In this document: in pieces, positions 1 through 64,000 of the stretch
Layout of the letters: each line of letters begins with the position of its first letter
Position numbering within the stretch: the stretch's first letter is position 1
NCBI GenBank assembly: GCA_021647205.1
Contig: JAKIVD010000003.1
Coordinates: 62,001 to 126,000 of the forward strand
Origin: Bacteroidales bacterium
Lineage (GTDB): Bacteria > Bacteroidota > Bacteroidia > Bacteroidales > F082
Reading direction: 5' to 3'
Length of the DNA stretch: 64,000 nt
Made by a program: the position numbers and the translations under genes
Notes under the pieces: model-generated
What the model was told of the DNA's origin: nothing
Seen by the model: only the letters and a program-made list of their open reading frames with translations
Database searches by the model: none

Positions 1-321
1 TTTTCGAGAAGTTTAGATGAGTCATTTTATAGTAGAAATACGGTGTTCTAAAAGTACTGCTTTTTTTTAAAAAGTCAAGTTGTTTTTAAAGAAACTGAAA
101 AGAAGCCGGCTGAAAAGTACCTTTTTGTGTCAATTCAGCCTTAATAATCACGGATATAAACTGATGAAAGCTAAACCGGAGGTGAAGCCCCCCTTAGCCA
201 CCGGCCAGTAAAAAAATGTTTCAGGAACAAGGGGGTAAACGCTTTGTTTTAAGGCAGGTGTTTGGTTTGGTGTTTTCAAGGGCACCGGTTGCCAGAAATC
301 GTTTATTGGTTTGAAGTTTGC
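1..321. other. gene-free left end
   Basis: I see no convincing coding region here. The stretch is AT-rich in its first 150 bases. It has one weak hairpin (GGCTGAA at 108-114 against TTCAGCC at 134-140, loop of 19), which could lie downstream of a gene outside the window. The minus-strand plug gene ends at its right edge. Confidence 0.6.
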
Positions 322-1602
322 CTATTTTGTGCGGTCTTCAACAGAGTTAATTTTTGCATATCCTACCAGCCGGTCGTATTCGGGAACTTTCTCACGGTAG
401 TACACATAAAACGTATAATCGTTGTCGGTTTCCCAGTGGTCCCCCTCGATAAGGGTAACATCGCCCCGGGTTTTCCCCTGTGGCACAACTGCGTACATAT
501 AATCGTAATATCCTTGCTTAAGCAAAAGGTCACCGCGGTACATCCGGGTATCCGGATCATACCTCATTTTATTTTTCTTGTCCAGTTTCCAATCGTTTAA
601 AGCACCCAGTATGTATATGTCCGCATTCCTGATCAGGTTATATTTTAAGGAGAAATCAACCCAGGCATATTCGCCTTCGATAGTGGTATTCTGATCCTTT
701 CGGGCCTTGACGAGCCTTTTGCCGTTGATGTCTTCAACCACCTCGTAAGGTTTATGGGCTTTGGGGTAATCGGTATGGAGGATAACATTATAGCCGTTCT
801 CATCGCTGATGATGCGGCGGATGTACATGCTCTGGTACCAGAAACTTTTCATGTCGAAATTCCGGAACTGGTTGCCGCCGTCAAAAACAATGCCGTCAGC
901 ATAATTGTATTCCAGTTGGTTCATCATTATTGAAGTAGGTTTCAATCCGCTTTTCATATTGTCCCACCTTCCGTTTTGCCTGATGCTCACACTGATGCGT
1001 TCTTCAGGTTCCGCATTGAAAAGGTCGGGTGTGAAAAGCATCAGGTCGATTTGCTGTTTTTTTCTTGTGAACAAAAGGTTTTTCGGGTAGTAGGGGATTG
1101 TTGCTTCAACCCTGACCAGTTGTTCTACCACGAAAAAACGGCGGGTAAAGACTACATTCTCGTCATTGGGTGTGTCCACGTACACCTTTAATATGTAGTT
1201 GCCGGATAATTTGATGCGCACCTCCGGATCGGGGAAAACAAGTTCGTAATGGATGTAGGCAGGTATGGCATTGAATGAGAAAGCATAATCAAGAATCTCG
1301 CCCTCATAAAACCCGTCAAGATATTCCATCTGTTCCAGGTCAGATGTTTCCCAGTCCTTTGTGCAATGAACCAGCGTGTACCTGAACAGGTAGGACTCTT
1401 CACTAAAATCATCGAAAGAAAGCCTTAGCCTGTCGTTCGAACCCAGGCGGATAACCGGTGGGTTCAACTGACCGGAAACATGGTGCAGCAATACGGTCTG
1501 AATATTATTGTCGTAGATACTGTCGTCATTCTTAACCTTTTGTGCGAAAATACCGTTGGTTAACAGCAACAGTAAATACACCGGAATCAGTCTGTACATC
1601 AT
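322..1602 (-). CDS. type IX secretion system plug protein (DUF5103 family)
   Basis: A 426-residue protein with a type I signal peptide (hydrophobic residues 4-19 ending ...FAQ). The rest has the beta-rich pattern and aromatic motifs of the DUF5103 family, including an RRFFVVEQ segment near residue 155 and a carbohydrate-binding-like C-terminal part (GALNDW, GYYDYMY). Family members occlude the SprA translocon of the type IX secretion system at the outer membrane when no cargo passes; that role is family knowledge, not seen here. Two adjacent ATG codons (1602 and 1599) could start it. It is divergent from nqrA with 140 bp between them. PorT, another T9SS part, lies at 30213. Confidence 0.8.
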   Translation of the reverse strand: MMYRLIPVYLLLLLTNGIFAQKVKNDDSIYDNNIQTVLLHHVSGQLNPPVIRLGSNDRLRLSFDDFSEESYLFRYTLVHCTKDWETSDLEQMEYLDGFYEGEILDYAFSFNAIPAYIHYELVFPDPEVRIKLSGNYILKVYVDTPNDENVVFTRRFFVVEQLVRVEATIPYYPKNLLFTRKKQQIDLMLFTPDLFNAEPEERISVSIRQNGRWDNMKSGLKPTSIMMNQLEYNYADGIVFDGGNQFRNFDMKSFWYQSMYIRRIISDENGYNVILHTDYPKAHKPYEVVEDINGKRLVKARKDQNTTIEGEYAWVDFSLKYNLIRNADIYILGALNDWKLDKKNKMRYDPDTRMYRGDLLLKQGYYDYMYAVVPQGKTRGDVTLIEGDHWETDNDYTFYVYYREKVPEYDRLVGYAKINSVEDRTK

Positions 1603-1742
1603 GTTAATTTATGAAAATGTGAAAGTAAACTTTTTTGTTTATTTAGAGTGGATAAAAATTTGATAAAATTGAAATTTAGCGAATAATGCAAAGGTTAATT
1701 ATCTAAATTCGCCAACTAAATAACACATGAATATATACGCGT

Positions 1743-3092
1743 ATGTCAACCGTTTATTCTATTAAAAAAGGCCTCGACATCAAGCTGATCGGCGGGCCAC
1801 AAAAAACCGTTGTTGACTTAAAAGCCCAAAGGTTTGCCATTAAACCACCCGATTTCACAGGCTGTTTTCCTAAAATGCTGGTCAAAGAAGGTGATGAGGT
1901 AAAAGCTGGTTCACCCTTGTTTTTTGATAAATACAGGGATGATATTTTATTCACAGCGCCGGTAAGTGGTAAAGTCCTGACGGTAAAAAGAGGTGCAAAA
2001 CGGCGTCTGCTTGAGGTTATCATCGAGTCGGACGGCAAAGAGGTTTCCGAAGATTTTGGAAAAAACAATATTGATGGGCTGAAGCGGGAGGCCATTATTG
2101 AGAAACTGTTAAAGAGCGGTGTTTGGCCGATGGTCAGGCAACGCCCTTATTCGGTGGTGGCCAATCCCAAAGATACACCGAAAGCCATTTTTGTCAACGC
2201 TTTCGACACGGCACCACTGGCCCCCGATTTTGACTTTATCGTAGAAGGCCGGGGCGAAGCTTTTCAGGCCGGACTCAATGTGCTGGCCAAGCTCACCAAT
2301 GGCAAGGTTCACCTGAATATTCATGCGAAGAAAACCACCTCCACGGTTTTCCTCGAAGCAAAGCATGTTCAGCTTAACCGGTTTGCAGGACCGCATCCTG
2401 CGGGAAACCTCAGTGTCCACATCAGCCGGGTTGACCCGATAAACAAAGGGGAAGTCATCTGGTATGCCGGCCCACAAGAAGTGATAACCATCGGAAAACT
2501 GTTCCTCGAAGGAAAATTTGACTCCGGCCGGATTGTTGCCCTGGCAGGCTCTGAGGTGAAAAAACCACAATATTACAAAACCTTTGTGGGGGCAAGAATA
2601 ACAAATATGGTCAGTGGCAATGTAACTGACGGCCATAACCGTTTCATCAGCGGGAATGTGTTGAGCGGAAACAAAATTGAAAAAGACGGTTTCGTCGGTT
2701 TTTACGACAGCCTTGTAAGTGTTATTCCCGAAGGGGACTATTATGAGTTTTTCGGCTGGCTGAAACCCGGTTTTGGCAAGTTCAGTGTTTCGGGAACTTA
2801 TCTTTCAAAGTTAACCCCCAATCGCAAATACCGCCTCGACACCAACTTGCATGGTGGAAAACGGGCATTTGTGATGACGGGAAAATATGAAAAAGTTTTC
2901 CCTTTCGATATTTACCCGATGCAATTGCTCAAAGCCATTATGCTCGAAGACATCGACCTGATGGAGAACCTCGGAATTTATGAAGTTGATGAAGAGGATT
3001 TTGCCCTTTGTGAAGTCATTGATACATCCAAAACCCAAATGCAGGAAATCGTCCGCAAAGGACTCGATTTGATGCGGATGGAAATGAGTTAA
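1743..3092 (+). CDS. nqrA: Na+-translocating NADH:quinone reductase subunit A
   Basis: First gene of a six-gene nqr operon. The 449-residue length is normal for NqrA. It is the peripheral cytoplasmic subunit without a flavin, linked to quinone binding. Near residues 50-85 it has the barrel-sandwich segment typical of NqrA and RnfC (KEGDEVKAGSPLFFDK, then APVSGKVL). It has no membrane segment, as expected. nqrB follows after 18 bp. The 140 bp upstream hold a near-consensus -7 box (TAAATTCG at 1704-1711) that may drive the operon. The complex couples NADH oxidation to sodium export at the inner membrane. Confidence 0.97.
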   Translation: MSTVYSIKKGLDIKLIGGPQKTVVDLKAQRFAIKPPDFTGCFPKMLVKEGDEVKAGSPLFFDKYRDDILFTAPVSGKVLTVKRGAKRRLLEVIIESDGKEVSEDFGKNNIDGLKREAIIEKLLKSGVWPMVRQRPYSVVANPKDTPKAIFVNAFDTAPLAPDFDFIVEGRGEAFQAGLNVLAKLTNGKVHLNIHAKKTTSTVFLEAKHVQLNRFAGPHPAGNLSVHISRVDPINKGEVIWYAGPQEVITIGKLFLEGKFDSGRIVALAGSEVKKPQYYKTFVGARITNMVSGNVTDGHNRFISGNVLSGNKIEKDGFVGFYDSLVSVIPEGDYYEFFGWLKPGFGKFSVSGTYLSKLTPNRKYRLDTNLHGGKRAFVMTGKYEKVFPFDIYPMQLLKAIMLEDIDLMENLGIYEVDEEDFALCEVIDTSKTQMQEIVRKGLDLMRMEMS

Positions 3093-3110
3093 TTATATAA
3101 GAATGATCGC

Positions 3111-4262
3111 ATGAAAGTGTTAAGAAATTTTTTAGATAAACAAAAGCCTCATTTTGAAAAAGGGGGGAAGTTTGAAAAACTCCATGCCATGTTCGATTCG
3201 GCGGAGACCCTCTTCTTTGTCCCCAATACGGTAACAGCGCCAAAAGGGGCCCACATCAGGGATGCCATCGATATGAAAAGAACAATGATCGTAGTGGTTG
3301 TTTCGCTTTTTCCGGCGCTGTTGTTTGGCACCTGGAACATCGGCTACCAACATTTCCTCTCGCTCGGACAGTCGCCTGATTTTTGGGCCATGCTCGGCTA
3401 CGGGGCGCTAAAGGTTATCCCCCTGCTCATCGTTTCGTATGGCGTAGGCCTGGGACTTGAAATCTTATTTGCCCAAATCCGGGGGCATGAGGTCAACGAA
3501 GGTTTCTTCGTTTCCGCCATGCTTATCCCCCTCATTGTCCCGCCTGATGTTCCCTTGTGGCAGTTGGCACTTGCCGTAGCTTTTGCTGTGGTATTTGGTA
3601 AAGAAGTGTTTGGGGGAACGGGCATGAACATTGTAAACCCGGCCCTGCTGGCACGTGCTTTTTTGTTCTTCGCTTATCCTGCCGATATGTCGGGCGACAA
3701 GGTTTGGATTGCAGAAAAACTGGACTCTTTCTCAGGGGCAACACCGCTTGGAGATGCACTGGTTGGCAACTTCGACAACACGCCTTCATTTTACGATATG
3801 TTCATGGGGTTTATCCCTGGTTCAATAGGGGAAACTTCAACACTGATGATCCTGATTGGCGGTTTGCTTTTGCTGGTAACCGGAATCGCCAACTGGCGGG
3901 TGATGTTCACGGTATTTGCCGGTGGCTGGATTATGGGACTGCTGTTTAACCTTTGGGGTGCCAACGATTACATGAATATCCCGGCCTGGCAGCACCTTAT
4001 TATGGGTGGCTTTGCATTTGGTGCCGTTTTTATGGCTACCGATCCGGTAACGGCTACCCAAACCACCAAAGGAATGTACTATTATGGGTTTCTAATCGGT
4101 ATGATTGCTGTTCTGATCCGGGTATTCAATCCAGCATATCCCGAAGGCATGATGCTGGCCATTCTGCTGATGAATGTATTCGCCCCGCTGATTGACCATT
4201 ACGTCATTGAATCGAATATTAAAAAACGGCTGAAACGATTAAAAGTTGCAGTTCGTAGCTAA
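3111..4262 (+). CDS. nqrB: Na+-translocating NADH:quinone reductase subunit B
   Basis: Integral membrane subunit of 383 residues with about ten hydrophobic helices. It has the flavinylation motif D-S-F-S-G-A-T ending at Thr211, where ApbE attaches FMN through a phosphoester bond in this family. Other NqrB landmarks are GTGMNIVNPALLARAF (around residues 168-183) and FMATDPVTA near residue 305. It is downstream of nqrA and upstream of nqrC (21 bp). It is part of the sodium path and carries riboflavin and FMN cofactors in characterised homologues. Confidence 0.97.
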   Translation: MKVLRNFLDKQKPHFEKGGKFEKLHAMFDSAETLFFVPNTVTAPKGAHIRDAIDMKRTMIVVVVSLFPALLFGTWNIGYQHFLSLGQSPDFWAMLGYGALKVIPLLIVSYGVGLGLEILFAQIRGHEVNEGFFVSAMLIPLIVPPDVPLWQLALAVAFAVVFGKEVFGGTGMNIVNPALLARAFLFFAYPADMSGDKVWIAEKLDSFSGATPLGDALVGNFDNTPSFYDMFMGFIPGSIGETSTLMILIGGLLLLVTGIANWRVMFTVFAGGWIMGLLFNLWGANDYMNIPAWQHLIMGGFAFGAVFMATDPVTATQTTKGMYYYGFLIGMIAVLIRVFNPAYPEGMMLAILLMNVFAPLIDHYVIESNIKKRLKRLKVAVRS

Positions 4263-4283
4263 CGAATATTAAAAGGTAAAAAT

Positions 4284-5024
4284 ATGTACACGAACGGTTA
4301 TATTTTTAGGTACGCAGCCATCATGGTAATTATTGCTGCAGCGCTCTTGTCGCTGGCAGCCGTATTGCTGAAGCCATTTCAGGAAAGGAACATGGCAATA
4401 GAGAAAATGGGTGGCATTTTGGCTTCGGCAGAAGTTGAAGGTGTTGAAACAGCAAATACAATTGAACTGTTCAACCGCTTTGTTGTTGAAGAGCTGGTGG
4501 TTGACAAAGATGGAAATGCAGCGCCATACAAAGACGGTAAAATGGAAGATGGACCGGCCTTTAAAATCGACATGAAAAAGGAATTGTACAAAAAGTCGAA
4601 AGGCGAAGCTTTTCATTTACCCATTTACCTTATTAACAAGGATGGCAAAACAGTTTATGTGCTGCCCCTTCGCGGGACAGGACTCTGGGGCCCGATTTGG
4701 GGAAACATTGCTTTAAAAGAAGATTTCAACACTGTAGTAGGTGTTACCTTTGACCATAAGGGCGAAACACCCGGACTGGGCGCCGAAATTACAACTGCCG
4801 CTTTCTGCGATCAGTTTGTGGGTAAGACAATTTTCGGCGATGATGGTCATTTTATGTCCATCATGGTGGTGAAAGGCGGTGCCCAAAAACTCCCGCAAAA
4901 TATGCAAATTCACGGCGTTGACGCCATTTCGGGCGGAACAATTACCAGCGATGGGGTCAATGCCATGATTAAGGATGTCTTATCAGCTTATTTACCTTAC
5001 ATTAAAAAACAGAGAGCACAATGA
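4284..5024 (+). CDS. nqrC: Na+-translocating NADH:quinone reductase subunit C
   Basis: A 246-residue protein with one N-terminal membrane anchor (residues 8-28) and a periplasmic FMN-binding domain. GLWGPIWGNIAL near residue 132 and ETPGLGAEI near 156 are classic NqrC/RnfG motifs. The flavin-attachment motif reads D-A-I-S-G-G-T with Thr219 as acceptor. The Ala usual before that Thr is Gly here. The stop overlaps the nqrD start by 4 bases, suggesting translational coupling. FMN attachment would need ApbE, encoded at 8487. Confidence 0.96.
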   Translation: MYTNGYIFRYAAIMVIIAAALLSLAAVLLKPFQERNMAIEKMGGILASAEVEGVETANTIELFNRFVVEELVVDKDGNAAPYKDGKMEDGPAFKIDMKKELYKKSKGEAFHLPIYLINKDGKTVYVLPLRGTGLWGPIWGNIALKEDFNTVVGVTFDHKGETPGLGAEITTAAFCDQFVGKTIFGDDGHFMSIMVVKGGAQKLPQNMQIHGVDAISGGTITSDGVNAMIKDVLSAYLPYIKKQRAQ

Positions 5025-5677
5025 GCAAAGAACAAAAAGAAAGAGAACCCTTGTTCTCCACCAAAAATATCAAACTGCTGACAACACCTTTAAACCTCAG
5101 TAACCCGATTACCGTGCAGGTGTTGGGTATTTGTTCGGCACTTGCCGTAACAGCCAAACTGATGCCGGCAATTGTCATGTCGATTTCCGTTATGGTGGTG
5201 ATGGCTGCATCAAATGTTGTTATTTCACTGCTGAGGAACGGCATCCCGCCGAGAATCAGGATTATTGTTCAACTGGTGGTGATTGCCACCATGGTTATTC
5301 TTGTTGATCAGGTACTGAAAGCTTTTGTTTACGATGTGAGCAAGCAGCTTTCTGTTTTTGTGGGATTGATTATTACCAACTGTATTATCATGGGGCGCCT
5401 GGAAGCGTTTGCCATGGGGAACAAGCCCTGGCCGGCTTTCCTTGATGGTATCGGGAATGCCCTCGGCTATGGACTTATCCTTGTTGTCATTGCGTTCCTC
5501 AGGGAGTTGTTCGGTTCGGGAACAATCTTCGATTTCCGTGTCATCCCCCAGGGGTTTTATGATTTTGGTTACGTCAACAATGGCTTGATGATCCTTCCGC
5601 CCATGGCGCTGATTACCGTTGGTGTCATTATCTGGATACAGCGTTATTACACCCGCGAATTGATTGAGGAAAATTAA
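5021..5677 (+). CDS. nqrD: Na+-translocating NADH:quinone reductase subunit D
   Basis: A 218-residue membrane subunit with six predicted helices, related to RnfE. TNCIIMGRLEAFA near residue 120 holds the conserved Cys (with the partner Cys in NqrE) that coordinates the intramembrane iron centre in solved NQR structures. GNALGYG and RELFGSGT are further family landmarks. Its start overlaps nqrC by 4 bases and nqrE follows after 23 bp. Confidence 0.96.
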   Translation: MSKEQKEREPLFSTKNIKLLTTPLNLSNPITVQVLGICSALAVTAKLMPAIVMSISVMVVMAASNVVISLLRNGIPPRIRIIVQLVVIATMVILVDQVLKAFVYDVSKQLSVFVGLIITNCIIMGRLEAFAMGNKPWPAFLDGIGNALGYGLILVVIAFLRELFGSGTIFDFRVIPQGFYDFGYVNNGLMILPPMALITVGVIIWIQRYYTRELIEEN

Positions 5678-5700
5678 TTTTAACCTGAAAATTCACTCCG

Positions 5701-6318
5701 ATGCAAGAAATATTTAACATATTTATCAAGTCCATTTTTATCGACAACATGGTATTTGCCTATTTCCTGGGCATGTGTTCTTACCTGGCTGTCTCCAAAA
5801 CGGTAAACACCTCGGTAGGCCTGGGCTTCGCCGTGGTTTTTGTACTTGGCATTACCGTCCCCGTCGATTACCTGTTGAACGAATACGTTTTGAAAGAAGG
5901 TGCAATGGTTTGGCTGGGGCCTGAATTTGCAGATGTTGATTTGAGCTTCCTGAGCTTTATCCTGTTTATTGCCATCATCGCATCAATGGTGCAACTGGTT
6001 GAGATGATTGTTGAGAAATTCTCACCGGCACTGTACGCCTCTCTTGGAATTTTCCTTCCATTGATTGCCGTAAACTGCGCCATCCTTGGTGGCTCGTTGT
6101 TTATGCAGGAAAGGGATTACCAAAGTGTTGCCGAAGCCACTTCATTTGGTTTGGGTTCGGGTGTGGGCTGGTTCCTTGCCATTGTTGGTATTGCTGCCAT
6201 CCGCGAAAAAATCCGTTACTCAAATGTACCACCGGCACTGCGGGGGCTGGGGATTACTTTTATCATCACAGGATTGATGGGTATTGCGTTCATGAGTTTT
6301 CTTGGAATTAAATTGTAA
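5701..6318 (+). CDS. nqrE: Na+-translocating NADH:quinone reductase subunit E
   Basis: A 205-residue membrane subunit related to RnfA and paralogous to NqrD, with inverted topology. [11 protein letters not shown] near residue 23 and [15 protein letters not shown] near residue 120 hold the conserved Cys residues that bind the iron centre between NqrD and NqrE. Length and helix count are normal. It sits between nqrD and nqrF, with an 18 bp gap to nqrF. Confidence 0.96.
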
Positions 6319-6336
6319 TAACAAAATCAAAATAAA

Positions 6337-7596
6337 ATGACTTTACTTCAAGTTGGAATCGGTACAGTTGTTCTTGCCAGTATCGCTATTTTCCTGGTTA
6401 TTACACTGCTTTTGGTTGCAGTGCTGCTTTTGGCCAGGAAAAAACTCATGCCGCAAGGCAAAGTGAAAATCAGGATCAACGAAGAGAAAGAGATAGAAAC
6501 CGATCCGGGCTCAACTTTATTGTCAACGCTTTCCGCACAGAAAATCTTCGTGCCTTCGGCCTGTGGTGGTGGTGGTACCTGTGGCATGTGCCATGTGCAG
6601 GTCAACAGTGGCGGTGGCACCATTCTTCCTACCGAAAAGGGCTTCTTTACGCGAAAAGAACAAATGAACAACTGGCGCCTGGGTTGTCAGGTAAAAGTGC
6701 GAGAGGACATGGACATCCATGTGGCACCCGAGATTTTTGGTATTAAAAAATGGGAGTGTGAAGTGGTGTCCAATAAGAACGTGGCTTCATTTATCAAAGA
6801 ATTTGTTGTGAAACTCCCCGAAGGGGAAACACTCGATTTCCGCTCCGGCGGTTATATCCAAATTGATGTCCCGAAAATTCTTGTGGAATTTAAAGATATG
6901 GATATCGATAAGGAATACCATGACGAATGGGATAAATTCAAGATGTGGGACCTGAAGATGAAAAATGGCGAAGAAATTACACGCGCCTATTCCATGGCCA
7001 ATCATCCTGCCGAAGGGAATATCGTGATGCTGAACATCCGGATTGCCACGCCACCCTGGGACAGGAAGAAAGGCGGGTTTATGAACGTAAACCCGGGAAT
7101 TTGTTCCTCCTATATTTTCTCACGCAAACCCGGCGACAAAGTGACCATTTCGGGCCCTTACGGGGAATTTTTCATCAAGGATTCCGACAACGAAATGATG
7201 TTTATCGGCGGTGGTGCCGGAATGGCACCCATGCGTTCGCATATTTTCGACCTGTACGAAACCAAAAAAACCAAGCGGAAAGCTACTTTCTGGTACGGCG
7301 GCCGTTCATTGCGCGAACTTTTCTATGTGGACCATTTTGAAAAAATTGAGAAGGAGAACCCCAATTTTAAGTTCCAGGTTGCTCTTTCCGAACCCCTGAA
7401 AGAAGATAACTGGAAAGGATATACCGGGTTTATTCACCAGGTGATTTACGACAATTACCTGAAAAACCATCCCGAACCGGAAGAAATTGAGTATTACCTT
7501 TGCGGACCACCGATGATGAATGCGGCAGTATTGAAAATGCTCGACGAACTGGGAGTTCCCGACGAAATGATCATGTTTGACGACTTCGGAAGTTAA
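6337..7596 (+). CDS. nqrF: Na+-translocating NADH:quinone reductase subunit F
   Basis: The NADH-oxidising subunit, 419 residues. It has one N-terminal membrane helix (about 5-28), a plant-type [2Fe-2S] ferredoxin domain with CGGGGTCGMCH near residues 77-87 and a later Cys in WRLGCQ, then a ferredoxin-NADP reductase module. That module has RAYSMAN for FAD binding (about residue 215), GGGAGMAPMRSH for NAD binding (about 290) and a C-terminal CGPPMMN. Electrons go from NADH to FAD, the iron-sulfur cluster and then the membrane subunits. It is the last gene of the operon and is followed by a strong terminator. Confidence 0.97.
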   Translation: MTLLQVGIGTVVLASIAIFLVITLLLVAVLLLARKKLMPQGKVKIRINEEKEIETDPGSTLLSTLSAQKIFVPSACGGGGTCGMCHVQVNSGGGTILPTEKGFFTRKEQMNNWRLGCQVKVREDMDIHVAPEIFGIKKWECEVVSNKNVASFIKEFVVKLPEGETLDFRSGGYIQIDVPKILVEFKDMDIDKEYHDEWDKFKMWDLKMKNGEEITRAYSMANHPAEGNIVMLNIRIATPPWDRKKGGFMNVNPGICSSYIFSRKPGDKVTISGPYGEFFIKDSDNEMMFIGGGAGMAPMRSHIFDLYETKKTKRKATFWYGGRSLRELFYVDHFEKIEKENPNFKFQVALSEPLKEDNWKGYTGFIHQVIYDNYLKNHPEPEEIEYYLCGPPMMNAAVLKMLDELGVPDEMIMFDDFGS

Positions 7597-7606
7597 ACCG
7601 AAGAAA

Positions 7607-7640
7607 AAAAGGGGCAATTTGAAAAAAATTGCCCCTTTTG
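7607..7640 (+). terminator. terminator after nqrF
   Basis: AAAAGGGGCAATTT (7607-7620) pairs perfectly with AAATTGCCCCTTTT (7626-7639), with a loop of about five bases and a T-rich 3' arm. It begins 10 bases after the nqrF stop and closes the nqr operon. Confidence 0.9.
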
Positions 7641-7710
7641 TTCTATAGGCAACTATTGTTGCAGAAATCTGTCATTAAGAAACAAATACTATTCACCTTG
7701 TTCAACTAAA

Positions 7711-8460
7711 ATGAGAAATATTCAATTTTCCTTAATTGTTTTTATCCTCGTGTTTTCTTCCGGGCTTTTTGCGCAGGATTATATTTATTTACGTGACCAG
7801 CAAAAACGCATCGCTGCAAAAAATATCAGGATCAGCGGTAGTGAAATCAGGTACGAAAGCTATGACAAAACCGGCGGACAGGTTTATTCCCTCCCATCCG
7901 GTCAGGTAAGTTTAGTTGCATACCAAAACGGAGAAGTCAGGTTGATTGAACGGAAATCAAAAATCATTAGCCGTTATGACTTTAAACGCAATTTATTTAC
8001 CTACCACCTGTTCGATCTGGTGGTCAATAATTTTACTGTTTCCTACGAACGTATATTAAAATCTGGTAAAATCGGAATCGAAATCCCACTGTCGTTTGGC
8101 TATTCAGAAAATAATTCCGGATACGACGATTTGAGCAATAAGTTTTATTCAGGGCTCTACCTTAATTTTTATCCGACCGGACAGGGAAAGGTACGCTATT
8201 TTATGGGGCCTGGAATCAGGATAGGCGTTGGCCATAACGATTATGGCTACTACGATGGGAATAATTATATCGAAAACAACTCAGATTCTTTTTACGGTAA
8301 ACTGTTGGTCAATAATGGGATCATCTACAGCCCCATCAGCACACTGAGCCTTTCGGCAATACTTTCGCTGGGTATCCGCTACTTTCCGGAAGCCAATTAC
8401 AGCAATGAGGTGGTAAAAACGGTTGCCGCTTTTTCATTTAACCTGGCCTACCGGTTTTGA
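7711..8460 (+). CDS. secreted protein of unknown function, possible outer-membrane barrel
   Basis: I do not recognise a named family. The 249-residue product has a signal peptide (residues 1-21, cleavage after ...GLFAQ). A short polar region follows, then alternating aromatic and polar strands from about residue 95 to the end (SYERILKSGKIGIEIP, GLYLNFYPTGQG, MGPGIRIGVGHNDYGY), ending in the aromatic residue Phe (LAYRF). This is the usual look of a small outer-membrane beta-barrel. It lies between the nqr terminator and apbE, and its stop overlaps a possible TTG start of apbE. Confidence 0.6.
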   Translation: MRNIQFSLIVFILVFSSGLFAQDYIYLRDQQKRIAAKNIRISGSEIRYESYDKTGGQVYSLPSGQVSLVAYQNGEVRLIERKSKIISRYDFKRNLFTYHLFDLVVNNFTVSYERILKSGKIGIEIPLSFGYSENNSGYDDLSNKFYSGLYLNFYPTGQGKVRYFMGPGIRIGVGHNDYGYYDGNNYIENNSDSFYGKLLVNNGIIYSPISTLSLSAILSLGIRYFPEANYSNEVVKTVAAFSFNLAYRF

Positions 8461-8486
8461 GAAAAGGCCGTAAATTGTATTTTTCA

Positions 8487-9491
8487 ATGAACAGGTTTTC
8501 CTTATTGCTTCTGGTCTTTCTGGCCGCATGTACTTTTCAAAAGGAAACACAGCCCGTAAAAATACAGGGCGAAGCCCAGGGCACGTATTATTCCATTACT
8601 TATTTCGATAGCACAAACCGTGATTTTCAGATAGAAATCGATTCCATTTTGGATGCTTTTGACCAGTCTGTCTCACTCTGGGTGCCCAATTCGGTTTTGT
8701 CGCGGGTAAACCAAAATGATTCCACAGTTGTTCTGGACGATTATTTTCAACGCAACTTCCGACTGTCTGTTGAGGTTGCCGAAGCCACTGAAGGCGCGTT
8801 CGATTTCACGGTAGCGCCACTCGTAAAAGCATGGGGCTTTGGATTCGATGGCAATAGAAAAGTAGATCAACATATTATCGACAGCTTATTGCCTTTGGTC
8901 GGTTTCCGAAATGTAAAGATTCAACAGGCTGAGGTGGTCAAGAACGACCCCCGTATCACTTTCGATTTTAACGCGATAGCCCAGGGTTTCTCGGTGGATG
9001 TTGTCGGCGCCTGGCTGGAAAGCAAAAACATCAATAATTACCTCGTTGACATTGGTGGAGAGGTAAAAGCCAAAGGCAAAAAACCGGATGGCTCTCTTTG
9101 GAAAGTAGGGGTCGAAAAACCGGCAAAAAACAAGAATGATGAACGTGTGTTAAAAGCTGTTGTTGCACTTCAAAATAATTCAATTGCCACATCGGGAAGC
9201 TACCGGAAATTTTACGAGGAAAACGGCGTCCGTTATTCCCACACCATCGATCCGCAGACTGGTTATCCGGTACAGCACACCTTGTTGAGTGTCTCCGTGT
9301 TGGCCAACAATACGGGCTTGGCCGATGCTTACGCCACTGCGTTTATGGTCTGGGGATTTGAAAAATCCAAAACCTTTGTCGAACGCAAGCCTGGGCTGAA
9401 TGCTTTTTTTATCTACTCTGATTCGTCAGGAAATTACCGGACTTATGCCACCGAAGGTTTTAGGGAAGTGATTACAAAAGAATTTGAATAA
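8487..9491 (+). CDS. apbE: FAD:protein FMN transferase (ApbE), lipoprotein
   Basis: A 334-residue ApbE that transfers FMN from FAD to Thr residues of target proteins such as NqrB and NqrC in the periplasm. I chose the ATG at 8487 over an upstream TTG at 8457 because it gives a clean lipoprotein signal (MNRFSLLLLVFLAAC, lipobox Cys15). Landmarks are GEAQGTYYSITY near the N-terminus, DFNAIAQGFSVD near residue 165, and the metal and flavin binding RYSHTIDPQTGYPV near residue 250. Its place close downstream of nqr fits a maturation role for that complex. Confidence 0.93.
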   Translation: MNRFSLLLLVFLAACTFQKETQPVKIQGEAQGTYYSITYFDSTNRDFQIEIDSILDAFDQSVSLWVPNSVLSRVNQNDSTVVLDDYFQRNFRLSVEVAEATEGAFDFTVAPLVKAWGFGFDGNRKVDQHIIDSLLPLVGFRNVKIQQAEVVKNDPRITFDFNAIAQGFSVDVVGAWLESKNINNYLVDIGGEVKAKGKKPDGSLWKVGVEKPAKNKNDERVLKAVVALQNNSIATSGSYRKFYEENGVRYSHTIDPQTGYPVQHTLLSVSVLANNTGLADAYATAFMVWGFEKSKTFVERKPGLNAFFIYSDSSGNYRTYATEGFREVITKEFE

Positions 9492-9524
9492 AACGTATTT
9501 CCTTTTCGGTTCACGGAAATAAGT

Positions 9525-9555
9525 TCTGTTTCATTTCTTTGTTTTATTACCTTTG
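9525..9555 (+). promoter_or_regulatory. Bacteroidota-type promoter for flavin reductase-rubredoxin gene
   Basis: TACCTTTG at 9548-9555 matches the -7 box TAnnTTTG exactly. A TCTG at 9525-9528, 19 bp further up, resembles the -33 TTTG. The box lies 23 bp before the ATG at 9579, which argues against the GTG start at 9555. Confidence 0.65.
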
Positions 9556-9578
9556 TGGGCAATCACAAAGTAAATATT

Positions 9579-10289
9579 ATGAATCCAAAAGCATATTACA
9601 AATTATCCTACGGACTCTACATCATCAGCTCAAAAAGCGGTGATAAATTGAACGGCTACATTGCCAACACAGCCTTCCAGGTAACTGCCGATCCCCCGCA
9701 AATTGCCATCAGCTGCCACAAGGACAACCTCAGCTCAGGCATCATCAAAGAGAGCGGCCTGTTTGCAATTTCCGTTTTAAAACAGGATGCTGCTTCAGAC
9801 CTGATCGGGACCTTCGGCTACAAAAGTGGCCGGGATATTGACAAGTTTGAAGAGCTTGAATTTAGAAGCGGAAGCACCGGCGTGCCTATAGTAACTGAAG
9901 GCAGCGTGGCCTGGTTTGAGTGCAAAGTCGTGCAAACGATGGATGTGGGCTCGCATATTCTTTTTATCGGCGAAGTGCTGGACGGTGAACTACTGGACGA
10001 GGAAGCCGAACCACTGACCTACGCCTGGTACCAGAAAGAAAAGAACGGGAAAGCGCCCAAAAACGCACCGACTTACCAAAAACCGGAAGCCGCAGCCAAA
10101 GAAACCGGCCCTGCGGGCGACGGTGGTTTTAAAAAATACGAATGCATTGTTTGCGGACACGTTTACGACGAAGCCGAGGGCGACCCCGACAGCGGCATTG
10201 CGCCCGGCACCCGCTTTGAGGACATTCCCGACGACTGGGTGTGCCCTACCTGTGGCGCCGAAAAAGCTGACTTTGAAGAGATGAAGTAG
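9579..10289 (+). CDS. flavin reductase-rubredoxin fusion protein
   Basis: A 236-residue cytoplasmic fusion. Residues 1-160 form a flavin reductase-like FMN-binding domain ([21 protein letters not shown] near residue 22 in segments, and [11 protein letters not shown] near 130). Then comes a Pro/Ala/Lys linker, and residues 185-236 are a rubredoxin with two metal knuckles ([10 protein letters not shown] and [12 protein letters not shown]). Similar proteins (high-molecular-weight rubredoxins) pass electrons from NAD(P)H to oxygen- or NO-reducing partners. Rubrerythrin, encoded next, is a plausible acceptor. The ATG at 9579 is chosen because of the promoter at 9548. Confidence 0.88.
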
Positions 10290-10295
10290 GGGGGT

Positions 10296-10446
10296 GATTG
10301 GATGGTTTGATTGGTTGATTGTTTGATGGTTTGATTGTTTGATTGTTTGATTGTTTGATTGTTTGATTGTTGGATTGTTGGATTGTTGGATTGTTGGATT
10401 GTTGGATTGTTGGATTGTTGGATGGTTGGATGGTTGGATTGTTGGT
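10296..10446. repeat. 8-bp tandem repeat array (GATTGTTT / GATTGTTG)
   Basis: About 18 head-to-tail copies of an octamer start a few bases after the flavin reductase-rubredoxin stop. The left half is mostly GATTGTTT and the right half mostly GATTGTTG, with a few GATGGTTT and GATGGTTG variants. The same octamer family, in the opposite orientation, occurs at 30028-30128. Confidence 0.9.
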
Positions 10447-10483
10447 GGTTGACGACTGTAGACTGCTGAATAATAGTAAAAAG

Positions 10484-10514
10484 ACCTTCCAGCGTTCGCA
10501 GAACCTGGAAGAGT
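10484..10514. repeat. solitary REP-like palindrome
   Basis: CTTCCAG, 12 bases, CTGGAAG: the same palindrome, with the same AGAGT flank, that makes up the arrays around the RAYT transposase at 20845. It stands alone just upstream of rubrerythrin. Confidence 0.75.
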
Positions 10515-10556
10515 CCATAGTTAAAGACTAAATTTACAAACCCTAAAAAAAATACC

Positions 10557-11132
10557 ATGAAATCATTAAAAGGAAGCAAAACAGAACAAAATCTGTTGAA
10601 AGCATTTGCCGGCGAATCGCAGGCCAGGATGCGTTACGATTATTTTGCCAAGCAGGCTAAAAAGGAAGGTCTTGAGCAAATTTCAGCCATTTTTATGGAA
10701 ACGGCTTTGAATGAAAAAGAGCACGCCAAGCGCTTCTTTAAATTTCTCGAAGGCGGAGCGGTGGAAATTACAGCAACTTATCCGGCAGGAATTATCGGTA
10801 CAACCATGGAAAACCTGAAAGCATCAGCAGAAGGCGAAAACGAAGAATGGACAGAATTATATCCTGAGTTTGCCCGTATCGCGGAAGAAGAAGGATTTAA
10901 AGAAGTAGCCGTTACTTTTAAAATGATTGCCAAAGTAGAAAAAGCCCACGAAGAACGTTACACAAAATTATTCAACAACCTCGAATCCGGCCACGTTTTT
11001 GAACGTGATGGTGTGATTGTTTGGAAATGCCGTAACTGTGGTTATTTACACGAAGGCAAAAGCGCACCAAAAACCTGCCCCGCCTGTTTGCACCCGCAGT
11101 CTTACTTTGAGATCAAGGAAATCAATTACTAG
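10557..11132 (+). CDS. rbr: rubrerythrin
   Basis: A 191-residue non-haem diiron peroxidase that reduces H2O2 in the cytoplasm. The N-terminal four-helix ferritin-like domain shows the diiron ligands in [11 protein letters not shown] (about residue 20), [10 protein letters not shown] (about 53) and [10 protein letters not shown] (about 127). A C-terminal rubredoxin-like domain has [10 protein letters not shown] and CPACLHP (about 158-182). Length is typical. The near-consensus box TAAATTTA about 25 bp upstream may be its promoter. The flavin reductase-rubredoxin upstream could donate electrons. Confidence 0.95.
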
Positions 11133-11241
11133 GTTTCCGTTTGTTCCACGTCATGACTCTTGCCTTTGGACAAGTGCGTTTTCTGCTACATGGAAAAAGG
11201 CGGTAATGAGTAAGTTGTAGGGAAAGCATGCGATTGCTGAG

Positions 11242-11274
11242 AACTTTTCCAAAGTTCCAAACTTTGGAAAAGTT
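11242..11274. terminator. palindrome between convergent genes, possible bidirectional terminator
   Basis: AACTTTTCCAAAGT (11242-11255) and ACTTTGGAAAAGTT (11261-11274) pair perfectly over 14 bases with a five-base loop. It lies between the convergent ends of rubrerythrin and the NqrM-like gene. The following T-runs are weak, so termination is likely but not certain. Confidence 0.6.
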
Positions 11275-11282
11275 TGGTTTTG

Positions 11283-11525
11283 TTACATCTTCAGCTCCTG
11301 CACCTTTACAAAGGCCGAAGGCTTTTCTTCCTCTTCCGGATTGCGGCAACTACCATCACCCGGTGCACCTTCGCAACTGCAGCCCAGTGCTTTGCCGGTA
11401 TGGGGGTCAACAGTTGAGCACTGTTTTTTGAACTCACCGTCTTTTTTGAAAAACATTTTTATAGCAAATCCGGCAAATGCCAATGCCATAAAAACAACCG
11501 TAATCAACAATAATTTCAAAAACAT
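11283..11525 (-). CDS. small Cys-rich membrane protein, possible NqrM-like maturation factor
   Basis: An 80-residue protein with one N-terminal membrane helix (residues 3-24), a basic patch (KMFFKKDGEFKK), and four Cys residues (36, 49, 51, 60) followed by an acidic tail. That layout, one helix then a short four-Cys cytoplasmic tail, is that of NqrM (DUF539), which delivers iron to the NqrD-NqrE centre. The spacing differs from proteobacterial NqrM, so the assignment is inference, helped by nqr being 4 kb away. I start it at the ATG at 11525 because a promoter box at 11547 would leave an earlier start outside the transcript. Confidence 0.5.
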   Translation of the reverse strand: MFLKLLLITVVFMALAFAGFAIKMFFKKDGEFKKQCSTVDPHTGKALGCSCEGAPGDGSCRNPEEEEKPSAFVKVQELKM

Positions 11526-11546
11526 AATTCGAAGTTTTAGCGGTTG

Positions 11547-11554
11547 CAAAAATA
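11547..11554 (-). promoter_or_regulatory. -7 box of the NqrM-like gene
   Basis: The minus strand reads TATTTTTG, an exact TAnnTTTG match, 22 bases before the ATG at 11525. No clear -33 element is seen. Confidence 0.5.
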
Positions 11555-11603
11555 AAGGATATTCCCGGTTTTTAGCTATCCATTAACAAATTATTGTGAA
11601 TTA

Positions 11604-12350
11604 TTAAATGCTGAACTCATAACAAATAATGGCCGTTGCAATTGAAGCGTTCAGCGATTCAGCACCGCCACCGGATGAAGCAGGAATAGTAATTTTCTCG
11701 TCAATATATTTTAATAGCTTTCCGGAAATACCATGTGCTTCACTACCGATAAGAACGATTGCTTTTTCGGGTTTTTCAACTTCCCTGATAGAAATACCAT
11801 TTAAGACAGCACCATAAACAGGAAGCGTAGCCGGTTTTTCTTTTAGTATTTCTTCGAGCTCTTTGTAGTGCACTTCAACCCTTGCCAAAGAACCCATACT
11901 TGCCTGTACGACTTTTGGGTTGTACGCATCCACCGTTTCTTCCGAACAAATAAGCTGGCTGATGCCAAACCAATCAGCCGTTCGGATAATCGTTCCCAGG
12001 TTGCCCGGGTCTTTGATGTCGTCGAGCATCAGGCTAATACCCGCCAATTGGCTCCAGACAATTTCCTGTGCGGCTGGCATCTCAACAACAGCAAGCACTT
12101 CCGCGGCTGTTTTCAATGCACTGATTCTTTCCAGTTCTTTTGTACTTGCCTCTGTAACTAAAATGCCCCTGACTTCTTTTGTAAATCGTTGCTTCCATTC
12201 GGCAGTCGCAAATACTTCAAGCGTTTTCAAATTGCTCTTTAAAAAATCAAGCACATTGGTGCTGCCTTCGGCAATAAACTGATTGTGCAGCCTGCGGAAT
12301 TTCCCCAGCCTGAGCGACTGTATGTGTTTTATTTTGGCTTTGCTGAGCAT
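11604..12350 (-). CDS. TrmH/SpoU-family RNA 2'-O-methyltransferase
   Basis: A 248-residue protein with an N-terminal RNA substrate-binding domain (FRRLHNQFIAEGSTNVLDF at about 18-36) and a C-terminal SpoU domain with a trefoil knot. SpoU motifs are DDIKDPGNLGTIIRTADWFG (about 132-151), IVLIGSEAHGIS (about 199) and the final IPASSGGGAESLNASIATAI split over 218-240. The motif-3 region usually reads IPM.G..ESLN; the extra SGGGA is mild variation. The target could be rRNA or tRNA and cannot be told from sequence. It stands alone with its own promoter box. Confidence 0.88.
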   Translation of the reverse strand: MLSKAKIKHIQSLRLGKFRRLHNQFIAEGSTNVLDFLKSNLKTLEVFATAEWKQRFTKEVRGILVTEASTKELERISALKTAAEVLAVVEMPAAQEIVWSQLAGISLMLDDIKDPGNLGTIIRTADWFGISQLICSEETVDAYNPKVVQASMGSLARVEVHYKELEEILKEKPATLPVYGAVLNGISIREVEKPEKAIVLIGSEAHGISGKLLKYIDEKITIPASSGGGAESLNASIATAIICYEFSI

Positions 12351-12390
12351 TACTGTAAAGAAACAATATTTTTACTGTTTGTCTTAATTC

Positions 12391-12398
12391 CAAAAGTA
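12391..12398 (-). promoter_or_regulatory. -7 box upstream of the SpoU methyltransferase
   Basis: The minus strand reads TACTTTTG, exact TAnnTTTG, 41 bases before the start codon at 12350. No clear -33 box. Confidence 0.5.
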
Positions 12399-12465
12399 AT
12401 AAATATTTTCAGGACGTACCTACGGCACTTTCTTTCATGAAACATTAATTTATTTTCTATAAACA

Positions 12466-12618
12466 GGTCGTCCCGGTGGGACTGAAAACCTCCCGTCATG
12501 TTGGGACTGAAAACCTCCTGTCCCGGTGGGGCTGGAAAAACAGCCTCGTAGAGGCGAACTGCCTATAGAAAAGAACAATAACAAACAAAAGCCCCATAGG
12601 AGCGAACTGTTCTACCGA
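12466..12618. repeat. degenerate intergenic repeat cluster
   Basis: The gene-free 12399-12754 interval holds related segments: GTCCCGGTGGGACTGAAAAC (12469), a GTTGGGACTGAAAACC variant (about 12500), GTCCCGGTGGGGCTGGAAAA (about 12520), then TCGTAGAGGCGAACTG (12546) and CCCATAGGAGCGAACTG (12593). They look like worn copies of a short dispersed Bacteroidota intergenic repeat. No coding frame runs through them. The rest of the interval shows nothing else I can support. Confidence 0.5.
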
Positions 12619-12754
12619 TTTGTTTGCATAAGCTTAACCCCTGACACCTGATGATTATAACAATTTTTGTCAGATTGCTATGTGGCCCCCTTGCGAATAG
12701 CTATTCAAAATCGTTTTTCAAACAAACAAGCTATTGCTTCGAAAACAAAGCCGA

Positions 12755-12790
12755 TAAAAAAACCCTCCCGAAAAGTACGGAAGGGTTTCA
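12755..12790 (-). terminator. terminator of the rpsF-rpsR-rplI operon
   Basis: On the minus strand AAACCCTTCCG and CGGGAGGGTTT form an 11-base stem with one mismatch and a seven-base loop, followed by a run of T. It begins about 30 bases past the rplI stop. Confidence 0.85.
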
Positions 12791-12819
12791 AAAATACAAT
12801 AAAATAATTTAGTCTGAAC

Positions 12820-13269
12820 TTAGTCAGCTACAACATCCAGTTCAATTTCCACCTCAACATCTTTGTGCAGTTTCACAACTGCCTTGAAAGTACCCACTTC
12901 TTTAATGTGCTCTTCGTCGAGGTTAATTTTCTTGCGGTCGATTTCAACTTTCCGCTGCTCTTTGATGGCATTGGCCACAATGATGCTGTTGACCGAGCCA
13001 AAGATTTTTCCAGTGGTACTGGCCTTAACAACAATTTTCAGGGCCGAACCTTCCAGTGCCTTGGCAAGTGCTTCGGCTTCTTTCCTGATTTTTTCCTGCT
13101 TAAACGACTGTTGCTTTTTCAACTCAGCCAATTGTTTTTTGTTCGATTCAGTCGCAATAACTGCCATCTTTTTTGGAATAAGGTAGTTTCTGCCGTAACC
13201 GTCTTTTACAGTGAGCAGGTCGTTTTTATAGCCCACCCCTGTGATATCTTGTGTGAGAATAATTTCCAT
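12820..13269 (-). CDS. rplI: 50S ribosomal protein L9
   Basis: A 149-residue L9, the elongated protein that binds 23S rRNA near the L1 stalk. The N-terminal signature GVGYKNDLLTVKDGYGRNYLIPK (about residues 11-33) and the long central helix (KKQLAELKKQQSFKQEK) are clear, followed by the C-terminal domain. It is the last gene of the operon rpsF-rpsR-rplI, with 14 bp to rpsR, and is followed by a terminator. Confidence 0.98.
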   Translation of the reverse strand: MEIILTQDITGVGYKNDLLTVKDGYGRNYLIPKKMAVIATESNKKQLAELKKQQSFKQEKIRKEAEALAKALEGSALKIVVKASTTGKIFGSVNSIIVANAIKEQRKVEIDRKKINLDEEHIKEVGTFKAVVKLHKDVEVEIELDVVAD

Positions 13270-13283
13270 TTCGTTGTCCTCCT

Positions 13284-13559
13284 TTATTTAAGTAAATCAG
13301 CTACGTAGGGCATCAAAGCAAGATGCCTGGCTCTTTTTACTGCTTGTGAAACTTTCTTTTGAAACTTCGTTGAAGTGCCCGTAATCCGCCGGGGTAAAAT
13401 TTTTCCTTGCTCGTTGACAAACTTCATCAAGAAGTTTGCATCCTTGTAGTCGATGTACTTGATGCCACTCTTTTTGAAGCGGCAATATTTTTTCTTTTTG
13501 GTATCAACTGCAATTGGTGTCAAGTATTTAACGTCACTATTTCCTCTTCCTTGTGCCAT
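13284..13559 (-). CDS. rpsR: 30S ribosomal protein S18
   Basis: A 91-residue S18 with an extended N-terminus common in Bacteroidota. Core motifs are [19 protein letters not shown] (about residues 35-53), [15 protein letters not shown], and [11 protein letters not shown] at the C-terminus. S18 pairs with S6 on the 30S platform. It sits between rpsF (17 bp) and rplI (14 bp) in the usual order. Confidence 0.98.
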
Positions 13560-13576
13560 GATTTATCGCTTTTAGG

Positions 13577-13975
13577 TTATGATTTTGTTTTTTCTTCAGT
13601 CTGCGCTACTTCTGGTTTTCCTGCTGCTGCGGGTGCTGCGGGTGCTTCTTTCTTCAGCCTGCGTTTTTTCTCGTTGTAGGCAATGGCATGCTTGTCGAGT
13701 TTAACGGTCAGGAAGCGAAGAATACGCTCGTCACGTTTGAATTGAAGCTCCAAATCGGCAATGATAGCACCGTCAGCGGTGTACTCAAGGAGGTGGTAAA
13801 ATCCGGTGGATTTTTTCTGGATGGGGTACGCCAGTTTGCGCATGCCCCAGTTTTCGCGATGCACAATCTTGGCATCTTTGGCTTTGAGGTGCCCCTCATA
13901 CTTTTTTACCGCTTCCTTCATCTGTTCTTCAGACAAAACGGGAGTTAAAATGAAAACGGTTTCGTACTGGTTCAT
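13577..13975 (-). CDS. rpsF: 30S ribosomal protein S6
   Basis: A 132-residue S6. It starts [18 protein letters not shown] and has [19 protein letters not shown] (about 42-60) and the [11 protein letters not shown] strand (about 87-97), followed by a Lys/Ala-rich tail typical of the phylum. It heads the rpsF-rpsR-rplI operon. A well-formed promoter lies 53 bp upstream. Confidence 0.98.
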
Positions 13976-14027
13976 AATTTTTTAATTAGTTAAATAATTG
14001 ATTAATAATACCCAAAATTTGGGAGCG

Positions 14028-14057
14028 CAAAAGTACAAATTAATTTAATAACTACAA
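14028..14057 (-). promoter_or_regulatory. promoter of rpsF-rpsR-rplI
   Basis: On the minus strand the -7 box is TACTTTTG (14028-14035). A TTG (14055-14057) lies exactly 19 bp upstream as the -33 element. The 5' leader then carries a small inverted repeat (CCCAAAT/ATTTGGG type, 14011-14023). It could be a site for feedback control, but I do not see a recognisable S6:S18 leader. Confidence 0.75.
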
Positions 14058-14244
14058 GATTTTGGGTGTAAATATCTGAGACCTGGAGCCCTCAAGGCTT
14101 GTTCAGCAGGATAAATACAGTTTTTAAGCAGAAGGTTTACAATAAATAAGGCTGTCCCCCCGTTTCGGATAAGGATTCCGGTTAGTCATCTGACAACTAT
14201 TCTGACCCGGAATGTTAGTGGGATGACGACGAAATAAACTCATC

Positions 14245-14724
14245 ATGAAAACAAGACTATTCTTTATTTTACTTACAACCTCCCTGCTCAGCTACGGACA
14301 ATTAACAGATTCGACAATGAAAAAAGAAAAAACGGATCGGCAATGGCAAAATGAATTGTCAGTGGAAGAATACCGCGTACTGCGGCAATGCGGAACCGAA
14401 CCCGCTTTTAGCGGAAAATACTACAAACACAAGGATAAAGGGACTTATCACTGTGCCGCCTGTGGTGAACTTCTTTTCAGTTCGGAAACAAAGTTTGATT
14501 CGGGTTCGGGTTGGCCGAGCTTTTATGCTCCAGCAGATAAAAAGAATATTAAAGAAGTTCTTGATACGCGTCATGGTATGACACGTACAGAAATAAAATG
14601 CGCCCATTGCGGAAGCCATCTGGGCCACGTTTTCCCCGATGGGCCCAAACCAAGCGGTATGCGCTTTTGTGTTAATTCAGTTTCATTGGAATTTGAAAAA
14701 GACGAAGTGCAGCCCGAAGAGTAA
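14245..14724 (+). CDS. msrB: peptide methionine (R)-S-oxide reductase, secreted
   Basis: A 159-residue MsrB with a signal peptide (residues 1-19), so it likely repairs oxidised methionine in envelope proteins. Zinc ligands are CAACGE (about residue 72) and [15 protein letters not shown] (about 118-132). [10 protein letters not shown] near 90 and the catalytic Cys in [10 protein letters not shown] near 145 complete the domain. Stand-alone MsrB with export is common in this phylum. It is separated from its neighbours and its promoter is not clear. Confidence 0.93.
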
Positions 14725-14775
14725 ACACCCTTAAATAATTTACTATTTTTATGGTTTCTTATAAACCTTTCTATC

Positions 14776-15132
14776 ATGGAAACCTTATCCCCTTCTGAAG
14801 TCAAATTGCATGAGAACTCCAAACTTATCTACATCCTCTACCTGGTAAGTTTAGCTTTTGGTATCACCGGCATCATTGCTGTTATAATTGCCTACATCAA
14901 CAAAGACGACGCCATGCCCGACTGGCTGAGAAGTCATTACCGTCACCAGATTAGTATTTTCTGGAAAGGGATGGCCATGCTCGTTGTTGGCGCACTTACG
15001 GCCGTCATCATCATCGGGATACCTATCTTGATATATTTCACGGTTTGGGTCATTATCCGCTGTGTAAAAGGGATGAAAGCCCTGGACATGCAGCAAGCCC
15101 ACCCTGATCCTGAAGGTTGGGGATTGGGCTGA
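14776..15132 (+). CDS. DUF4870-like membrane protein
   Basis: A 118-residue protein with three hydrophobic helices (about 17-42, 62-80, 82-98). The motif SHYRHQISIFWKG (about 55-67), followed by an Ile/Val-rich helix and WVIIRCVKGMKAL, matches small DUF4870-type membrane proteins. Their function is unknown. It follows msrB by 51 bp and could be cotranscribed. Confidence 0.7.
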   Translation: METLSPSEVKLHENSKLIYILYLVSLAFGITGIIAVIIAYINKDDAMPDWLRSHYRHQISIFWKGMAMLVVGALTAVIIIGIPILIYFTVWVIIRCVKGMKALDMQQAHPDPEGWGLG

Positions 15133-15173
15133 GGTTTATTGCTTCATAACAGTTCGAATTCTTACGTCGGCAG

Positions 15174-15207
15174 AAAAAAAAGGGAAGCATTACTGCTTCC
15201 CTTTAGC
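15174..15207 (-). terminator. terminator of tRNA-Asp
   Basis: AAAGGGAAGCA and TGCTTCCCTTT (15179-15189 with 15194-15204) form an 11-bp stem with a four-base loop. On the minus strand it is followed by a long T run. It directly follows the tRNA 3' end. Confidence 0.9.
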
Positions 15208-15281
15208 GGTCTGGACGGGACTCGAACCCGCGACCCCCTGCGTGACAGGCAGGTATTCTAACCAAACTGAACTACCAGACC
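15208..15281 (-). tRNA. tRNA-Asp (GUC)
   Basis: On the minus strand a 74-nt cloverleaf: acceptor GGTCTGG/CCAGACC, anticodon arm CCTGC-CTGTCAC-GCAGG giving GTC, and T arm CGCGGGTTCGAGTCCCG. The CCA end is not encoded. It is followed by a terminator and preceded by a promoter with both elements. Confidence 0.96.
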
Positions 15282-15316
15282 TTTTCCGATAATGAACTCC
15301 CCCTCGAAAGGGACTG

Positions 15317-15346
15317 CAAAATTAAATCCTTTTTCTTAATCTCCAA
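15317..15346 (-). promoter_or_regulatory. promoter of tRNA-Asp
   Basis: The minus strand has TTG (15344-15346), 19 bp, then TAATTTTG (15317-15324): both Bacteroidota promoter elements at the standard spacing, about 35 bases before the tRNA. Confidence 0.8.
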
Positions 15347-15384
15347 GTAAATGTTTTATTTTTTTCCAGCCAATGCTTTTCAGC

Positions 15385-17481
15385 CTAAAATTCAACAATA
15401 TATGCACCTTTCTTGCGCACATTGTAACAAATAATTCCAAGTTTACGGGCTTCTTCCTCTATCTTTTCGCTTTTCCAATAAGGTACGGAAGCATCAAGGA
15501 CTATTTTGCGTACTTCAAATGACTTTTGGAGTTTACTGATTTCCAATTGTTTTGCTCCCCTGACAAGCAGAATATCGAATTGTAACTTCTCCATGTTTAC
15601 AGGGCAGTAGTCGTTTGAGCCGTTCACAATGGCTATCTTACAATCGGCAAATGCGATAAAGTTTCCGTCGAAATACATGTCTTGCCCGTTTTCTTTGAAG
15701 CCGGTATCCAGCGATGTCCCCTGTATCGTCAAACCCCATTTCAGGCTGCTGTTGCCCAGCGCATATTGGAGTTTATCACTGTTATTTAGCAAGAGTGAAT
15801 CCAGCAATAGTAAATGTTTCCCCCCACTGATGAAGTCGTAGGCGCTGTGTTTATTGATGCAATACACCACCATCCTTTTCTGCTGCAAATTATTATATTG
15901 ATGGATTAGCTGAAAACTGACCAACAGGAGTACAATACCAAGAACCGGAATAACAAACCGGGCATTCTTACTGGAAAAAAGATAAAAAAGCAACAGGATG
16001 AAGGCGTACACCAGCAATACTTTGGGCCAGGGAAAATACAAATCACCCATACCATAAAACGGCAGATATTTAACTACGGCAACCCCGTGGTTTAGCAGGT
16101 AAATCAATCCTGAGAGCGCTTTCCCTGTCCAATGGGCCAGGAAAGGTATCCAGGAAACGGCAATAAAAACCATCCCCACAGAAATGATTAAAAAGGAAAG
16201 TGGAAATACCAACAAGTTGGTCAGTAAGAAATAGGTGGGAAAGAAATGAAAATAATGCGCAGCAAGGGGAAAGGTCCCCATTTGGGCTGCCACCGATAAA
16301 ACACTTACCGACCAAATCTTATCCGCAACCTGATTTCTAAAATACAACAAGCGGTAGACAGGCTGGTGAAAAGTAAGGATGCCCAGTACGGCTGAATAAG
16401 ACAACTGAAATCCCACATCGAAAATCAGCAATGGATTTAAAAGCAGCAGCAAAAATGCGGAAGCCGCAAGCGTATTGAACGGGTTCCCTCGTCGTTCCAG
16501 AGCATTCCCGATGATAAATACAGTAAGCATTACAGCAGCACGCTGAATTGAAGGCGCCAAACCGGTAAGCATGGCATACGCCCAAACCAGAAACAGCAAC
16601 AAGACAGCTTTGACAATCCTTTGTAATCGATTCCTCCTCAGAAATTTAAGTAAGAAATTAAAAACAAGGTAAATGACCCCGACATGCAATCCTGATACGC
16701 AGAGGATATGCATGGCACCGGCATTTACAAAGTCCTGCTTCGTTTCTGGCTCCATTAAATTGTCGTAACCCAACAGAATAGCAGCAGCAACAGCATAATC
16801 GCGTCCGCCAAGGCCATTCTCATGCAATGACTGCAACAGAAAATGGCGCAGGCGCACAGCGAGCTCTTTGATTGTATTTTGGGGGTTATTGTCCAGATAT
16901 TTCCATTGCTTTTCCCGGATAAATACGGAATAATAAATACCATTGCGCGCGAGATATGTCTTGTAATCAAATTCACCCGGATTCATGGGCGCTTTCGGTT
17001 GAGTGATCCGGCCACTGAACAGGAAGCGGTCGCCATACTTTAGTTCCTGACTCGCCTTATCTTTTGCGAGGTAGGCCAAAACCTGAAGCGGTTTATCCTG
17101 GCATCCCGCTCCTGTCACTGGCCGGACCGCCAACAGCATTTTCATCGATTTTTGTGTCTGTACGGGTTCGTTGACAAGCTCGGCACAGAATTCATATTCT
17201 TCACCTGCAATTTCTGTTCTGCCCTCTTCCATCTGCAAATTTATCAGCAAGTATCCGATAAGGGCGAAAGTTAGACCAATATACAAGCCCTGAAGCCATT
17301 GCCATTTAAATGATAATCTTTTACGAAGCTGAATAAAAATAAGGCTGAGCAGAACAGCCATCAGGCCGGAAAGGACGGCAAAAACGGAAAAAGAATGTTC
17401 GAGCGGAAAAAAATATCCTGACAGGATTCCTGTGAGCAAAAACAACAGGATGCGGACAAAAGGCCTTGTTGACCAATACAT
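15385..17481 (-). CDS. comEC: ComEC/Rec2-type membrane channel protein
   Basis: A 698-residue polytopic protein. Helices at the N-terminus lead to a DUF4131 region, then the Competence domain with AGAMHILCVSGLHVGVIY (about 253-270) and a GLAPSIQRAAVM segment (about 305). ComEC moves single-stranded DNA through the inner membrane during transformation. The C-terminal part (about 510-698) is soluble but shows no metallo-beta-lactamase HxHxDH motif, so the nuclease-like domain seen in many ComEC is absent or degenerate. It lies 172 bp downstream of lpxB on the same strand. Confidence 0.9.
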   Translation of the reverse strand: MYWSTRPFVRILLFLLTGILSGYFFPLEHSFSVFAVLSGLMAVLLSLIFIQLRKRLSFKWQWLQGLYIGLTFALIGYLLINLQMEEGRTEIAGEEYEFCAELVNEPVQTQKSMKMLLAVRPVTGAGCQDKPLQVLAYLAKDKASQELKYGDRFLFSGRITQPKAPMNPGEFDYKTYLARNGIYYSVFIREKQWKYLDNNPQNTIKELAVRLRHFLLQSLHENGLGGRDYAVAAAILLGYDNLMEPETKQDFVNAGAMHILCVSGLHVGVIYLVFNFLLKFLRRNRLQRIVKAVLLLFLVWAYAMLTGLAPSIQRAAVMLTVFIIGNALERRGNPFNTLAASAFLLLLLNPLLIFDVGFQLSYSAVLGILTFHQPVYRLLYFRNQVADKIWSVSVLSVAAQMGTFPLAAHYFHFFPTYFLLTNLLVFPLSFLIISVGMVFIAVSWIPFLAHWTGKALSGLIYLLNHGVAVVKYLPFYGMGDLYFPWPKVLLVYAFILLLFYLFSSKNARFVIPVLGIVLLLVSFQLIHQYNNLQQKRMVVYCINKHSAYDFISGGKHLLLLDSLLLNNSDKLQYALGNSSLKWGLTIQGTSLDTGFKENGQDMYFDGNFIAFADCKIAIVNGSNDYCPVNMEKLQFDILLVRGAKQLEISKLQKSFEVRKIVLDASVPYWKSEKIEEEARKLGIICYNVRKKGAYIVEF

Positions 17482-17652
17482 CTTGAATAGTATTGAAAAT
17501 CAGGACAAGGTACGAAAAATCCTGGTAATACGACGAACTAAGCGGAACATCGGAAAATACAAAAACAGTTGAATGCATAAATGTTGGGAGTCCTTAAAGA
17601 CAGCAGACCCAGATGTTGTGAGCGGCAAAACAAAAACATCAAATATTTTTAG

Positions 17653-18834
17653 TTATTTTGGCGGGCTTGCTTTGGCGTAGCACAAGGAATCGGGGGAGAA
17701 ATCCGCAGCCGCCTGCTTGTTGCGTTTCGCAAAATCGACAATAATTCTTGCCGCCCTATGAGAAGCGCCTGTCTTTCCCAGTTTTTCCTTCAATTCAAGG
17801 TAGTCGTTTTCCAATTGTGGTTTTAGCTGCACATCGTTCAGCAGTTTATTCAGCTCCTCTTTCAGGCGGGCCACATTCAGTTCATCCTGAATCAATTCCA
17901 TTACAACTTCCCTGTCCATGATGAGGTTGACCAGCGAAATATATTTAACATGGATGAGCCTTTTGGCAATCTGATATGAAAACCAATTCCCTTTGTAACA
18001 AACCACTTCGGGCACACCAATCAGGGCTGTTTCGAGCGTGGCCGTTCCGGATGTTACCAGTGCTGCATCGGCATTTCTAAGTATTGCATGTGTTTTGTTT
18101 TGCAGCACTTTCACTGGTCTGTCGCCAATTATTTTTGTGTAAAAAGTATCCGGCAGGAATCCAACGCCGGCAACCACAAATTGCACCTCCTTAAAGCCAT
18201 CCACAAGCTGCAACATGATTTCCAGCATTTTGCTCACTTCCTGCTTTCTGCTTCCGGGCAGGAGGGCTACAACGGGCTTGTCATCAAGTTTGTTTGCAGC
18301 AAGGAAATGCGCCCTGGTCTCCGGCTTCTCATCCGCCAGTGCATCAAGGAGCGGATGACCAACAAAGTCCACTTCCATACCATATTTTTTATAGAAATCT
18401 TTTTCGAAGGGAAGGATGACCAGCATTTTGTTCACCGTCCGTTTTATTTTGCGCACCCGCGATTGTTTCCATGCCCACACCTGTGGAGAGATGTAATACA
18501 CCACTTTAAGCCCTTTCTTTTTGGCAAATTCAGCCACGCGCAGATTAAACCCGGGATAATCCACGAGAATTAACACATCGGGCTGAAAACGAAGCAAATC
18601 AATTTTGCAAAAGGAAATATTCTTCAGAATGGTTCGCAGGTTTAGCAAAACTTCAGCAAATCCCATAAAAGCCAAATCACGGTAATGCCTCACCAGGGAA
18701 CCTCCTTGTTCTGCCATCAAATCACCGCCCCAAAACCTGAAATCAGCTTTTCCGTCTTCGGCCTTTATGGCTTTCATCAGGTTGGAAGCATGCAAATCCC
18801 CGGAGGCTTCACCGGCAATGATGTAGTATTTCAT
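17653..18834 (-). CDS. lpxB: lipid-A-disaccharide synthase
   Basis: A 393-residue GT19 enzyme that joins UDP-diacylglucosamine and lipid X to make the lipid A disaccharide at the inner membrane. I start it at the ATG at 18834 (MKYYIIAGEASGDLHAS), the family signature, rather than a longer 422-residue frame. Other signatures are VDYPGFNLRVA (about 95), YYISPQVWAWKQSRV (about 115), LLPGSRKQEV (about 197) and the LVTSGTATLETALIGVPEVV nucleotide-binding region (about 265-284). It follows surE and a small membrane gene. Confidence 0.96.
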   Translation of the reverse strand: MKYYIIAGEASGDLHASNLMKAIKAEDGKADFRFWGGDLMAEQGGSLVRHYRDLAFMGFAEVLLNLRTILKNISFCKIDLLRFQPDVLILVDYPGFNLRVAEFAKKKGLKVVYYISPQVWAWKQSRVRKIKRTVNKMLVILPFEKDFYKKYGMEVDFVGHPLLDALADEKPETRAHFLAANKLDDKPVVALLPGSRKQEVSKMLEIMLQLVDGFKEVQFVVAGVGFLPDTFYTKIIGDRPVKVLQNKTHAILRNADAALVTSGTATLETALIGVPEVVCYKGNWFSYQIAKRLIHVKYISLVNLIMDREVVMELIQDELNVARLKEELNKLLNDVQLKPQLENDYLELKEKLGKTGASHRAARIIVDFAKRNKQAAADFSPDSLCYAKASPPK

Positions 18835-18841
18835 GGATTGG

Positions 18842-19138
18842 CTATTGGTTATAGAAGAGGTAAAAATAAGCAAGAATCTGAATTGCAGTAATAACCAGCA
18901 CGCCCAGACCGGTTTTTTCAAACTTCAATTTCACCAGATAATATCGAACCGGCCATAAATTTGACAGGGTTGCCAGCAAATACATCAGGTGATTTTCGCG
19001 TGTAAGATGAGTTCCAAAAAGCTGTAACACCAGCAAGTCGACCAGCATCAGGAATGCATAAAAAACAACAGGAAGCACAAGTGCTGTTGCCATGCCAAAA
19101 ACAAAAATATCCTTTTTAAAAAAATCAGGCAGTTTCAT
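18842..19138 (-). CDS. small membrane protein of unknown function
   Basis: A 98-residue protein with three hydrophobic helices (about 10-40, 50-62, 76-96). I do not recognise a named family. It lies between surE (8 bp) and lpxB (7 bp from its stop to the lpxB ATG), so the three are almost surely cotranscribed. A link to envelope lipid synthesis is possible but only by position. Confidence 0.75.
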   Translation of the reverse strand: MKLPDFFKKDIFVFGMATALVLPVVFYAFLMLVDLLVLQLFGTHLTRENHLMYLLATLSNLWPVRYYLVKLKFEKTGLGVLVITAIQILAYFYLFYNQ

Positions 19139-19146
19139 CTTTCTGG

Positions 19147-19905
19147 TTAAAAACTTAGCTTTTCGATGTATTGATGAGCGGTAAAATCATATTGAACAGG
19201 AACCACAGAAACATAATTCTCGGCGAGGGCTTTCTCGTCGGTATTCGACCGCCCGTCGCCATTTTCAAAACGCCCACCCAGCCAATAATATTTTCTTCCG
19301 TAAGGGTCGGTACGCTCATCAAATTCCTCTACCCAACGGGCTTCTGCCTGCCGGCAAACTTTAATACCTTTGAGGGGCTCACCTGAAATCTTCGGGAAAT
19401 TCACATTCAGGCTTACCCCTTTGGGCAGTCCTTCATCCAGTACTTTGTTTGTAATTTTCAGGATGAAATTATCGGTGTGGCTGAAATCGGCATCTGCACT
19501 GAAATCCTGAAGCGAAAATCCGATAGCCGGGATATTATCAATGGAAGCTTCCAAAACAGCACCCATGGTTCCCGAATAAATAATATTGATGGAGGCATTG
19601 GAACCGTGGTTGATACCTGAAACAACAAGGTCAGGAGTGCGGTCAAGCAAGCGATGTTTCCCCAATTTTACATTATCAACGGGTGTACCGTTGGTGATGA
19701 ATTCTTGATATTCTTTTTCGCTGTGCAGCAAACGGGGGCGCAAGGGGGTTTGGATGGTTACGGCATGGCCCATTCCCGACATGGGGAATTCAGAGGCAAT
19801 AACCACGACCTCACCTAATCCGCGCATGATTGCAATGAGTTTTCGCAAACCAGTGGCCTGGATGCCGTCGTCGTTGGTTACTAATATTAAGGGTTTATTT
19901 TTCAT
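19147..19905 (-). CDS. surE: 5'/3'-nucleotidase SurE
   Basis: A 252-residue metal-dependent nucleotidase. The N-terminal ILVTNDDGIQATGL (about 6-19) carries the metal-binding Asp pair. SGMGHAVTIQTPLR (about 43), VSGINHGSN (about 94) and YSGTMGAVLEA (about 108) are family motifs. It dephosphorylates nucleoside monophosphates in stationary phase in other bacteria. It is first in surE-[membrane protein]-lpxB and has its own -7 box upstream. Confidence 0.96.
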   Translation of the reverse strand: MKNKPLILVTNDDGIQATGLRKLIAIMRGLGEVVVIASEFPMSGMGHAVTIQTPLRPRLLHSEKEYQEFITNGTPVDNVKLGKHRLLDRTPDLVVSGINHGSNASINIIYSGTMGAVLEASIDNIPAIGFSLQDFSADADFSHTDNFILKITNKVLDEGLPKGVSLNVNFPKISGEPLKGIKVCRQAEARWVEEFDERTDPYGRKYYWLGGRFENGDGRSNTDEKALAENYVSVVPVQYDFTAHQYIEKLSF

Positions 19906-19972
19906 GTATCGTTTTTAGAAACGCAGCAGTTAGCTTCATCAAATCAGTCAAACTGCCCAAGGTAAATCGCTG

Positions 19973-19980
19973 CAAAGATA
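19973..19980 (-). promoter_or_regulatory. -7 box of surE
   Basis: The minus strand reads TATCTTTG, exact TAnnTTTG, 67 bases before the surE ATG and just past the maf stop. No clear -33 element. Confidence 0.5.
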
Positions 19981-20019
19981 GGCTAGTTTTCCAATCGAGA
20001 TATCGCTGACAAGACTGGC

Positions 20020-20604
20020 TTAAAACAACATCAGTTCCTCGTACAGCCGATGCGTGGGCAAACCCATTACGTTGAAGTAGGAGCCTTCGATACGCTCGAT
20101 GGCGGCGTGGCCGATCCATTCCTGGATACCGTAAGCACCGGCTTTGTCGTAAGGTTTGAATGTATCCACATAGAATTCTATTTCTTCGTTTGAGAGCATT
20201 TTGAAATACACATCAGTGATCACCGAAAAAACAGTCTGTTTATGCTTTGAACGCAATGTGACTCCGGTAATTACCTGATGTTTCTTTCCTGATAGTTGTT
20301 TAAGAATTTGAATGGCATCTTCCCGTCCTCCGGGTTTACCCAAAATTCTACCCTCCAGGGTAACGATGGTATCCGCGGTAATAATGAGGCTTCGTTCGTC
20401 GCGCTCATTTTCTAAAAAAGCATCGGCTTTAAGCGCACTCAGGTAAACCGCTACTTCTTCTGGTTTTAAATCGGCGGGGAATGCCTCTTCCACATTTTTT
20501 GTGCGCACCGTGAAAAGAATGCCCAATTCTTCCAGCAGTTGTTTCCTGCGTGGGGAAGCGGAAGCGAGAATGATATTGTATTTTTTGAGATGGTTTTTCA
20601 GCAT
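20020..20604 (-). CDS. maf: Maf-type nucleoside triphosphate pyrophosphatase
   Basis: A 194-residue house-cleaning pyrophosphatase acting on non-canonical or methylated nucleotides. The N-terminal ILASASPRRKQLLEELG (about 12-28) is the Maf signature. ITADTIVTLEGRILGKP (about 72-88) holds the catalytic Asp, and YDKAGAYGIQEWIGHAAIERIEGSY (about 150-174, in segments) is also typical. The ATG at 20604 is chosen over a TTG at 20622 that lies on the edge of a REP array. The gene is preceded directly by that array, so its own promoter is not obvious. Confidence 0.94.
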   Translation of the reverse strand: MLKNHLKKYNIILASASPRRKQLLEELGILFTVRTKNVEEAFPADLKPEEVAVYLSALKADAFLENERDERSLIITADTIVTLEGRILGKPGGREDAIQILKQLSGKKHQVITGVTLRSKHKQTVFSVITDVYFKMLSNEEIEFYVDTFKPYDKAGAYGIQEWIGHAAIERIEGSYFNVMGLPTHRLYEELMLF

Positions 20605-20620
20605 TTTTGAATTCTTTAAC

Positions 20621-20837
20621 AACCTTCCAGCGTTTGAAGAACCTGGAAGAGTTGTGGTTCATAAAATCAGACGCTTCCAGGAGTTGCGCACCCTGGAAGG
20701 TCTTGCAAACAACCTTCCAGCGTTTAAAAAACCTGGAAGAGTTGTGGTTCATAAATCAGACGCTTCCAGGAGCTGTGCACCCTGGAAGGTCTTGCAAACA
20801 ACCTTCCAGCGTTAAAAAAACCTGGAAGAGTTGTTCG
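20621..20837. repeat. REP array on the maf side of the RAYT gene
   Basis: Three palindromes of type A (CTTCCAG, about 12 bases with CGTTT or CGTTA, CTGGAAG, AGAGTTGT) at about 20622, 20712 and 20801 alternate with two of type B (CTTCCAG, GAGTTGCGCACC-like loop, CTGGAAG) at about 20673 and 20763. The A-B unit repeats every 89-90 bp. The A and B linkers (TGGTTCATAAA, TCTTGCAAACA) are also conserved. This is a BIME-like layout. Confidence 0.9.
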
Positions 20838-20844
20838 TTTAAAG

Positions 20845-21507
20845 TTAGTCTATCAATAAATCATCAATCAAAGAAAATTCGTGCTCCTCCTGATGAAAGA
20901 AAACAAAATTCCCCAAGTCATCAAACCAATCAATTACTTTCTTCACATCAATAATTGTTGACTGCCCTTCTATAAAATCAAGATATGATGTCCATTGATA
21001 GGATGTATATTTTTTTACTATTCCATGATGCAAAGGATTATGATGGATGTAATAAACCAAATGTGTGAGGTAGTGTTCATTTTCCACTTCCTTTCTCCTA
21101 AAACCCTTCTCAAACAAGCCTCCCGTACGATGGTATTTATTGTTAAACCACTTTGAATATGCGTTGAACAAATGAGAGAATTGCCGTGACGGATTGGGCT
21201 TTTTTAGTTTATTTCCGACAATATCAAGCGGCGATGCTTCTTCTGAGAAGACCACTTTCCATTTTTCAATTTTATTTGATCCCGTTAAATGAACTAAAAA
21301 ACCGATCTCGTTTTCATCTTTTATTCGAACCAAAAAATGAAAATGGTTATTCATCAGCGTCCAAGCGTAGGTATCTGCGATGAGAGGAATGTATTTTTTA
21401 TACAGTTCCAGGAAATGTTCGTAATCCTCTTTTTGATTAAATATTTTAGCACTATCGATGCCTCTGTTGAAAATGTGATAATACGATCCGAATTCTAATA
21501 TTGCCAT
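20845..21507 (-). CDS. REP-associated tyrosine transposase (RAYT, Y1_Tnp domain)
   Basis: A 220-residue HUH single-strand nuclease of the IS200-like Y1 family. The N-terminal YYHIFNRGIDSAKIF (about 9-23) is typical of RAYTs. The HUH pair is His55/His57 in NNHFHFLVRI, and the likely catalytic Tyr is Tyr117 in NAYSKWFN. YIHHNPLHHG (about 154-163) and SYQWTSYLDF follow. RAYTs cut and join REP palindromes. The gene lies between two arrays of one palindrome family, exactly the expected setting. It interrupts a colinear minus-strand group (UbiA on one side, maf on the other). Confidence 0.93.
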   Translation of the reverse strand: MAILEFGSYYHIFNRGIDSAKIFNQKEDYEHFLELYKKYIPLIADTYAWTLMNNHFHFLVRIKDENEIGFLVHLTGSNKIEKWKVVFSEEASPLDIVGNKLKKPNPSRQFSHLFNAYSKWFNNKYHRTGGLFEKGFRRKEVENEHYLTHLVYYIHHNPLHHGIVKKYTSYQWTSYLDFIEGQSTIIDVKKVIDWFDDLGNFVFFHQEEHEFSLIDDLLID

Positions 21508-21512
21508 GGTTA

Positions 21513-21520
21513 CAAATTTA
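21513..21520 (-). promoter_or_regulatory. -7 box of the RAYT gene
   Basis: The minus strand reads TAAATTTG, exact TAnnTTTG, only 5 bases before the ATG at 21507. If used, the transcript would have almost no leader. Confidence 0.45.
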
Positions 21521-21525
21521 GTCAG

Positions 21526-21940
21526 ACTCTTCCAGGTGCTACATCAAACGCTTCCAGGTGCTGTGCACGCTGGAAGGTCTTGCAATACAACCTTCCAACG
21601 TTTGAAAAACCTGGAAGAGTTGTAGCTCATAAATCAGACGCTTCCAGGAGCTGCGCACCCTGAAAGGTCCTGCAAACAACCTTCCAGCGTTTGAAAAACC
21701 TGGAAGAGTTGTGGTTCATAAAATCAGACGCTTCCAGGAGCTGCGCACCCTGAAAGGTCCTGCAAACAACCTTCCAGCGTTTGAAGAACCTGGAAGAGTT
21801 GTAGCTCATAAATCAGACGCTTCCAGGAGCTGCGCACCCTGAAAGGTCCTGCAAACAACCTTCCAGCGTTTGAAGAACCTGGAAGAGTTGTGGTTCATAA
21901 AATCAGACGCTTCCAGGAGTTGCGCACCCTGGAAGGTCTT
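21526..21940. repeat. REP array on the UbiA side of the RAYT gene
   Basis: Four A-type palindromes (about 21590, 21680, 21770, 21859) alternate with five B-type ones (about 21550, 21640, 21729, 21818, 21908), preceded by one partial copy. The period is about 89-90 bp, as in the left array. Several B copies carry CTGAAAG instead of CTGGAAG in the right arm, so array members share mutations, which suggests expansion by unit duplication. The array ends 6 bases before the UbiA stop. Confidence 0.9.
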
Positions 21941-21945
21941 GGTTG

Positions 21946-22884
21946 TTAAAACTCAAAATAAAACAAAACCATCGACAAAACCCCGGCCAGCATTAAAAGT
22001 TTTATCAGGTTTGAGAGTTTCGCATAATCGCTTTTTTCTTTTGCTTGGAGCAGCCTGAGGATGGCAACGACGAACATGGCATCTATCACAAAGAAGAACG
22101 CAAACAAGAAGAAAAAGGATGCGGTGAAGAAATAATACTGAAACCAGAATGCGGCCAGTAAGCCGGCCAGGGCAATTCCCAAAGCCAGCTTTTGCGCTTT
22201 ATTTTTTCCGTAAACCACAGCAAAAGTCCGGCAGCCAAAACGGTCGTCGCCGGCAAAATCTTCGATGTCTTTTACGACTTCGCGCAACAGGCTCACCAGA
22301 AAAGCAAACCCCATGTAGATTAAAACCAGCCGGTTAACAAGGTGGAAATTAGCCTGGACTTCTGTGAAAATCTGCGCCTGATTACTGAGGGCAAAAAACT
22401 CAAACAGCCACACCAGACCAAAGGAAAGGGCACTCAGAACAGCAACGACCACATTACCCACCAACGGCTGACACTGGTATTTTTGGGAATAAAACCAAAG
22501 CAGTCCGGCCACAAACAAAAAAATAAGGGCATAATTGATTTGGTTGAGCAGGTAAGAAAACCAACTGCCCAACAGCACACCGGAAAGGGTGAACACCCAA
22601 TAGAGCGTATTGGTTGTAAAAACGGAGAACTTACCTCCCACCAGGTTCTTGCCGGGCTTGTTCACCGAATCGGCATTCATGTCAAAAAAGTCGTTGATAA
22701 GGTAGCCACCCATGGCCAGAAACAGGGTTGCCGCCACCAACAGGGTGAATTCCCAGACATCCATTCCGCCTTCAAACCAATCCAGTCCCAGGGCCGGGGA
22801 AATAACAAAAAACAGCAGCAATTTCATGCTGACAACAATCAGGAGCAGATTGGGCCAGCGGATGAGTTTGAGAAAGGAAAACAT
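21946..22884 (-). CDS. UbiA-family prenyltransferase (geranylgeranylglycerol-phosphate synthase-like)
   Basis: A 312-residue polytopic membrane protein with about nine helices. The two Asp-rich prenyl-diphosphate sites are NDFFDMNADSVNKPGKN (about 67-83) and VVKDIEDFAGDDRFGCRT (about 208-225). UbiA enzymes transfer prenyl chains to aromatic or lipid acceptors. Bacteroidota members of this type are usually named geranylgeranylglycerol-phosphate geranylgeranyltransferase, but the substrate is not proven. It follows kdsC on the same strand and has a -7 box just upstream. Confidence 0.85.
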   Translation of the reverse strand: MFSFLKLIRWPNLLLIVVSMKLLLFFVISPALGLDWFEGGMDVWEFTLLVAATLFLAMGGYLINDFFDMNADSVNKPGKNLVGGKFSVFTTNTLYWVFTLSGVLLGSWFSYLLNQINYALIFLFVAGLLWFYSQKYQCQPLVGNVVVAVLSALSFGLVWLFEFFALSNQAQIFTEVQANFHLVNRLVLIYMGFAFLVSLLREVVKDIEDFAGDDRFGCRTFAVVYGKNKAQKLALGIALAGLLAAFWFQYYFFTASFFFLFAFFFVIDAMFVVAILRLLQAKEKSDYAKLSNLIKLLMLAGVLSMVLFYFEF

Positions 22885-22893
22885 CTTTTATTT

Positions 22894-22901
22894 CAAATTT
22901 A
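22894..22901 (-). promoter_or_regulatory. -7 box upstream of UbiA-family gene
   Basis: The minus strand reads TAAATTTG, exact TAnnTTTG, 9 bases before the ATG at 22884. Confidence 0.4.
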
Positions 22902-22946
22902 ACACATTACAAAAACTTTAAAAAATCACTATGCGGTATTGGTCAT

Positions 22947-23468
22947 TTACCACCTAAACCCTTCCTCGCTCATCCATTTTCCCTGCACTTTCAGTACCTG
23001 TTCTATAATGTCGCGCACGCAACCCTCTCCCCCTTTTTTGTCGGAAATATAAATGGAGATATTTTTAATTTCTTCGGAAGCATCGGCAGGGCAACAGGGT
23101 ACGCCAACTTTCTGCATTACCTTAAAATCGGGGATGTCGTCGCCCATGTAAACCATCTTTTGCAGGTCCAGTTTATTTTTCCTGACGTATTCATCCAGCA
23201 CCTCCAGTTTGTTGCTTACACCGAGAAAGACCTCTTTTATTTTGAGTGCTTCAAAACGGTTCTCCACCGACTTTGAAATGCCCCCCGAAATAATCACCAC
23301 GCGATAACCCAGTCTTACAGCAAGTTGCAGCACGTATCCGTCTTTTACATTGGCCGAGCGAAGCGGGTTGCCTTCGTGTTGAAGTATCAGTTTTCCGTCG
23401 GTCATTACTCCGTCGTAATCGAAAATAAAAGTATCAACTTCCGTTAGTAAAGCTTTGTAATTACTCAT
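22947..23468 (-). CDS. kdsC: KdsC-like HAD phosphatase (KDO-8-phosphate phosphatase)
   Basis: A 173-residue HAD phosphatase without a cap domain. Motif I is FDYDGVMTDGKL (about 15-26), motif II IISGG (about 60), and motif III/IV VYMGDDIPDFKVM (about 106-118). It would release KDO for lipopolysaccharide core synthesis in the cytoplasm. The start overlaps the end of the DUF2520 gene by 8 bases, so they are coupled. With lpxB and a heptose kinase nearby it adds to a loose LPS theme. Confidence 0.92.
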   Translation of the reverse strand: MSNYKALLTEVDTFIFDYDGVMTDGKLILQHEGNPLRSANVKDGYVLQLAVRLGYRVVIISGGISKSVENRFEALKIKEVFLGVSNKLEVLDEYVRKNKLDLQKMVYMGDDIPDFKVMQKVGVPCCPADASEEIKNISIYISDKKGGEGCVRDIIEQVLKVQGKWMSEEGFRW

Positions 23469-24252
23469 TGTATTTCTTCTTAATTTGTGTTGAAAACAAG
23501 TGGTAAAGGGCTGCGGTTTCCGGAAAGCTTTTCAGCATTTCCAAATGTGTTTTTATCGTGGGTTCGTCTTTTCTCCTGGCAGGGCCTGTTTGTGCTTTTT
23601 TGGGAGAAATATCCTGAACCTTGGCAGCCGTTTCCCGAATCAGGGGCAGCAACAAAGAAAAATCGAGTTGCCTTCGCCCCAAATATTCTTGAGAATGCGC
23701 ATACAGGTGGTTTACAAAATTGCTCACCATTACCGCTGCCAGGTGAAGCTCTTTGCGTTGCTTCGAACTGATCAATTGTACTGAGCGACTCATTTTTCCT
23801 GCCAGTTGAAAAAGGCTTTTGCTTACACGCTCGTCAGAGCCTTCGATACAAAAAGGGGCATCCGAAATATCCATTCTTCGGTTGCGGGTAAAGGTTTGCA
23901 GGGGATAAAGAACACCAAACATATCCGCATCTTTCAGTGCATCCATTCCCGTAACACCGGAAGTGTGCACAACAATCCCGCGGATTTTTGGCAAAGCCTT
24001 CGCCACTTCTTCCACTTTAGCATCCGGCACTGCAATAATCAGCAAATTAACCTTGGGGTTTAATTCTTTAAGGTCTTTAGCCACATTGCACCCAAATTGT
24101 TCGGCAAACCGTTTTGCATGTGGTAATCGGGGCGAAAAAACTTCCTCAATCAAATGCCCCGAATTGTGCAGTGCCCTTGCCAGGTGGGTGGCCACATTCC
24201 CGGAGCCAATAAAACTGATGCTAAATATAGAATCTATCACTTTCAAACTCAC
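23461..24252 (-). CDS. Rossmann-like and DUF2520 domain protein
   Basis: A 263-residue protein. The N-terminal NAD(P)-binding fold has ISFIGSGNVATHLARAL (about 12-28) and LLIIAVPDAKVEEV (about 70). The C-terminal all-helical DUF2520 domain includes HLAAVMVSNFVNHLYA (about 170-185). Related to ketopantoate reductase-like enzymes, but the substrate is unknown. A GTG at 24252 is the likely start since no ATG fits. It precedes kdsC with an 8-base overlap. Confidence 0.88.
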   Translation of the reverse strand: MSLKVIDSIFSISFIGSGNVATHLARALHNSGHLIEEVFSPRLPHAKRFAEQFGCNVAKDLKELNPKVNLLIIAVPDAKVEEVAKALPKIRGIVVHTSGVTGMDALKDADMFGVLYPLQTFTRNRRMDISDAPFCIEGSDERVSKSLFQLAGKMSRSVQLISSKQRKELHLAAVMVSNFVNHLYAHSQEYLGRRQLDFSLLLPLIRETAAKVQDISPKKAQTGPARRKDEPTIKTHLEMLKSFPETAALYHLFSTQIKKKYNE

Positions 24253-24330
24253 ACATTTTCAAATTCCCAAACTCACACATTTTCAAATTCCCAAATTCAC
24301 CCATTTTCAAATTATCAAATTTTCAAATCC
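24253..24330. repeat. imperfect tandem repeat of about 25 bp
   Basis: Three imperfect copies of CACACATTTTCAAATTCCCA followed by AACT or AATT, then a decayed tail (TTTTCAAATTATCAAATTTTC). It fills the space between the DUF2520 start and the end of the DUF7935-like gene. Confidence 0.75.
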
Positions 24331-24892
24331 CCTTTCTGATTTCCTGTTTCAATCCTTCCAGTGCTTTTTCAACCGGATTGTCTTTGGCAGCAAACCCAAT
24401 CGTCAGCATTTCGGTGGCAAATTTTCCCGAATCTTCATCAGATCCAACCTTAGATGCCACGAGGTTAACCAGGCTGACCACCTCTTCTTTTGCCTTTTTA
24501 ACCAACACCCAGGCTGCATCAGTAATGTACAATTGTTGGGATAAATTGTGCTCATATTCATCGCGGATGCTCCGGTGCAATTGGGCCTGAAATCCGGCTG
24601 CACTTTGTCCCGGTGTCATCACTCGTGGGATGAGGTTGGGCGGATTGATGCGCTCTAAAAACAAAGCCATCCGTTCGTAAGCCTGGAAACGGATGGCCAT
24701 ACTGGTTTTCTCCGTTTGTTGTTTGCGGTCGATTTCCAGACGCAGTTTTAGCAAATCCTGTTCCCGGTTCAAAAATTCCATCTGGCGCAAATTCTGTTTC
24801 AAAAACTGTTTCATCAGGATGTAAACCACCAAAACAATCAGTGCTGAAGAAGCCAGAAATGCAAAAGTCAATACCAAACCATTCGTACTCAT
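24323..24892 (-). CDS. membrane-anchored coiled-coil protein (DUF7935-like)
   Basis: A 189-residue protein with an N-terminal membrane helix (residues 8-27), then a charged coiled coil (about 30-70) and a soluble domain with AIRFQAYERMALFLERINPPNLIPR (about 67-91, in segments) and EYEHNLSQQLYITDAAW (about 112-128). I recognise it as a conserved Bacteroidota family without known function. It heads the minus-strand group towards kdsC and is divergent from the aminotransferase gene. Confidence 0.75.
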   Translation of the reverse strand: MSTNGLVLTFAFLASSALIVLVVYILMKQFLKQNLRQMEFLNREQDLLKLRLEIDRKQQTEKTSMAIRFQAYERMALFLERINPPNLIPRVMTPGQSAAGFQAQLHRSIRDEYEHNLSQQLYITDAAWVLVKKAKEEVVSLVNLVASKVGSDEDSGKFATEMLTIGFAAKDNPVEKALEGLKQEIRKGI

Positions 24893-24955
24893 AATTATTT
24901 TTTTTAACTAAAGACAAGCAACTACAAATTAACAAACTATTTCGTAACAAAGCAG

Positions 24956-24963
24956 TATATTTG
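24956..24963 (+). promoter_or_regulatory. -7 box of the aminotransferase gene
   Basis: TATATTTG, exact TAnnTTTG, 27 bases before the ATG at 24991. Confidence 0.55.
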
Positions 24964-24990
24964 CCTCCTTAATTTTTTAAGCATCCGCAG

Positions 24991-26205
24991 ATGGATAAAA
25001 GCATATTAGCCAACAGAATCCTGAACATGTCAGAATCGGCGACCCTGAAAATGACCGGCCTGAGCCGCGACCTCAAAGCCAAAGGTGTTGACGTCATTAC
25101 CCTGAGCATTGGGGAGCCGGACTTTAATACACCCGAAAATGTAAAAGATGCCGCCAAAAAAGCCATCGACAACAACATTACACATTACCCCCCCGTACCG
25201 GGATTTCCTGCCTTGCGCCAGGCCATTGCCGATAAATTGAAACGTGACAACGGACTGGATTATAAAGCAAGTCAGATTGTGGTTTCTAACGGGGCAAAAC
25301 ATTCCATTGCCAATGTTTTTATGTGTATTTTGAACGAAGGCGACGAAGTTATTGTTCCTTCCCCCTACTGGGTTTCCTATCCGGAAATGATTAAAATGGC
25401 CGATGGAAGACCCGTTGTTATTGATGCAGGAATTGAAGCCGATTTTAAAATAACACCTGCGCAAATTGAAGCGGTAATCACCCCGAAAACCAAAGCCATT
25501 ATTTTCAGCTCGCCCAGCAATCCGACAGGCTCTTTGTACACAAAAGATGAATTAAAAGCGCTGGCCAATGTGTTTAAGGCCCACCCGGATATTTTGGTTA
25601 TTTCGGATGAAATTTACGAACTGATTATTTTCTCGGGAAAGCATGAAAGCATTGCCGCTTTTGAAGAAATTAAAGAGCAGGTGGTGGTGGTAAATGGCGT
25701 TTCCAAGGGCTTTGCCATGACGGGTTGGCGGATTGGCTACATTGCTGCACCCCAAATTATTGCCGATGCCTGCAATAAAATACAGGGGCAGTACACATCG
25801 GGGGCATCCGGTATTTCGCAAATGGCTGCTTTGGAGGCAATGAACAATCCACCGGAAAATTCGCCCGAACTCATGAAAATGGTGGCTGCTTTTAAAGAGC
25901 GTCGCGATTTGCTAATCCGTTTGGTAAAAGAAATTCCCGGTTTCAAAACCAACACGCCCGAAGGCGCTTTTTATCTTTTTCCGGATGTGAGTGCATATTT
26001 CGGGAAGAAGAACGGTACAACAACCATCAGCAACAGCAACGACCTTTGTTTGTATTTGCTTGACAAAGCACATGTGGCACTGGTTCCCGGCGAGGCTTTT
26101 GGCGCTCCCGAATGTATCCGGATTTCCTATGCCACTTCAACTGATAAAATTGAAGAGGCTGTAAAAAGAATAGCCACTGCCTGTAACAAACTAAACTCCC
26201 GGTGA
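24991..26205 (+). CDS. class I aminotransferase, aspartate aminotransferase type
   Basis: A 404-residue PLP enzyme of fold type I. LSIGEPDFNTPENVKDA (about 36-52), the Tyr/Asn region SSPSNPTGSLY (about 170-180) and the PLP Lys in NGVSKGFAMTGWRIGY (about 235-250) are all intact, with an Arg near the C-terminus (CIRISYA) for the alpha-carboxylate. It likely interconverts aspartate and oxaloacetate, though related aromatic aminotransferases cannot be excluded. The stop overlaps the GTG of the next gene by 4 bases. Confidence 0.93.
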   Translation: MDKSILANRILNMSESATLKMTGLSRDLKAKGVDVITLSIGEPDFNTPENVKDAAKKAIDNNITHYPPVPGFPALRQAIADKLKRDNGLDYKASQIVVSNGAKHSIANVFMCILNEGDEVIVPSPYWVSYPEMIKMADGRPVVIDAGIEADFKITPAQIEAVITPKTKAIIFSSPSNPTGSLYTKDELKALANVFKAHPDILVISDEIYELIIFSGKHESIAAFEEIKEQVVVVNGVSKGFAMTGWRIGYIAAPQIIADACNKIQGQYTSGASGISQMAALEAMNNPPENSPELMKMVAAFKERRDLLIRLVKEIPGFKTNTPEGAFYLFPDVSAYFGKKNGTTTISNSNDLCLYLLDKAHVALVPGEAFGAPECIRISYATSTDKIEEAVKRIATACNKLNSR

Positions 26206-28160
26206 AGGATTATTATTCGCGGATACTGGATTTGCTCAGGCGATTGGGCATCGCACTTTTATTGTTTAGCCTCACCCGCTTGTTTTTTTACTTTTTCAAC
26301 CTCTCCCTTTTTTCTGATATTCGTTTTACTGAATTACTAAAGGCATTTTTTGTTGGTATCCGCTTCGACATCTCGGTACTGGTTTATTTTAACCTGCCCA
26401 TCATCCTGATGCACTTAATTCCGCTTGGGAAAGTCTATCATTCAAAAACTTACCAGCAGATTATACTCTACTATTTTGTGATTGTGAATTCGTTGCTGTT
26501 GTTGATTAACCTTGGGGATGCTGTCTTTTACCATTTCACACTCAAGCGTTCCACCATCGATGTCGTCAAGTTTATTTTCATCAGCGGGGATGTACTGAAC
26601 CTGCTACCTGAATTTTTTCTGGACTACTGGTATATTTCACTTGTTTTCGTAGCAATAGTCATCACCCTTCGCATTCCTTTTCGCATCGACCGACCCAAAA
26701 AAACACAAACGCATTCCCTCAGCTTCAAATTATTCGCAAAGCAATTACTGGTGATGGTATTGACACTGATTGTGCTGATGATTGGCGCCAGAGGCGGGCT
26801 TCAGGGCATTCCTTTGAGCATCATGCATGCCAATGCCTCCACCAATGCCAAACTTTCGCCCCTTGTTTTGAATACCCCTTTTACCTTAATGAAAACTTTC
26901 AATGACGAAACCATCGCCATCCGGACTTATTTTCCGTCTGATGAAATTAAAAACTACTTTCAGGTTGTAAAAAATCCGTCCAACGATGGTGCTTTTAAAA
27001 ACAAAAACGTTGTCATTCTGTTGCTGGAAAGCTTTTCGAAAGAATATGTCGGGAGTTTGAATAATTACAAAGGATACACGCCATTCCTTGATTCTCTCAT
27101 CGGTCATTCCCTTGTTTTTACCAATGCTTTTTCCAATGGTTACCGTTCGATGGATGCCATGCCTGCCGTGCTGATGTCGATTCCCTGCCTGATGAACGAC
27201 CCCATCATTACTTCGGCCTACAGCACCAATAATTTTACTGCTTTGGCTAAATTATTGAAAACTAAATCGTATGCCACAGCATTTTTTCACGGCGGAAACC
27301 AAGGCACACTGGGATTGGACGGTTTTGCCAAATTAAGTGGATTTGACAATTATTTTGGGAGAACAGAATACAATAACGATGATGACTTTGATGGCAACTG
27401 GGGCATTTATGACGAACCCTTTTTACAATATGTTATTCAGCATATTGATTCTTTGCCCGAGCCTTTTTTTGTGACCGGGTTTACGCTGAGTTCGCACTAC
27501 CCTTACACACTTCCCGAGAAATACGAAAACAAATTTACCAAAGGCCCTTTGCGGATTCACAGGGTTGTACGCTACACCGACTTTGCTTTGCAAGGCTTTT
27601 TTGAAACAGCAAAAACAAAACCCTGGTTCAACAATACCATCTTCATTATTTCAGCCGACCATCCGGCACAGTCCGTCATTCCTTCAAAGGCGGGGAACAT
27701 CAACGGAAAAACCAATTTACCTGACAAAGAACTGCTCCAATATTATAAAAATTCGTCCGGAAGATATGCTATTCCCCTCCTGATTTATGCGCCCGGTGAC
27801 ACTACTCTGCAAGGGGAAATCACCACCACGATACAACAAACGGATGTGATGCCCACCATCCTGAACCTTTTGCATTTTGAAAAACCCTACATCGCCTTTG
27901 GAAATGATGTTTTTGACAGCACTGTCATTCATGCAGCTTTTCATTATTACAACGGACTTTATCAGATTACTTCCGGAGATTACTGCTTGATTTTTGATGG
28001 GGAAAAACCAATAGCCCTCTACGAAAAGAGTGATGTTGGCCATATAGATAATCTTCTGGAAAAAGAACCGGAAAAAACCCTGGAGCTGGAAAACATATTG
28101 AAAGCCTATTTGCAGGAATTCAGTCATCGCCTGCGTGAAAACAAACTGATGGTTGAGTAG
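26202..28160 (+). CDS. LtaS-like membrane phosphoethanolamine/glycerol transferase (sulfatase fold)
   Basis: A 652-residue protein with five N-terminal membrane helices (to about residue 205) and a periplasmic alkaline phosphatase/sulfatase-like domain. VVILLLESFSKEYVG (about 269) carries the first metal Glu. NGYRSMDAMPAVLMSIP (about 312-328) gives the likely nucleophile Ser, and ISADHP (about 485) a metal Asp/His. In Gram-negatives such enzymes modify glycans or LPS with phospholipid head groups rather than making lipoteichoic acid. GTG start overlapping the aminotransferase stop by 4 bases. Confidence 0.88.
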   Translation: MKDYYSRILDLLRRLGIALLLFSLTRLFFYFFNLSLFSDIRFTELLKAFFVGIRFDISVLVYFNLPIILMHLIPLGKVYHSKTYQQIILYYFVIVNSLLLLINLGDAVFYHFTLKRSTIDVVKFIFISGDVLNLLPEFFLDYWYISLVFVAIVITLRIPFRIDRPKKTQTHSLSFKLFAKQLLVMVLTLIVLMIGARGGLQGIPLSIMHANASTNAKLSPLVLNTPFTLMKTFNDETIAIRTYFPSDEIKNYFQVVKNPSNDGAFKNKNVVILLLESFSKEYVGSLNNYKGYTPFLDSLIGHSLVFTNAFSNGYRSMDAMPAVLMSIPCLMNDPIITSAYSTNNFTALAKLLKTKSYATAFFHGGNQGTLGLDGFAKLSGFDNYFGRTEYNNDDDFDGNWGIYDEPFLQYVIQHIDSLPEPFFVTGFTLSSHYPYTLPEKYENKFTKGPLRIHRVVRYTDFALQGFFETAKTKPWFNNTIFIISADHPAQSVIPSKAGNINGKTNLPDKELLQYYKNSSGRYAIPLLIYAPGDTTLQGEITTTIQQTDVMPTILNLLHFEKPYIAFGNDVFDSTVIHAAFHYYNGLYQITSGDYCLIFDGEKPIALYEKSDVGHIDNLLEKEPEKTLELENILKAYLQEFSHRLRENKLMVE

Positions 28161-28207
28161 TGCTTCAATAAAACCTTTAGCTACTTTCCCTAAAAATCAG
28201 CTTTTAT

Positions 28208-28215
28208 TACCTTTG
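28208..28215 (+). promoter_or_regulatory. -7 box of the heptose kinase gene
   Basis: TACCTTTG, exact TAnnTTTG, 19 bases before the ATG at 28235. The flanking TTATTACCTTTGC resembles the box at 9548. Confidence 0.6.
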
Positions 28216-28234
28216 CACTTCATAAAAAATAAAC

Positions 28235-29233
28235 ATGCTGACAACCGAACTGCTTTCAAGAATCTTTAATGGCTTTAACAACAAAACCATCCTCATTATT
28301 GGCGATGTGATGGTGGATGCTTATTTATGGGGGCATGTGGAACGGATTTCGCCGGAAGCCCCGGTACCCATTGTTTCTGTCGAAAAGCGGGAAAACAGGC
28401 TGGGCGGCGCTGCCAATGTGGGGCTGAATATCAGCTCGCTGGGCGCCGCTGCCATTATTTGTTCGGTGATTGGAAATGATGTAAAAGGTAACGAATTTCT
28501 TGCCCTGCTCGACGAAGAGGGGCTTAACTGCGAAGGAATTATTCAAAGCAGCAAACGTGTTACCACTACCAAATTCAGGGTAATTGGCAACAATACCCAA
28601 ATGCTGAGGGTGGATGAAGAAATTACCAGCGACCTGGAAAAAGAAGAAATGATTTTACTCCGGGAACGCATCACCGATATCTTCCGTAAAAAAAATATTG
28701 ACGCTGTTATTTTCCAGGATTACGACAAAGGAACAATCAACGGACAACTCATTTCATCGGTAGTGGAAATGGCAAGCAGTAAAAATATTCCTGTGATTGT
28801 TGATCCGAAAAAGAAAAATTTCCTTAGCTATAAAAATGTTACGCTTTTCAAACCCAACCTGAAAGAAATCAAAGAAGGGCTGAATATCAGTTTCGACGCC
28901 AACAATATCGATGAAGTGAAAACGGCCGTCGCTAAGTTACAGGCCCTTCTGAAAGCAGAAATGGTACTAAACACCCTGTCGGAAAACGGGGTGTTTATTC
29001 AATGGGCAAAGGGTTCTGAAATTATTCCTGCCCACTACCGCACTATTGTTGATGTTTCGGGTGCCGGCGATACGGTTATCAGCGTGGCTGCGCTGTGCCT
29101 GGCCTCCGAAATGGAAGCCCCCGACCTGGCCGCACTGGCCAATCTTGCCGGCGGTATTGTTTGCGAAGAAGTGGGTGTAGTCCCCATCAACAAAACCAAA
29201 TTTCAGGACGAAGCCATCAGGTTGTTGGCCTGA
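28235..29233 (+). CDS. rfaE1: D-glycero-beta-D-manno-heptose-7-phosphate kinase
   Basis: A 332-residue PfkB-family kinase corresponding to the first domain of HldE. ISPEAPVPIV and RLGGAANVGLNI (about 38-60) are the sugar-binding signature. FQDYDKGTI (about 165), the VDPKK strand (about 188) and the catalytic DVSGAGDTVISV (about 272-283) are intact. It makes heptose 1,7-bisphosphate for the LPS inner core. The adenylyltransferase domain is not fused and must be encoded elsewhere, as is common in Bacteroidota. Confidence 0.94.
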   Translation: MLTTELLSRIFNGFNNKTILIIGDVMVDAYLWGHVERISPEAPVPIVSVEKRENRLGGAANVGLNISSLGAAAIICSVIGNDVKGNEFLALLDEEGLNCEGIIQSSKRVTTTKFRVIGNNTQMLRVDEEITSDLEKEEMILLRERITDIFRKKNIDAVIFQDYDKGTINGQLISSVVEMASSKNIPVIVDPKKKNFLSYKNVTLFKPNLKEIKEGLNISFDANNIDEVKTAVAKLQALLKAEMVLNTLSENGVFIQWAKGSEIIPAHYRTIVDVSGAGDTVISVAALCLASEMEAPDLAALANLAGGIVCEEVGVVPINKTKFQDEAIRLLA

Positions 29234-29305
29234 TTTGGTTTTATTTCTATTGCATCAATCAGGGAAACAAGAGATATTGAAATTTGGAAAAGAAAATCTG
29301 AATCA

Positions 29306-30022
29306 TTGAAAAATAACGAAAATATAAAGGGCAGTAAAAAGCAAAAGGTAGAAGCCATGTTCGACAACATTGCCCACCGCTACGATTTCCTGAATCATTT
29401 TTTATCGGCAGGAATTGATATCCAATGGCGGAAAAAAGTACGACGCTTGCTGGCGCCACACCACCCCAAACAAATTCTTGACGTTGCAACCGGCACCGGT
29501 GACCTGGCCGTTGAACTGGTAAAACTGAAACCCGGCCACATCGTTGGTGTTGACATTTCAGAAGGCATGCTCAATATCGGCAAAGAAAAAATAGCCCGGA
29601 AAAAACTTGACAAAATTATTACGCTCGAAGTCGGCGACTCGGAAAACCTGCGCTTCGAATCCAATAATTTTGATGCGGTGACCGTCGCTTTTGGTGTCCG
29701 AAATTTTGAAAACCTGCAAGCCGGCCTGAAAGAAATGAACCGTGTGTTAAAACCCGGCGCTAGGGTGGCCATCCTCGAATTCTCAAAGCCCAAGAAATTT
29801 CCCTTCAAAAATATCTACCAGTTTTATTTTAAATTCATCCTGCCCGGTTTCGGAAAAATAGTCTCCAAAGACAACGAGGCCTACACCTACCTTCCCGAAT
29901 CGGTTCAGCAGTTTGCCGAAGACACTGCCTTTTTGAAGGAAATGGAAAGCGCCGGATTTAGGAATAACAAGCAACAAAGGCTGACTTTTGGAATAGCAAC
30001 TCTATATTCCGGAACAAAGTAA
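29306..30022 (+). CDS. menG: demethylmenaquinone methyltransferase
   Basis: A 238-residue SAM methyltransferase (UbiE/MenG). VEAMFDNIAHRYDFLNHFLS (about 15-34) and the SAM site ILDVATGTGDLAVELV (about 57-72) are diagnostic, as are FGVRNFENLQAGLKEMNRVLKPG and the FYFKFILPGFG segment near 175. It completes menaquinone, the likely quinone substrate of Nqr. No ATG precedes the conserved N-terminus, so the TTG at 29306 is taken as start. It is followed by porT, a pairing I recall as conserved in the phylum. Confidence 0.95.
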   Translation: MKNNENIKGSKKQKVEAMFDNIAHRYDFLNHFLSAGIDIQWRKKVRRLLAPHHPKQILDVATGTGDLAVELVKLKPGHIVGVDISEGMLNIGKEKIARKKLDKIITLEVGDSENLRFESNNFDAVTVAFGVRNFENLQAGLKEMNRVLKPGARVAILEFSKPKKFPFKNIYQFYFKFILPGFGKIVSKDNEAYTYLPESVQQFAEDTAFLKEMESAGFRNNKQQRLTFGIATLYSGTK

Positions 30023-30027
30023 CACAA

Positions 30028-30128
30028 CCATCAAACAGTCAAACCATCAAACAGTCAAACCATCAAACCATCAAACAGTCAAACAGTCAAACCATCAAAC
30101 AGTCAAACCATCAAACAGTCAAACCGTC
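30028..30128. repeat. 8-bp tandem repeat array (AAACAGTC / AAACCATC)
   Basis: About 12 head-to-tail octamers, alternating AAACAGTC and AAACCATC, begin just after the menG stop. Their complement is GACTGTTT/GATGGTTT, so this is the same octamer family as at 10296-10446 in the opposite orientation. Confidence 0.9.
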
Positions 30129-30139
30129 CAATATTTTAC

Positions 30140-30147
30140 TAATTTTG
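30140..30147 (+). promoter_or_regulatory. -7 box upstream of porT
   Basis: TAATTTTG, exact TAnnTTTG, 65 bases before the porT start and directly after the octamer array. This would let porT be transcribed apart from menG. Confidence 0.5.
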
Positions 30148-30212
30148 CGCCTCATTTTTTATGGCAAATACTATTCAAAGCATTCAGACGTTAAGTTAAA
30201 AATTATTTCAGT

Positions 30213-30983
30213 TTGAGAAAAGCAACAATTATAGCAACAGTCCTTATTTTTGCCGCCTTACTATTTAACAAACAGGCTTCTGCTCAAAAAAGAAAGGTGT
30301 TTAACATGCCTTCTTACGATGAGCAGCTCTTCCACCCGGGCTTTTTCTTGGGGATAAACCAAATGCTGTTCAGTGTAAAAACCGTTGACAGCCTTCCGTT
30401 TATTAAATGGGAGCAGGAACAGTCGCCCGATATTTTTGCCGATTCCCTTTTTGTTCAAAGCGTTACTTCAACACCTACACCAGGATTCACCATCGGCATT
30501 GTGGCGAACCTCAGGGTGGCAAAAAACCTCGACTTCCGCTTTGTCCCCTCCCTGTCCTTTGGGGAAAGGTTGCTGAATTACAATATCCTGTCATATGACG
30601 AAGGGAATACACAAGTGATTGAAACGCAAAAAAGCATCACTTCAACTACAGTTGATTTCCCCTTTCTTTTTAAGTACAAGTCCAAACGCCTGAACAATAT
30701 GCGCATGTATGTTCTGGCCGGTGCCAAATACAGCCTCGACCTGGCTTCGCAGAAAAAAGCACAAAAGAACAGCAGCGATATTACCGTTAAAATTAAGAAA
30801 CACGATATTGCCCTCGAAGCGGGGGCCGGCGTGGACTTTTATGCCGACCTTTTTAAATTTGGCATCGAACTTAAAATGGGCTATGGGTTTTTCAACATGA
30901 TCAAGCAGGAAGGAAACCTTTATACCGACAGTATCGAAAGGCTCAACTCAAAGGTCTTTATGCTGTCGTTTACATTTGAATAA
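30213..30983 (+). CDS. porT: PorT family type IX secretion/outer-membrane barrel protein
   Basis: A 256-residue outer-membrane protein with signal peptide (residues 1-24, ...ASAQ). HPGFFLGINQMLFSV (about 41-55), GFTIGIVANLRVAKNLDFRF (about 90-109, in segments), SITSTTVDFPFLFKYKS and the terminal VFMLSFTFE show the eight-strand PorT barrel. PorT is needed for the type IX secretion system. Position after menG supports PorT over other small barrels. The start is TTG at 30213. Confidence 0.85.
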   Translation: MRKATIIATVLIFAALLFNKQASAQKRKVFNMPSYDEQLFHPGFFLGINQMLFSVKTVDSLPFIKWEQEQSPDIFADSLFVQSVTSTPTPGFTIGIVANLRVAKNLDFRFVPSLSFGERLLNYNILSYDEGNTQVIETQKSITSTTVDFPFLFKYKSKRLNNMRMYVLAGAKYSLDLASQKKAQKNSSDITVKIKKHDIALEAGAGVDFYADLFKFGIELKMGYGFFNMIKQEGNLYTDSIERLNSKVFMLSFTFE

Positions 30984-30984
30984 A

Positions 30985-31689
30985 ATGGCAAAAAAAGCCT
31001 CAGAAACCCGCTCAGGGCAGGATCAGCTTTTCGAAGAGCTTATCGGAAAAGCCGAACTAAAACAGCTTGTTTACCGCAATACACTAGAGGCTTTCAAGCT
31101 GATCAAAGAAAACATCAACCATTTGGTTGCAGATTACAATAACTATTGCGAACTCAAAAAGGTAAAACAACCCATCCCCTTTGTGGCTAAAGAAACAGGT
31201 GATTTTCAAACAGAGTTGAAATTTGCCGGCGATTTGTTGCTCTTTAACATGCACACCAATATTTTCGAGTTCCCCCGTCAGCATGAAATCTTGCGCAGTT
31301 CCTATGTAAAAGCGGACAAAAGCAGGTCGTATTGCGGGATGATCAACATCTATAATTTTCTTTCCGATTCGTTTAAATACAACCGCGTAAACGATTCGGG
31401 CTACCTGATTGGACGCATCTTCGTGAACAAAGACATGAGCTATTTTATTGAAGGAAAGCGCGAACTTGGTTTTCTGTTCAATAATTTCGGGAAGACCCTT
31501 CTCGACAAGGAAAAAGCCAGAACGATTGTTGAGGCTGCCATTTCTTACACCATTCATTTCGATTTGTTGACCCCGCCATACGAGCAGATGAAAGTTGTGA
31601 GCGTGAATGAGATGAAGAACACGCTGGATGCCATCTCGCTGAAAACAGGCAAGCGACTGGGTTTTCAATTCCAGGCTGACCAGGCTTAG
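30985..31689 (+). CDS. conserved protein of unknown function downstream of porT
   Basis: A 234-residue soluble protein with no signal peptide or membrane segment. I do not recognise its family. The N-terminal part is helical (LFEELIGKAELKQLVYRNT). The centre is rich in aromatic residues (LLLFNMHTNIFEFPRQH about 85-101, YCGMINIYNFLSDSFKYN about 118-135). The ATG at 30985, 1 base after the porT stop, is preferred over a TTG at 30976. Cotranscription with porT suggests, but does not show, a link to secretion. Confidence 0.75.
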   Translation: MAKKASETRSGQDQLFEELIGKAELKQLVYRNTLEAFKLIKENINHLVADYNNYCELKKVKQPIPFVAKETGDFQTELKFAGDLLLFNMHTNIFEFPRQHEILRSSYVKADKSRSYCGMINIYNFLSDSFKYNRVNDSGYLIGRIFVNKDMSYFIEGKRELGFLFNNFGKTLLDKEKARTIVEAAISYTIHFDLLTPPYEQMKVVSVNEMKNTLDAISLKTGKRLGFQFQADQA

Positions 31690-31823
31690 CGAACAGAAAA
31701 GATACAGCCCGTTTGGCACCCCTCCCCCTGCCTGTTCTGCGCATAGCTCCCGACATCAAACCTGGAATCCCACTCCCTCTTTTCCCGGCTTTGAAGATAT
31801 GCCCGGTTTTTTTTCATAAAAAC

Positions 31824-31852
31824 TTGGTCAATTAAAATATTTTCTATTTTTG
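31824..31852 (+). promoter_or_regulatory. promoter of tRNA-Glu
   Basis: TTG at 31824-31826, 18 bp, then TATTTTTG at 31845-31852: both Bacteroidota promoter elements, 19 bases before the tRNA. Confidence 0.75.
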
Positions 31853-31871
31853 CAGCCGCAATTGACACCAT

Positions 31872-31945
31872 GGTCCGTTCGTCTAGCCAGGTCAGGACGC
31901 CAGGTTTTCATCCTGGTAACACGGGTTCGAATCCCGTACGGACTA
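31872..31945 (+). tRNA. tRNA-Glu (UUC)
   Basis: A 74-nt cloverleaf: acceptor GGTCCGT/ACGGACT (first pair G-T), anticodon arm CCAGG-TTTTCAT-CCTGG giving TTC, T arm ACGGGTTCGAATCCCGT. CCA is not encoded. It has its own promoter and a strong terminator. Confidence 0.95.
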
Positions 31946-31946
31946 C

Positions 31947-31985
31947 AAAAACCCCCTAAAAACAATGTTTTGCGGGGGTTTTCCT
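31947..31985 (+). terminator. terminator of tRNA-Glu
   Basis: AAAAACCCCC (31947-31956) pairs with GGGGGTTTT (31974-31982), followed by more T. It starts two bases after the tRNA. Confidence 0.85.
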
Positions 31986-32038
31986 TTCTACTGCACTGGT
32001 TAATGGCGTCGCCTTGCTTAACCTTAAAAATGCAAATA

Positions 32039-32695
32039 ATGAAAACAGAAAACCTTCACCTGCTGTTAGGCATCAGAAACTTAACTGATTCAACTTATAT
32101 TTTAGAAGTGGAACGAAAAGGCCTTGATTTTGAACCGGGGCAACACATCCTGATGGGCAGGGCCGACAGCATTCATAAACGCGAATACTCCATTTACAGT
32201 GGGAACAATGACAAATATCTGGAACTGTTAATCAAAGAAGTTGAAGAAGGCCTCGTGTCCATTAACCTTAAAAAACTTTCGGATGGCGATCAGGTTGAAA
32301 TTGAGGGGCCATTGGGCTTTTTCGGACTTGACGAAAAAGCGGTCGAACAAAAAAAGAAATTTCTGTTTGTGGCCAGCGGAACGGGAATCGCCCCCTTTCA
32401 CAGCATGGTAAAAAGTATTCCCAACCTGGATTACACCCTTTTGCATGGTGTCAGATACGCAAGCGAAGCTTACGAAAAAGAAGCCTACGACCGGGAGAAA
32501 TACATCCTGTGCACAACCGGCGACAAAGACGGCGACTTTCATGGCCGGGTTACCGATTACATCAAACAACATCAATTTGATAAAGACACGATTTGCTACT
32601 TTTGCGGTAACTTCAACATGATAAAAGATGCAATGGACCTGCTTTCAAAAAAAGGATTTCCTTCGGGTCAATTGCATGCTGAGGTTTATTTTTGA
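32039..32695 (+). CDS. ferredoxin-NADP reductase-like FAD oxidoreductase
   Basis: A 218-residue FNR-fold protein. The N-terminal FAD barrel has FEPGQHILMG (about 31) and REYSIYSG (about 48-55), the RxYS motif. The NADP domain has LFVASGTGIAPFHSMV (about 108) and YFCGNFNMIKDAMDLL near the C-terminus. It is shorter than classical Fpr (about 250). It could exchange electrons between NAD(P)H and ferredoxin or flavodoxin. The frame stays open upstream through the tRNA, but the ATG at 32039 is the only sensible start. Confidence 0.85.
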   Translation: MKTENLHLLLGIRNLTDSTYILEVERKGLDFEPGQHILMGRADSIHKREYSIYSGNNDKYLELLIKEVEEGLVSINLKKLSDGDQVEIEGPLGFFGLDEKAVEQKKKFLFVASGTGIAPFHSMVKSIPNLDYTLLHGVRYASEAYEKEAYDREKYILCTTGDKDGDFHGRVTDYIKQHQFDKDTICYFCGNFNMIKDAMDLLSKKGFPSGQLHAEVYF

Positions 32696-32698
32696 CAG

Positions 32699-32960
32699 CC
32701 GGCCTTCCAGCGTGCCTGCACCTGGAAGAGCCTGAAATGATGAAACACAACGCTTCCAGGTTCTGCAAACAATGGAAGGTTGTTTAAAAGGCCTTCCAGC
32801 GTGCCTGCACCCGGAAGAGCCTGAAATGAGGAAACACAACGCTTCCAGGTTCTGCAAACACTGGAAGGTTGTTTAAAAGGCCTTCCAGCGTGCCTGCACC
32901 TGGAAGAGTCTGAAATGATGAAACACAACGCTTCCAGGTTATGCAAACACGGGAAGGTTG
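32699..32960. repeat. REP-like array, second variant
   Basis: Three units with an 89 bp period (32701, 32790, 32879). Each has an A-type palindrome CTTCCAG, CGTGCCTGCAC, CTGGAAG (one copy CCGGAAG), then AGAGCCTGAAATGA, then a B-type one CTTCCAG, GTTCTGCAAACA, CTGGAAG with decay in two copies. Stems equal those of the arrays at 20621 and 21526, but loops and linkers differ. It fills the space between the FNR-like gene and the MiaB-like gene. Confidence 0.9.
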
Positions 32961-32973
32961 AATAACAGAAACC

Positions 32974-34413
32974 ATGAAATACCACATCGTACAACTGGGC
33001 TGCCAGATGAATATTTCGGATGGCGAACGAACACAACGGGTGCTCGAAGGCATGGGGTACGAGTTGACTGATAAGGAAGAAGAAGCGAATTTGCTGGGTG
33101 TGATTGCCTGTTCTGTCCGTCAAAAAGGGATTGACAAAGTCTATTCAAAAGTCAGCAAGTGGAACAAATGGAAAAACCGTAAAAGCCTCATCACCTTCGT
33201 TTCGGGCTGTGTGCTGCCGGCCGACAAAGAACAATTCCTGAAACTGTTCGACCTGGTTTTTCCGATGAGCGAACTGCCCAACTTCCCTGAAATAATCAGT
33301 CAGTATGGCGTTGTTACCCCTGCCGGGATGCAATCGCTTGACAAAGGGTTGAAAGATATTGAGCAACCCGAAAAGAAAAGCAAAAACGTCAGCGGTTTTC
33401 GACTGAAACCTGCTGAACTTCCGAAAAAAACACAGCAGGAAAGTGTGCTCGAAACCAATGCACACATCGAAGATTTTTGGCAAATAGCACCCAAATACGG
33501 TTCAGGTTTTGAAGCTTACATCCCCATCCAAAACGGCTGCGATAAATTTTGCACGTATTGCGCCGTGCCTTACACCCGTGGCCGGGAAGTGTCGCGCCCG
33601 TCAGCGGAAATACTGGACGAGCTGAAACAACTTGTTGACAAGGGCTTCAAGTCCATCACCCTGCTGGGGCAAAATGTAAATTCGTACGGACTCGATAAAA
33701 AAGGAAACGAAATCAGTTTTGCCGGCTTGCTGGAAGAAATTGGCCGTTATGGTGAAAAGTCCGGGAAAGATTTCTGGGTGTATTTTACTTCGCCCCATCC
33801 CCGCGATATGGGTGACGATGTGCTGGAAGCCATCGCCAGATATTCCTGCCTTGCCAAGCAAATCCATTTGCCAGTACAATCCGGTGACGACCGCATGCTG
33901 ATTCGGATGAACCGCAAGCATTCCATTGACAAATACCGGAAAATTATCCACAGCATTCATCGTTTATTGCCCACCGCCACCATCTTTACCGATATTATTG
34001 TTGGCTTTACCGGTGAAACCGAAGAAGAATTTGAGAACACCCGCCGTTTGATGCAGGAGTTCAAATACAATATGGCCTACATCGCCCAGTATTCACCGCG
34101 CCCGGGGGCTGCCAGTTCGCGTTGGGCGGATGACATCCCGAAGGAAATCAAGAAAAAACGCTACCACGATCTTACGGAAGAATTGATGAAGCATTCGCTG
34201 GTTTACAACCAAAAGATGATAGGCAACACTTACAAAGTTCTGGTGAGGGGAAAAGACCGCAAAACCGGCTATTTATCTGCTCTTACCGAAGGAAAAATTA
34301 TCATCCGATTTGCTTCTGAAGACGAAACGCTACTGGGTACATTTGTGAACGTAAAAGTTAATTCGGCCGTACCTTTCTCCACTGAAGGTGAATTAATTCC
34401 CGACAGAAAATGA
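32974..34413 (+). CDS. miaB: MiaB-like radical SAM methylthiotransferase
   Basis: A 479-residue enzyme of the MiaB/RimO family. The N-terminal UPF0004 domain keeps three cluster Cys residues (10, 46, 79), the same numbers as in Thermotoga MiaB as I recall it. The radical SAM cluster is Cys189/193/196 in CDKFCTYC. A C-terminal TRAM domain is present. Between them sits an extra charged stretch (about 121-165), and the usual NTCAVR motif reads IACSVR, so it is somewhat divergent. The expected reaction is ms2i6A37 formation in tRNA. It overlaps mtaB by 4 bases. Confidence 0.82.
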   Translation: MKYHIVQLGCQMNISDGERTQRVLEGMGYELTDKEEEANLLGVIACSVRQKGIDKVYSKVSKWNKWKNRKSLITFVSGCVLPADKEQFLKLFDLVFPMSELPNFPEIISQYGVVTPAGMQSLDKGLKDIEQPEKKSKNVSGFRLKPAELPKKTQQESVLETNAHIEDFWQIAPKYGSGFEAYIPIQNGCDKFCTYCAVPYTRGREVSRPSAEILDELKQLVDKGFKSITLLGQNVNSYGLDKKGNEISFAGLLEEIGRYGEKSGKDFWVYFTSPHPRDMGDDVLEAIARYSCLAKQIHLPVQSGDDRMLIRMNRKHSIDKYRKIIHSIHRLLPTATIFTDIIVGFTGETEEEFENTRRLMQEFKYNMAYIAQYSPRPGAASSRWADDIPKEIKKKRYHDLTEELMKHSLVYNQKMIGNTYKVLVRGKDRKTGYLSALTEGKIIIRFASEDETLLGTFVNVKVNSAVPFSTEGELIPDRK

Positions 34414-35708
34414 CAAAGAAAATTGCATTCAAAACACTGGGTTGCCGGCTCAATTTATTTGAGACCGATGCCATTGCTTCCGCATTTTCCAAAGAAGATT
34501 ATGAATTGGTTGATTTTGACTCCCCTGCTGACGTTTATGTGATCAATACCTGCACCGTTACCAACCAAAGCGACAGCCGTTCGCGGCGTGTTATCAAGCA
34601 GGCCAGACGAATTAACAAAGAGGCCCTGACCATCGTTACCGGCTGCATGGCCACCAATTACAAGGAGCAGCTCCAGCAAAACGAGCAGATTGATTATGTG
34701 GTGGACAACGACCACAAAACTTCTGTTTTTTCTGTGGTTGAATCGCATTACAAAGGTGAGCTTGTTAAGCCCGATCAGTTCGACAAAGACCTTTTTGGCT
34801 ATGCAGCTGCTGACGAAACCTTTCACACCCGCAGCCTGATTAAAATCCAGGATGGCTGTGATAACTTTTGCACCTTTTGTATCATCCCCAAAGTTCGCGG
34901 AAGGGCCACCAGCCGGCCTGCTGAAAACATCTTTGAAAACATCAGAAAAGTAATTGATTTCGGTTTTAAAGAAATTGTGCTTACCGGCGTGAACCTCGGT
35001 CGCTACAACTACAAAGATTACAATTTTGAAAAACTCGTCGAAGAAATTCTGGAAATCCCCGGCGATTTCAGGGTACGCATTTCTTCCATCGAACCCGACG
35101 GTTACTCCGACAGCTTTTTCCGTTTGTTTGCGCATCCCAAACTAACGCCACACATGCACATCTGCCTGCAAAGCGGCTCGGAAGACATCCTGCTGAAAAT
35201 GCGGCGCATGTACACGGCCAAGCTGTTCGGAGAGATGGCGGCAAAGCTCAAAGCTTCGCATCCCGGTTTTAATCTCACAACGGATGTTATTGTTGGTTTT
35301 CCGGGAGAAACGGAGGAAGATTTCAAACAGACCCTTCAACTGGCAAAACAAATTGGTTTCGGACATATTCATACTTTTAAATATTCAGTAAGAAAAGGAA
35401 CACGGGCCGAGCGGATGACTGAGCAGGTTCCCGAAAAGCTGAAAACACAACGGAGTGAGATTATTCGCCAACTGGCAGAAGAGATGAAACTGGGTTACCG
35501 GAAAACTTTCGTGGGAAAAACACAAAAAGTGTTGGTTGAAAAAATAAATGAAGATGGTTTTGCAACAGGATTTGGCGAGCATTATGTTCCGGTTATTATC
35601 CGGAAACAAGGTCTGGAAAAGAATTCGTTTTACGAAGTCCTGATAAATGGCTTAACCCAAAGTGATGAACCAATACTCACCGGTGCTCACGTAAATCAGG
35701 CTATTTGA
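34410..35708 (+). CDS. mtaB: tRNA t6A37 methylthiotransferase
   Basis: A 432-residue MtaB-type enzyme. The N-terminal FKTLGCRLNLFETDAI (about 7-22), VINTCTVTNQSD (about 46-57) and IVTGCMATN (about 83) hold the auxiliary cluster ligands. GCDNFCTFCIIPKVRGRATS (about 148-167) is the radical SAM motif, and SSIEPDGY and TDVIVGFPGETEED are typical. GCRLN rather than GCQMN separates MtaB from MiaB. It converts t6A37 to ms2t6A37 in tRNAs reading ANN codons. It is translationally coupled to the MiaB-like gene. Confidence 0.93.
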   Translation: MTKKIAFKTLGCRLNLFETDAIASAFSKEDYELVDFDSPADVYVINTCTVTNQSDSRSRRVIKQARRINKEALTIVTGCMATNYKEQLQQNEQIDYVVDNDHKTSVFSVVESHYKGELVKPDQFDKDLFGYAAADETFHTRSLIKIQDGCDNFCTFCIIPKVRGRATSRPAENIFENIRKVIDFGFKEIVLTGVNLGRYNYKDYNFEKLVEEILEIPGDFRVRISSIEPDGYSDSFFRLFAHPKLTPHMHICLQSGSEDILLKMRRMYTAKLFGEMAAKLKASHPGFNLTTDVIVGFPGETEEDFKQTLQLAKQIGFGHIHTFKYSVRKGTRAERMTEQVPEKLKTQRSEIIRQLAEEMKLGYRKTFVGKTQKVLVEKINEDGFATGFGEHYVPVIIRKQGLEKNSFYEVLINGLTQSDEPILTGAHVNQAI

Positions 35709-35759
35709 AGTAAATAAAAAAATATAAAAAGGCTATTCGTATTAATTCAAAAAATGTTT

Positions 35760-35767
35760 TACTTTTG
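35760..35767 (+). promoter_or_regulatory. -7 box of rpsT
   Basis: TACTTTTG, exact TAnnTTTG, 35 bases before the rpsT ATG. The sequence TACTTTTGCAG equals that seen for other highly expressed Bacteroidota genes. Confidence 0.65.
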
Positions 35768-35802
35768 CAGCCCGAAATTATTAATCTTAATCAACAGGAA
35801 AT

Positions 35803-36057
35803 ATGGCTAATCACCAATCAGCGCTTAAGAGAATCAGGCAGACCGAAGTACGGACGTTGCACAACCGTTACTATTCGAAAACCATGCGTAATGCCGTCAG
35901 GAAATTCCGGTCGTTAACCGACAAAAAAGAAGCCGCGGAACAATTACCGAAGCTTTACACCACTATCGACAAGTTGGCCAAAAGGGGAATGATCCACAAA
36001 AACAAAGCCGGAAACCTGAAATCAAGCATTACGAAATATGCCAATGGTTTGTCATAA
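35803..36057 (+). CDS. rpsT: 30S ribosomal protein S20
   Basis: An 84-residue S20, an all-helical primary 16S rRNA binding protein. [15 protein letters not shown] at the start and [19 protein letters not shown] (about 57-75) near the end are diagnostic. It is monocistronic, with its own promoter and a terminator 21 bases after the stop. Confidence 0.98.
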
Positions 36058-36077
36058 GCACTAACATTAAAATAGTT

Positions 36078-36108
36078 AAAGCCCGGGCAGTTTGTCCGGG
36101 CTTTTTAT
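36078..36108 (+). terminator. terminator of rpsT
   Basis: AAAGCCCGG (36078-36086) pairs with CCGGGCTTT (36096-36104), followed by TTATTTTT. Confidence 0.88.
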
Positions 36109-36141
36109 TTTTACTAATTTTACCCATCAGATTTTATTCCG

Positions 36142-36837
36142 ATGGAAAAAAACGACAAACGTCCCATTAACCTTTGGGCCGAGGATGACCGTCCCCGCGA
36201 AAAATTAGCCCTGAAAGGAAAGAGCAGCCTTTCCAATGCCGAACTGATTGCCATCCTGATTGGCTCGGGAAACACAGAAATGTCAGCCGTAGAACTGGCT
36301 CAACACATCCTTAAGAATGTGGACAACAACCTCATCGAACTTTCCAAGCTTGGGATTAAAGAGCTTCAGGAACACAAAGGCATCGGCGCTGCCAAAGCCA
36401 TTTCGGTAATTGCCGCCCTGGAACTGGGCAAACGCAGAAATGCCAGTGCGGTGATGGAAAGAAAAAAAATCAGATCGAGCCGCGATGCCTACGATCTGTT
36501 TTTCCCCTATTTAAGCGACAGGTATGATGAAGAGTTTCGGGTGCTGCTGCTGGACCGTGCCAACAAAGTCATTCAAAACGAAAGCATTGGCGAAGGTGGA
36601 TTTTCGGGTACGGTAGCCGATCCGAAAAAGATTTTCAAAAAAGCACTGGCCGTAAATGCCTCGGCCATTATCCTTGGCCACAACCACCCTTCCGACAGTT
36701 TGAAACCCAGCGAAAACGACATTTCCCTCACCAAGAAAATAAAAAAAGCCGGCGAGGTGCTCGACATTTCAGTTCTCGACCACATCATTGTGGGCAACGA
36801 CAATTATTTTAGCTTTGCGGATGAGAGTTTGATGTGA
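36142..36837 (+). CDS. radC: RadC-family JAB domain protein
   Basis: A 231-residue protein with a UPF0758 helix-hairpin-helix N-terminus (SKLGIKELQEHKGIGAAKA in segments, about 70-90) and a JAMM metalloprotease-like C-terminus. GHNHPSDSLKPSENDI (about 177-192) and DHIIVG (about 212) hold the metal ligands. The role of RadC in repair is disputed and the enzyme activity unproven. A near-consensus box TAATTTTA sits 20 bases upstream. It precedes the heptamer repeats around the four-helix gene. Confidence 0.93.
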   Translation: MEKNDKRPINLWAEDDRPREKLALKGKSSLSNAELIAILIGSGNTEMSAVELAQHILKNVDNNLIELSKLGIKELQEHKGIGAAKAISVIAALELGKRRNASAVMERKKIRSSRDAYDLFFPYLSDRYDEEFRVLLLDRANKVIQNESIGEGGFSGTVADPKKIFKKALAVNASAIILGHNHPSDSLKPSENDISLTKKIKKAGEVLDISVLDHIIVGNDNYFSFADESLM

Positions 36838-36868
36838 GACGGGTTGCGGGATACGGGTTGCGGGTTTG
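36838..36868. repeat. 7-bp repeat block, left side of four-helix gene
   Basis: Four heptamers CGGGTTG, CGGGATA, CGGGTTG, CGGGTTT right after the radC stop. GGTTGCGGGTT (36856-36866) is the exact inverse complement of AACCCGCAACC at 37273-37283, past the next gene. Confidence 0.8.
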
Positions 36869-36905
36869 AAACACTGACACATTTTACACTGTGTAATTAG
36901 CAGAG

Positions 36906-37268
36906 ATGAAAAACTACAGGGATCTTGAGATTTATCAATTGGCCTACCAACATGCCATTGAGATTCACAATATGACAATGCAATTACCAAAGTACGAAAT
37001 CTACGAACAAGGAAGTCAAATTAGAAGATCATCGAAAAGCATAAAAGATAATATTGCAGAGGGTTATGGAAGAAAAAAGTATAAATCTGATTTTATCAAG
37101 TTTTTAATTTATGTGCACGCTTCCTGCGACGAAACCCTTTCCCAACTCAACATGATTAGTGATATTCATTTTCCTGATAATCCGCAAACTGTACTGATTA
37201 ATAAATACGAACTGCTAGGAAAGAAAATTAACAAATTCATTCAGTATGTTGAAGATAGCTGGAAATGA
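36906..37268 (+). CDS. four-helix-bundle protein (23S rRNA intervening-sequence protein/Avd-like family)
   Basis: A 120-residue protein of the TIGR02436 type. It starts MKNYRDLEIYQLAYQHAIEI, and the middle RRSSKSIKDNIAEGYGRK (about 38-55) is the family hallmark, followed by two more helices (FIKFLIYVHASCDETLSQL). Members include proteins encoded inside 23S rRNA intervening sequences and the Avd factor of diversity-generating retroelements. No reverse transcriptase or rRNA gene is near, so it is an orphan. It is flanked by inverted heptamer repeats. Confidence 0.9.
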   Translation: MKNYRDLEIYQLAYQHAIEIHNMTMQLPKYEIYEQGSQIRRSSKSIKDNIAEGYGRKKYKSDFIKFLIYVHASCDETLSQLNMISDIHFPDNPQTVLINKYELLGKKINKFIQYVEDSWK

Positions 37269-37270
37269 TT

Positions 37271-37344
37271 GCAACCCGCAACCTGAAACCTGAAACCTGA
37301 AACCTGTAACCTGTAACCTGTATAACCCGTAACCTGAAACTTGC
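37271..37344. repeat. 7-bp tandem repeats, right side of four-helix gene
   Basis: CAACCCG, then AACCTGA three times, AACCTGT three times, a slip (ATAACCCGT), AACCTGA and a decayed copy. It begins 3 bases after the stop of the four-helix gene. The first part is the inverse of the block at 36838. Confidence 0.88.
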
Positions 37345-37404
37345 AAAACCCCCACAATTTTTCAAACAAACAAAAGTTTACTAATATATTTACAAAAAGA
37401 ATCC

Positions 37405-38553
37405 ATGCTCAAAATCACAACCATCATCGGCGCCCGCCCGCAAATCATCAAAGCCGCAGCCATTAGCCGGGCTATTCGCAATCGTTTTTCGGACCGTATC
37501 CGTGAGCTTATCGTGCACACCGGGCAGCATTACGACAACAGCATGTCGCAGGTGTTTATTGACGAACTGGGCATCCCCCAACCCGACTACAACCTGAATA
37601 TCGGCAGTGCGTCCCACGGCAAACAAACCGCCGGCATGATTACGGGCATTGAAGAAATACTTGAAAAAGAAAAACCCGATTACCTGCTTGTTTACGGCGA
37701 CACCAATTCCACGCTGGCCGCTGCCATTGCCGCATCCAAAATACACATTCCGGTTGCGCACGTCGAGGCCGGACTGCGCTCCTTCAACAAATCCATGCCC
37801 GAAGAAATCAACCGCATTGTTTGCGACCATGTTTCCACACTGCTCTTCTCCCCCACCCCGACGGGCTACAACAATCTGCTTGAGGAAGGATTTTCGGCAA
37901 ACAACAAAGCACCTTTTACACCCGACCATCCCGGCATTTTCCACTGCGGGGATGTAATGTACGACAACAGCCTTTTCTTTAAGGAGATTGCCGCTGAAAA
38001 AAGTCAGGTCCTTACCGAAAACAATTTGCATGACAAAAACTTCATCCTGGCCACTATTCACCGCAACAACAATACCGACCAGCCCGAACGCCTTTCGGCC
38101 ATTTTTCGTGCACTGAACAGCATTGCCGCAAATTACCGGATTCCCATTCTGCTCCCGCTCCATCCCCGGACAAGCAAACTTTTGGACAAGAACCTGGAAA
38201 AGGAAATTCTTGATAAAATACGGACAAACCCTTTCATCCAAATCACCCCCCCGGTTTCCTTCCTCGACATGATTCAACTGGAAAACCATTGCCAGATGGT
38301 TATTACCGACTCGGGCGGCGTGCAAAAAGAAGCCTACTTTTTTAAGAAACCCTGCATTATTTTACGGCCCGAAACCGAATGGAAAGAAATCGTCGATGCC
38401 GGAACGGGAATCATTGCCGATGCAAACGAAAGTATAATTCTTGAGTCCTGCCAGCAGTTAACAGAAAAATCCTCGATGCTCAACTACCCGCCCATTTTTG
38501 GCGATGGTGCAGCAGCTGAGTTTATTTGTGGAGTGATGTTGGAAAATGGATAG
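37405..38553 (+). CDS. wecB: UDP-N-acetylglucosamine 2-epimerase (non-hydrolysing)
   Basis: A 382-residue GT-B fold epimerase giving UDP-ManNAc for surface polysaccharide. IGARPQIIKAAAI (about 6-18), VHTGQHYDNSMS (about 37), YGDTNSTLAAAIAA (about 97), HVEAGLRSFNKSMPEEINR (about 115-133) and TDSGGVQKEAYFF (about 302-314) are intact. It stands alone, with a near-consensus box TATATTTA 12 bases upstream. No glycosyltransferase cluster is next to it. Confidence 0.93.
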   Translation: MLKITTIIGARPQIIKAAAISRAIRNRFSDRIRELIVHTGQHYDNSMSQVFIDELGIPQPDYNLNIGSASHGKQTAGMITGIEEILEKEKPDYLLVYGDTNSTLAAAIAASKIHIPVAHVEAGLRSFNKSMPEEINRIVCDHVSTLLFSPTPTGYNNLLEEGFSANNKAPFTPDHPGIFHCGDVMYDNSLFFKEIAAEKSQVLTENNLHDKNFILATIHRNNNTDQPERLSAIFRALNSIAANYRIPILLPLHPRTSKLLDKNLEKEILDKIRTNPFIQITPPVSFLDMIQLENHCQMVITDSGGVQKEAYFFKKPCIILRPETEWKEIVDAGTGIIADANESIILESCQQLTEKSSMLNYPPIFGDGAAAEFICGVMLENG

Positions 38554-38725
38554 AAAATATCTTTTCACCACATTTTTCTGAAATCTTTTCTTAGATTTGT
38601 TCAGGCATTTTTTTAGCCGGATTTTACCTTTATCATTAAGAGAAGTTCTTGGATTGTTTTGTTTCAAATCTTCCTTCCCAAAGGAAATTCTGAAGCATTC
38701 TAATAATAAAACACAATAGCCCAAC

Positions 38726-39346
38726 ATGAAAAAGAAAACTCCAAAACCCTTAAAAAAAGGCTTCAGCCGCCGCCGTTTCCTCAGGGGCGCCGGCCTGACG
38801 GCCGCCGGAACGGTCATCGCCGGATCGGGTATGCTGGGCCTGAAAGCCCAACAACTGCCCGAAGAAAAAAGCCCCGGAGCCGGGGTGCTGAACCTCAGCA
38901 TGCACGTCAACGGACGCCTCAGGCAAATGAGTGTGGAAGCGCGGACAACCCTCGCCGATGCCCTGCGCAACGAATTGCAGCTCACCGGCACCAAGGTCGG
39001 CTGCAACCGCGGCGCCTGTGCCGCCTGCACCGTCTGGATAGACGGCATACCCACCCTCTCGTGCATGACCCTTGCCGTGGAGGTGGGCGAGCGCAAAGTA
39101 ACCACCATCGAAGGGCTGGCCCGCCACGGCAAGCTCCACCCGGTACAGCAGGCCTTCATCGACCACGACGCCACCCAATGCGGTTTCTGCACCTCCGGCA
39201 TGCTGCTGACCACCGCCCACCTGCTGGCGCAAAACTCCGGTCCTTCTGCCGAAGAAGTGAAAGCGGCCACAAGCGGCAACTTCTGCCGTTGCGGAACCCA
39301 TCCGAAAGTCATCACCGCCACGCTGGATGCAGCAGCTAAAATGTAA
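38726..39346 (+). CDS. molybdenum hydroxylase small [2Fe-2S] subunit with Tat signal (PaoA-like)
   Basis: A 206-residue subunit with a twin-arginine signal (SRRRFLRG, residues 14-21, then a hydrophobic stretch), so the complex is exported folded to the periplasm. A plant-type [2Fe-2S] site, GCNRGACAACTVWIDG (about 92-107), is followed by the second cluster domain CGFCTSGMLL (about 152-161) and NFCRCGTHP (about 187-195). It resembles E. coli PaoA (YagT). It is first of three genes, and GC content is visibly higher here than in the flanks. Confidence 0.92.
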   Translation: MKKKTPKPLKKGFSRRRFLRGAGLTAAGTVIAGSGMLGLKAQQLPEEKSPGAGVLNLSMHVNGRLRQMSVEARTTLADALRNELQLTGTKVGCNRGACAACTVWIDGIPTLSCMTLAVEVGERKVTTIEGLARHGKLHPVQQAFIDHDATQCGFCTSGMLLTTAHLLAQNSGPSAEEVKAATSGNFCRCGTHPKVITATLDAAAKM

Positions 39347-39357
39347 AAACCAAAGCC

Positions 39358-41718
39358 ATGAAGATAAAAAAGATAAAAATGCCGCACGGCATCCCCGATT
39401 ACAACCTGGCCACCGTTGAGCGCGAGGTTCCGGCCACCGAACCCCCCGCATGGGAAGTGAACGACAAACTGAAAGTAGTCGGCAAAAGGATCAAACGCAC
39501 CGATGCTTTGGCCAAGGTCACCGGAACGGCTGTCTTCACTGCCGACGTGCAGTTGCCGGGCATGCTGTACGGAAAAATGTTCCGTGCCGGCATCCCGCAC
39601 GCGAAGATCAAATCCATTGACGTATCGGCGGCACAGAATTACCCGGGTGTTTTCGCAGTGCATGTACTGGAAGAAATGATCGAAGGCGCCAATCCGAAAT
39701 CCGGGGAAAAGAGCTCGCGTTACCCTGACATCAAATACGCCGGGCAACCCATCGCCGGCCTGGCTGCCGTGAGTGCTGACGTTGCCGAAGAGGCCATCCG
39801 GCTGATAAAAGTGGAATACGAAGCCCTTGACTTTGTGGTTGACCTTGACGAGGCACGCAAGCCCGGCGCGCCCGTTGTTTTTGCCACCGACGTTGACCAG
39901 GAGGCTTCCGACGGCGGCGAAGACATCGAGCAGGGACTGAAATCCAGCGGCAACGTCCGCGGTCCTTCCACCCGGAGCTTTTACGGCGGCCCCCGCGGCG
40001 ACCTGGAAAAAGGCTTTGCCGAAGCCGAACTCATCATCGAAAGAACTTACCGCACCCAGGTGCAGACCCATTGCCCGCTGGAGACCCACGGGGTGGTGGT
40101 TGACTACAACCAGGGCGATGTAACCGTTTTCGCCTCCACCCAGTCAACCAAAAACACCCGGAACGATTTTGCCAAAGCTTTCGGCCTGCCCAAAAGCAGG
40201 GTCAGGGTCATTTCCGAGTACACCGGAGGTGGCTTCGGCGCCAAGCACGCCCTGGGCAATTTCGGGGTGATGGCGGGGCATTTGTCCAAAATTTCCGGTA
40301 GGCCTGTCAAACTGATGCTGGACCGCAAAGAAGAGCACATTTCCGCCGGCAACCGTCCCAACTCCGTTCAGTTCATGAAACTGGGTGCCAAAAAAGACGG
40401 CATGCTCACGGCCCTCAAGCAACTGTCGTACGGAACCGCCGGTGTGGGCCTCGGTGCAGGCGTAGGCCGCATTGCCCAGGCCATGTACGATTGTCCCAAC
40501 TTCAAAACCGGGCAGTACGACGTATTCACCAATGCCGGTCCGGGTGCTGCTTTCCGCGCTCCCGGCAACGTTCAGGGCGCTTTCGCCCTGGAGCAGTTGA
40601 TCGACGAGTTGGCTGTGGAACTGGACATGGACCCGCTGGCGCTTCGCGAAAAGATTGACAAAAGCATGATCAGGAAAGTGGAACGCGAACGCGGGGCCAG
40701 GCGCTTCGGCTGGACGCACAAAAAAGCAGGCAGCGACAAAGGCCCCGTCAAAAAAGGCATTGGCGTTGCACAGGCACACTGGCCCCGCATCGTCAACCTG
40801 GATTCCACCGTTGAGGTCAGGGTGATGCGCGACGGGGCGGTGGAAGTGCGCTCGGCCGTGCAGGACATCGGCACAGGTACCAAAACCGTTCTGGCACAGG
40901 TAGTAGCCGAAGAGCTGGGCCTGCAAACCGAAGACGTTACCGTCCTGATCGGCGACACCCTTTTCCCCATCGGGCCTTCCTCGGGTGGCAGCATCGTCAC
41001 GGGTGCCATCACCCCCGCAGCCCGGAATGCCGCTTACAAAATGAAACAAAAGCTCTTTGAACTGGCTGCCGAAAAACTGGAAACCGATGCCGGGAACATC
41101 CTGCTTGAAGCAGGCACCTTCGCGCTAAAAAACGACGCGGAAAAGAAAATCTCCTTCAAAGACCTGCTGCGCCGGATGCGCGTTGAACAACTTACCGAAA
41201 CCGCCAGCCGTTCGGACGACTACGGCGGATTCATGGTGGGAACCATCGGCCACGGCGAGCTGGGTTCTGTTCAGTTTGCCGAAGTATCGGTGGACACCGA
41301 AACGGGTTTCGTGCAGGTGGAAAGGATGGTGGCCGCGCACAGTTGCGGGCGCCCCATCAACATCGGGCAGATCGAAAGCCAGATCAACGGCGGCATCATC
41401 ATGGGCATTGCCTACGCGCTGTACGAAGACCGGGTGATCGACAAAAGCACGGGCCATCAGTTGAACCCCAACATCGATCAGTACAAAATGCCGTTTTCCT
41501 TTGAAGTTCCCGACATTCAGATCGAGCTGATTGAAGATTACGGTGGCCGTTCTTCCACCGATGCCAGCGGTATCGGCGAGCCGGCCAACATCGCCACGGC
41601 ACCCGCCGTCGCCAACGCCATTTACAACGCCATCGGCGTACGGATTTACGATTTGCCCATCACCCCCGCGAAGATAATCGCGGCCTTAAACAACGCAAAA
41701 AACAAGAACGATGAATAA
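39358..41718 (+). CDS. molybdenum hydroxylase large (molybdopterin) subunit (PaoC-like)
   Basis: A 786-residue xanthine oxidase-family catalytic subunit. GKRIKRTDALAKVTG opens the N-terminal domain (about 41-55). The cofactor-binding TGGGFGAKH (about 290) and AFRAPGNVQGAF (about 400), and the active-site Glu741 in GIGEPANIATAP, are all present. AFRAPG places it with aldehyde/xanthine-type enzymes rather than CO dehydrogenase, which has a Ser-Cys loop. The substrate is probably an aldehyde but is not shown. It starts 11 bases after the small subunit and overlaps the medium subunit gene by 8 bases. Confidence 0.92.
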   Translation: MKIKKIKMPHGIPDYNLATVEREVPATEPPAWEVNDKLKVVGKRIKRTDALAKVTGTAVFTADVQLPGMLYGKMFRAGIPHAKIKSIDVSAAQNYPGVFAVHVLEEMIEGANPKSGEKSSRYPDIKYAGQPIAGLAAVSADVAEEAIRLIKVEYEALDFVVDLDEARKPGAPVVFATDVDQEASDGGEDIEQGLKSSGNVRGPSTRSFYGGPRGDLEKGFAEAELIIERTYRTQVQTHCPLETHGVVVDYNQGDVTVFASTQSTKNTRNDFAKAFGLPKSRVRVISEYTGGGFGAKHALGNFGVMAGHLSKISGRPVKLMLDRKEEHISAGNRPNSVQFMKLGAKKDGMLTALKQLSYGTAGVGLGAGVGRIAQAMYDCPNFKTGQYDVFTNAGPGAAFRAPGNVQGAFALEQLIDELAVELDMDPLALREKIDKSMIRKVERERGARRFGWTHKKAGSDKGPVKKGIGVAQAHWPRIVNLDSTVEVRVMRDGAVEVRSAVQDIGTGTKTVLAQVVAEELGLQTEDVTVLIGDTLFPIGPSSGGSIVTGAITPAARNAAYKMKQKLFELAAEKLETDAGNILLEAGTFALKNDAEKKISFKDLLRRMRVEQLTETASRSDDYGGFMVGTIGHGELGSVQFAEVSVDTETGFVQVERMVAAHSCGRPINIGQIESQINGGIIMGIAYALYEDRVIDKSTGHQLNPNIDQYKMPFSFEVPDIQIELIEDYGGRSSTDASGIGEPANIATAPAVANAIYNAIGVRIYDLPITPAKIIAALNNAKNKNDE

Positions 41719-42724
41719 ATTTAGCTGGTACGATGCCGCTTCCCTCGATGCGGCACAAAAGGAAGTCAATGCCACCGTTTCGGAAACCCTTCAGCCCGGC
41801 ACGGCTGACGATGCCGTTGTTTACAAAGCGGCGGGGATTGACCTGCTGGACCTGATGAAGGAAGGCTTGTCGCGGCCTTCAAAACTGGTGGGCATCAAAA
41901 ATCTTCCCGGCCTTGACAAGCTGGCTTTTGACAGCGAAGCGGGCATGATGCTGGGCGCCAACCTGACGCTGGCGCGCATGGCGGAAAACAGTGCAATCAA
42001 AGAAAACTACACGGCCCTGCACCAGGCTGCATCGCAAACAGCCACGCCGCACGTACGGAACATGGCCACGCTGGGGGGCAACCTGGCGCAACGCACCCGC
42101 TGCTGGTATTTCAGGGCCATCGAGCACCACTGTTTCCGCAAAGGCTCGACAACCTGCTTTGCCCACACCGGCGAGAACGAGAACCACGCCATCCTTGGCT
42201 ACGGCTACTGTGTGAGTGTGCACGCTTCGTCACTGGCCACCGTCCTCACGGCCTTTGATGCCATGGTGGAGATCAGGACGGCGCAGCAGGCGCTGAAAGT
42301 TGTTCCGATGAAAGATTTTTTTGTGTTGCCCACGGTTGACCGGACGCGGGAAACCATCCTGGAAGCCGGCGAGCTGATTGAAAAAATTCTGCTTCCCGCC
42401 CCCGGGAAAAATACGCTGAGTCATTACCTGAAAACAGGATCGCGCAAGTCGCAGGACTGGCCCATGGCCGAGGTGGCCGTTGTGGCGGAGCTTTCCGGGA
42501 AAAAATGCAGGAAGGCAACCATTGTGCTGGGCGCCGCCGCACCCGTTCCCTTCGTTTCGGAAGCCGCCATGGATGCCATCAGAGACAAGGTCATCAACGA
42601 AAGCACGGCAACGGCTGCCGCCAAAGCCGCCATGCAAAATGCCGTCCCCCTTTCGCAGAATGCTTACAAGATCACCGTTTTTGAAACACTCATCAAAAGG
42701 GCGCTGCTGGAATTGGTTGCATAA
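41711..42724 (+). CDS. molybdenum hydroxylase medium FAD subunit with extra 4-Cys insert (PaoB-like)
   Basis: A 337-residue FAD-binding subunit. ATPHVRNMATLGGNLAQRT (about 111-129) is the FAD motif. Between it and the rest lies an insert with Cys131, Cys141 and Cys149, then Cys167. Such an insert holds a [4Fe-4S] cluster in E. coli PaoB and in 4-hydroxybenzoyl-CoA reductase. With the Tat-tagged small subunit this points to a periplasmic aldehyde oxidoreductase of PaoABC type. Gene order is small-large-medium, unlike E. coli. No XdhC/PaoD chaperone gene follows. Confidence 0.9.
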   Translation: MNKFSWYDAASLDAAQKEVNATVSETLQPGTADDAVVYKAAGIDLLDLMKEGLSRPSKLVGIKNLPGLDKLAFDSEAGMMLGANLTLARMAENSAIKENYTALHQAASQTATPHVRNMATLGGNLAQRTRCWYFRAIEHHCFRKGSTTCFAHTGENENHAILGYGYCVSVHASSLATVLTAFDAMVEIRTAQQALKVVPMKDFFVLPTVDRTRETILEAGELIEKILLPAPGKNTLSHYLKTGSRKSQDWPMAEVAVVAELSGKKCRKATIVLGAAAPVPFVSEAAMDAIRDKVINESTATAAAKAAMQNAVPLSQNAYKITVFETLIKRALLELVA

Positions 42725-42815
42725 AGGTCTATCCTGCAGGACAGTTTGTGTGCTTCCAATTTAGGCTCTGCTTTATTTTTCTGGCAAAATTAAACCGGAT
42801 TTGTCAGTAGTGTGT

Positions 42816-42960
42816 TGTCCTGAAATAGGCTGGTACTTTTTCAAAAGAAAAAGGAGATCAATTTATAAGCAATTACAAAGATTCCTGAGAAGGACAAATG
42901 GAAAAACAGGTACAGTTAGGCCTTTAAGACCAAATTTGCTGAGAAGGGCTAGACCAGACC
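42816..42960. mobile_element. possible relic of an insertion sequence end
   Basis: The space before the purC end holds TGTCCTGAAATAGGCTGGTA, like an IS3/IS481-type terminal sequence. An AAGGAG ribosome site (42851) follows, and eight bases on, ATA-AGC-AAT-TAC-AAA-GAT, which would be an ATG-initiated MSNYKD... frame if the first codon were intact. The frame then meets a stop. Shine-Dalgarno sites are rare here, which fits a foreign piece. I have only memory of IS ends to support this. Confidence 0.3.
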
Positions 42961-42961
42961 T

Positions 42962-43903
42962 TTACCTTAAAAACTGCTTAATGTTTCTTTCAATCCGTTC
43001 CAGTACACCTTCGGTGGGAACGCGCTTGAATTTTTCTCCGGTTACCTGTTCGTAAAGTTCAATATAACGCTCCGAAATACTGGTAATCACTTCATCAGTC
43101 ATTTCAGGGACCTGCTGCCCTTCCTGACCCTGGAACCCGTTCTCCATCAGCCATTCACGGACGAATTCTTTGGAGAGTTGTTTTTGAGCTTCCCCTTTGT
43201 CAAAACGTTCCTGGTATTTGTCGGCATAAAAATAGCGGGATGAATCGGGGGTGTGGATTTCATCAATCAGGTATATCTGGTCGCCGATTTTACCAAATTC
43301 ATATTTGGTATCCACCAGGATAAGCCCTTTGTCGGCAGCGATTTTTGTGCCCCTTTCAAAAAGTCTGCGTGTGTAATCTTCCAGTTTGGCATAGTCTTCA
43401 GGAGTTACCAAACCCTGACGGATAATCTCCTCTTTGGAGATGTCTTCGTCGTGGCCTTCGGTGGCTTTGGTCGTCGGGGTAACAATGGGCTCCGGGAAGC
43501 GTTGGTGTTCCTTCAAACCGTCTGCAACGGGAACGCCACAGATTTCACGGGCGCCTTTTTTGTAGGTCCGCCACGAGCTGCCGGTCAGGTAGCCGCGGAT
43601 GATCATTTCCACGGGAAAAGGCGCGCAATAATGCCCGACGGTAACCATGGGGTCGGGGCTGGCGGTTTTCCAGTTGGGAACAATATCGGCCGTTGCATCC
43701 AGAAATTTTTCGGCAATCTGGTTGAGTACCTGCCCCTTGTAAGGGATGCCCCTGGGCAACACCACATCGAATGCCGATATGCGGTCGGTGGCGATCATCA
43801 CCAGCAGTTGGTTGTCAATATTGTACACATCGCGTACTTTTCCGTGGTAAACATTTGTCTGTTTGGGGAAATGGAAGTCGGTCTTGATAATGGCTTCGTT
43901 CAT
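42962..43903 (-). CDS. purC: phosphoribosylaminoimidazole-succinocarboxamide synthase
   Basis: A 313-residue SAICAR synthase of purine synthesis, joining CAIR and aspartate with [12 protein letters not shown] (about 22), [19 protein letters not shown] (about 40-58), [15 protein letters not shown] (about 97), LVDTKYEFG (about 190) and [13 protein letters not shown] (about 206) are all intact. It is downstream of phoH by 12 bp and likely cotranscribed. Confidence 0.96.
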
Positions 43904-43915
43904 GATTTACAAAAT

Positions 43916-44857
43916 TTATTTAAGGTTGTTATACGCGTCAATAATTCTTGTTACCAGTTTGTGCCTCACCACATCCCTGCCGTCGAGGTACACAAAGCTG
44001 ACACCTTTGATATTTTTCAGTATTTGTTCGGTTTGTAGCAGTCCCGATAGTGTTTTTTTGGGGAGGTCAATCTGCGTAATATCGCCGGTTACAATAAATT
44101 TGGAGGATTTTCCCATGCGGGTCAGAAACATTTTCAACTGGCTTTCGGAAGCATTTTGGGCTTCATCCAAAATAGCATAAGCGTTGCCCAAAGTCCGGCC
44201 ACGCATAAAAGCCAAAGGGGCAATCTCGATGGTTCCGTCTTCAAGATAGGCCAGGAACTTTTGCATAGGCAACATATCCCGCAAGGCATCGTAAAGCGGT
44301 TGCAAATAGGGGTCCATTTTCTCTTTCAGGTCGCCGGGCAGAAACCCGAGGCTTTCACCAGCTTCGATGGCGGGACGGGTGAGGATAATCCTTTTGACTT
44401 CTTTGTTCTTCAGTGCCCGTACGGCGAGGGCGACGGCGGTGTAAGTTTTTCCTGTTCCGGCTGGCCCGATGGCAAAAAGCAAATCGTTCTCTGCACTCAT
44501 TTCCACCATCTTTTTTTGGTTCACCGTTAGTGCTTTGATGAGTTTTCCGTGTCGTCCATAAACCAAAACGTCTTCGCCTTTGCGGCTTTGTTGACCGTTC
44601 TTCTCGTCTTCCCCCATGATTTGTGTCACCACATCTTCATTGATCTTCCCAAACCTGTCGAAGTGGAGCAGCAACAAATCAAACCGCTTCTCAAAGTCAA
44701 TAACTTCTTTCTTTTCACCAATGAGTTTTATCATTTCCCCCCGTGCCACAATCTTAAGCTTGGGAAACAATTCCTTAATTTCATTCAGGTATTTATCACC
44801 GGGGCCATAAATGTCCAGCGGGCTTCCTGTATCCAGTCTTAAAATTGATTCGCTCAT
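43916..44857 (-). CDS. phoH: PhoH-family ATPase
   Basis: A 313-residue PhoH-like protein with an N-terminal KH-like part and a P-loop ATPase domain. Walker A is IGPAGTGKTYTA (about 132-143), TRPAIEAGESLGFLPGDL (about 162-179) is the PhoH signature, and Walker B is AILDEAQNA (about 230). VTGDITQIDLP follows. The role is thought to be in RNA metabolism with YbeY, by family knowledge. It precedes purC by 12 bp. Confidence 0.94.
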   Translation of the reverse strand: MSESILRLDTGSPLDIYGPGDKYLNEIKELFPKLKIVARGEMIKLIGEKKEVIDFEKRFDLLLLHFDRFGKINEDVVTQIMGEDEKNGQQSRKGEDVLVYGRHGKLIKALTVNQKKMVEMSAENDLLFAIGPAGTGKTYTAVALAVRALKNKEVKRIILTRPAIEAGESLGFLPGDLKEKMDPYLQPLYDALRDMLPMQKFLAYLEDGTIEIAPLAFMRGRTLGNAYAILDEAQNASESQLKMFLTRMGKSSKFIVTGDITQIDLPKKTLSGLLQTEQILKNIKGVSFVYLDGRDVVRHKLVTRIIDAYNNLK

Positions 44858-44927
44858 TAAAAAAGAAGGTTAGTTTGAAAATTTAATGATTTGAAAGTTT
44901 GAAAGTTTGGTAATGAAAACCAGTTTT

Positions 44928-44935
44928 CAAAAATA
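44928..44935 (-). promoter_or_regulatory. -7 box upstream of phoH-purC
   Basis: The minus strand reads TATTTTTG, exact TAnnTTTG, 71 bases before the phoH ATG. It lies back to back with the box at 44970 on the plus strand. Confidence 0.4.
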
Positions 44936-44969
44936 TTAAAAATAAGTCCGTAAATAGGAACAAAAGGAT

Positions 44970-44977
44970 TAATTTTG
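44970..44977 (+). promoter_or_regulatory. -7 box of the SAM hydroxide adenosyltransferase gene
   Basis: TAATTTTG, exact TAnnTTTG, 56 bases before the ATG at 45034. No clear -33 element. Confidence 0.45.
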
Positions 44978-45033
44978 GTTTTTCGGAAGTGGACGGAATG
45001 GAGTTGACAACCTATTAAAAATCAGACATTCGG

Positions 45034-45825
45034 ATGGCAATCATTACTTTGATCAGCGACTGGGGCGACAGTGATTATTATACAGCAGTTGTTAAAGGGA
45101 GCATTTACAAGCAGATGCCGGATGTTCAGATTGTGGACATTACCCATAATATCAAGGCATTTCAAATATCTCAGGCCGCCTACGTTTTGAGAAATACTTT
45201 TCCTGATTTTCCTGACGGGACGGTACATATTATCGGGGTGAACTCGGAGGAATCCATGGATCAGCCGCATACGGTTGCTTTTTACAAGGAACAATATTTC
45301 ATTGGTACTGATAATGGGATTTTTTCGCTTCTTTTTGATGGTGAACCCGACAAAGTGATTGAGCTTGACATCCCTCAGGAAGCAGAGAGTTTCACTTTCT
45401 CAAGTCGTGACCGTTTTGCAAAAGCTGCGGTTCACCTTGCCGCTGGCGGAAAACTGGGGGAACTGGGGACGAAAAGGGATATGGTTAACCGCTGTATTGA
45501 CTTCAAACCGATTCGCGAAAAAAACAGGATCCGTGGTGTTATAATGCATGTTGATCCTTACCACAACCTCGTGACCAATATTTCAAAAGCCATGTTTAAT
45601 GGGATGGTTAAAAAACAATCTTTTCGGATATCCCTCAGGGGTGATAGCGTCAGCAGGATATGTGCGTCGTACGGTGATGTTTCTCCGGGAAACCTGGTGG
45701 CACTTTTTTCAAGCAACGGCATGCTCGAAATTGCCTTGAACGAGGGAGCGGCTGCACTTTTACTCGGGCTTAAAGAAGGCGATGCGATTATTGTTGAGGT
45801 GGGGGAGGCGGATGTCCATCTTTAG
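45034..45825 (+). CDS. S-adenosylmethionine hydroxide adenosyltransferase (DUF62)
   Basis: A 263-residue enzyme related to fluorinase/chlorinase. ITLISDWGDSDYYTAVVKG (about 4-22), VDITHNIKAF (about 34), AAYVLRNTFPDFPDGTVHI (about 47-65) and the FIGTDNGIFSLLF segment (about 89) mark the family. Its members split SAM with hydroxide into adenosine and methionine. The physiological role is unclear. It ends 4 bases into the convergent PAP2 gene. Confidence 0.9.
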   Translation: MAIITLISDWGDSDYYTAVVKGSIYKQMPDVQIVDITHNIKAFQISQAAYVLRNTFPDFPDGTVHIIGVNSEESMDQPHTVAFYKEQYFIGTDNGIFSLLFDGEPDKVIELDIPQEAESFTFSSRDRFAKAAVHLAAGGKLGELGTKRDMVNRCIDFKPIREKNRIRGVIMHVDPYHNLVTNISKAMFNGMVKKQSFRISLRGDSVSRICASYGDVSPGNLVALFSSNGMLEIALNEGAAALLLGLKEGDAIIVEVGEADVHL

Positions 45826-46397
45826 GTCTCAGTACCTAATCTCCAGTCTTCAGTCTCCCTGAAAACAAGATAAAGTAGCCAACCAATGAGCAGGCCCAAA
45901 ACGGCTCCAGCAATTACATCACCGGGGTAGTGGACACCAAGATAAACTCTTGAATAAGCAATCAGTAGTCCCCAAAACAGCAGAGCTGGGGGCAGCCATT
46001 TGTGAACCTTGTGCAACAACAGGCTGATAAAACCTGCCAGGGCAAAGCTGTTTGCGGCATGTGACGAGACAAAACCATACTGCCCGCCGCATCCTGTTAC
46101 GGTGTGTGCCAGCAGTTTTACTTCTTCGTTGTGACAGGGCCTTAAACGCTGGAATATATTTTTAAAAGCGTGCACCGAGAGCTGGTCTGCAGCAAGGATG
46201 ATCAATCCGATAAAAACCAGCACCAGCCAGCTTTTCCATTTGTATTGCCTGACAATCAGATAAAGAAGCAGGATGTAAAGGGGCAACCATGATAATTTGC
46301 CGCTGGCAAAAACCATGAGGGCATCGAAAAACGGATTGTGCCACCCATTGATTAGCAAGAACAATTCAGTGTCGATGGTATTTAAATAGTCAATCAT
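45822..46397 (-). CDS. PAP2-family membrane phosphatase
   Basis: A 191-residue protein with five or six helices and the three-part PAP2 site: KNIFQRLRPC (about 74-83), GFVSSHAANSFALAG (about 103-117) and SRVYLGVHYPGDVIAG (about 149-164). It would remove phosphate from lipid phosphates such as undecaprenyl pyrophosphate or lipid A at the inner membrane. The substrate is not shown. It overlaps the DUF62 gene end by 4 bases, tail to tail. Confidence 0.92.
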   Translation of the reverse strand: MIDYLNTIDTELFLLINGWHNPFFDALMVFASGKLSWLPLYILLLYLIVRQYKWKSWLVLVFIGLIILAADQLSVHAFKNIFQRLRPCHNEEVKLLAHTVTGCGGQYGFVSSHAANSFALAGFISLLLHKVHKWLPPALLFWGLLIAYSRVYLGVHYPGDVIAGAVLGLLIGWLLYLVFRETEDWRLGTET

Positions 46398-46457
46398 GAA
46401 TTTAAGGTTCTCCTTGGTGCAGTACGGGCGCCCATCGAAACAGATAAGCCTGCCATA

Positions 46458-47084
46458 TTAGTTCAACATCTCAATAGCCCGGGTTTTCATTTCGGTGTAA
46501 GTGATGTTGTAAGGATCGCGCTGAATGAGCAGGTTAGTATATTTTAAAGCTTTTTTTCCATGTCCTTTTTCCAGTGCTTTTTTTGCTTTCTTCAGGTAGT
46601 AATTATCATCGTTGCAGGCATGTCCGGGCATTTCCCCCTCACAAATAAAGAGGGCATCTTCCATATTTGTTTGCGTTCCTTTGACGATAAACTGGATGGG
46701 TATCTCGAAGCGGGAGTATTTTTCGTCAACACATTTGTTCCATTCGCCGCGTGTTGACCTGAAAAACCTTGTTAATTCATCGTTGGTGCCATACCCCAGC
46801 GAAGTTTTCATTTTTATTTCTTTTGGGATGCCTTCACAGTCAACCACCAGCGAAACCACAACAATACCCATGATGCAGTTCATCCTGGCAAGTTCCGGGT
46901 AAGAGACTGTCTTGTTGAACTTTTTCTCGAAACTGTAAAATCCCCCCTTGTAACGGTAATCTAATTGTTTTTTCAGGTTGGCTTTCCGGCTGGCAGCCGG
47001 AGTATCTGCTTCCTGGGCAATAGCAATGCCATTTAGGAAAAAAACAAAAACTGCCAGGCTCAGGGATTTCCATTTCATGTTCAT
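46458..47084 (-). CDS. secreted TonB-C-like/TPR protein
   Basis: A 208-residue protein with a signal peptide (about 1-23, ...AIAQ). The middle (about 58-140) follows the pattern of a TonB C-terminal domain: VSYPELARMNCIMGIVVVSL, then CEGIPKEIKM, then GEWNKC with three Cys. The end has a short helical repeat (LKKAKKALEKGHGKKALKY, about 165-183), like a TPR. There is no membrane anchor or proline-rich linker, so it is not a standard TonB. Function unknown. Confidence 0.7.
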   Translation of the reverse strand: MNMKWKSLSLAVFVFFLNGIAIAQEADTPAASRKANLKKQLDYRYKGGFYSFEKKFNKTVSYPELARMNCIMGIVVVSLVVDCEGIPKEIKMKTSLGYGTNDELTRFFRSTRGEWNKCVDEKYSRFEIPIQFIVKGTQTNMEDALFICEGEMPGHACNDDNYYLKKAKKALEKGHGKKALKYTNLLIQRDPYNITYTEMKTRAIEMLN

Positions 47085-47117
47085 GCTGTTTTTCAGGGTA
47101 AATGCAGTTGGTTGTTC

Positions 47118-47492
47118 TCAAATATCTTCACCTGAGGTTTCGATGGAACGGCTTCTCATTTCAAGGTTTTTCTTTATCTCTTCAAGTAAGGATTTTGTTC
47201 GTTTGAGGGTGTTGATAACTTCCAGTTTGCTTATTTCTTTGTTTTCTTTTTTGTTCTGCAGGTAGTCTTTCGCCCCCTGGATGGTCAGTCCCTTTTCTTT
47301 GATCAGGTGATAAACTATCTGGAAATTATCAATGTCTTTTCTTTTGTAATAGCGTGTTCCTTTCTCGCTTTTTTTAGGTCTGATAAAATCAAACTCCTGC
47401 TCCCAATAGCGAATAAGTGAAGTGTTAACTTTAAAAAGGCCGGCAACTTCTCCAATTTTGTAATACAGTTTCTCAGGCATGGTTTGCGACAA
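47118..47492 (-). CDS. MerR-family transcriptional regulator
   Basis: A 124-residue protein. YYKIGEVAGLFKVNTSLIRYW (about 10-30, in segments), EQEFDFIRPKKSEKGTRYY and DIDNFQIVYHLIKEKGLTI (about 53-71) form a full MerR winged helix with the dimer helix after it. No effector domain or Cys metal site is present, so the signal is unknown. It starts 5 bases after the M23 peptidase stop, so the two are one operon. Confidence 0.9.
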   Translation of the reverse strand: MSQTMPEKLYYKIGEVAGLFKVNTSLIRYWEQEFDFIRPKKSEKGTRYYKRKDIDNFQIVYHLIKEKGLTIQGAKDYLQNKKENKEISKLEVINTLKRTKSLLEEIKKNLEMRSRSIETSGEDI

Positions 47493-47497
47493 TAAAG

Positions 47498-48469
47498 CTA
47501 GTCAAGTGATTGGTTGGGGAGTTTTGACAATTCCAGCAAAGTCTCGTATTCATCAGGTGTAAGGTCATTGAAAAAGTAGTAAATGGGATTCACTGTCCGT
47601 TTGTTTTTGCGGACTTCGTAGTGCAGGTGGGGGGCTGTCGATTTTCCGGTATTGCCCACCGTCGCAATAATCTGGCCGCGTTTGACCTTTTCCCCTTTTT
47701 TCACTTTAAACTCCTTTACATGAGCATAAAAAGTCTGATAGCCGTAGCCGTGATCAATTTCGATGGTGTTGCCGTAACCTCTTTTCGATCGTCTTGTTTT
47801 GATAACAACGCCTGTACCCGTCGAGTAAATAGGTGTGCCCTGTGGCGCAGAGAAATCTACGCCGGCATGAAACTTTTTCACCTTGTAGATGGGGTCGGGG
47901 CGGTAACCGTAGGATGAGGAAAACCGCTTCAGGTCCACATTGCTAACCGGTTGAATGGCCGGGATGCTTGCCAGCATTTTTTCCTTGTTGCGTGCCATTT
48001 CAAAAACCTCGTCGAAGGATTTCGACTGGACATAAACCTGACTGGCAATCCTGTCGAGTTTTTTGGTGGTAAGTATCAGGAGTTCCGAATTGGAGTAACC
48101 TTCCAGTTTGGCATAGCGGTCAATGCCACCGTAACCAGCCTGCCGGATGGATTTTGAAATGGGATCGGCTTCAAAAATCACACGGTAAATATTGTCATCT
48201 TTGTCAGCGAGTTCGTCCATTACTATCTGCAGGTGGTCGAGCCGGTCATTCAGTATCTGAAACTGTAGTTCGTATTGGGCAATTTCACGCTCCATCACCC
48301 TTTCTTTGGGTGAGCCGAGAAAAGTGTAAGCCAAAAAAATCAACACCACAGAAAAAGACATGGTGCTTATCAAAAACAAGAAAAAGCGGAATATCTTTTG
48401 TCCAATCGTCCGCCTGTGTTCCTCGTAAGCAAGGGTCTTGGTATTAAAGGTGTATCTGGTTCGGGCCAT
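47498..48469 (-). CDS. M23-family peptidase (LytM-type), membrane-anchored
   Basis: A 323-residue protein with a basic cytoplasmic start, one membrane helix (about 28-50), a coiled coil (about 60-90) and a C-terminal M23 zinc endopeptidase domain. FHAGVDFSAPQGTPIYSTG (about 201-219) gives the first His/Asp ligands and TAPHLHYEVRKN (about 280-291) the HxH. The catalytic set looks complete, so it may cut or activate cutting of peptidoglycan cross-links. It has its own promoter box and is divergent from alaS. Confidence 0.92.
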   Translation of the reverse strand: MARTRYTFNTKTLAYEEHRRTIGQKIFRFFLFLISTMSFSVVLIFLAYTFLGSPKERVMEREIAQYELQFQILNDRLDHLQIVMDELADKDDNIYRVIFEADPISKSIRQAGYGGIDRYAKLEGYSNSELLILTTKKLDRIASQVYVQSKSFDEVFEMARNKEKMLASIPAIQPVSNVDLKRFSSSYGYRPDPIYKVKKFHAGVDFSAPQGTPIYSTGTGVVIKTRRSKRGYGNTIEIDHGYGYQTFYAHVKEFKVKKGEKVKRGQIIATVGNTGKSTAPHLHYEVRKNKRTVNPIYYFFNDLTPDEYETLLELSKLPNQSLD

Positions 48470-48491
48470 TTTAAACGAATAAATCGCATGG

Positions 48492-48499
48492 CAAAAGTA
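48492..48499 (-). promoter_or_regulatory. -7 box of the M23 peptidase gene
   Basis: The minus strand reads TACTTTTG, exact TAnnTTTG, 22 bases before the ATG at 48469. It lies 10 bases from the opposite-facing alaS box. Confidence 0.6.
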
Positions 48500-48509
48500 A
48501 TTAAATCCC

Positions 48510-48517
48510 TAAATTTG
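48510..48517 (+). promoter_or_regulatory. -7 box of alaS
   Basis: TAAATTTG followed by CAGG, exact TAnnTTTG, 50 bases before the alaS ATG. The -33 region of this promoter would fall on the -7/start region of the divergent M23 promoter. Confidence 0.6.
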
Positions 48518-48567
48518 CAGGCCTTAAGCCTTGATTTTATCAACACGCCCCAGTTAATAAGCTGAAT

Positions 48568-51198
48568 ATGAGATCTCCAGAAATACGAAAAGCTTTTCTT
48601 GATTTTTTTAAAAGCAAACAGCACGAAATTGTCCCTTCTGCCCCCATCGTGGTTAAAGATGATCCGACGCTGATGTTTACCAATGCCGGGATGAACCAGT
48701 TCAAGGATCTCTTCCTCGGCAACAGCCCCGTGCGCTACGCCCGTATTGCAGATACACAGAAGTGCCTGCGCGTTTCCGGAAAGCACAACGATTTGGAAGA
48801 AGTGGGACACGACACCTACCACCACACCATGTTTGAGATGCTCGGGAACTGGTCTTTTGGCGATTACTTCAAAAAAGAAGCCATCGACTGGGCATGGGAG
48901 TTGTTTACCGTGGTCTTCGGGATAGACAAGGACAGTTTGTACGCCACTGTTTTTGAGGGGGATGGGAATGATGGGCTGGCCTCAGACAGCGAGGCTTACC
49001 AATACTGGAAGCAGCACCTTCCCGAATCCAATATCTTGTTTGGCAGCAAAAAGGATAATTTTTGGGAGATGGGTGATACCGGTCCGTGTGGCCCCTGCTC
49101 CGAAATCCATGTTGATATTCGGCCGGAGGAAGAAAAAAAGAAAATTGCCGGACGGGATTTGGTCAACAAAGACCATCCCGAACTCATCGAGTTGTGGAAC
49201 CTCGTGTTTATTGAATTTAACCGCCTCGCTGACGGAACACTGCAGCCGTTGGCCAACAAGCATGTTGACACGGGTATGGGCTTTGAACGACTGGCCATGG
49301 TTTTACAAGGGGTGCGCTCCAATTACGATACTGATATTTTTGTCCCAATTATCGAATCCATTGCCGAGCTCTCCGGAACTACTTATCATCAGGACAAGGA
49401 AAAAGACATTGCCATGCGGGTGATTGCCGATCACTTGCGGGCCGTTGCTTTTACCATTGCCGACGGGCAATTGCCCTCCAATACGGGTTCAGGTTACGTT
49501 ATCCGCCGAATTTTGCGCCGTGCAGTCCGTTATGGTTTTACCTTCCTGGGGTTTGAAGCGCCTTTTCTTTACCGCTTACTGCCTGTTTTGCTTGAGCAGA
49601 TGGGAGCGGCTTTCCCCGAATTGATAGTGCAGCAAAAGCTGATAGCTGAGGTGTTGAAAGAAGAGGAGTCAGCCTTTCTGAGGACACTTTCGCAGGGCAT
49701 TAAGCGGTTCGAGCAGCAGGTCCGGAAGATGAAAGCGATGGATAATAAACCGGATGTGATCGACGGGATATTTGCTTTTGAACTGTTCGACACTTTTGGT
49801 TTTCCCATTGACCTGACCCAACTCATGGCGCGTGAACAGGGGCTTAAGGTTGATATGGACGGTTTTGCCAAAGGCCTCCAGGCGCAGAAAAGCAGGTCGC
49901 GGAAAGCAGCTTCCGTGGAAGCAGGTGATTGGGTTGAACTGGCACCGACAGGCCGGGAAACACTCTTTGTCGGTTACAACAAACTGGAAGCAAAAACCAG
50001 GCTGTTAAAATACCGGAAGGTGGTTTCGAAAAAGAAAACAATTTTTGAGCTCATCCTTGACCAAACACCGTTTTATGCCGAATCGGGTGGTCAGGTTGGC
50101 GACAAAGGCATGTTGATCAATGATAACGAAACCCTTCACGTTGTGGATACCAAAAAGGAAAACAACCAGGTTGTCCACTATGTTTTGGAGGAACCAAAAT
50201 ATTTTGCTGAAGGCTATTTCGCCCGGGTTGACAGGCTCAACCGTAAATTAATTGCAAACAACCACAGCGCTACCCACCTGCTTCATGCCGCCCTGCGGAA
50301 AGTGCTTGGCAGCCATGTTGAGCAGAAAGGTTCGCTGGTGGCAGCTGACCGGCTGCGTTTCGACTTTTCGCATTTTGCAAAGATGAGTGATGGGGAAATA
50401 AAGGGGGTGGAAAAAATGGTGAACGCCCGAATCAGGGAGAACATCTCGTGTCAGGTCAAAGAAGATCTTCGGCTTGAAGAAGCATCAGCCATGGGCGCGA
50501 TGGCTTTATTTGGAGAAAAGTACGGCGATAAAGTGCGGGTAGTCGCCTTTGACCCTGAGTATTCCGTAGAGCTTTGCGGGGGCACCCATGTGGCTGCCAG
50601 CGGTGAAATCGGTCTTTTCAAGATAGTCTCCGAAAGCGGGATTGCTGCCGGTGTGCGCCGGATTGAAGCGCTTACTGCCGAAAAGGCTGAAGACTTTGTA
50701 GGTGCCCAATTGGATGTACTGAAAGCCATCAGGGCACATTTTAAAAACCAGCATGATGTGCTGCTGGCCGTGAGCAACCTGGTTGAGCAGGAGCATAAAT
50801 TGCAGAAAGAAGTCGAACTGCTTCAAAAAGAAAAAGCCATGCAGGCCGCCGGGCAGATGTTTAAGCGGGCTGAAATTCTTGGGGGGTTGCACCTGATACG
50901 GGAAAAAGTACAAATGGATGTGGCACAGGCTAAAAACCTGTCGCACCAGTTGCGCAATATGGGGAAAGATGTTTATGTGGTGCTTGCATTGGTGAATGCC
51001 GGAAAAGTCAACCTCGTTGTCGCCTTGTCTGACGATTTGGTGTTGAAAGGAATGGATGCCGCAAAGATTATTAAGGAAATCTCACAATACATTCGTGGGG
51101 GGGGTGGTGGACAAGCCCACTTGGCTACGGCCGGAGGAAAAGATGCTTCGGGTATTGACAAAGCTTTTGCAGCTGCCGGAATGCTGGTGGAAGCTTAA
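48568..51198 (+). CDS. alaS: alanine-tRNA ligase
   Basis: An 876-residue AlaRS. The catalytic domain has RVSGKHNDLEEVGHDTYHHT (about 70-89) and GDTGPCGPCSEIH (about 171-183). The editing domain has NHSATHLLHAALR (about 565) and CGGTHVAASGEIG (about 669-681). The C-Ala domain ends in a Gly-rich stretch (GGGGGQAHLATAGG, about 846). It charges tRNA-Ala and hydrolyses Ser-tRNA-Ala. Length and motif order are normal. It is monocistronic. Confidence 0.97.
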   Translation: MRSPEIRKAFLDFFKSKQHEIVPSAPIVVKDDPTLMFTNAGMNQFKDLFLGNSPVRYARIADTQKCLRVSGKHNDLEEVGHDTYHHTMFEMLGNWSFGDYFKKEAIDWAWELFTVVFGIDKDSLYATVFEGDGNDGLASDSEAYQYWKQHLPESNILFGSKKDNFWEMGDTGPCGPCSEIHVDIRPEEEKKKIAGRDLVNKDHPELIELWNLVFIEFNRLADGTLQPLANKHVDTGMGFERLAMVLQGVRSNYDTDIFVPIIESIAELSGTTYHQDKEKDIAMRVIADHLRAVAFTIADGQLPSNTGSGYVIRRILRRAVRYGFTFLGFEAPFLYRLLPVLLEQMGAAFPELIVQQKLIAEVLKEEESAFLRTLSQGIKRFEQQVRKMKAMDNKPDVIDGIFAFELFDTFGFPIDLTQLMAREQGLKVDMDGFAKGLQAQKSRSRKAASVEAGDWVELAPTGRETLFVGYNKLEAKTRLLKYRKVVSKKKTIFELILDQTPFYAESGGQVGDKGMLINDNETLHVVDTKKENNQVVHYVLEEPKYFAEGYFARVDRLNRKLIANNHSATHLLHAALRKVLGSHVEQKGSLVAADRLRFDFSHFAKMSDGEIKGVEKMVNARIRENISCQVKEDLRLEEASAMGAMALFGEKYGDKVRVVAFDPEYSVELCGGTHVAASGEIGLFKIVSESGIAAGVRRIEALTAEKAEDFVGAQLDVLKAIRAHFKNQHDVLLAVSNLVEQEHKLQKEVELLQKEKAMQAAGQMFKRAEILGGLHLIREKVQMDVAQAKNLSHQLRNMGKDVYVVLALVNAGKVNLVVALSDDLVLKGMDAAKIIKEISQYIRGGGGGQAHLATAGGKDASGIDKAFAAAGMLVEA

Positions 51199-51242
51199 TA
51201 GTTTAGGATGTGCTGACAGCTGGTCGGGGGGAGCCCTAAACC

Positions 51243-53312
51243 TTACCTCAGGGGAAGCCGGATTTCGTACTGCACACCTTTTCCTTTCGAGCTAATAAGT
51301 CGCATTTCCCCCTTTAAAAAATCAATACGTGATTTTATCCCGGAAAGACCCAGGCTGCGCTCAGCATGCACTTCATCCTGATTAAACCCTCTTCCATCAT
51401 CATTGTAGCGGATAAGCAATTCATCCACTTCTTTTTTCAAAAGGAAGCTGATCCGTTTCGCGCCGGCGTGCTTGAGGGTATTGTTCAACATTTCCTGAAC
51501 AATGCGGTAAAGCATGATTTCCAGGTTTTCGTTCAACCGCTCACCCTCCAGTTCAATCCTGCAGTCCACCTCAATGCTTCCGGCATCTTCCACATTTTCA
51601 AAAACATCTTCCAGGGCTTCCTGCAGGCCAAATTTCGACAAGACACCCGGCATCATGTCGTGTGAGATTTTCCGGACTTGTCCACCGGCCTCTTTCAGCA
51701 GCTTGTTGGCTTTTTTCAATAGCTGCGCAATTTTTTCATCGGCACTGCTTTCTTCAATATTGGAAAAATGGATACTCGCTGTTGACAACAACACACCAAT
51801 GCCGTCGTGCAGTTCCCGGGCGATGCGTTTGCGCTCATTTTCCTGTCCGACAAGGACTGACTGGGCAGCAAGGAGTTTCTGCTTTTCTTCGAGTTGCTGA
51901 ATTCTTTGCGCGGCAATAATTTTATCTTTCCTGTTTTTCAAACGAATCAGGAAGATTATCAACAGCAATAAAATGACAAAGCAAAATATCGTCAGCAGAA
52001 CGATTTTTAAATCCCGGTTATGGATTTCCTGCAGGGCATTTTCATTTGACAAACGAAGGATCTCGGCTTCATCTTTCTTCTTCTCGAACTCACTTTCGAG
52101 GTAGTAAATGGTTTCGAGCTTTTTTTCGTTGACAATGGAATCGTTAAGTTCCTTGCTCAACTTGTAGTTCGCCAGAGCGTTCTTTAAATCCCCACGCTCT
52201 TGCTGCATGGCTGCCAGGTTTTTGTAGCTGTGCGACAGGTGCTGAATATCGCCTGTTATTTGCGCTTTCGCGATAGTTTGCTTAAAGTAGCTCTCCGCTT
52301 CCGGCAGCTTCCCTTTGTCGAGATAATAATGGGCCATTTTGTACGTAGCATGTGTCTCAGTCCTGAAATTCTTCAGCCGTTCCGCAATTTGTAAGGCTTT
52401 GCTGATGTATGAAAAACTTAAATCAGGTTTGTGTTCCTCTTCATAAATTGCACCCAGGCTGATGTAGATAGCGGCGAGGGTTTCGTCATTGGGGTGCTTT
52501 TTGTTGAGTTCTATTATTTCCAGATAAGCCCGTTCGGCCTCGTTGTTTTTGTCCATAAAATAATAAGTGCCGGCAATATTCATGGAGGAAGTCATTGTCA
52601 TGTAATGGTTTTCGGCTTTTTGACTTACCGTTCTGCATTTTACAAACAACTTCAGTGCTTTGTCATATTCTTTGTTGAATTGGTGGATAAGTCCGATGTT
52701 GTTCAAAACATACGCTTGCCGTTGTACATCGCCCATAAGGCTGTAAATACTTTCGGCCCGGTAAAAATAGCGCAAGGCCTCATCGTGCCTCCCAAGTTGC
52801 CTGTAAGTGCTCCCCAGGCTGTTGAGGGCTTTTGCCAGCCCAAAGCTGTCGGCGCAACATTCGTACTTTCGAATTGAAGTCAACTGGTATGAAAGCGCGG
52901 AGTCGTTTTCACCGACCCTCAGGTAATAATTGCCGATGATGGCTTCGGTGCGTGCCTGTTTTTCCAGAAAACCCTGCTGCCGGCAAATTGACTTTGCCCT
53001 GAATAAATCAGTTTTGGCCAAAGCGTATGCGCCACTATTTTTATAAGTGATGCCTTTACTGATTAATGCATCTGCGACTTTTCCCTTGTCTTGTAAAAGT
53101 AAGGCCAAAGCATAAGCCGAGTCGGCATAAAGCAAGGCCGAGTCGTAAACAAAGATGGACCTGAAATCTTTTGATTGTTTGATGAATTTATAGAAGCGCT
53201 GATTTTCACCAGTTTCCGTTTTCGGCCCTTCATGCTGCCGGCACGAAAGCAGCGTGGTGCCAATAACAAGAATGAGCAAAACTACAGATGGAACCGGCTT
53301 GTACTTAAACAT
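51243..53312 (-). CDS. TPR sensor histidine kinase (NarL/HisKA_3 type), copy 1
   Basis: A 689-residue kinase. It has a lipoprotein-like signal (LLSC, Cys24), then about seven tetratricopeptide repeats (residues 45-390) in the periplasm, a coiled coil, one membrane helix (about 430-450), and a kinase core. The phospho-acceptor is His502 in RELHDGIG. The ATPase has EMLNNTLKHAG (N box), DDGRGF and LGLSGIKSR. It is last in the operon response regulator-small protein-kinase 2-kinase 1. The core is nearly the same as that of copy 2, while the TPR part differs. Confidence 0.92.
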   Translation of the reverse strand: MFKYKPVPSVVLLILVIGTTLLSCRQHEGPKTETGENQRFYKFIKQSKDFRSIFVYDSALLYADSAYALALLLQDKGKVADALISKGITYKNSGAYALAKTDLFRAKSICRQQGFLEKQARTEAIIGNYYLRVGENDSALSYQLTSIRKYECCADSFGLAKALNSLGSTYRQLGRHDEALRYFYRAESIYSLMGDVQRQAYVLNNIGLIHQFNKEYDKALKLFVKCRTVSQKAENHYMTMTSSMNIAGTYYFMDKNNEAERAYLEIIELNKKHPNDETLAAIYISLGAIYEEEHKPDLSFSYISKALQIAERLKNFRTETHATYKMAHYYLDKGKLPEAESYFKQTIAKAQITGDIQHLSHSYKNLAAMQQERGDLKNALANYKLSKELNDSIVNEKKLETIYYLESEFEKKKDEAEILRLSNENALQEIHNRDLKIVLLTIFCFVILLLLIIFLIRLKNRKDKIIAAQRIQQLEEKQKLLAAQSVLVGQENERKRIARELHDGIGVLLSTASIHFSNIEESSADEKIAQLLKKANKLLKEAGGQVRKISHDMMPGVLSKFGLQEALEDVFENVEDAGSIEVDCRIELEGERLNENLEIMLYRIVQEMLNNTLKHAGAKRISFLLKKEVDELLIRYNDDGRGFNQDEVHAERSLGLSGIKSRIDFLKGEMRLISSKGKGVQYEIRLPLR

Positions 53313-53333
53313 CTTTATTGGTATGTTTTCAAC

Positions 53334-55424
53334 TCATCCAAGCGGAATACGAATTTCGTAACTGACACCTTTCCCTATCGAGGAATTAAGTTTCATCTCC
53401 CCCTTTAAGAAGTCAACACGTGATTTTATTCCGGAAAGCCCTAAGCTGCTTTCCGGCAGAACATCTTCCTTGTTGAAGCCCTTTCCATCGTCGGTGTAAC
53501 TGATCAGCAATTCACCAATTTCTTTTCTCAAAAGGAAGCTGATCCGCTTTGCGCCGGCGTGTTTGAGGGTGTTGTTCAACATTTCCTGAACAATGCGGTA
53601 AAGCATGATTTCCAGGTTTTCGTTCAATCGCTCACCCTCCAGTTCTATCTTGCATGCCACCTCAACGCTTCCGGTGTCTTCCACATTTTCAAAAACATCT
53701 TCCAGTGCTTCCTGCAAACCAAATTTCGACAACACACCCGGCATCATGTCGTGCGAGACTTTCCGGACTTGTCCACCGGCCTCTTTCAGCAGTTTGTTGG
53801 CTTTTTTCAATAGCTGCGCAGTTTTTTCATCGGCACTGCTTTCTTCAATATTGGAAAAATGGATGCTCGCTGTTGACAACAACACACCAATTCCGTCGTG
53901 TAGTTCCCGGGCGATACGTTTGCGTTCGTTTTCCTGCCCGACAATGACAGATTGGGCTGCCAATAGTTTTTGTTCTTCTTCCAATTGGCGAATCCGTTGC
54001 CCGGTAATTATTTTATTCTTCTTGTTTTTTAAGCGGATAAAAAACAAGATGCCAAGCAGTAAAATCACGATGCAAAAGATAGTGACCGAAAGAATTTCCA
54101 GGTCTCTGTTCTTAATTTCCTTTAGGGCATTTTCATTTGACAAACGGAGAATCTCGGCTTCGTCTTTCTTCTTCTCGAACTCACTTTCGAGGTGGTAAAT
54201 AATTTCAAGCCTTTTCTCATTGATGATGGAGTCGCTCAAAGCATTATACCTTTTGAAATAGACGAGTGCCAGGGCATAATCCTTGTTCTTCTCGTAAAGA
54301 ACTGATAAGTTCTTAAGGGCATTTGACTGGCCATAAAGGTTTCCAAACTCTTTTGACAGGGAGTCAGATTTCTGGTAATACCTTATGGATTCCCGGTTGT
54401 TACCTTTATGCGAATAATAAATCCCAAAATGATTGTAGGCCTGAAGCTCTGTGCTAAAGTAATTCTTGTCTAACGCAAGTTCCAACGCTTTTTTCATGTA
54501 CTCAATGCCCTTCTCTGGTTGCGCATTTTCCGCATAAACTTCGGCAAGGTTGGCATAACATTTTGCCAATGTCTCGCTATCGTGTGATTCTTTACACAGA
54601 TCGATAACCTCGAGAAAAGTACTTTCAGCTTTGTCAAACTGTTCCAGGCAATAATATATCAGTGCAATATTCATGGACGACGACCTCAACATTTGGTTAT
54701 TTTCGGTTTTAATGCTCGTCGTTTTACATGTCTGGTACATTTTAAGTGCTTCTTCGTATTCATCTTTTGAGTTTTGGGCATGGCCAAGATTAAGATGGAT
54801 GTTGCCAATGTTAAGCAAAACGTAGGCCTGTCTCCGCACATCGCCCATCTGTCCGTAAATAACTTCTGCGCGCAGGTAGGCAGTTAGGGCATCATCCAGC
54901 CTGTTCATATTTTTCGCTGCATTTCCCAGGCCGTTTAACGACAAGGCCAGTCCAAGGCTGTCATTCGCTTCTTCTTTCAGCTTAACAGCATTTTTCAGGT
55001 AATAGATGGCTGAATCATTCTTGCCCAGTTTAACATAAGTTTTGCCAATGATTGATTCGGTATAGCCCTGTAGTTTAACATCACCCGTTCGAATGCATAT
55101 TAATCTTGCAGGAAATAACCAGGCCATCGCCGAATCCGGTTCGTTGTTGTTTTTAAAAATAGTGCCTTTGCGTGCCATGGCTTCGGCAGTTTTTCGCTCA
55201 TCCTTTAAGTTGATCGAATAGGAGATGGCAGAATCGCTGTAGAGAAGGGCCGTGTCGAAGGCGAATGTGTACTCGTAGGCTTTTGACCGGGTCAGATAAT
55301 CCTCAAACTGTTCATTCTCTAACGAAGAAGGATCAGGCCCTGCCATTTGTTGACATGAAAACAATAGCAGTAAATTGGCGCATGCAATCAGGAGCGTGAG
55401 CCTGGTTGATTGTTGCTTAAGCAT
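53334..55424 (-). CDS. TPR sensor histidine kinase (NarL/HisKA_3 type), copy 2
   Basis: A 696-residue paralogue of the next gene with the same plan: lipobox Cys24 (LFSC), TPR repeats (about 45-400), coiled coil, membrane helix, HisKA_3 with His509, and a HATPase with EMLNNTLKHAG, DDGKGF and LGLSGIKSR. From QENERKR to RISFLL (136 residues) I count only six differences from copy 1, while the TPR halves align only loosely. It probably signals to the response regulator encoded upstream in the operon. Confidence 0.92.
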   Translation of the reverse strand: MLKQQSTRLTLLIACANLLLLFSCQQMAGPDPSSLENEQFEDYLTRSKAYEYTFAFDTALLYSDSAISYSINLKDERKTAEAMARKGTIFKNNNEPDSAMAWLFPARLICIRTGDVKLQGYTESIIGKTYVKLGKNDSAIYYLKNAVKLKEEANDSLGLALSLNGLGNAAKNMNRLDDALTAYLRAEVIYGQMGDVRRQAYVLLNIGNIHLNLGHAQNSKDEYEEALKMYQTCKTTSIKTENNQMLRSSSMNIALIYYCLEQFDKAESTFLEVIDLCKESHDSETLAKCYANLAEVYAENAQPEKGIEYMKKALELALDKNYFSTELQAYNHFGIYYSHKGNNRESIRYYQKSDSLSKEFGNLYGQSNALKNLSVLYEKNKDYALALVYFKRYNALSDSIINEKRLEIIYHLESEFEKKKDEAEILRLSNENALKEIKNRDLEILSVTIFCIVILLLGILFFIRLKNKKNKIITGQRIRQLEEEQKLLAAQSVIVGQENERKRIARELHDGIGVLLSTASIHFSNIEESSADEKTAQLLKKANKLLKEAGGQVRKVSHDMMPGVLSKFGLQEALEDVFENVEDTGSVEVACKIELEGERLNENLEIMLYRIVQEMLNNTLKHAGAKRISFLLRKEIGELLISYTDDGKGFNKEDVLPESSLGLSGIKSRVDFLKGEMKLNSSIGKGVSYEIRIPLG

Positions 55425-55485
55425 CTTTTAAGTTTATGGTGGTTTGCAAAGTAGTTGAAACTAAATGTGTGAAAAGGGATAAGGT

Positions 55486-55812
55486 TTAATCTTCTTTGTA
55501 GTCATTTGCATCAACAGTTCTTTTTTCTTCACCACCGCTAAACAGCAAAACAAATTTAGTCTGATGGTTTTCATCGTAATCTGTGCTCAGGGTGATGTTG
55601 GCGTCGGCTTCTATTGATGCCAGGCTGGTGGCTGTGCCGCTGCATTGCGTTACTTCGAAGGTAGCCACTGCCAGGTTGTTGTTCACTGCCACAAAGCCGA
55701 CGGTTGCCAGGCTGCAGTTGTTGGGCACTTCACAAACAATATGTGCACGAAGCGCCCTTTTTGGGTTACTTGCGCTGTAATAAACAATTGCATCAGTAAT
55801 ACTTGGTTCCAT
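55486..55812 (-). CDS. small protein of unknown function in the two-component operon
   Basis: A 108-residue protein with no signal peptide or membrane helix. It looks beta-rich (ALRAHIVCEV, ATVGFVAVNNNLAVATFEV, KFVLLFSGG) with a Ser/Thr/Ala-rich middle, two Cys and an acidic tail. I do not recognise it. It lies 16 bases after the response regulator and 61 bases before kinase 2, so it is likely cotranscribed and might be part of the signalling circuit. Confidence 0.65.
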   Translation of the reverse strand: MEPSITDAIVYYSASNPKRALRAHIVCEVPNNCSLATVGFVAVNNNLAVATFEVTQCSGTATSLASIEADANITLSTDYDENHQTKFVLLFSGGEEKRTVDANDYKED

Positions 55813-55828
55813 GTTTGAAGGTTTTTAA

Positions 55829-56458
55829 TTAGACAATTTCATTTTCGATGGCCCATTTTATAAGGCCGGCCATATTTTTAACGCCCACTTTCAACAAAAG
55901 GTTCGAGCGGTGGGTTTCAACAGTATGCGGGCTGATGCCGAGATGTCCGGCTATTTCCTGTGTGTTTTTTTCCAGATAGATTTGTTGCAGTACTTCCATT
56001 TCACGTTTGCTCAAATCAGGAATAAAATAGCTGGAGCGTTTTTTGGGTTCAGACCCGGAAAACACACTGGGCAGTTCACTGCTCAAAAACAAACCACCCT
56101 CATGCACGAGTTTGATGGCTTGTAATATTTCGGATGCCGCCGAGTTTTTGAGCAGGTAACCGTTGGCACCCGATTTAAGAATTTGCTTGACAAACCGTTT
56201 TTCGTCATATTGTGAGAAAGCCAGAACTTTGATTTTCGGATATCGCTTCTTCACCAGTCTTGTGGCATCGATGCCATTCACCTCCGGCATGTTTACGTCC
56301 ATCAGGATGACATCAGCTTTTTGTTTCCTGAGCAGTTTGAGCAGTTCGGCACCATCATGCACCTCAGCCACAAGGGATATTTCCCCCTCTTTTTTCAGTA
56401 TCGTTCTCAGTCCGTCGATAATCACGGGGTGGTCGTCGGCAATGATTAGTCGGATCAT
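55829..56458 (-). CDS. NarL/FixJ-type response regulator
   Basis: A 209-residue regulator. The receiver domain has the acidic pair in IIADDHP (about 5-11), phospho-acceptor Asp54 in LMDVNMP, and a conserved Lys (YLLKNSA, about 104). The LuxR helix-turn-helix is LSKREMEVLQQI then NTQEIAGHLGISPHTVETHR (about 145-185). The ATG at 56458 is preferred over a TTG at 56476. It heads an operon with two TPR kinases that lack their own regulators. Confidence 0.94.
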   Translation of the reverse strand: MIRLIIADDHPVIIDGLRTILKKEGEISLVAEVHDGAELLKLLRKQKADVILMDVNMPEVNGIDATRLVKKRYPKIKVLAFSQYDEKRFVKQILKSGANGYLLKNSAASEILQAIKLVHEGGLFLSSELPSVFSGSEPKKRSSYFIPDLSKREMEVLQQIYLEKNTQEIAGHLGISPHTVETHRSNLLLKVGVKNMAGLIKWAIENEIV

Positions 56459-56699
56459 GTTGGTTTTTTTCGGCAATTTACAATTATTTATTTGATTTGT
56501 GAGTGGAATTGACAGGCTGCGTTTAGCAGTGCCGTATTCCCGGCTTTCGACTTGCTAAATCGTTTATTCGGACTCAATTATGTTTTTCCACATTGCAGGC
56601 TCATTCGCAGGTCTCATGCTTACATATACGGGCTTGAGGTTTTGGTCCTGGCAAAACGGAACGCTCAGAAGCAACAACATGGCGATGTTTGGGTGCTTT

Positions 56700-59033
56700 T
56701 TATTTTTCATTGTTCGGAGAATTAGTCATCTCAAAAATAATTTCACCACCATTCATTATTTCCTGGTGTGCTAATAATGTTCCCTCTAAAACCTTGCCGT
56801 TAATAGTCACCTTCTTCACATAAACATTCTCTTTGTCCTGATTCTTTGTTTTGATGTTGAAGATTTTTCCATTTCCTAAATGTATTTTTGCTTCTTTCAC
56901 CAAAGGGCTTCCCAACGCATAATACGGGGAACCGGGAGTAACCGGGTACAACCCTAAAGAACTGAAAATATACCATGCACTCATCTGACCTGCATCATCG
57001 TTGCCACAGAGCCCTTCAACCGTAGGGGCATACATGGTATTCATAATCATACGGACACGCCCCTGGGTTTTTTCCGGGTGCCCCGTCCAATTATATAAAT
57101 AGGGGATATGGTGCCCCGGCTCATTTCCGTGCACATAATTACCGATGATGCCATCCCGTGTAATATCTTCGTGGTGTTCGATGTATTTGTCTTCAATTTT
57201 CATGGTAAAAAGTGAATCCAGATGTTGTGTAAAACGTTCCTTTCCTCCCATCATATCTATCATTTTCCCAATGTTTTGCGGTACATACAAACCATAATTC
57301 CAGGCGTTCCCTTCAATAAAACCCTGCCCGTGTGTATCCATCGGGTCAAAATCTTTCCTGAAAGTTCCATCTGCCAGTTTTGGTTGCATATAGCCGGTTT
57401 TTGGGTCAAACACATTCATATAATATTGGGAGCGATTCATAAATGCATTCTCTATGGAAGTATCGCCAATCTTTTTCGCCATTTGTGCAATACACCAGTC
57501 GTCGTATGCGTATTCCAATGTTTTGGAAACCGAGGAATGACTCCTGTCATCAGGCACATATTCATAATCAATGTAATCGCCCAATCCATCAAAATAGCGT
57601 ACGTTCGCCGTATTTACAGCAGCTTGTAAAGCCCGGTCATGATTAAAATCACCAACATTCTTAACTATGGCATCTGCAATTACTGAAGTTGCATGGTAGC
57701 CGATCATACACCAGTTTTCATTTGCGTAATGGCTCCAAACGGGCAACATGTTGTGTACACTTTCATCATGATGCGCCAGCATTGATTTTATCATGTCGTT
57801 GTTGCGTTCCGGTTGGATAATGTTGAATAAGGGGTGCAAAGCACGGTAGGTGTCCCAAAGTGAAAAGATGGTATAATTTGTAAAGCCATCAGACGTATAA
57901 ATATTTTGGTCCAGTCCCCTGTAATTGCCATCTGCATCTTCATATAGAATAGGCGAGAGGCTGGCGTGATACATTGCAGTGTAAAAGACAATTTTATCGT
58001 CTTCGCTCAGGGTGGCAACTTCTATTTTCGAGAGTTCTTTATTCCATTTAGTACGGTTTTCTTCCCTTGTTTTATCAAAACCCCAATGCGGGATTTCGGC
58101 TTCTAAATTTTTTAATGCCCCATTTGTACTTACCGGGGAAAGTGCAAATTTAATTTTGATCTTCTCACCTTCCTTTGTTTCAAAGTTGAAATAAGCCCTG
58201 ATATTTTTCCCGGCCATTTCCGGGAAATTCCCGTCTTGTTTGAAGCGCCTGTAAAACCCGTCATAGATTACTTTGTCGTACTTTTTGTGACCATAACTTT
58301 TAAAGGGCCTGGAAAATTGCATGGCGAAAAATACTTTTCTGGTTCTTGCCCAGCCCTTGGTTTGTCGGTAACCGGTAACCAATGAATCATTCTCTACACG
58401 AATAAAAGTCCATACATTTTTGTTGTCGTGATGATAGACATTGTATACCATATCCAGAATAATGTGCGCCTCATCTGTTTCAGGAAAAGTGTATTGATGA
58501 AAACCGACACGTTCGCTGGCAGTAAGCTCAGCTTTTATCCCGTAGCTATCCAGATCTACTTTATAGTACCCGGGTGCAGCCTCTTCGCTATCGTGTGAAA
58601 ACACAGAGTAAAAACCTCCCCCCCCCTTAGCATTTAATGGCTCAAGAATCAGGTTTCCGCTTGTTGGCATCACCAGGAAGTCGCCTAAATCAGAATGCCC
58701 CGTACCACTAAAATTGGTATGCGAAAACCCTATAATTGTGGAATCCCGGTATTGGTAACCTGCACAGTATTCATAGGTATTGCTGTTATAACTGCCATCG
58801 TCATTAAACATGACTTCAAAATTGGTTTGCGGGCTTAATTGTACCATTCCAAATGGGGCAACAGCCCCGGGGAAAACATGCCCCATTTTACTGGTTCCGA
58901 TAAGCGGGTTCACATATTGCGTAAAATCTGTTTTTGTTGTTTCGTTGATATTAAACTTTGTAGTCGGGTCTTTTTTAGTACAGGAACTTAAAAGGACGAT
59001 AACGGAAAAGGTTATGGGGATTATCTTTTTCAT
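56700..59033 (-). CDS. GH92 alpha-mannosidase lipoprotein
   Basis: A 777-residue glycoside hydrolase of family 92. It has a lipoprotein signal (LLSSC at residue 19, from the ATG at 59033). The N-terminal domain starts YVNPLIGTSKMGHVFPGAVA (about 43-62, in segments). The catalytic domain has SLWDTYRALHPLFN (about 395), GYHATSVIADA (about 455) and GNDDAGQMSAWYIFSSLG (about 700-717). GH92 enzymes are calcium-dependent exo-mannosidases on N-glycans. No SusC/SusD pair is nearby, so it is not in a visible polysaccharide locus. Confidence 0.93.
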   Translation of the reverse strand: MKKIIPITFSVIVLLSSCTKKDPTTKFNINETTKTDFTQYVNPLIGTSKMGHVFPGAVAPFGMVQLSPQTNFEVMFNDDGSYNSNTYEYCAGYQYRDSTIIGFSHTNFSGTGHSDLGDFLVMPTSGNLILEPLNAKGGGGFYSVFSHDSEEAAPGYYKVDLDSYGIKAELTASERVGFHQYTFPETDEAHIILDMVYNVYHHDNKNVWTFIRVENDSLVTGYRQTKGWARTRKVFFAMQFSRPFKSYGHKKYDKVIYDGFYRRFKQDGNFPEMAGKNIRAYFNFETKEGEKIKIKFALSPVSTNGALKNLEAEIPHWGFDKTREENRTKWNKELSKIEVATLSEDDKIVFYTAMYHASLSPILYEDADGNYRGLDQNIYTSDGFTNYTIFSLWDTYRALHPLFNIIQPERNNDMIKSMLAHHDESVHNMLPVWSHYANENWCMIGYHATSVIADAIVKNVGDFNHDRALQAAVNTANVRYFDGLGDYIDYEYVPDDRSHSSVSKTLEYAYDDWCIAQMAKKIGDTSIENAFMNRSQYYMNVFDPKTGYMQPKLADGTFRKDFDPMDTHGQGFIEGNAWNYGLYVPQNIGKMIDMMGGKERFTQHLDSLFTMKIEDKYIEHHEDITRDGIIGNYVHGNEPGHHIPYLYNWTGHPEKTQGRVRMIMNTMYAPTVEGLCGNDDAGQMSAWYIFSSLGLYPVTPGSPYYALGSPLVKEAKIHLGNGKIFNIKTKNQDKENVYVKKVTINGKVLEGTLLAHQEIMNGGEIIFEMTNSPNNEK

Positions 59034-59187
59034 GGTTAATTGCAATTACCCCAGGCTGGTAGGGCAGTGGTGTGTGCCGCTGTCATTTTTTATTGTTTCT
59101 GTGCACGAATGTATTAATTTATGAAACATAATGTTCCTGTTTTCATTAATTACGGTATGCAGTACGAGCCATTGATGTGGTTAGTGG

Positions 59188-59619
59188 TTATTCTTTCTTT
59201 TTATTTGTTTCAAGTAACCAATTAAATACATTCTTATGCCTTATTCCAGTCCTATTCTTTATAAATGAATCTGTTGTAAGCAAGTATTTTGGATAATTAT
59301 CACTAATTTTTTCTAATGCCCCAAACTCATGCTCAACGGTACTTTCGTTTGTCATTTGCCATGCTACTTGATAATATTCTATTTTGCCTGATGGATTTTT
59401 ACAGACAAAATCCACTTCTGTATTTCGTGCAGTACCGGTCCATACTTTATTTCCTCTATGTATTAGTTCCAGATTAACAATATTTTCTAAAATATGCCCT
59501 CGTTCTGCAATTTTCTCTTTCCCTGCCAAAATATTCAACAAACCCGTGTCCACTAATTTCTCAAACAATGGTATGTTTTGATCAGTTACACGCTTTGTCA
59601 ATTTGCGTTTTCCCCATTA
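59188..59619 (-). pseudogene. C-terminal fragment of an AAA ATPase with DUF4143 domain
   Basis: The 137 readable residues from a TTG at 59601 match the C-terminal DUF4143 part of a common ATP-binding protein: LVDTGLLNILAGK, GHILENIVNLELIHRG (about 35-50) and NTEVDFVCKNPSGKIEYYQV (about 61-80). The ATPase half with Walker motifs is absent upstream, and the frame is closed by a TAA at 59617-59619. So this is a truncated remnant. The break point has no IS scar that I can see. Confidence 0.75.
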
Positions 59620-59799
59620 ACCACAACTACCTCATCAACACCACCTGTTACATTTATCCCCACTGTACCTGCCGTTCTTCAGTCTTGTGACAGAAAAAAA
59701 CAAATGGCATACAAGTTCGTGTGTTTTCCCGGTCATTTTATCTCTTGTGTTTGTCCCATGACGGGATACTGTTTTGCGATAAGGCGTTTTTTTCGCTGC

Positions 59800-60156
59800 T
59801 CAATTCAGCAGCAGGGCAATGTCGGCATTTAGGGCGGCATTTACTTTAATGGCTTTTATGCCGCGGGGCAGCAAGTCCATCTGGTAAACCACGGCGATGT
59901 CCCATTCTATTCTTTTTGCCAGCCCGTTTGCCGGTTTTTGTATGACAAAGTTGAATTCGAGAATGCCATCTGTCAGTTCTTCATCCTGGTCGCCGGTCCG
60001 AAGAAGGACCGGAACGCCGGTAAGCCCGTTTTCAGAAACGCCACTGGCCTTGATGATAAGCAGCCTGCCCCATTCATCCGACTCGGCGTTTACCTTCAGG
60101 TATTTTAGAAAGTCAACTTTTGTGTTTAGTCCGTTGTTGCTGTTGTTGGCGTACAT
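59800..60156 (-). CDS. small protein of unknown function
   Basis: A 118-residue protein, no signal peptide or membrane helix. I do not recognise it. It appears beta-rich (GRLLIIKASGV, GILEFNFVIQKP, EWDIAVVYQM) with Asn-rich start and a hydrophobic end (NADIALLLN). It is isolated between the DUF4143 relic and batE, with 220 bp of apparently empty sequence before batE. Confidence 0.55.
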   Translation of the reverse strand: MYANNSNNGLNTKVDFLKYLKVNAESDEWGRLLIIKASGVSENGLTGVPVLLRTGDQDEELTDGILEFNFVIQKPANGLAKRIEWDIAVVYQMDLLPRGIKAIKVNAALNADIALLLN

Positions 60157-60376
60157 TAAAAGATAGTAGGAAAGCGTGTTTTACATTGCCCGTGTTTTCC
60201 CTGTATTAGTTTCAATTCCCGGGATAAAATATCATTGCAAAATAAAAACAAAATAGTTGCTTACAACTACATGTAAACAGCCATTAAAAAAAACTGGTGG
60301 TTTTCAGCGATGCGGGAGAAAGTTTTTCGTAGCTGACGTCGAAAAAAAGAGCGGGAAAAAACGTTTTGAGAAGCGG

Positions 60377-61237
60377 CTAAATCGTCCGCATCGATTCTTC
60401 GGGCAGCCAGCCCACGCTGCCATCGGGGATTTTAATTTTTACCCAATGTTCCACCTGGTCCATGATCTTAATTTTGGTTCCTTCGTGGACCACGAACAAA
60501 TCGACGGCATTGGGTGTTGGTGAGCTTTTTACGGTAATGGTGGGTGTAAAAACAATCGCTTCCTTGTGTGTTTTGCTGAAATAATATTTCTGCGAAGCCA
60601 GGCCGAAAGTGCCCATGGTGAGCAAGAGCAAAAGCAAGGCAGTATAAAAGGAAAACTTTTTGGTGCCAGTTGATTTTGTCAGCACAAAGACCCCGATAAA
60701 AAACAGGAGTGCCAGCCAGGTTAAAACCGAAATGATGGTCCAGGTGTTGGCATTGAAGAGGTTGTAAAAGTAATTCCACCAATGTTGGTAAAACAGTACC
60801 GGAACCCTTTCTATTTTATCAACAATCATGCTGTTGGCAATGCCAAGGTTGTAGGCGATATCATTGTCGTTGGGTGCCAGCTTTCTTGCTTTTTCGTAAT
60901 ACAGGATGGCAGCGGCCAGGTCGTTGTTCTTGAAATATGCATTGCCCATGTTGTAATAAAGGGCCGCCGATTCCATTTCTTCATCAACAAGCCGGTTGTA
61001 ACACACCAGGGCCGAATCGTAGAGCCCTTCGTTGTAGGCAGTGTTGCCGGCATTCATCAGCAATTGTGTGTCGCTTGCGCCGGCATTGAAAGAGTGGGCG
61101 ATTAAAAAGAGCGCAAGTAAAGCTGTAAGCTTATTAAACTTAACAAAACCAGCAAAAACGGACTGGCCGTTTTTTTCCTGACAGCTTGGTCCGTATGCTG
61201 TTTTAGCGTGATTAATTGTCTGCGACAGTTGTTTCAT
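60377..61237 (-). CDS. batE: BatE: TPR and SH3-like domain membrane protein
   Basis: A 286-residue protein. It has a hydrophobic N-terminal segment (about 38-54), TPR repeats (GNTAYNEGLYDSALVCYNRL, ALYYNMGNAYFKNNDLAAAI, about 63-110 in segments), two membrane helices (about 160-180 and 190-208) and a C-terminal bacterial SH3-like domain (VKSSPTPNAVDLFVVHEGTK then WVKIKIPDGSVGWLPEES). This is the BatE layout of the Bacteroidota aerotolerance operon. It starts one base after the batD stop. Confidence 0.88.
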   Translation of the reverse strand: MKQLSQTINHAKTAYGPSCQEKNGQSVFAGFVKFNKLTALLALFLIAHSFNAGASDTQLLMNAGNTAYNEGLYDSALVCYNRLVDEEMESAALYYNMGNAYFKNNDLAAAILYYEKARKLAPNDNDIAYNLGIANSMIVDKIERVPVLFYQHWWNYFYNLFNANTWTIISVLTWLALLFFIGVFVLTKSTGTKKFSFYTALLLLLLTMGTFGLASQKYYFSKTHKEAIVFTPTITVKSSPTPNAVDLFVVHEGTKIKIMDQVEHWVKIKIPDGSVGWLPEESMRTI

Positions 61238-61238
61238 T

Positions 61239-63092
61239 TCAATCCTGTTTCAATGCTTTTTCCGCCTGCGTGATGGCATGCATGGCTTCGTCAAAGATGG
61301 TTTTCATCTTACCACTTGCATCGCCGGGGGCAAACCTGGCAAACTCAATATTGTTCAGGGTGTTGACAAAGTTATTGCTTACTTCCTCGCTTACGCCTTT
61401 TGTTTTCAGGCTTTCCCTTACCGTTTCCACGGAAAGGACAGACTGCTTGATGCTGAACTTGTCGGCAATGTATCCCCATAAGGCCTGCGCAATCTCCTCA
61501 TAAAACCCTTTGTCGTCGCCGGCATCTTTCAGCTTTGCTGCTTTTTGCAGACGGGCTTTTGCTACTTTGTTGGCTTTTCTGGTTTTCATCATCCCCACAT
61601 CCCCACGTTGTTTTTCATGTCTTTTCCACAAAGTGATGAAAAGCAACAGCAAGACCGGTGGCAGTGCCATCATCAGGTAATAGGCAGTCGAAGCAAACAG
61701 GAACTCACCGGATTTGCGGAGCTCTGTTTGTGCTGTTTTGATATGGCGGATGTCGCGGCCGATGAAGCGGATGTCTTCCTGCGCAGAAGAACTGTAGGTG
61801 ATGCCCCCTGAATTACTGTCTCCTTTTCCGACCTGAATATTATAGGTTTCGGAAGAGAAACTGTGGTACTGCTTGTCCTGGGGGTTGAAGAAGCTGAAGC
61901 TGACAGGCTCGATAACAAAATCTCCCGCATTGCGGGGAATAGCAAGGTACTCAAACTTTTTCCGCCCGCTGATACCACTTTCGGATGTGACAATATTGCT
62001 GCTGACTTTGGGTTCATAAGTTTCAAAGTCAGAGGGAAAATGAACTTCCGGGGCATCGATAAGTTCCAGGTTTCCTTTGCCCGAGATGCCGATGGTGAGT
62101 GTGAGGGCTTCGTTGGCTTTGAGCTTGCTGTTGTCGAGCTTGTCGGTAAAGCTGAAGTTTCCCACGGCACCGCTAAAGTTTTCCGGTTTTCCTTTTTGTG
62201 GCAGGGGTTTTACCTGCAAAGTAATGGGTTTTGTCCGAAGGGTGGTCTGCACATTTTTTACGTTTCTGTTGAAAAACGGGTCGTTGAAAAAGTCTTCAAA
62301 GGGGTCGTTGCTGCGCCGCCGTTTCTGTTGGGTACGCAACTGGACAACACATTCCATCTCGGTAGGTTCGATGGTCAGTTTGCCGGTTTTTTGCGGAAAC
62401 AGGGCATATCTCCCAATGACAGCCGTAATGTATTCTTCACCGTTGATGATTGTAGTGGATTGCTTGTACTGGGTGTTGTCGTCCGTCAGGCTTTTGGACC
62501 AGAAACCACGAAATGAGGAGGCTTTTTTCATGGAAAGGTTGGACACCGGGACCTTGGTGTAGATACGGAACGTAACAATTATCTGTTCGCCGAGGTAGGG
62601 GGCTTTGTTACTGACAAAGGCTTTGATGTACACGTCGTCGCTTTGTACAATGCCCTCGCTTCCGCCCTGCGTACCGTCAGCTGTTTTTGCCTGTTGAGCT
62701 GTGCTGCCATTGACGACCCTTATTTTAATACCGTTTGATTTATAAATTTTTCCTTTAACCTTGACCGATGCAGGTGGGATCACTACTTCTCCCTCTTCGG
62801 TTGCCTGTACCACGAATGTGTAACTCTGCGTGTATTTTTGCTGATAGTTTCCGTTAATGATTTGAATGCTCGAACTGCTGGAGGTGTTGGGGCCTGAAAG
62901 CCGCTGGAGTTTACCAAAATCGGGCGCGACAAAATTGCGGCCCTCAGTATTTAGTTCGTAAACTACGCGGAACCTTTCCCCCACTTTGACAACCTGCTTG
63001 CTTGTACCCACCAAGCTAACTTCCCCGTCAGCAAACACAAAGATTTGCGCTGCAAGCAAAATAGCCAGTATCAGGAGTTGCTTTGCCTTCAT
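61239..63092 (-). CDS. batD: BatD: oxygen-tolerance protein
   Basis: A 617-residue protein. I use the ATG at 63092, which gives a proper signal peptide (residues 1-21, ...FVFAD), instead of a longer frame. Immunoglobulin-like beta domains follow: VVKVGERFRVVYELNTEGRN in segments near 33, APYLGEQIIVTFRIYT near 170, and KANEALTLTIGISGKGNLEL near 315-334. A membrane helix lies near 480-500, then a charged cytoplasmic tail (about 500-617). BatD belongs to the MoxR-BatABCDE set linked to stress tolerance. It sits 115 bp after batC. Confidence 0.92.
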   Translation of the reverse strand: MKAKQLLILAILLAAQIFVFADGEVSLVGTSKQVVKVGERFRVVYELNTEGRNFVAPDFGKLQRLSGPNTSSSSSIQIINGNYQQKYTQSYTFVVQATEEGEVVIPPASVKVKGKIYKSNGIKIRVVNGSTAQQAKTADGTQGGSEGIVQSDDVYIKAFVSNKAPYLGEQIIVTFRIYTKVPVSNLSMKKASSFRGFWSKSLTDDNTQYKQSTTIINGEEYITAVIGRYALFPQKTGKLTIEPTEMECVVQLRTQQKRRRSNDPFEDFFNDPFFNRNVKNVQTTLRTKPITLQVKPLPQKGKPENFSGAVGNFSFTDKLDNSKLKANEALTLTIGISGKGNLELIDAPEVHFPSDFETYEPKVSSNIVTSESGISGRKKFEYLAIPRNAGDFVIEPVSFSFFNPQDKQYHSFSSETYNIQVGKGDSNSGGITYSSSAQEDIRFIGRDIRHIKTAQTELRKSGEFLFASTAYYLMMALPPVLLLLFITLWKRHEKQRGDVGMMKTRKANKVAKARLQKAAKLKDAGDDKGFYEEIAQALWGYIADKFSIKQSVLSVETVRESLKTKGVSEEVSNNFVNTLNNIEFARFAPGDASGKMKTIFDEAMHAITQAEKALKQD

Positions 63093-63206
63093 TTCGTCTG
63101 AAAATATTTTGTCAAAAATATCATTTAATCTGTTATGAGTTGGTCGCCGGTTCTCCCTCTTCAATCTTCAATCAGCAGTCGGGAGGCCTTCGGTATTCAA
63201 TGCCCA

Positions 63207-63977
63207 TCACCAATCAATCTCTGTCTTTTTCGATTTGGCCGCTTTTGCTTTCTCTTTTTGCAGTTTTTGTAAAGTCTTTTTCTCATCGTTTTTTAAGGCA
63301 TCCAGCATTCGCTGCGCATCTGCCTTTGATATCTGCTGTGGCTGCTGCTGGTTCTTGTCTTTTTGTTGATCACCTTTGTCGCTTTTGTCTTGTTTATCCT
63401 TGTTCTGATCCTGTTTGTCCTGCTCCTGTTTTTTGTCCTGATCTTTATTCTTGTCCTTGTTCTGGTCTTTGTTTTTATCCTTGTTCTTGTCTTTGTTTTT
63501 ATCCTTGTTCTTGTCTTTGTCCTTATTTTGGTCCTGCTTTTGTTGCTGTTCCCTGAGTTTTTTTTGCGCGTAGGCGAGGTTGTATTTTGCATCCTGATCA
63601 TCAGGTTTCAAGCGCAAAGCGTTTTTGTAGGCCTCAATACTTTCTTTGTATTTCTGTTCTTTCATCAGGCTGTTTCCGAGGTTGTAATACGCGCCGGCTT
63701 TGGCCTTTTCCTGTTGTGCCCCTTCCGCTGCTTCGCTAAACAACTTGCCCGACTCTGCATAGTTTTCCTGTTTGTACATGGCATCGCCCAGGTTGAACGT
63801 GCCTTTAAAGTAACCGGGTTTTTCCGACAGTGCTTTCCTGTACTCAATTTCGGCTTCCGAAAAGTTACCTTCTTCAAACTGACTGTTCCCTTCACGGACC
63901 ATTTTTTTCTCGCTTTGGGCGGAAAGTCCGGGGGTCAACAGGCCGAAGATGGACAATATGATTAGATGCCGTTTCAT
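63207..63977 (-). CDS. batC: BatC: TPR protein with long Lys/Asp/Asn/Gln repeat
   Basis: A 256-residue protein with a signal peptide (residues 1-20), three TPR units (about 30-140: GNSQFEEGNFSEAEIEYRKA, LGDAMYKQENYAESGKLF, LGNSLMKEQKYKESIEAYKN) and then about 75 residues of low complexity built on DKNK, DQNK and QDK units (about 145-220). This is a typical BatC. It is the first of batC-batD-batE inside the window; batA, batB and moxR would lie beyond the right end. The sequence past 63977 is too short to show them. Confidence 0.9.
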   Translation of the reverse strand: MKRHLIILSIFGLLTPGLSAQSEKKMVREGNSQFEEGNFSEAEIEYRKALSEKPGYFKGTFNLGDAMYKQENYAESGKLFSEAAEGAQQEKAKAGAYYNLGNSLMKEQKYKESIEAYKNALRLKPDDQDAKYNLAYAQKKLREQQQKQDQNKDKDKNKDKNKDKNKDKNKDQNKDKNKDQDKKQEQDKQDQNKDKQDKSDKGDQQKDKNQQQPQQISKADAQRMLDALKNDEKKTLQKLQKEKAKAAKSKKTEIDW

Positions 63978-64000
63978 TTTCCTTCTTGTTTTCCGAAGAA

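Follow-up and report, generated by a model that had tools for sequence, protein, structure and literature searches.

A REP-associated transposase gene flanked on both sides by BIME arrays of its probable cognate hairpin in a Bacteroidales genome

The stretch of Bacteroidales DNA analysed here, 64 kb long and called the window below, contains what we read, with a probability of about 85%, as a REPtron: a REP-associated HUH/Y1 transposase (RAYT) together with its cognate REP hairpins, which are organised in BIMEs on both sides of the gene. The system is of a known kind, a REPtron of Bacteroidetes type with double-bulged REPs that do not bear the GT[AG]G tag. Its variant features are the design of the REP, the number of private RAYT/REP pairs and the instability of the RAYT site. 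The elements of the locus and its surroundings are as follows.

20848-21507 (open reading frame 20845-21507), minus strand: RAYT, a TnpAREP-like HUH/Y1 transposase of 220 aa with H55/H57 and the probable catalytic Y153 in YIHHNP.
20619-20833, unstranded: left BIME array of five REPs in the order - + - + -, from covariance-model matches at 20619-20654 (-), 20669-20704 (+), 20709-20744 (-), 20758-20793 (+) and 20798-20833 (-).
~21526-21543, plus strand: half REP lying between the start codon of the RAYT and the array to its right, recognised in the sequence as an inverted-repeat arm.
21546-21940, unstranded: right BIME array of nine REPs in the order + - + - + - + - +, from covariance-model matches at 21546 (+), 21587 (-), 21636 (+), 21676 (-), 21726 (+), 21766 (-), 21815 (+), 21855 (-) and 21905-21940 (+).
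32699-32961, unstranded: third BIME array of six REPs in the order - + - + - +, directly upstream of a UPF0004-domain gene, which we take to be MiaB-like.
10481-10516, minus strand: single dispersed REP, found by pattern and covariance model.
20607-21945 (boundaries approximate), unstranded: insert missing from the maf-ubiA junction of relatives.
20020-20604, minus strand: maf-like gene (PF02545), left neighbour of the insert.
21946-22884, minus strand: UbiA-family prenyltransferase gene (PF01040), right neighbour of the insert.

The original prediction, made from the sequence of the window, described a HUH/Y1 transposase bracketed by arrays of one palindrome family, and this description holds: the 220-aa reading frame is flanked by 5 + 9 copies, ten of which match the CTTCCAG pattern exactly and four inexactly (three B copies end in CTGAAAG and one A copy starts with CTTCCAA). 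The layout given there, A-B-A-B-A on one side and about four and a half A-B units on the other at a period of 89-90 bp per REP pair, corresponds to the five REPs of the left array and to the nine REPs plus half copy on the right. The exact pattern CTTCCAG-N11-13-CTGGAAG occurs 14 times in the whole 64-kb window, with 0 matches expected from 100 shuffles, and the covariance model returns 21 strong matches, among them the third array and the single copy at 10481-10516. Next to the latter, at 10300-10450, short tandem repeats of the TTTGATTG/TTGGATTG type form a long stretch. A comparison of the arrays around the RAYT, the array at 32699 and one on contig C28 showed that the spacers are private to each array. 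An Rfam scan of 19800-33300 yielded, at gathering scores, nothing but one tRNA.

A and B had been taken for two loop types, from which a dimeric substrate was proposed, with one enzyme reading two hairpin types. They are instead one directional imperfect REP hairpin, present in two subtypes and inverted relative to each other, and the dimeric substrate gives way to the same REP in inverted copies. Since A and B are opposite orientations of one REP and alternate regularly, the arrays qualify as classical BIMEs. When all copies are read in the same direction, a typical one has the form [G/A]AC-(T/G bulge)-CTTCCAG-Gnnn-loop-nnnC-(mostly G bulge)-CTGGAAG-GT[C/T], with two bulges, a variable inner stem and a loop of about 3 nt. 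The A copies, on the minus strand, belong to the AAC/GTT subtype and the B copies, on the plus strand, to the GAC subtype (GAC/GTC), except for the B copy at 21546, which has AAC; differences between the subtypes concern the outer 3 bp, the bulge and also the inner stem. The pairing of the feet is retained outside the three arrays of the window: in a flank table of 52 GAC and 27 AAC copies, which leaves out the 20 copies of these arrays, core-less copies and 14 copies with other feet, GAC goes with GTC in 46 cases and with GTT in 0, and AAC with GTT in 21 and with GTC in 3.

The two arms of the inner stem change together, one base pair being GC 33 times, CG 32 times and UA 27 times. In an alignment (A2) of 115 REP matches, 103 of them distinct, which was fitted to the structure of the model and whose shuffles ignore relatedness, 94.4% of the cells over the whole structure are paired as compared with 87.3% after shuffling, double-change cells number 119 versus 40.2, and covariation amounts to 0.224 versus 0.092; for each of the three measures, 0 of 500 shuffles gave a value as high. 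Sliding the partners along the alignment left at most 53.5% paired. The count of pairs with any both-side change is a weak measure of covariation; it gave 6 versus 4.2 shuffled, a value reached in 23 of 500 shuffles, and 7 when the partners were slid by one.

The flanks of the 79 non-array copies have no GT[AG]G consensus, so the hairpin is not a canonical GTAG-tagged REP; CA or AC precede the stem, and GT[AG]G lies near either end in 8 of 124 REP copies. The four bases before the core (n=112) are GACT in 40 copies, AACT in 21, GACG in 19 and AACG in 12. The hairpin is a REP in the wide sense, that is, a dispersed, extragenic and directional imperfect palindrome of 20-40 bp, and its arrays have the regular spacing and alternating REP orientation of BIMEs.

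Dispersal of the probable REP target was confirmed by a count over the whole genome. The exact CTTCCAG pattern has 83 copies in 3.53 Mb, with 0 for a reversed-pattern control, and a covariance model built from 16 copies locates no fewer than 124 places, grouped in 75 clusters, a lower bound given that 150 of 2215 candidates were scored (131 model rows were reduced to these places by hand, dropping six opposite-strand readings and one partial match). Because these copies extend beyond the region of the transposase gene, the assignment of a RAYT with cognate REPs and BIMEs is well supported. With extragenic defined as outside open reading frames of at least 90 aa, annotation not being used, 108 of the 124 copies are extragenic, compared with 87% of random 36-mers from the same loci falling in open reading frames. 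Single copies make up 49 of the 75 clusters, the others being pairs or local arrays, and 14 of the 18 isolated pairs are - + inverted. In this last respect they resemble Pseudomonas REPINs, whose dispersed unit is an inverted REP pair (PMC3116915 and PMC8049555, both in part), although the single copies that prevail here set the two apart.

The placement of these copies bears on a rival explanation, in which the palindromes terminate transcription or stabilise mRNA 3' ends and were spread by selection or gene conversion, the transposase being among them by chance. The gaps that hold the 108 extragenic copies, 87 tandem, 19 convergent and 2 divergent, agree with such a function, as does the good folding of both strands of the REP; rarity in divergent gaps is, however, known for REPs in general (PMC3733652, in part). 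The other RAYTs of the same genome speak against it as well. Two further ones, L017 (G000:C41:66500-67054) and L018 (G000:C22:123637-124176), whose best segments are 42-43% identical to the window RAYT, are flanked by palindromes that differ from CTTCCAG and are of the ACCCGGCGGGT and GCTAAG/CTTAGC types. The GACCCGNCGGGTT pattern has 38 genomic matches (control none), 11 of them at the C41 RAYT, and GCTAAGN6-16CTTAGC has 13 (control 1), including 3 at the C22 RAYT; a pattern search of these two loci found no CTTCCAG hairpin. Each of the three RAYTs in the genome is flanked by its own dispersed palindrome family and not by those of the others.

Recurrent hairpins adjoin the RAYTs of other genomes too, and they follow the RAYT tree. 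Bulged CTTCCAG flanks are found in four RAYTs, which group in a single clade (support 93/98). On the tree of 31 RAYTs, the hairpin label changes 11 times as compared with 20.5 for shuffled labels, and 0 of 200 shuffles were as low, the labels being hand-assigned and near-copies making them cluster. The 31 rows are the 33 RAYT loci minus L038, a fragment, and L039, which has no open reading frame by motif; four are labelled none. Private families and the clustering on the RAYT tree led us to reject simple terminators as the whole story, and we consider the terminator explanation very improbable.

The association was followed in 119 genomes, the source genome (G000) included. A homologue (E<=0.001) is present in 60 of them; at least one exact CTTCCAG hairpin occurs in 26 and none in 93, and the reversed-pattern control gave one match each in 3 genomes. 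A RAYT of the window's clade was found in three of the 119, with 83 exact copies in the source genome and 28 each in G018 and G052, whose RAYTs are 56% and 55% identical to that of the window. Exact copies are also found where no RAYT of this clade was detected: 38 in G002, which belongs to the same genus as the source genome, 10 in G003, 7 each in G060 and G061, and 5 in G026. The original prediction had named the same arrays in relatives that lack the transposase as evidence against it; the copies in G002 and G003 partly answer to this, though the RAYT could have been lost there or the repeat-flanked gene could have failed to assemble. Copy number rises with presence of a RAYT of the clade (one-sided rank test 3e-5, kinship ignored), an association confounded by kinship, as the five genomes with most copies represent two genera.

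One of the four RAYTs in the bulged-CTTCCAG clade, L062 (JAADJA010000053.1), is the one relative that came from a wider contig scan. It is 55% identical, has CTTCCAG hairpins and sits in a MAG labelled Chlorobiota, by horizontal transfer or mis-binning. CTTCCAG palindromes also accompany two RAYTs outside the clade, lying on either side of the gene in G036 and within it in G095. In the latter (L028, G095:C14, open reading frame 1477-2151) a CTTCCAG hairpin pair lies within the RAYT gene and the flanks carry CTGACAG palindromes; that genome has only two exact CTTCCAG hairpins. In four other RAYTs of relatives (L034, L035, L048 and L051), palindromes of the flanking family lie in frame between the HUH and Tyr motifs and are translated, for instance, as NLTGFQNLSG or NLQGFQNLEG, reminiscent of subclass 2.4 described below. 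The G036 RAYT (L030, G036:C76) lies between two CTTCCAG palindromes that have no bulge; its genome has no other exact ones, and the arrangement looks like an unamplified, IS-like state.

This G036 arrangement is among the observations favouring another rival, in which the unit is an ordinary IS200/IS605-like element with ends that are repeated by chance; this would also accommodate the HUH/Y1 family of the enzyme, the palindromes on both sides and the different RAYT locus in different relatives. Yet the window RAYT gene has one copy in the genome, the next homologues being 42-43% identical in their best segments, against at least 124 hairpins, and the motifs NHFH and YIHxNP are of the TnpAREP and not the TnpAIS200 type (PMC6006769, in part). 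Membership in IS200/IS605 in the sense of several near-identical copies of the gene unit was rejected on the same single-copy ground, and we hold the insertion-sequence explanation to be unlikely.

The window protein scores 23.5 bits against Pfam Y1_Tnp (cut-off 23) and 45.8 bits against NCBIfam REP_Tyr_transpos; the latter is under the equivalog cut-off of 80 and counts against the assignment. In an alignment of the window's sequence with 27 others (28 in all), H55, H57, Y117, Y153, N157 and P158 are invariant, and S174 likewise; the catalytic motifs of the family, HUH and single-Tyr (YIxxNP), are present and separated by a variable insert of about 40 residues. A profile of the 28 sequences matches E. 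coli TnpAREP 4ER8 with E=7.5e-6, and it is Tyr153, not Tyr117, that aligns with the YIxxNP motif of 4ER8. Of the active-site residues first proposed, His55 and His57 stand (H55-F-H57), and Tyr117, invariant as Tyr153 is, was rejected as the catalytic residue on account of this alignment; it was probably misassigned, the role probably belonging to Tyr153. Enzyme activity is predicted. An AlphaFold2 model of the window protein with L062 was poor (mean pLDDT 50), a single-protein phmmer search against solved structures gave no relevant match, and a plasmid search with the window RAYT gave four remote matches of 25-31% identity. A Pfam Y1_Tnp search of the source genome matched four other loci, the window RAYT not among them; L022 and L023 (G000:C33 and C12) have scores of 84 and 72 bits, far above that of the RAYT, and possibly represent other Y1 transposase classes.

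In Gammaproteobacteria, RAYTs flanked by BIMEs and the co-evolution of RAYTs with REPs are established (PMC2817692 and PMC8266576, both in part), and to that extent the literature agrees with the original prediction. The E. coli REPtron (TnpAREP/RayT, yafM, with Y/Z2 REPs in BIME-2) shares with the present system a HUH/Y1 enzyme that the profile matches through 4ER8, BIMEs of two REP subtypes on both sides of the gene (PMC2817692, in part) and an imperfect palindrome with a bulge (PMC8266576, in part). A RAYT between two sets of BIMEs is thus the arrangement of E. coli. In contrast to E. coli, the present REPs have no GTAG foot consensus, two bulges and a different stem, three RAYT/REP pairs lie on different contigs of one genome, the enzyme has the variable insert of about 40 residues, and the RAYT site is not common to relatives. 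As for Bacteroidota, where the original prediction called a long, ordered A/B array less well described, subclass 2.6 of TnpAY1 (RAYT group 5), from Bacteroidetes, already has REP-like structures without GT[AG]G and with copies elsewhere in the genome (PMC6006769, in part).

By the motif descriptions of PMC6006769, two subclasses come closest, and the window RAYT agrees with each in part. With subclass 2.6 the window RAYT has in common the lack of a GT[AG]G consensus, the dispersed copies and a C-terminal serine motif (S174 here), but it has NHFH and YIHHNP where the table there gives NH[LIV]H and YIH[QN]NP. Subclass 2.4 (RAYT group 4), from Bacteroidetes and Cyanobacteria, with REPs inside the gene, is similar in NH[IFV]H, in a variable HUH-Tyr insert and in the in-frame palindromes of some relatives' RAYTs; it differs in its GT[AG]G foot, in its YIxNNP motif, for which the window RAYT has YIHHNP, and in its in-gene REPs, none of which was seen in the window RAYT. 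CGTC-tagged REPs, reported from Bacteroidetes and other phyla with no adjoining transposase gene (PMC3733652, in part), are also short palindromes and often inverted dimers, and GACG-footed copies read as CGTC on the other strand. Those REPs, however, have an unpaired tag, an 8-9 bp stem and a 4-5 nt loop (same source, in part). Membership among them was rejected: here the foot pairs with GTC/GTT, GACG is found in 19 of 112 copies only, and a RAYT is present. For Chryseobacteria, RAYTs near a resistance gene have been described (PMC11194056, in part).

The site occupied by the RAYT varies among relatives. The maf-ubiA junction is without RAYT and REP core in seven of eight relatives, the eighth (G002) being unassembled there, with absence judged by the core pattern and boundaries taken from direct reading, as the global alignment was scattered. 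The gap between the gene matches measures 12-36 bp in relatives and 287 bp in G018, and in G052 the kdsC-ubiA gap next to it holds one REP. Because these junctions are free of REPs, the window site looks like a gain of the RAYT. At the site of the third array, six REPs in G000 correspond to one - + pair in G002 and to none in G001 and G018 (G003 could not be aligned at this locus). In G000, G018 and G052, which have the closest RAYTs, the gene is found at three different loci. The place of the G018 RAYT is taken in G061 by a bare - + REP pair, and that of the G052 RAYT in G003 by a - + pair. With the closest RAYTs at different loci and REP-only sites in sister species, the RAYT therefore has no fixed place in the genomes compared.

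Two histories fit this pattern, a REP-bounded unit that moves or several ancestral copies followed by loss. The second would explain the sites in G000, G018 and G052 by differential loss through recombination between flanking direct REPs, with no movement of the gene, and it is compatible with the REPtron explanation. We regard it as a serious possibility, if somewhat short of an even chance. The G018 RAYT is indeed flanked by two - REPs in direct orientation, the - + pairs of G061 and G003 occupy the RAYT places, and the RAYT identity of G000 to G018 and G052, at 55-56%, comes near the values for ubiA (62 and 52%) and maf (65-66%) but falls short of those for SurE (75-78%); the maf-ubiA junctions of seven relatives without the REP core speak against it.

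A common plan underlies the hairpins of different RAYTs. The bulged frame [G/A]AC-N-CTnnnnn...nnnnnAG-GT[C/T] has 34 matches, spread over 10 of the 33 RAYT loci. They contain 8 blocks; counting one stem that can be read in two ways only once gives 6 stems, of which one (L029) is represented by a single match. The frame without the outer bulge has 38 matches at 13 of the 33 loci, with 4 blocks; its matches are symmetric and hence counted on both strands. Neither frame was matched in 20 shuffles that move pairs of bases. These matches suggest a constant frame with a short swappable block of about 5 nt that may serve as an address for RAYT recognition. The broader proposal, of a lineage with this shared frame and address in which the RAYT gene travels between sites as a REP-bounded unit, is tentative, and we judge it possible rather than probable; it departs from the account of RAYTs as single-copy, vertically inherited genes (PMC8049555, in part). 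In a literature search judged by titles and abstract openings, no description turned up of the hairpin frame or of several private pairs per Bacteroidota genome.

As a mechanism for the REPtron, we propose that the RAYT would bind the REP strand folded as single-stranded DNA, reading its bulges and stem, and would cut beside the hairpin with Tyr153. Inverted REP pairs, as REPIN-like units, may thereby be copied or moved into gaps between genes. Tandem duplication of a single - + unit has probably built up the ordered arrays in place, since their spacers are private to each array and the third array has one unit in G002 and three in G000. The RAYT gene would probably be such a unit as well, seated in a - + spacer, because the - + alternation continues across the gene.

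How REPs spread is an unsettled question, and the work on REP recognition considered here concerns GTAG-tagged pairs of Proteobacteria (PMC8266576, in part). The three RAYTs of one genome with their private families, along with related hairpins of one frame and different short blocks, constitute a ready set for swapping address and enzyme, and the empty and REP-only sites in sister species provide before/after junctions for the arrival or loss of REP pairs, of arrays and of the RAYT gene. At G000:C3:60459-60687, each of the three REP families of the source genome is represented within about 230 bp.
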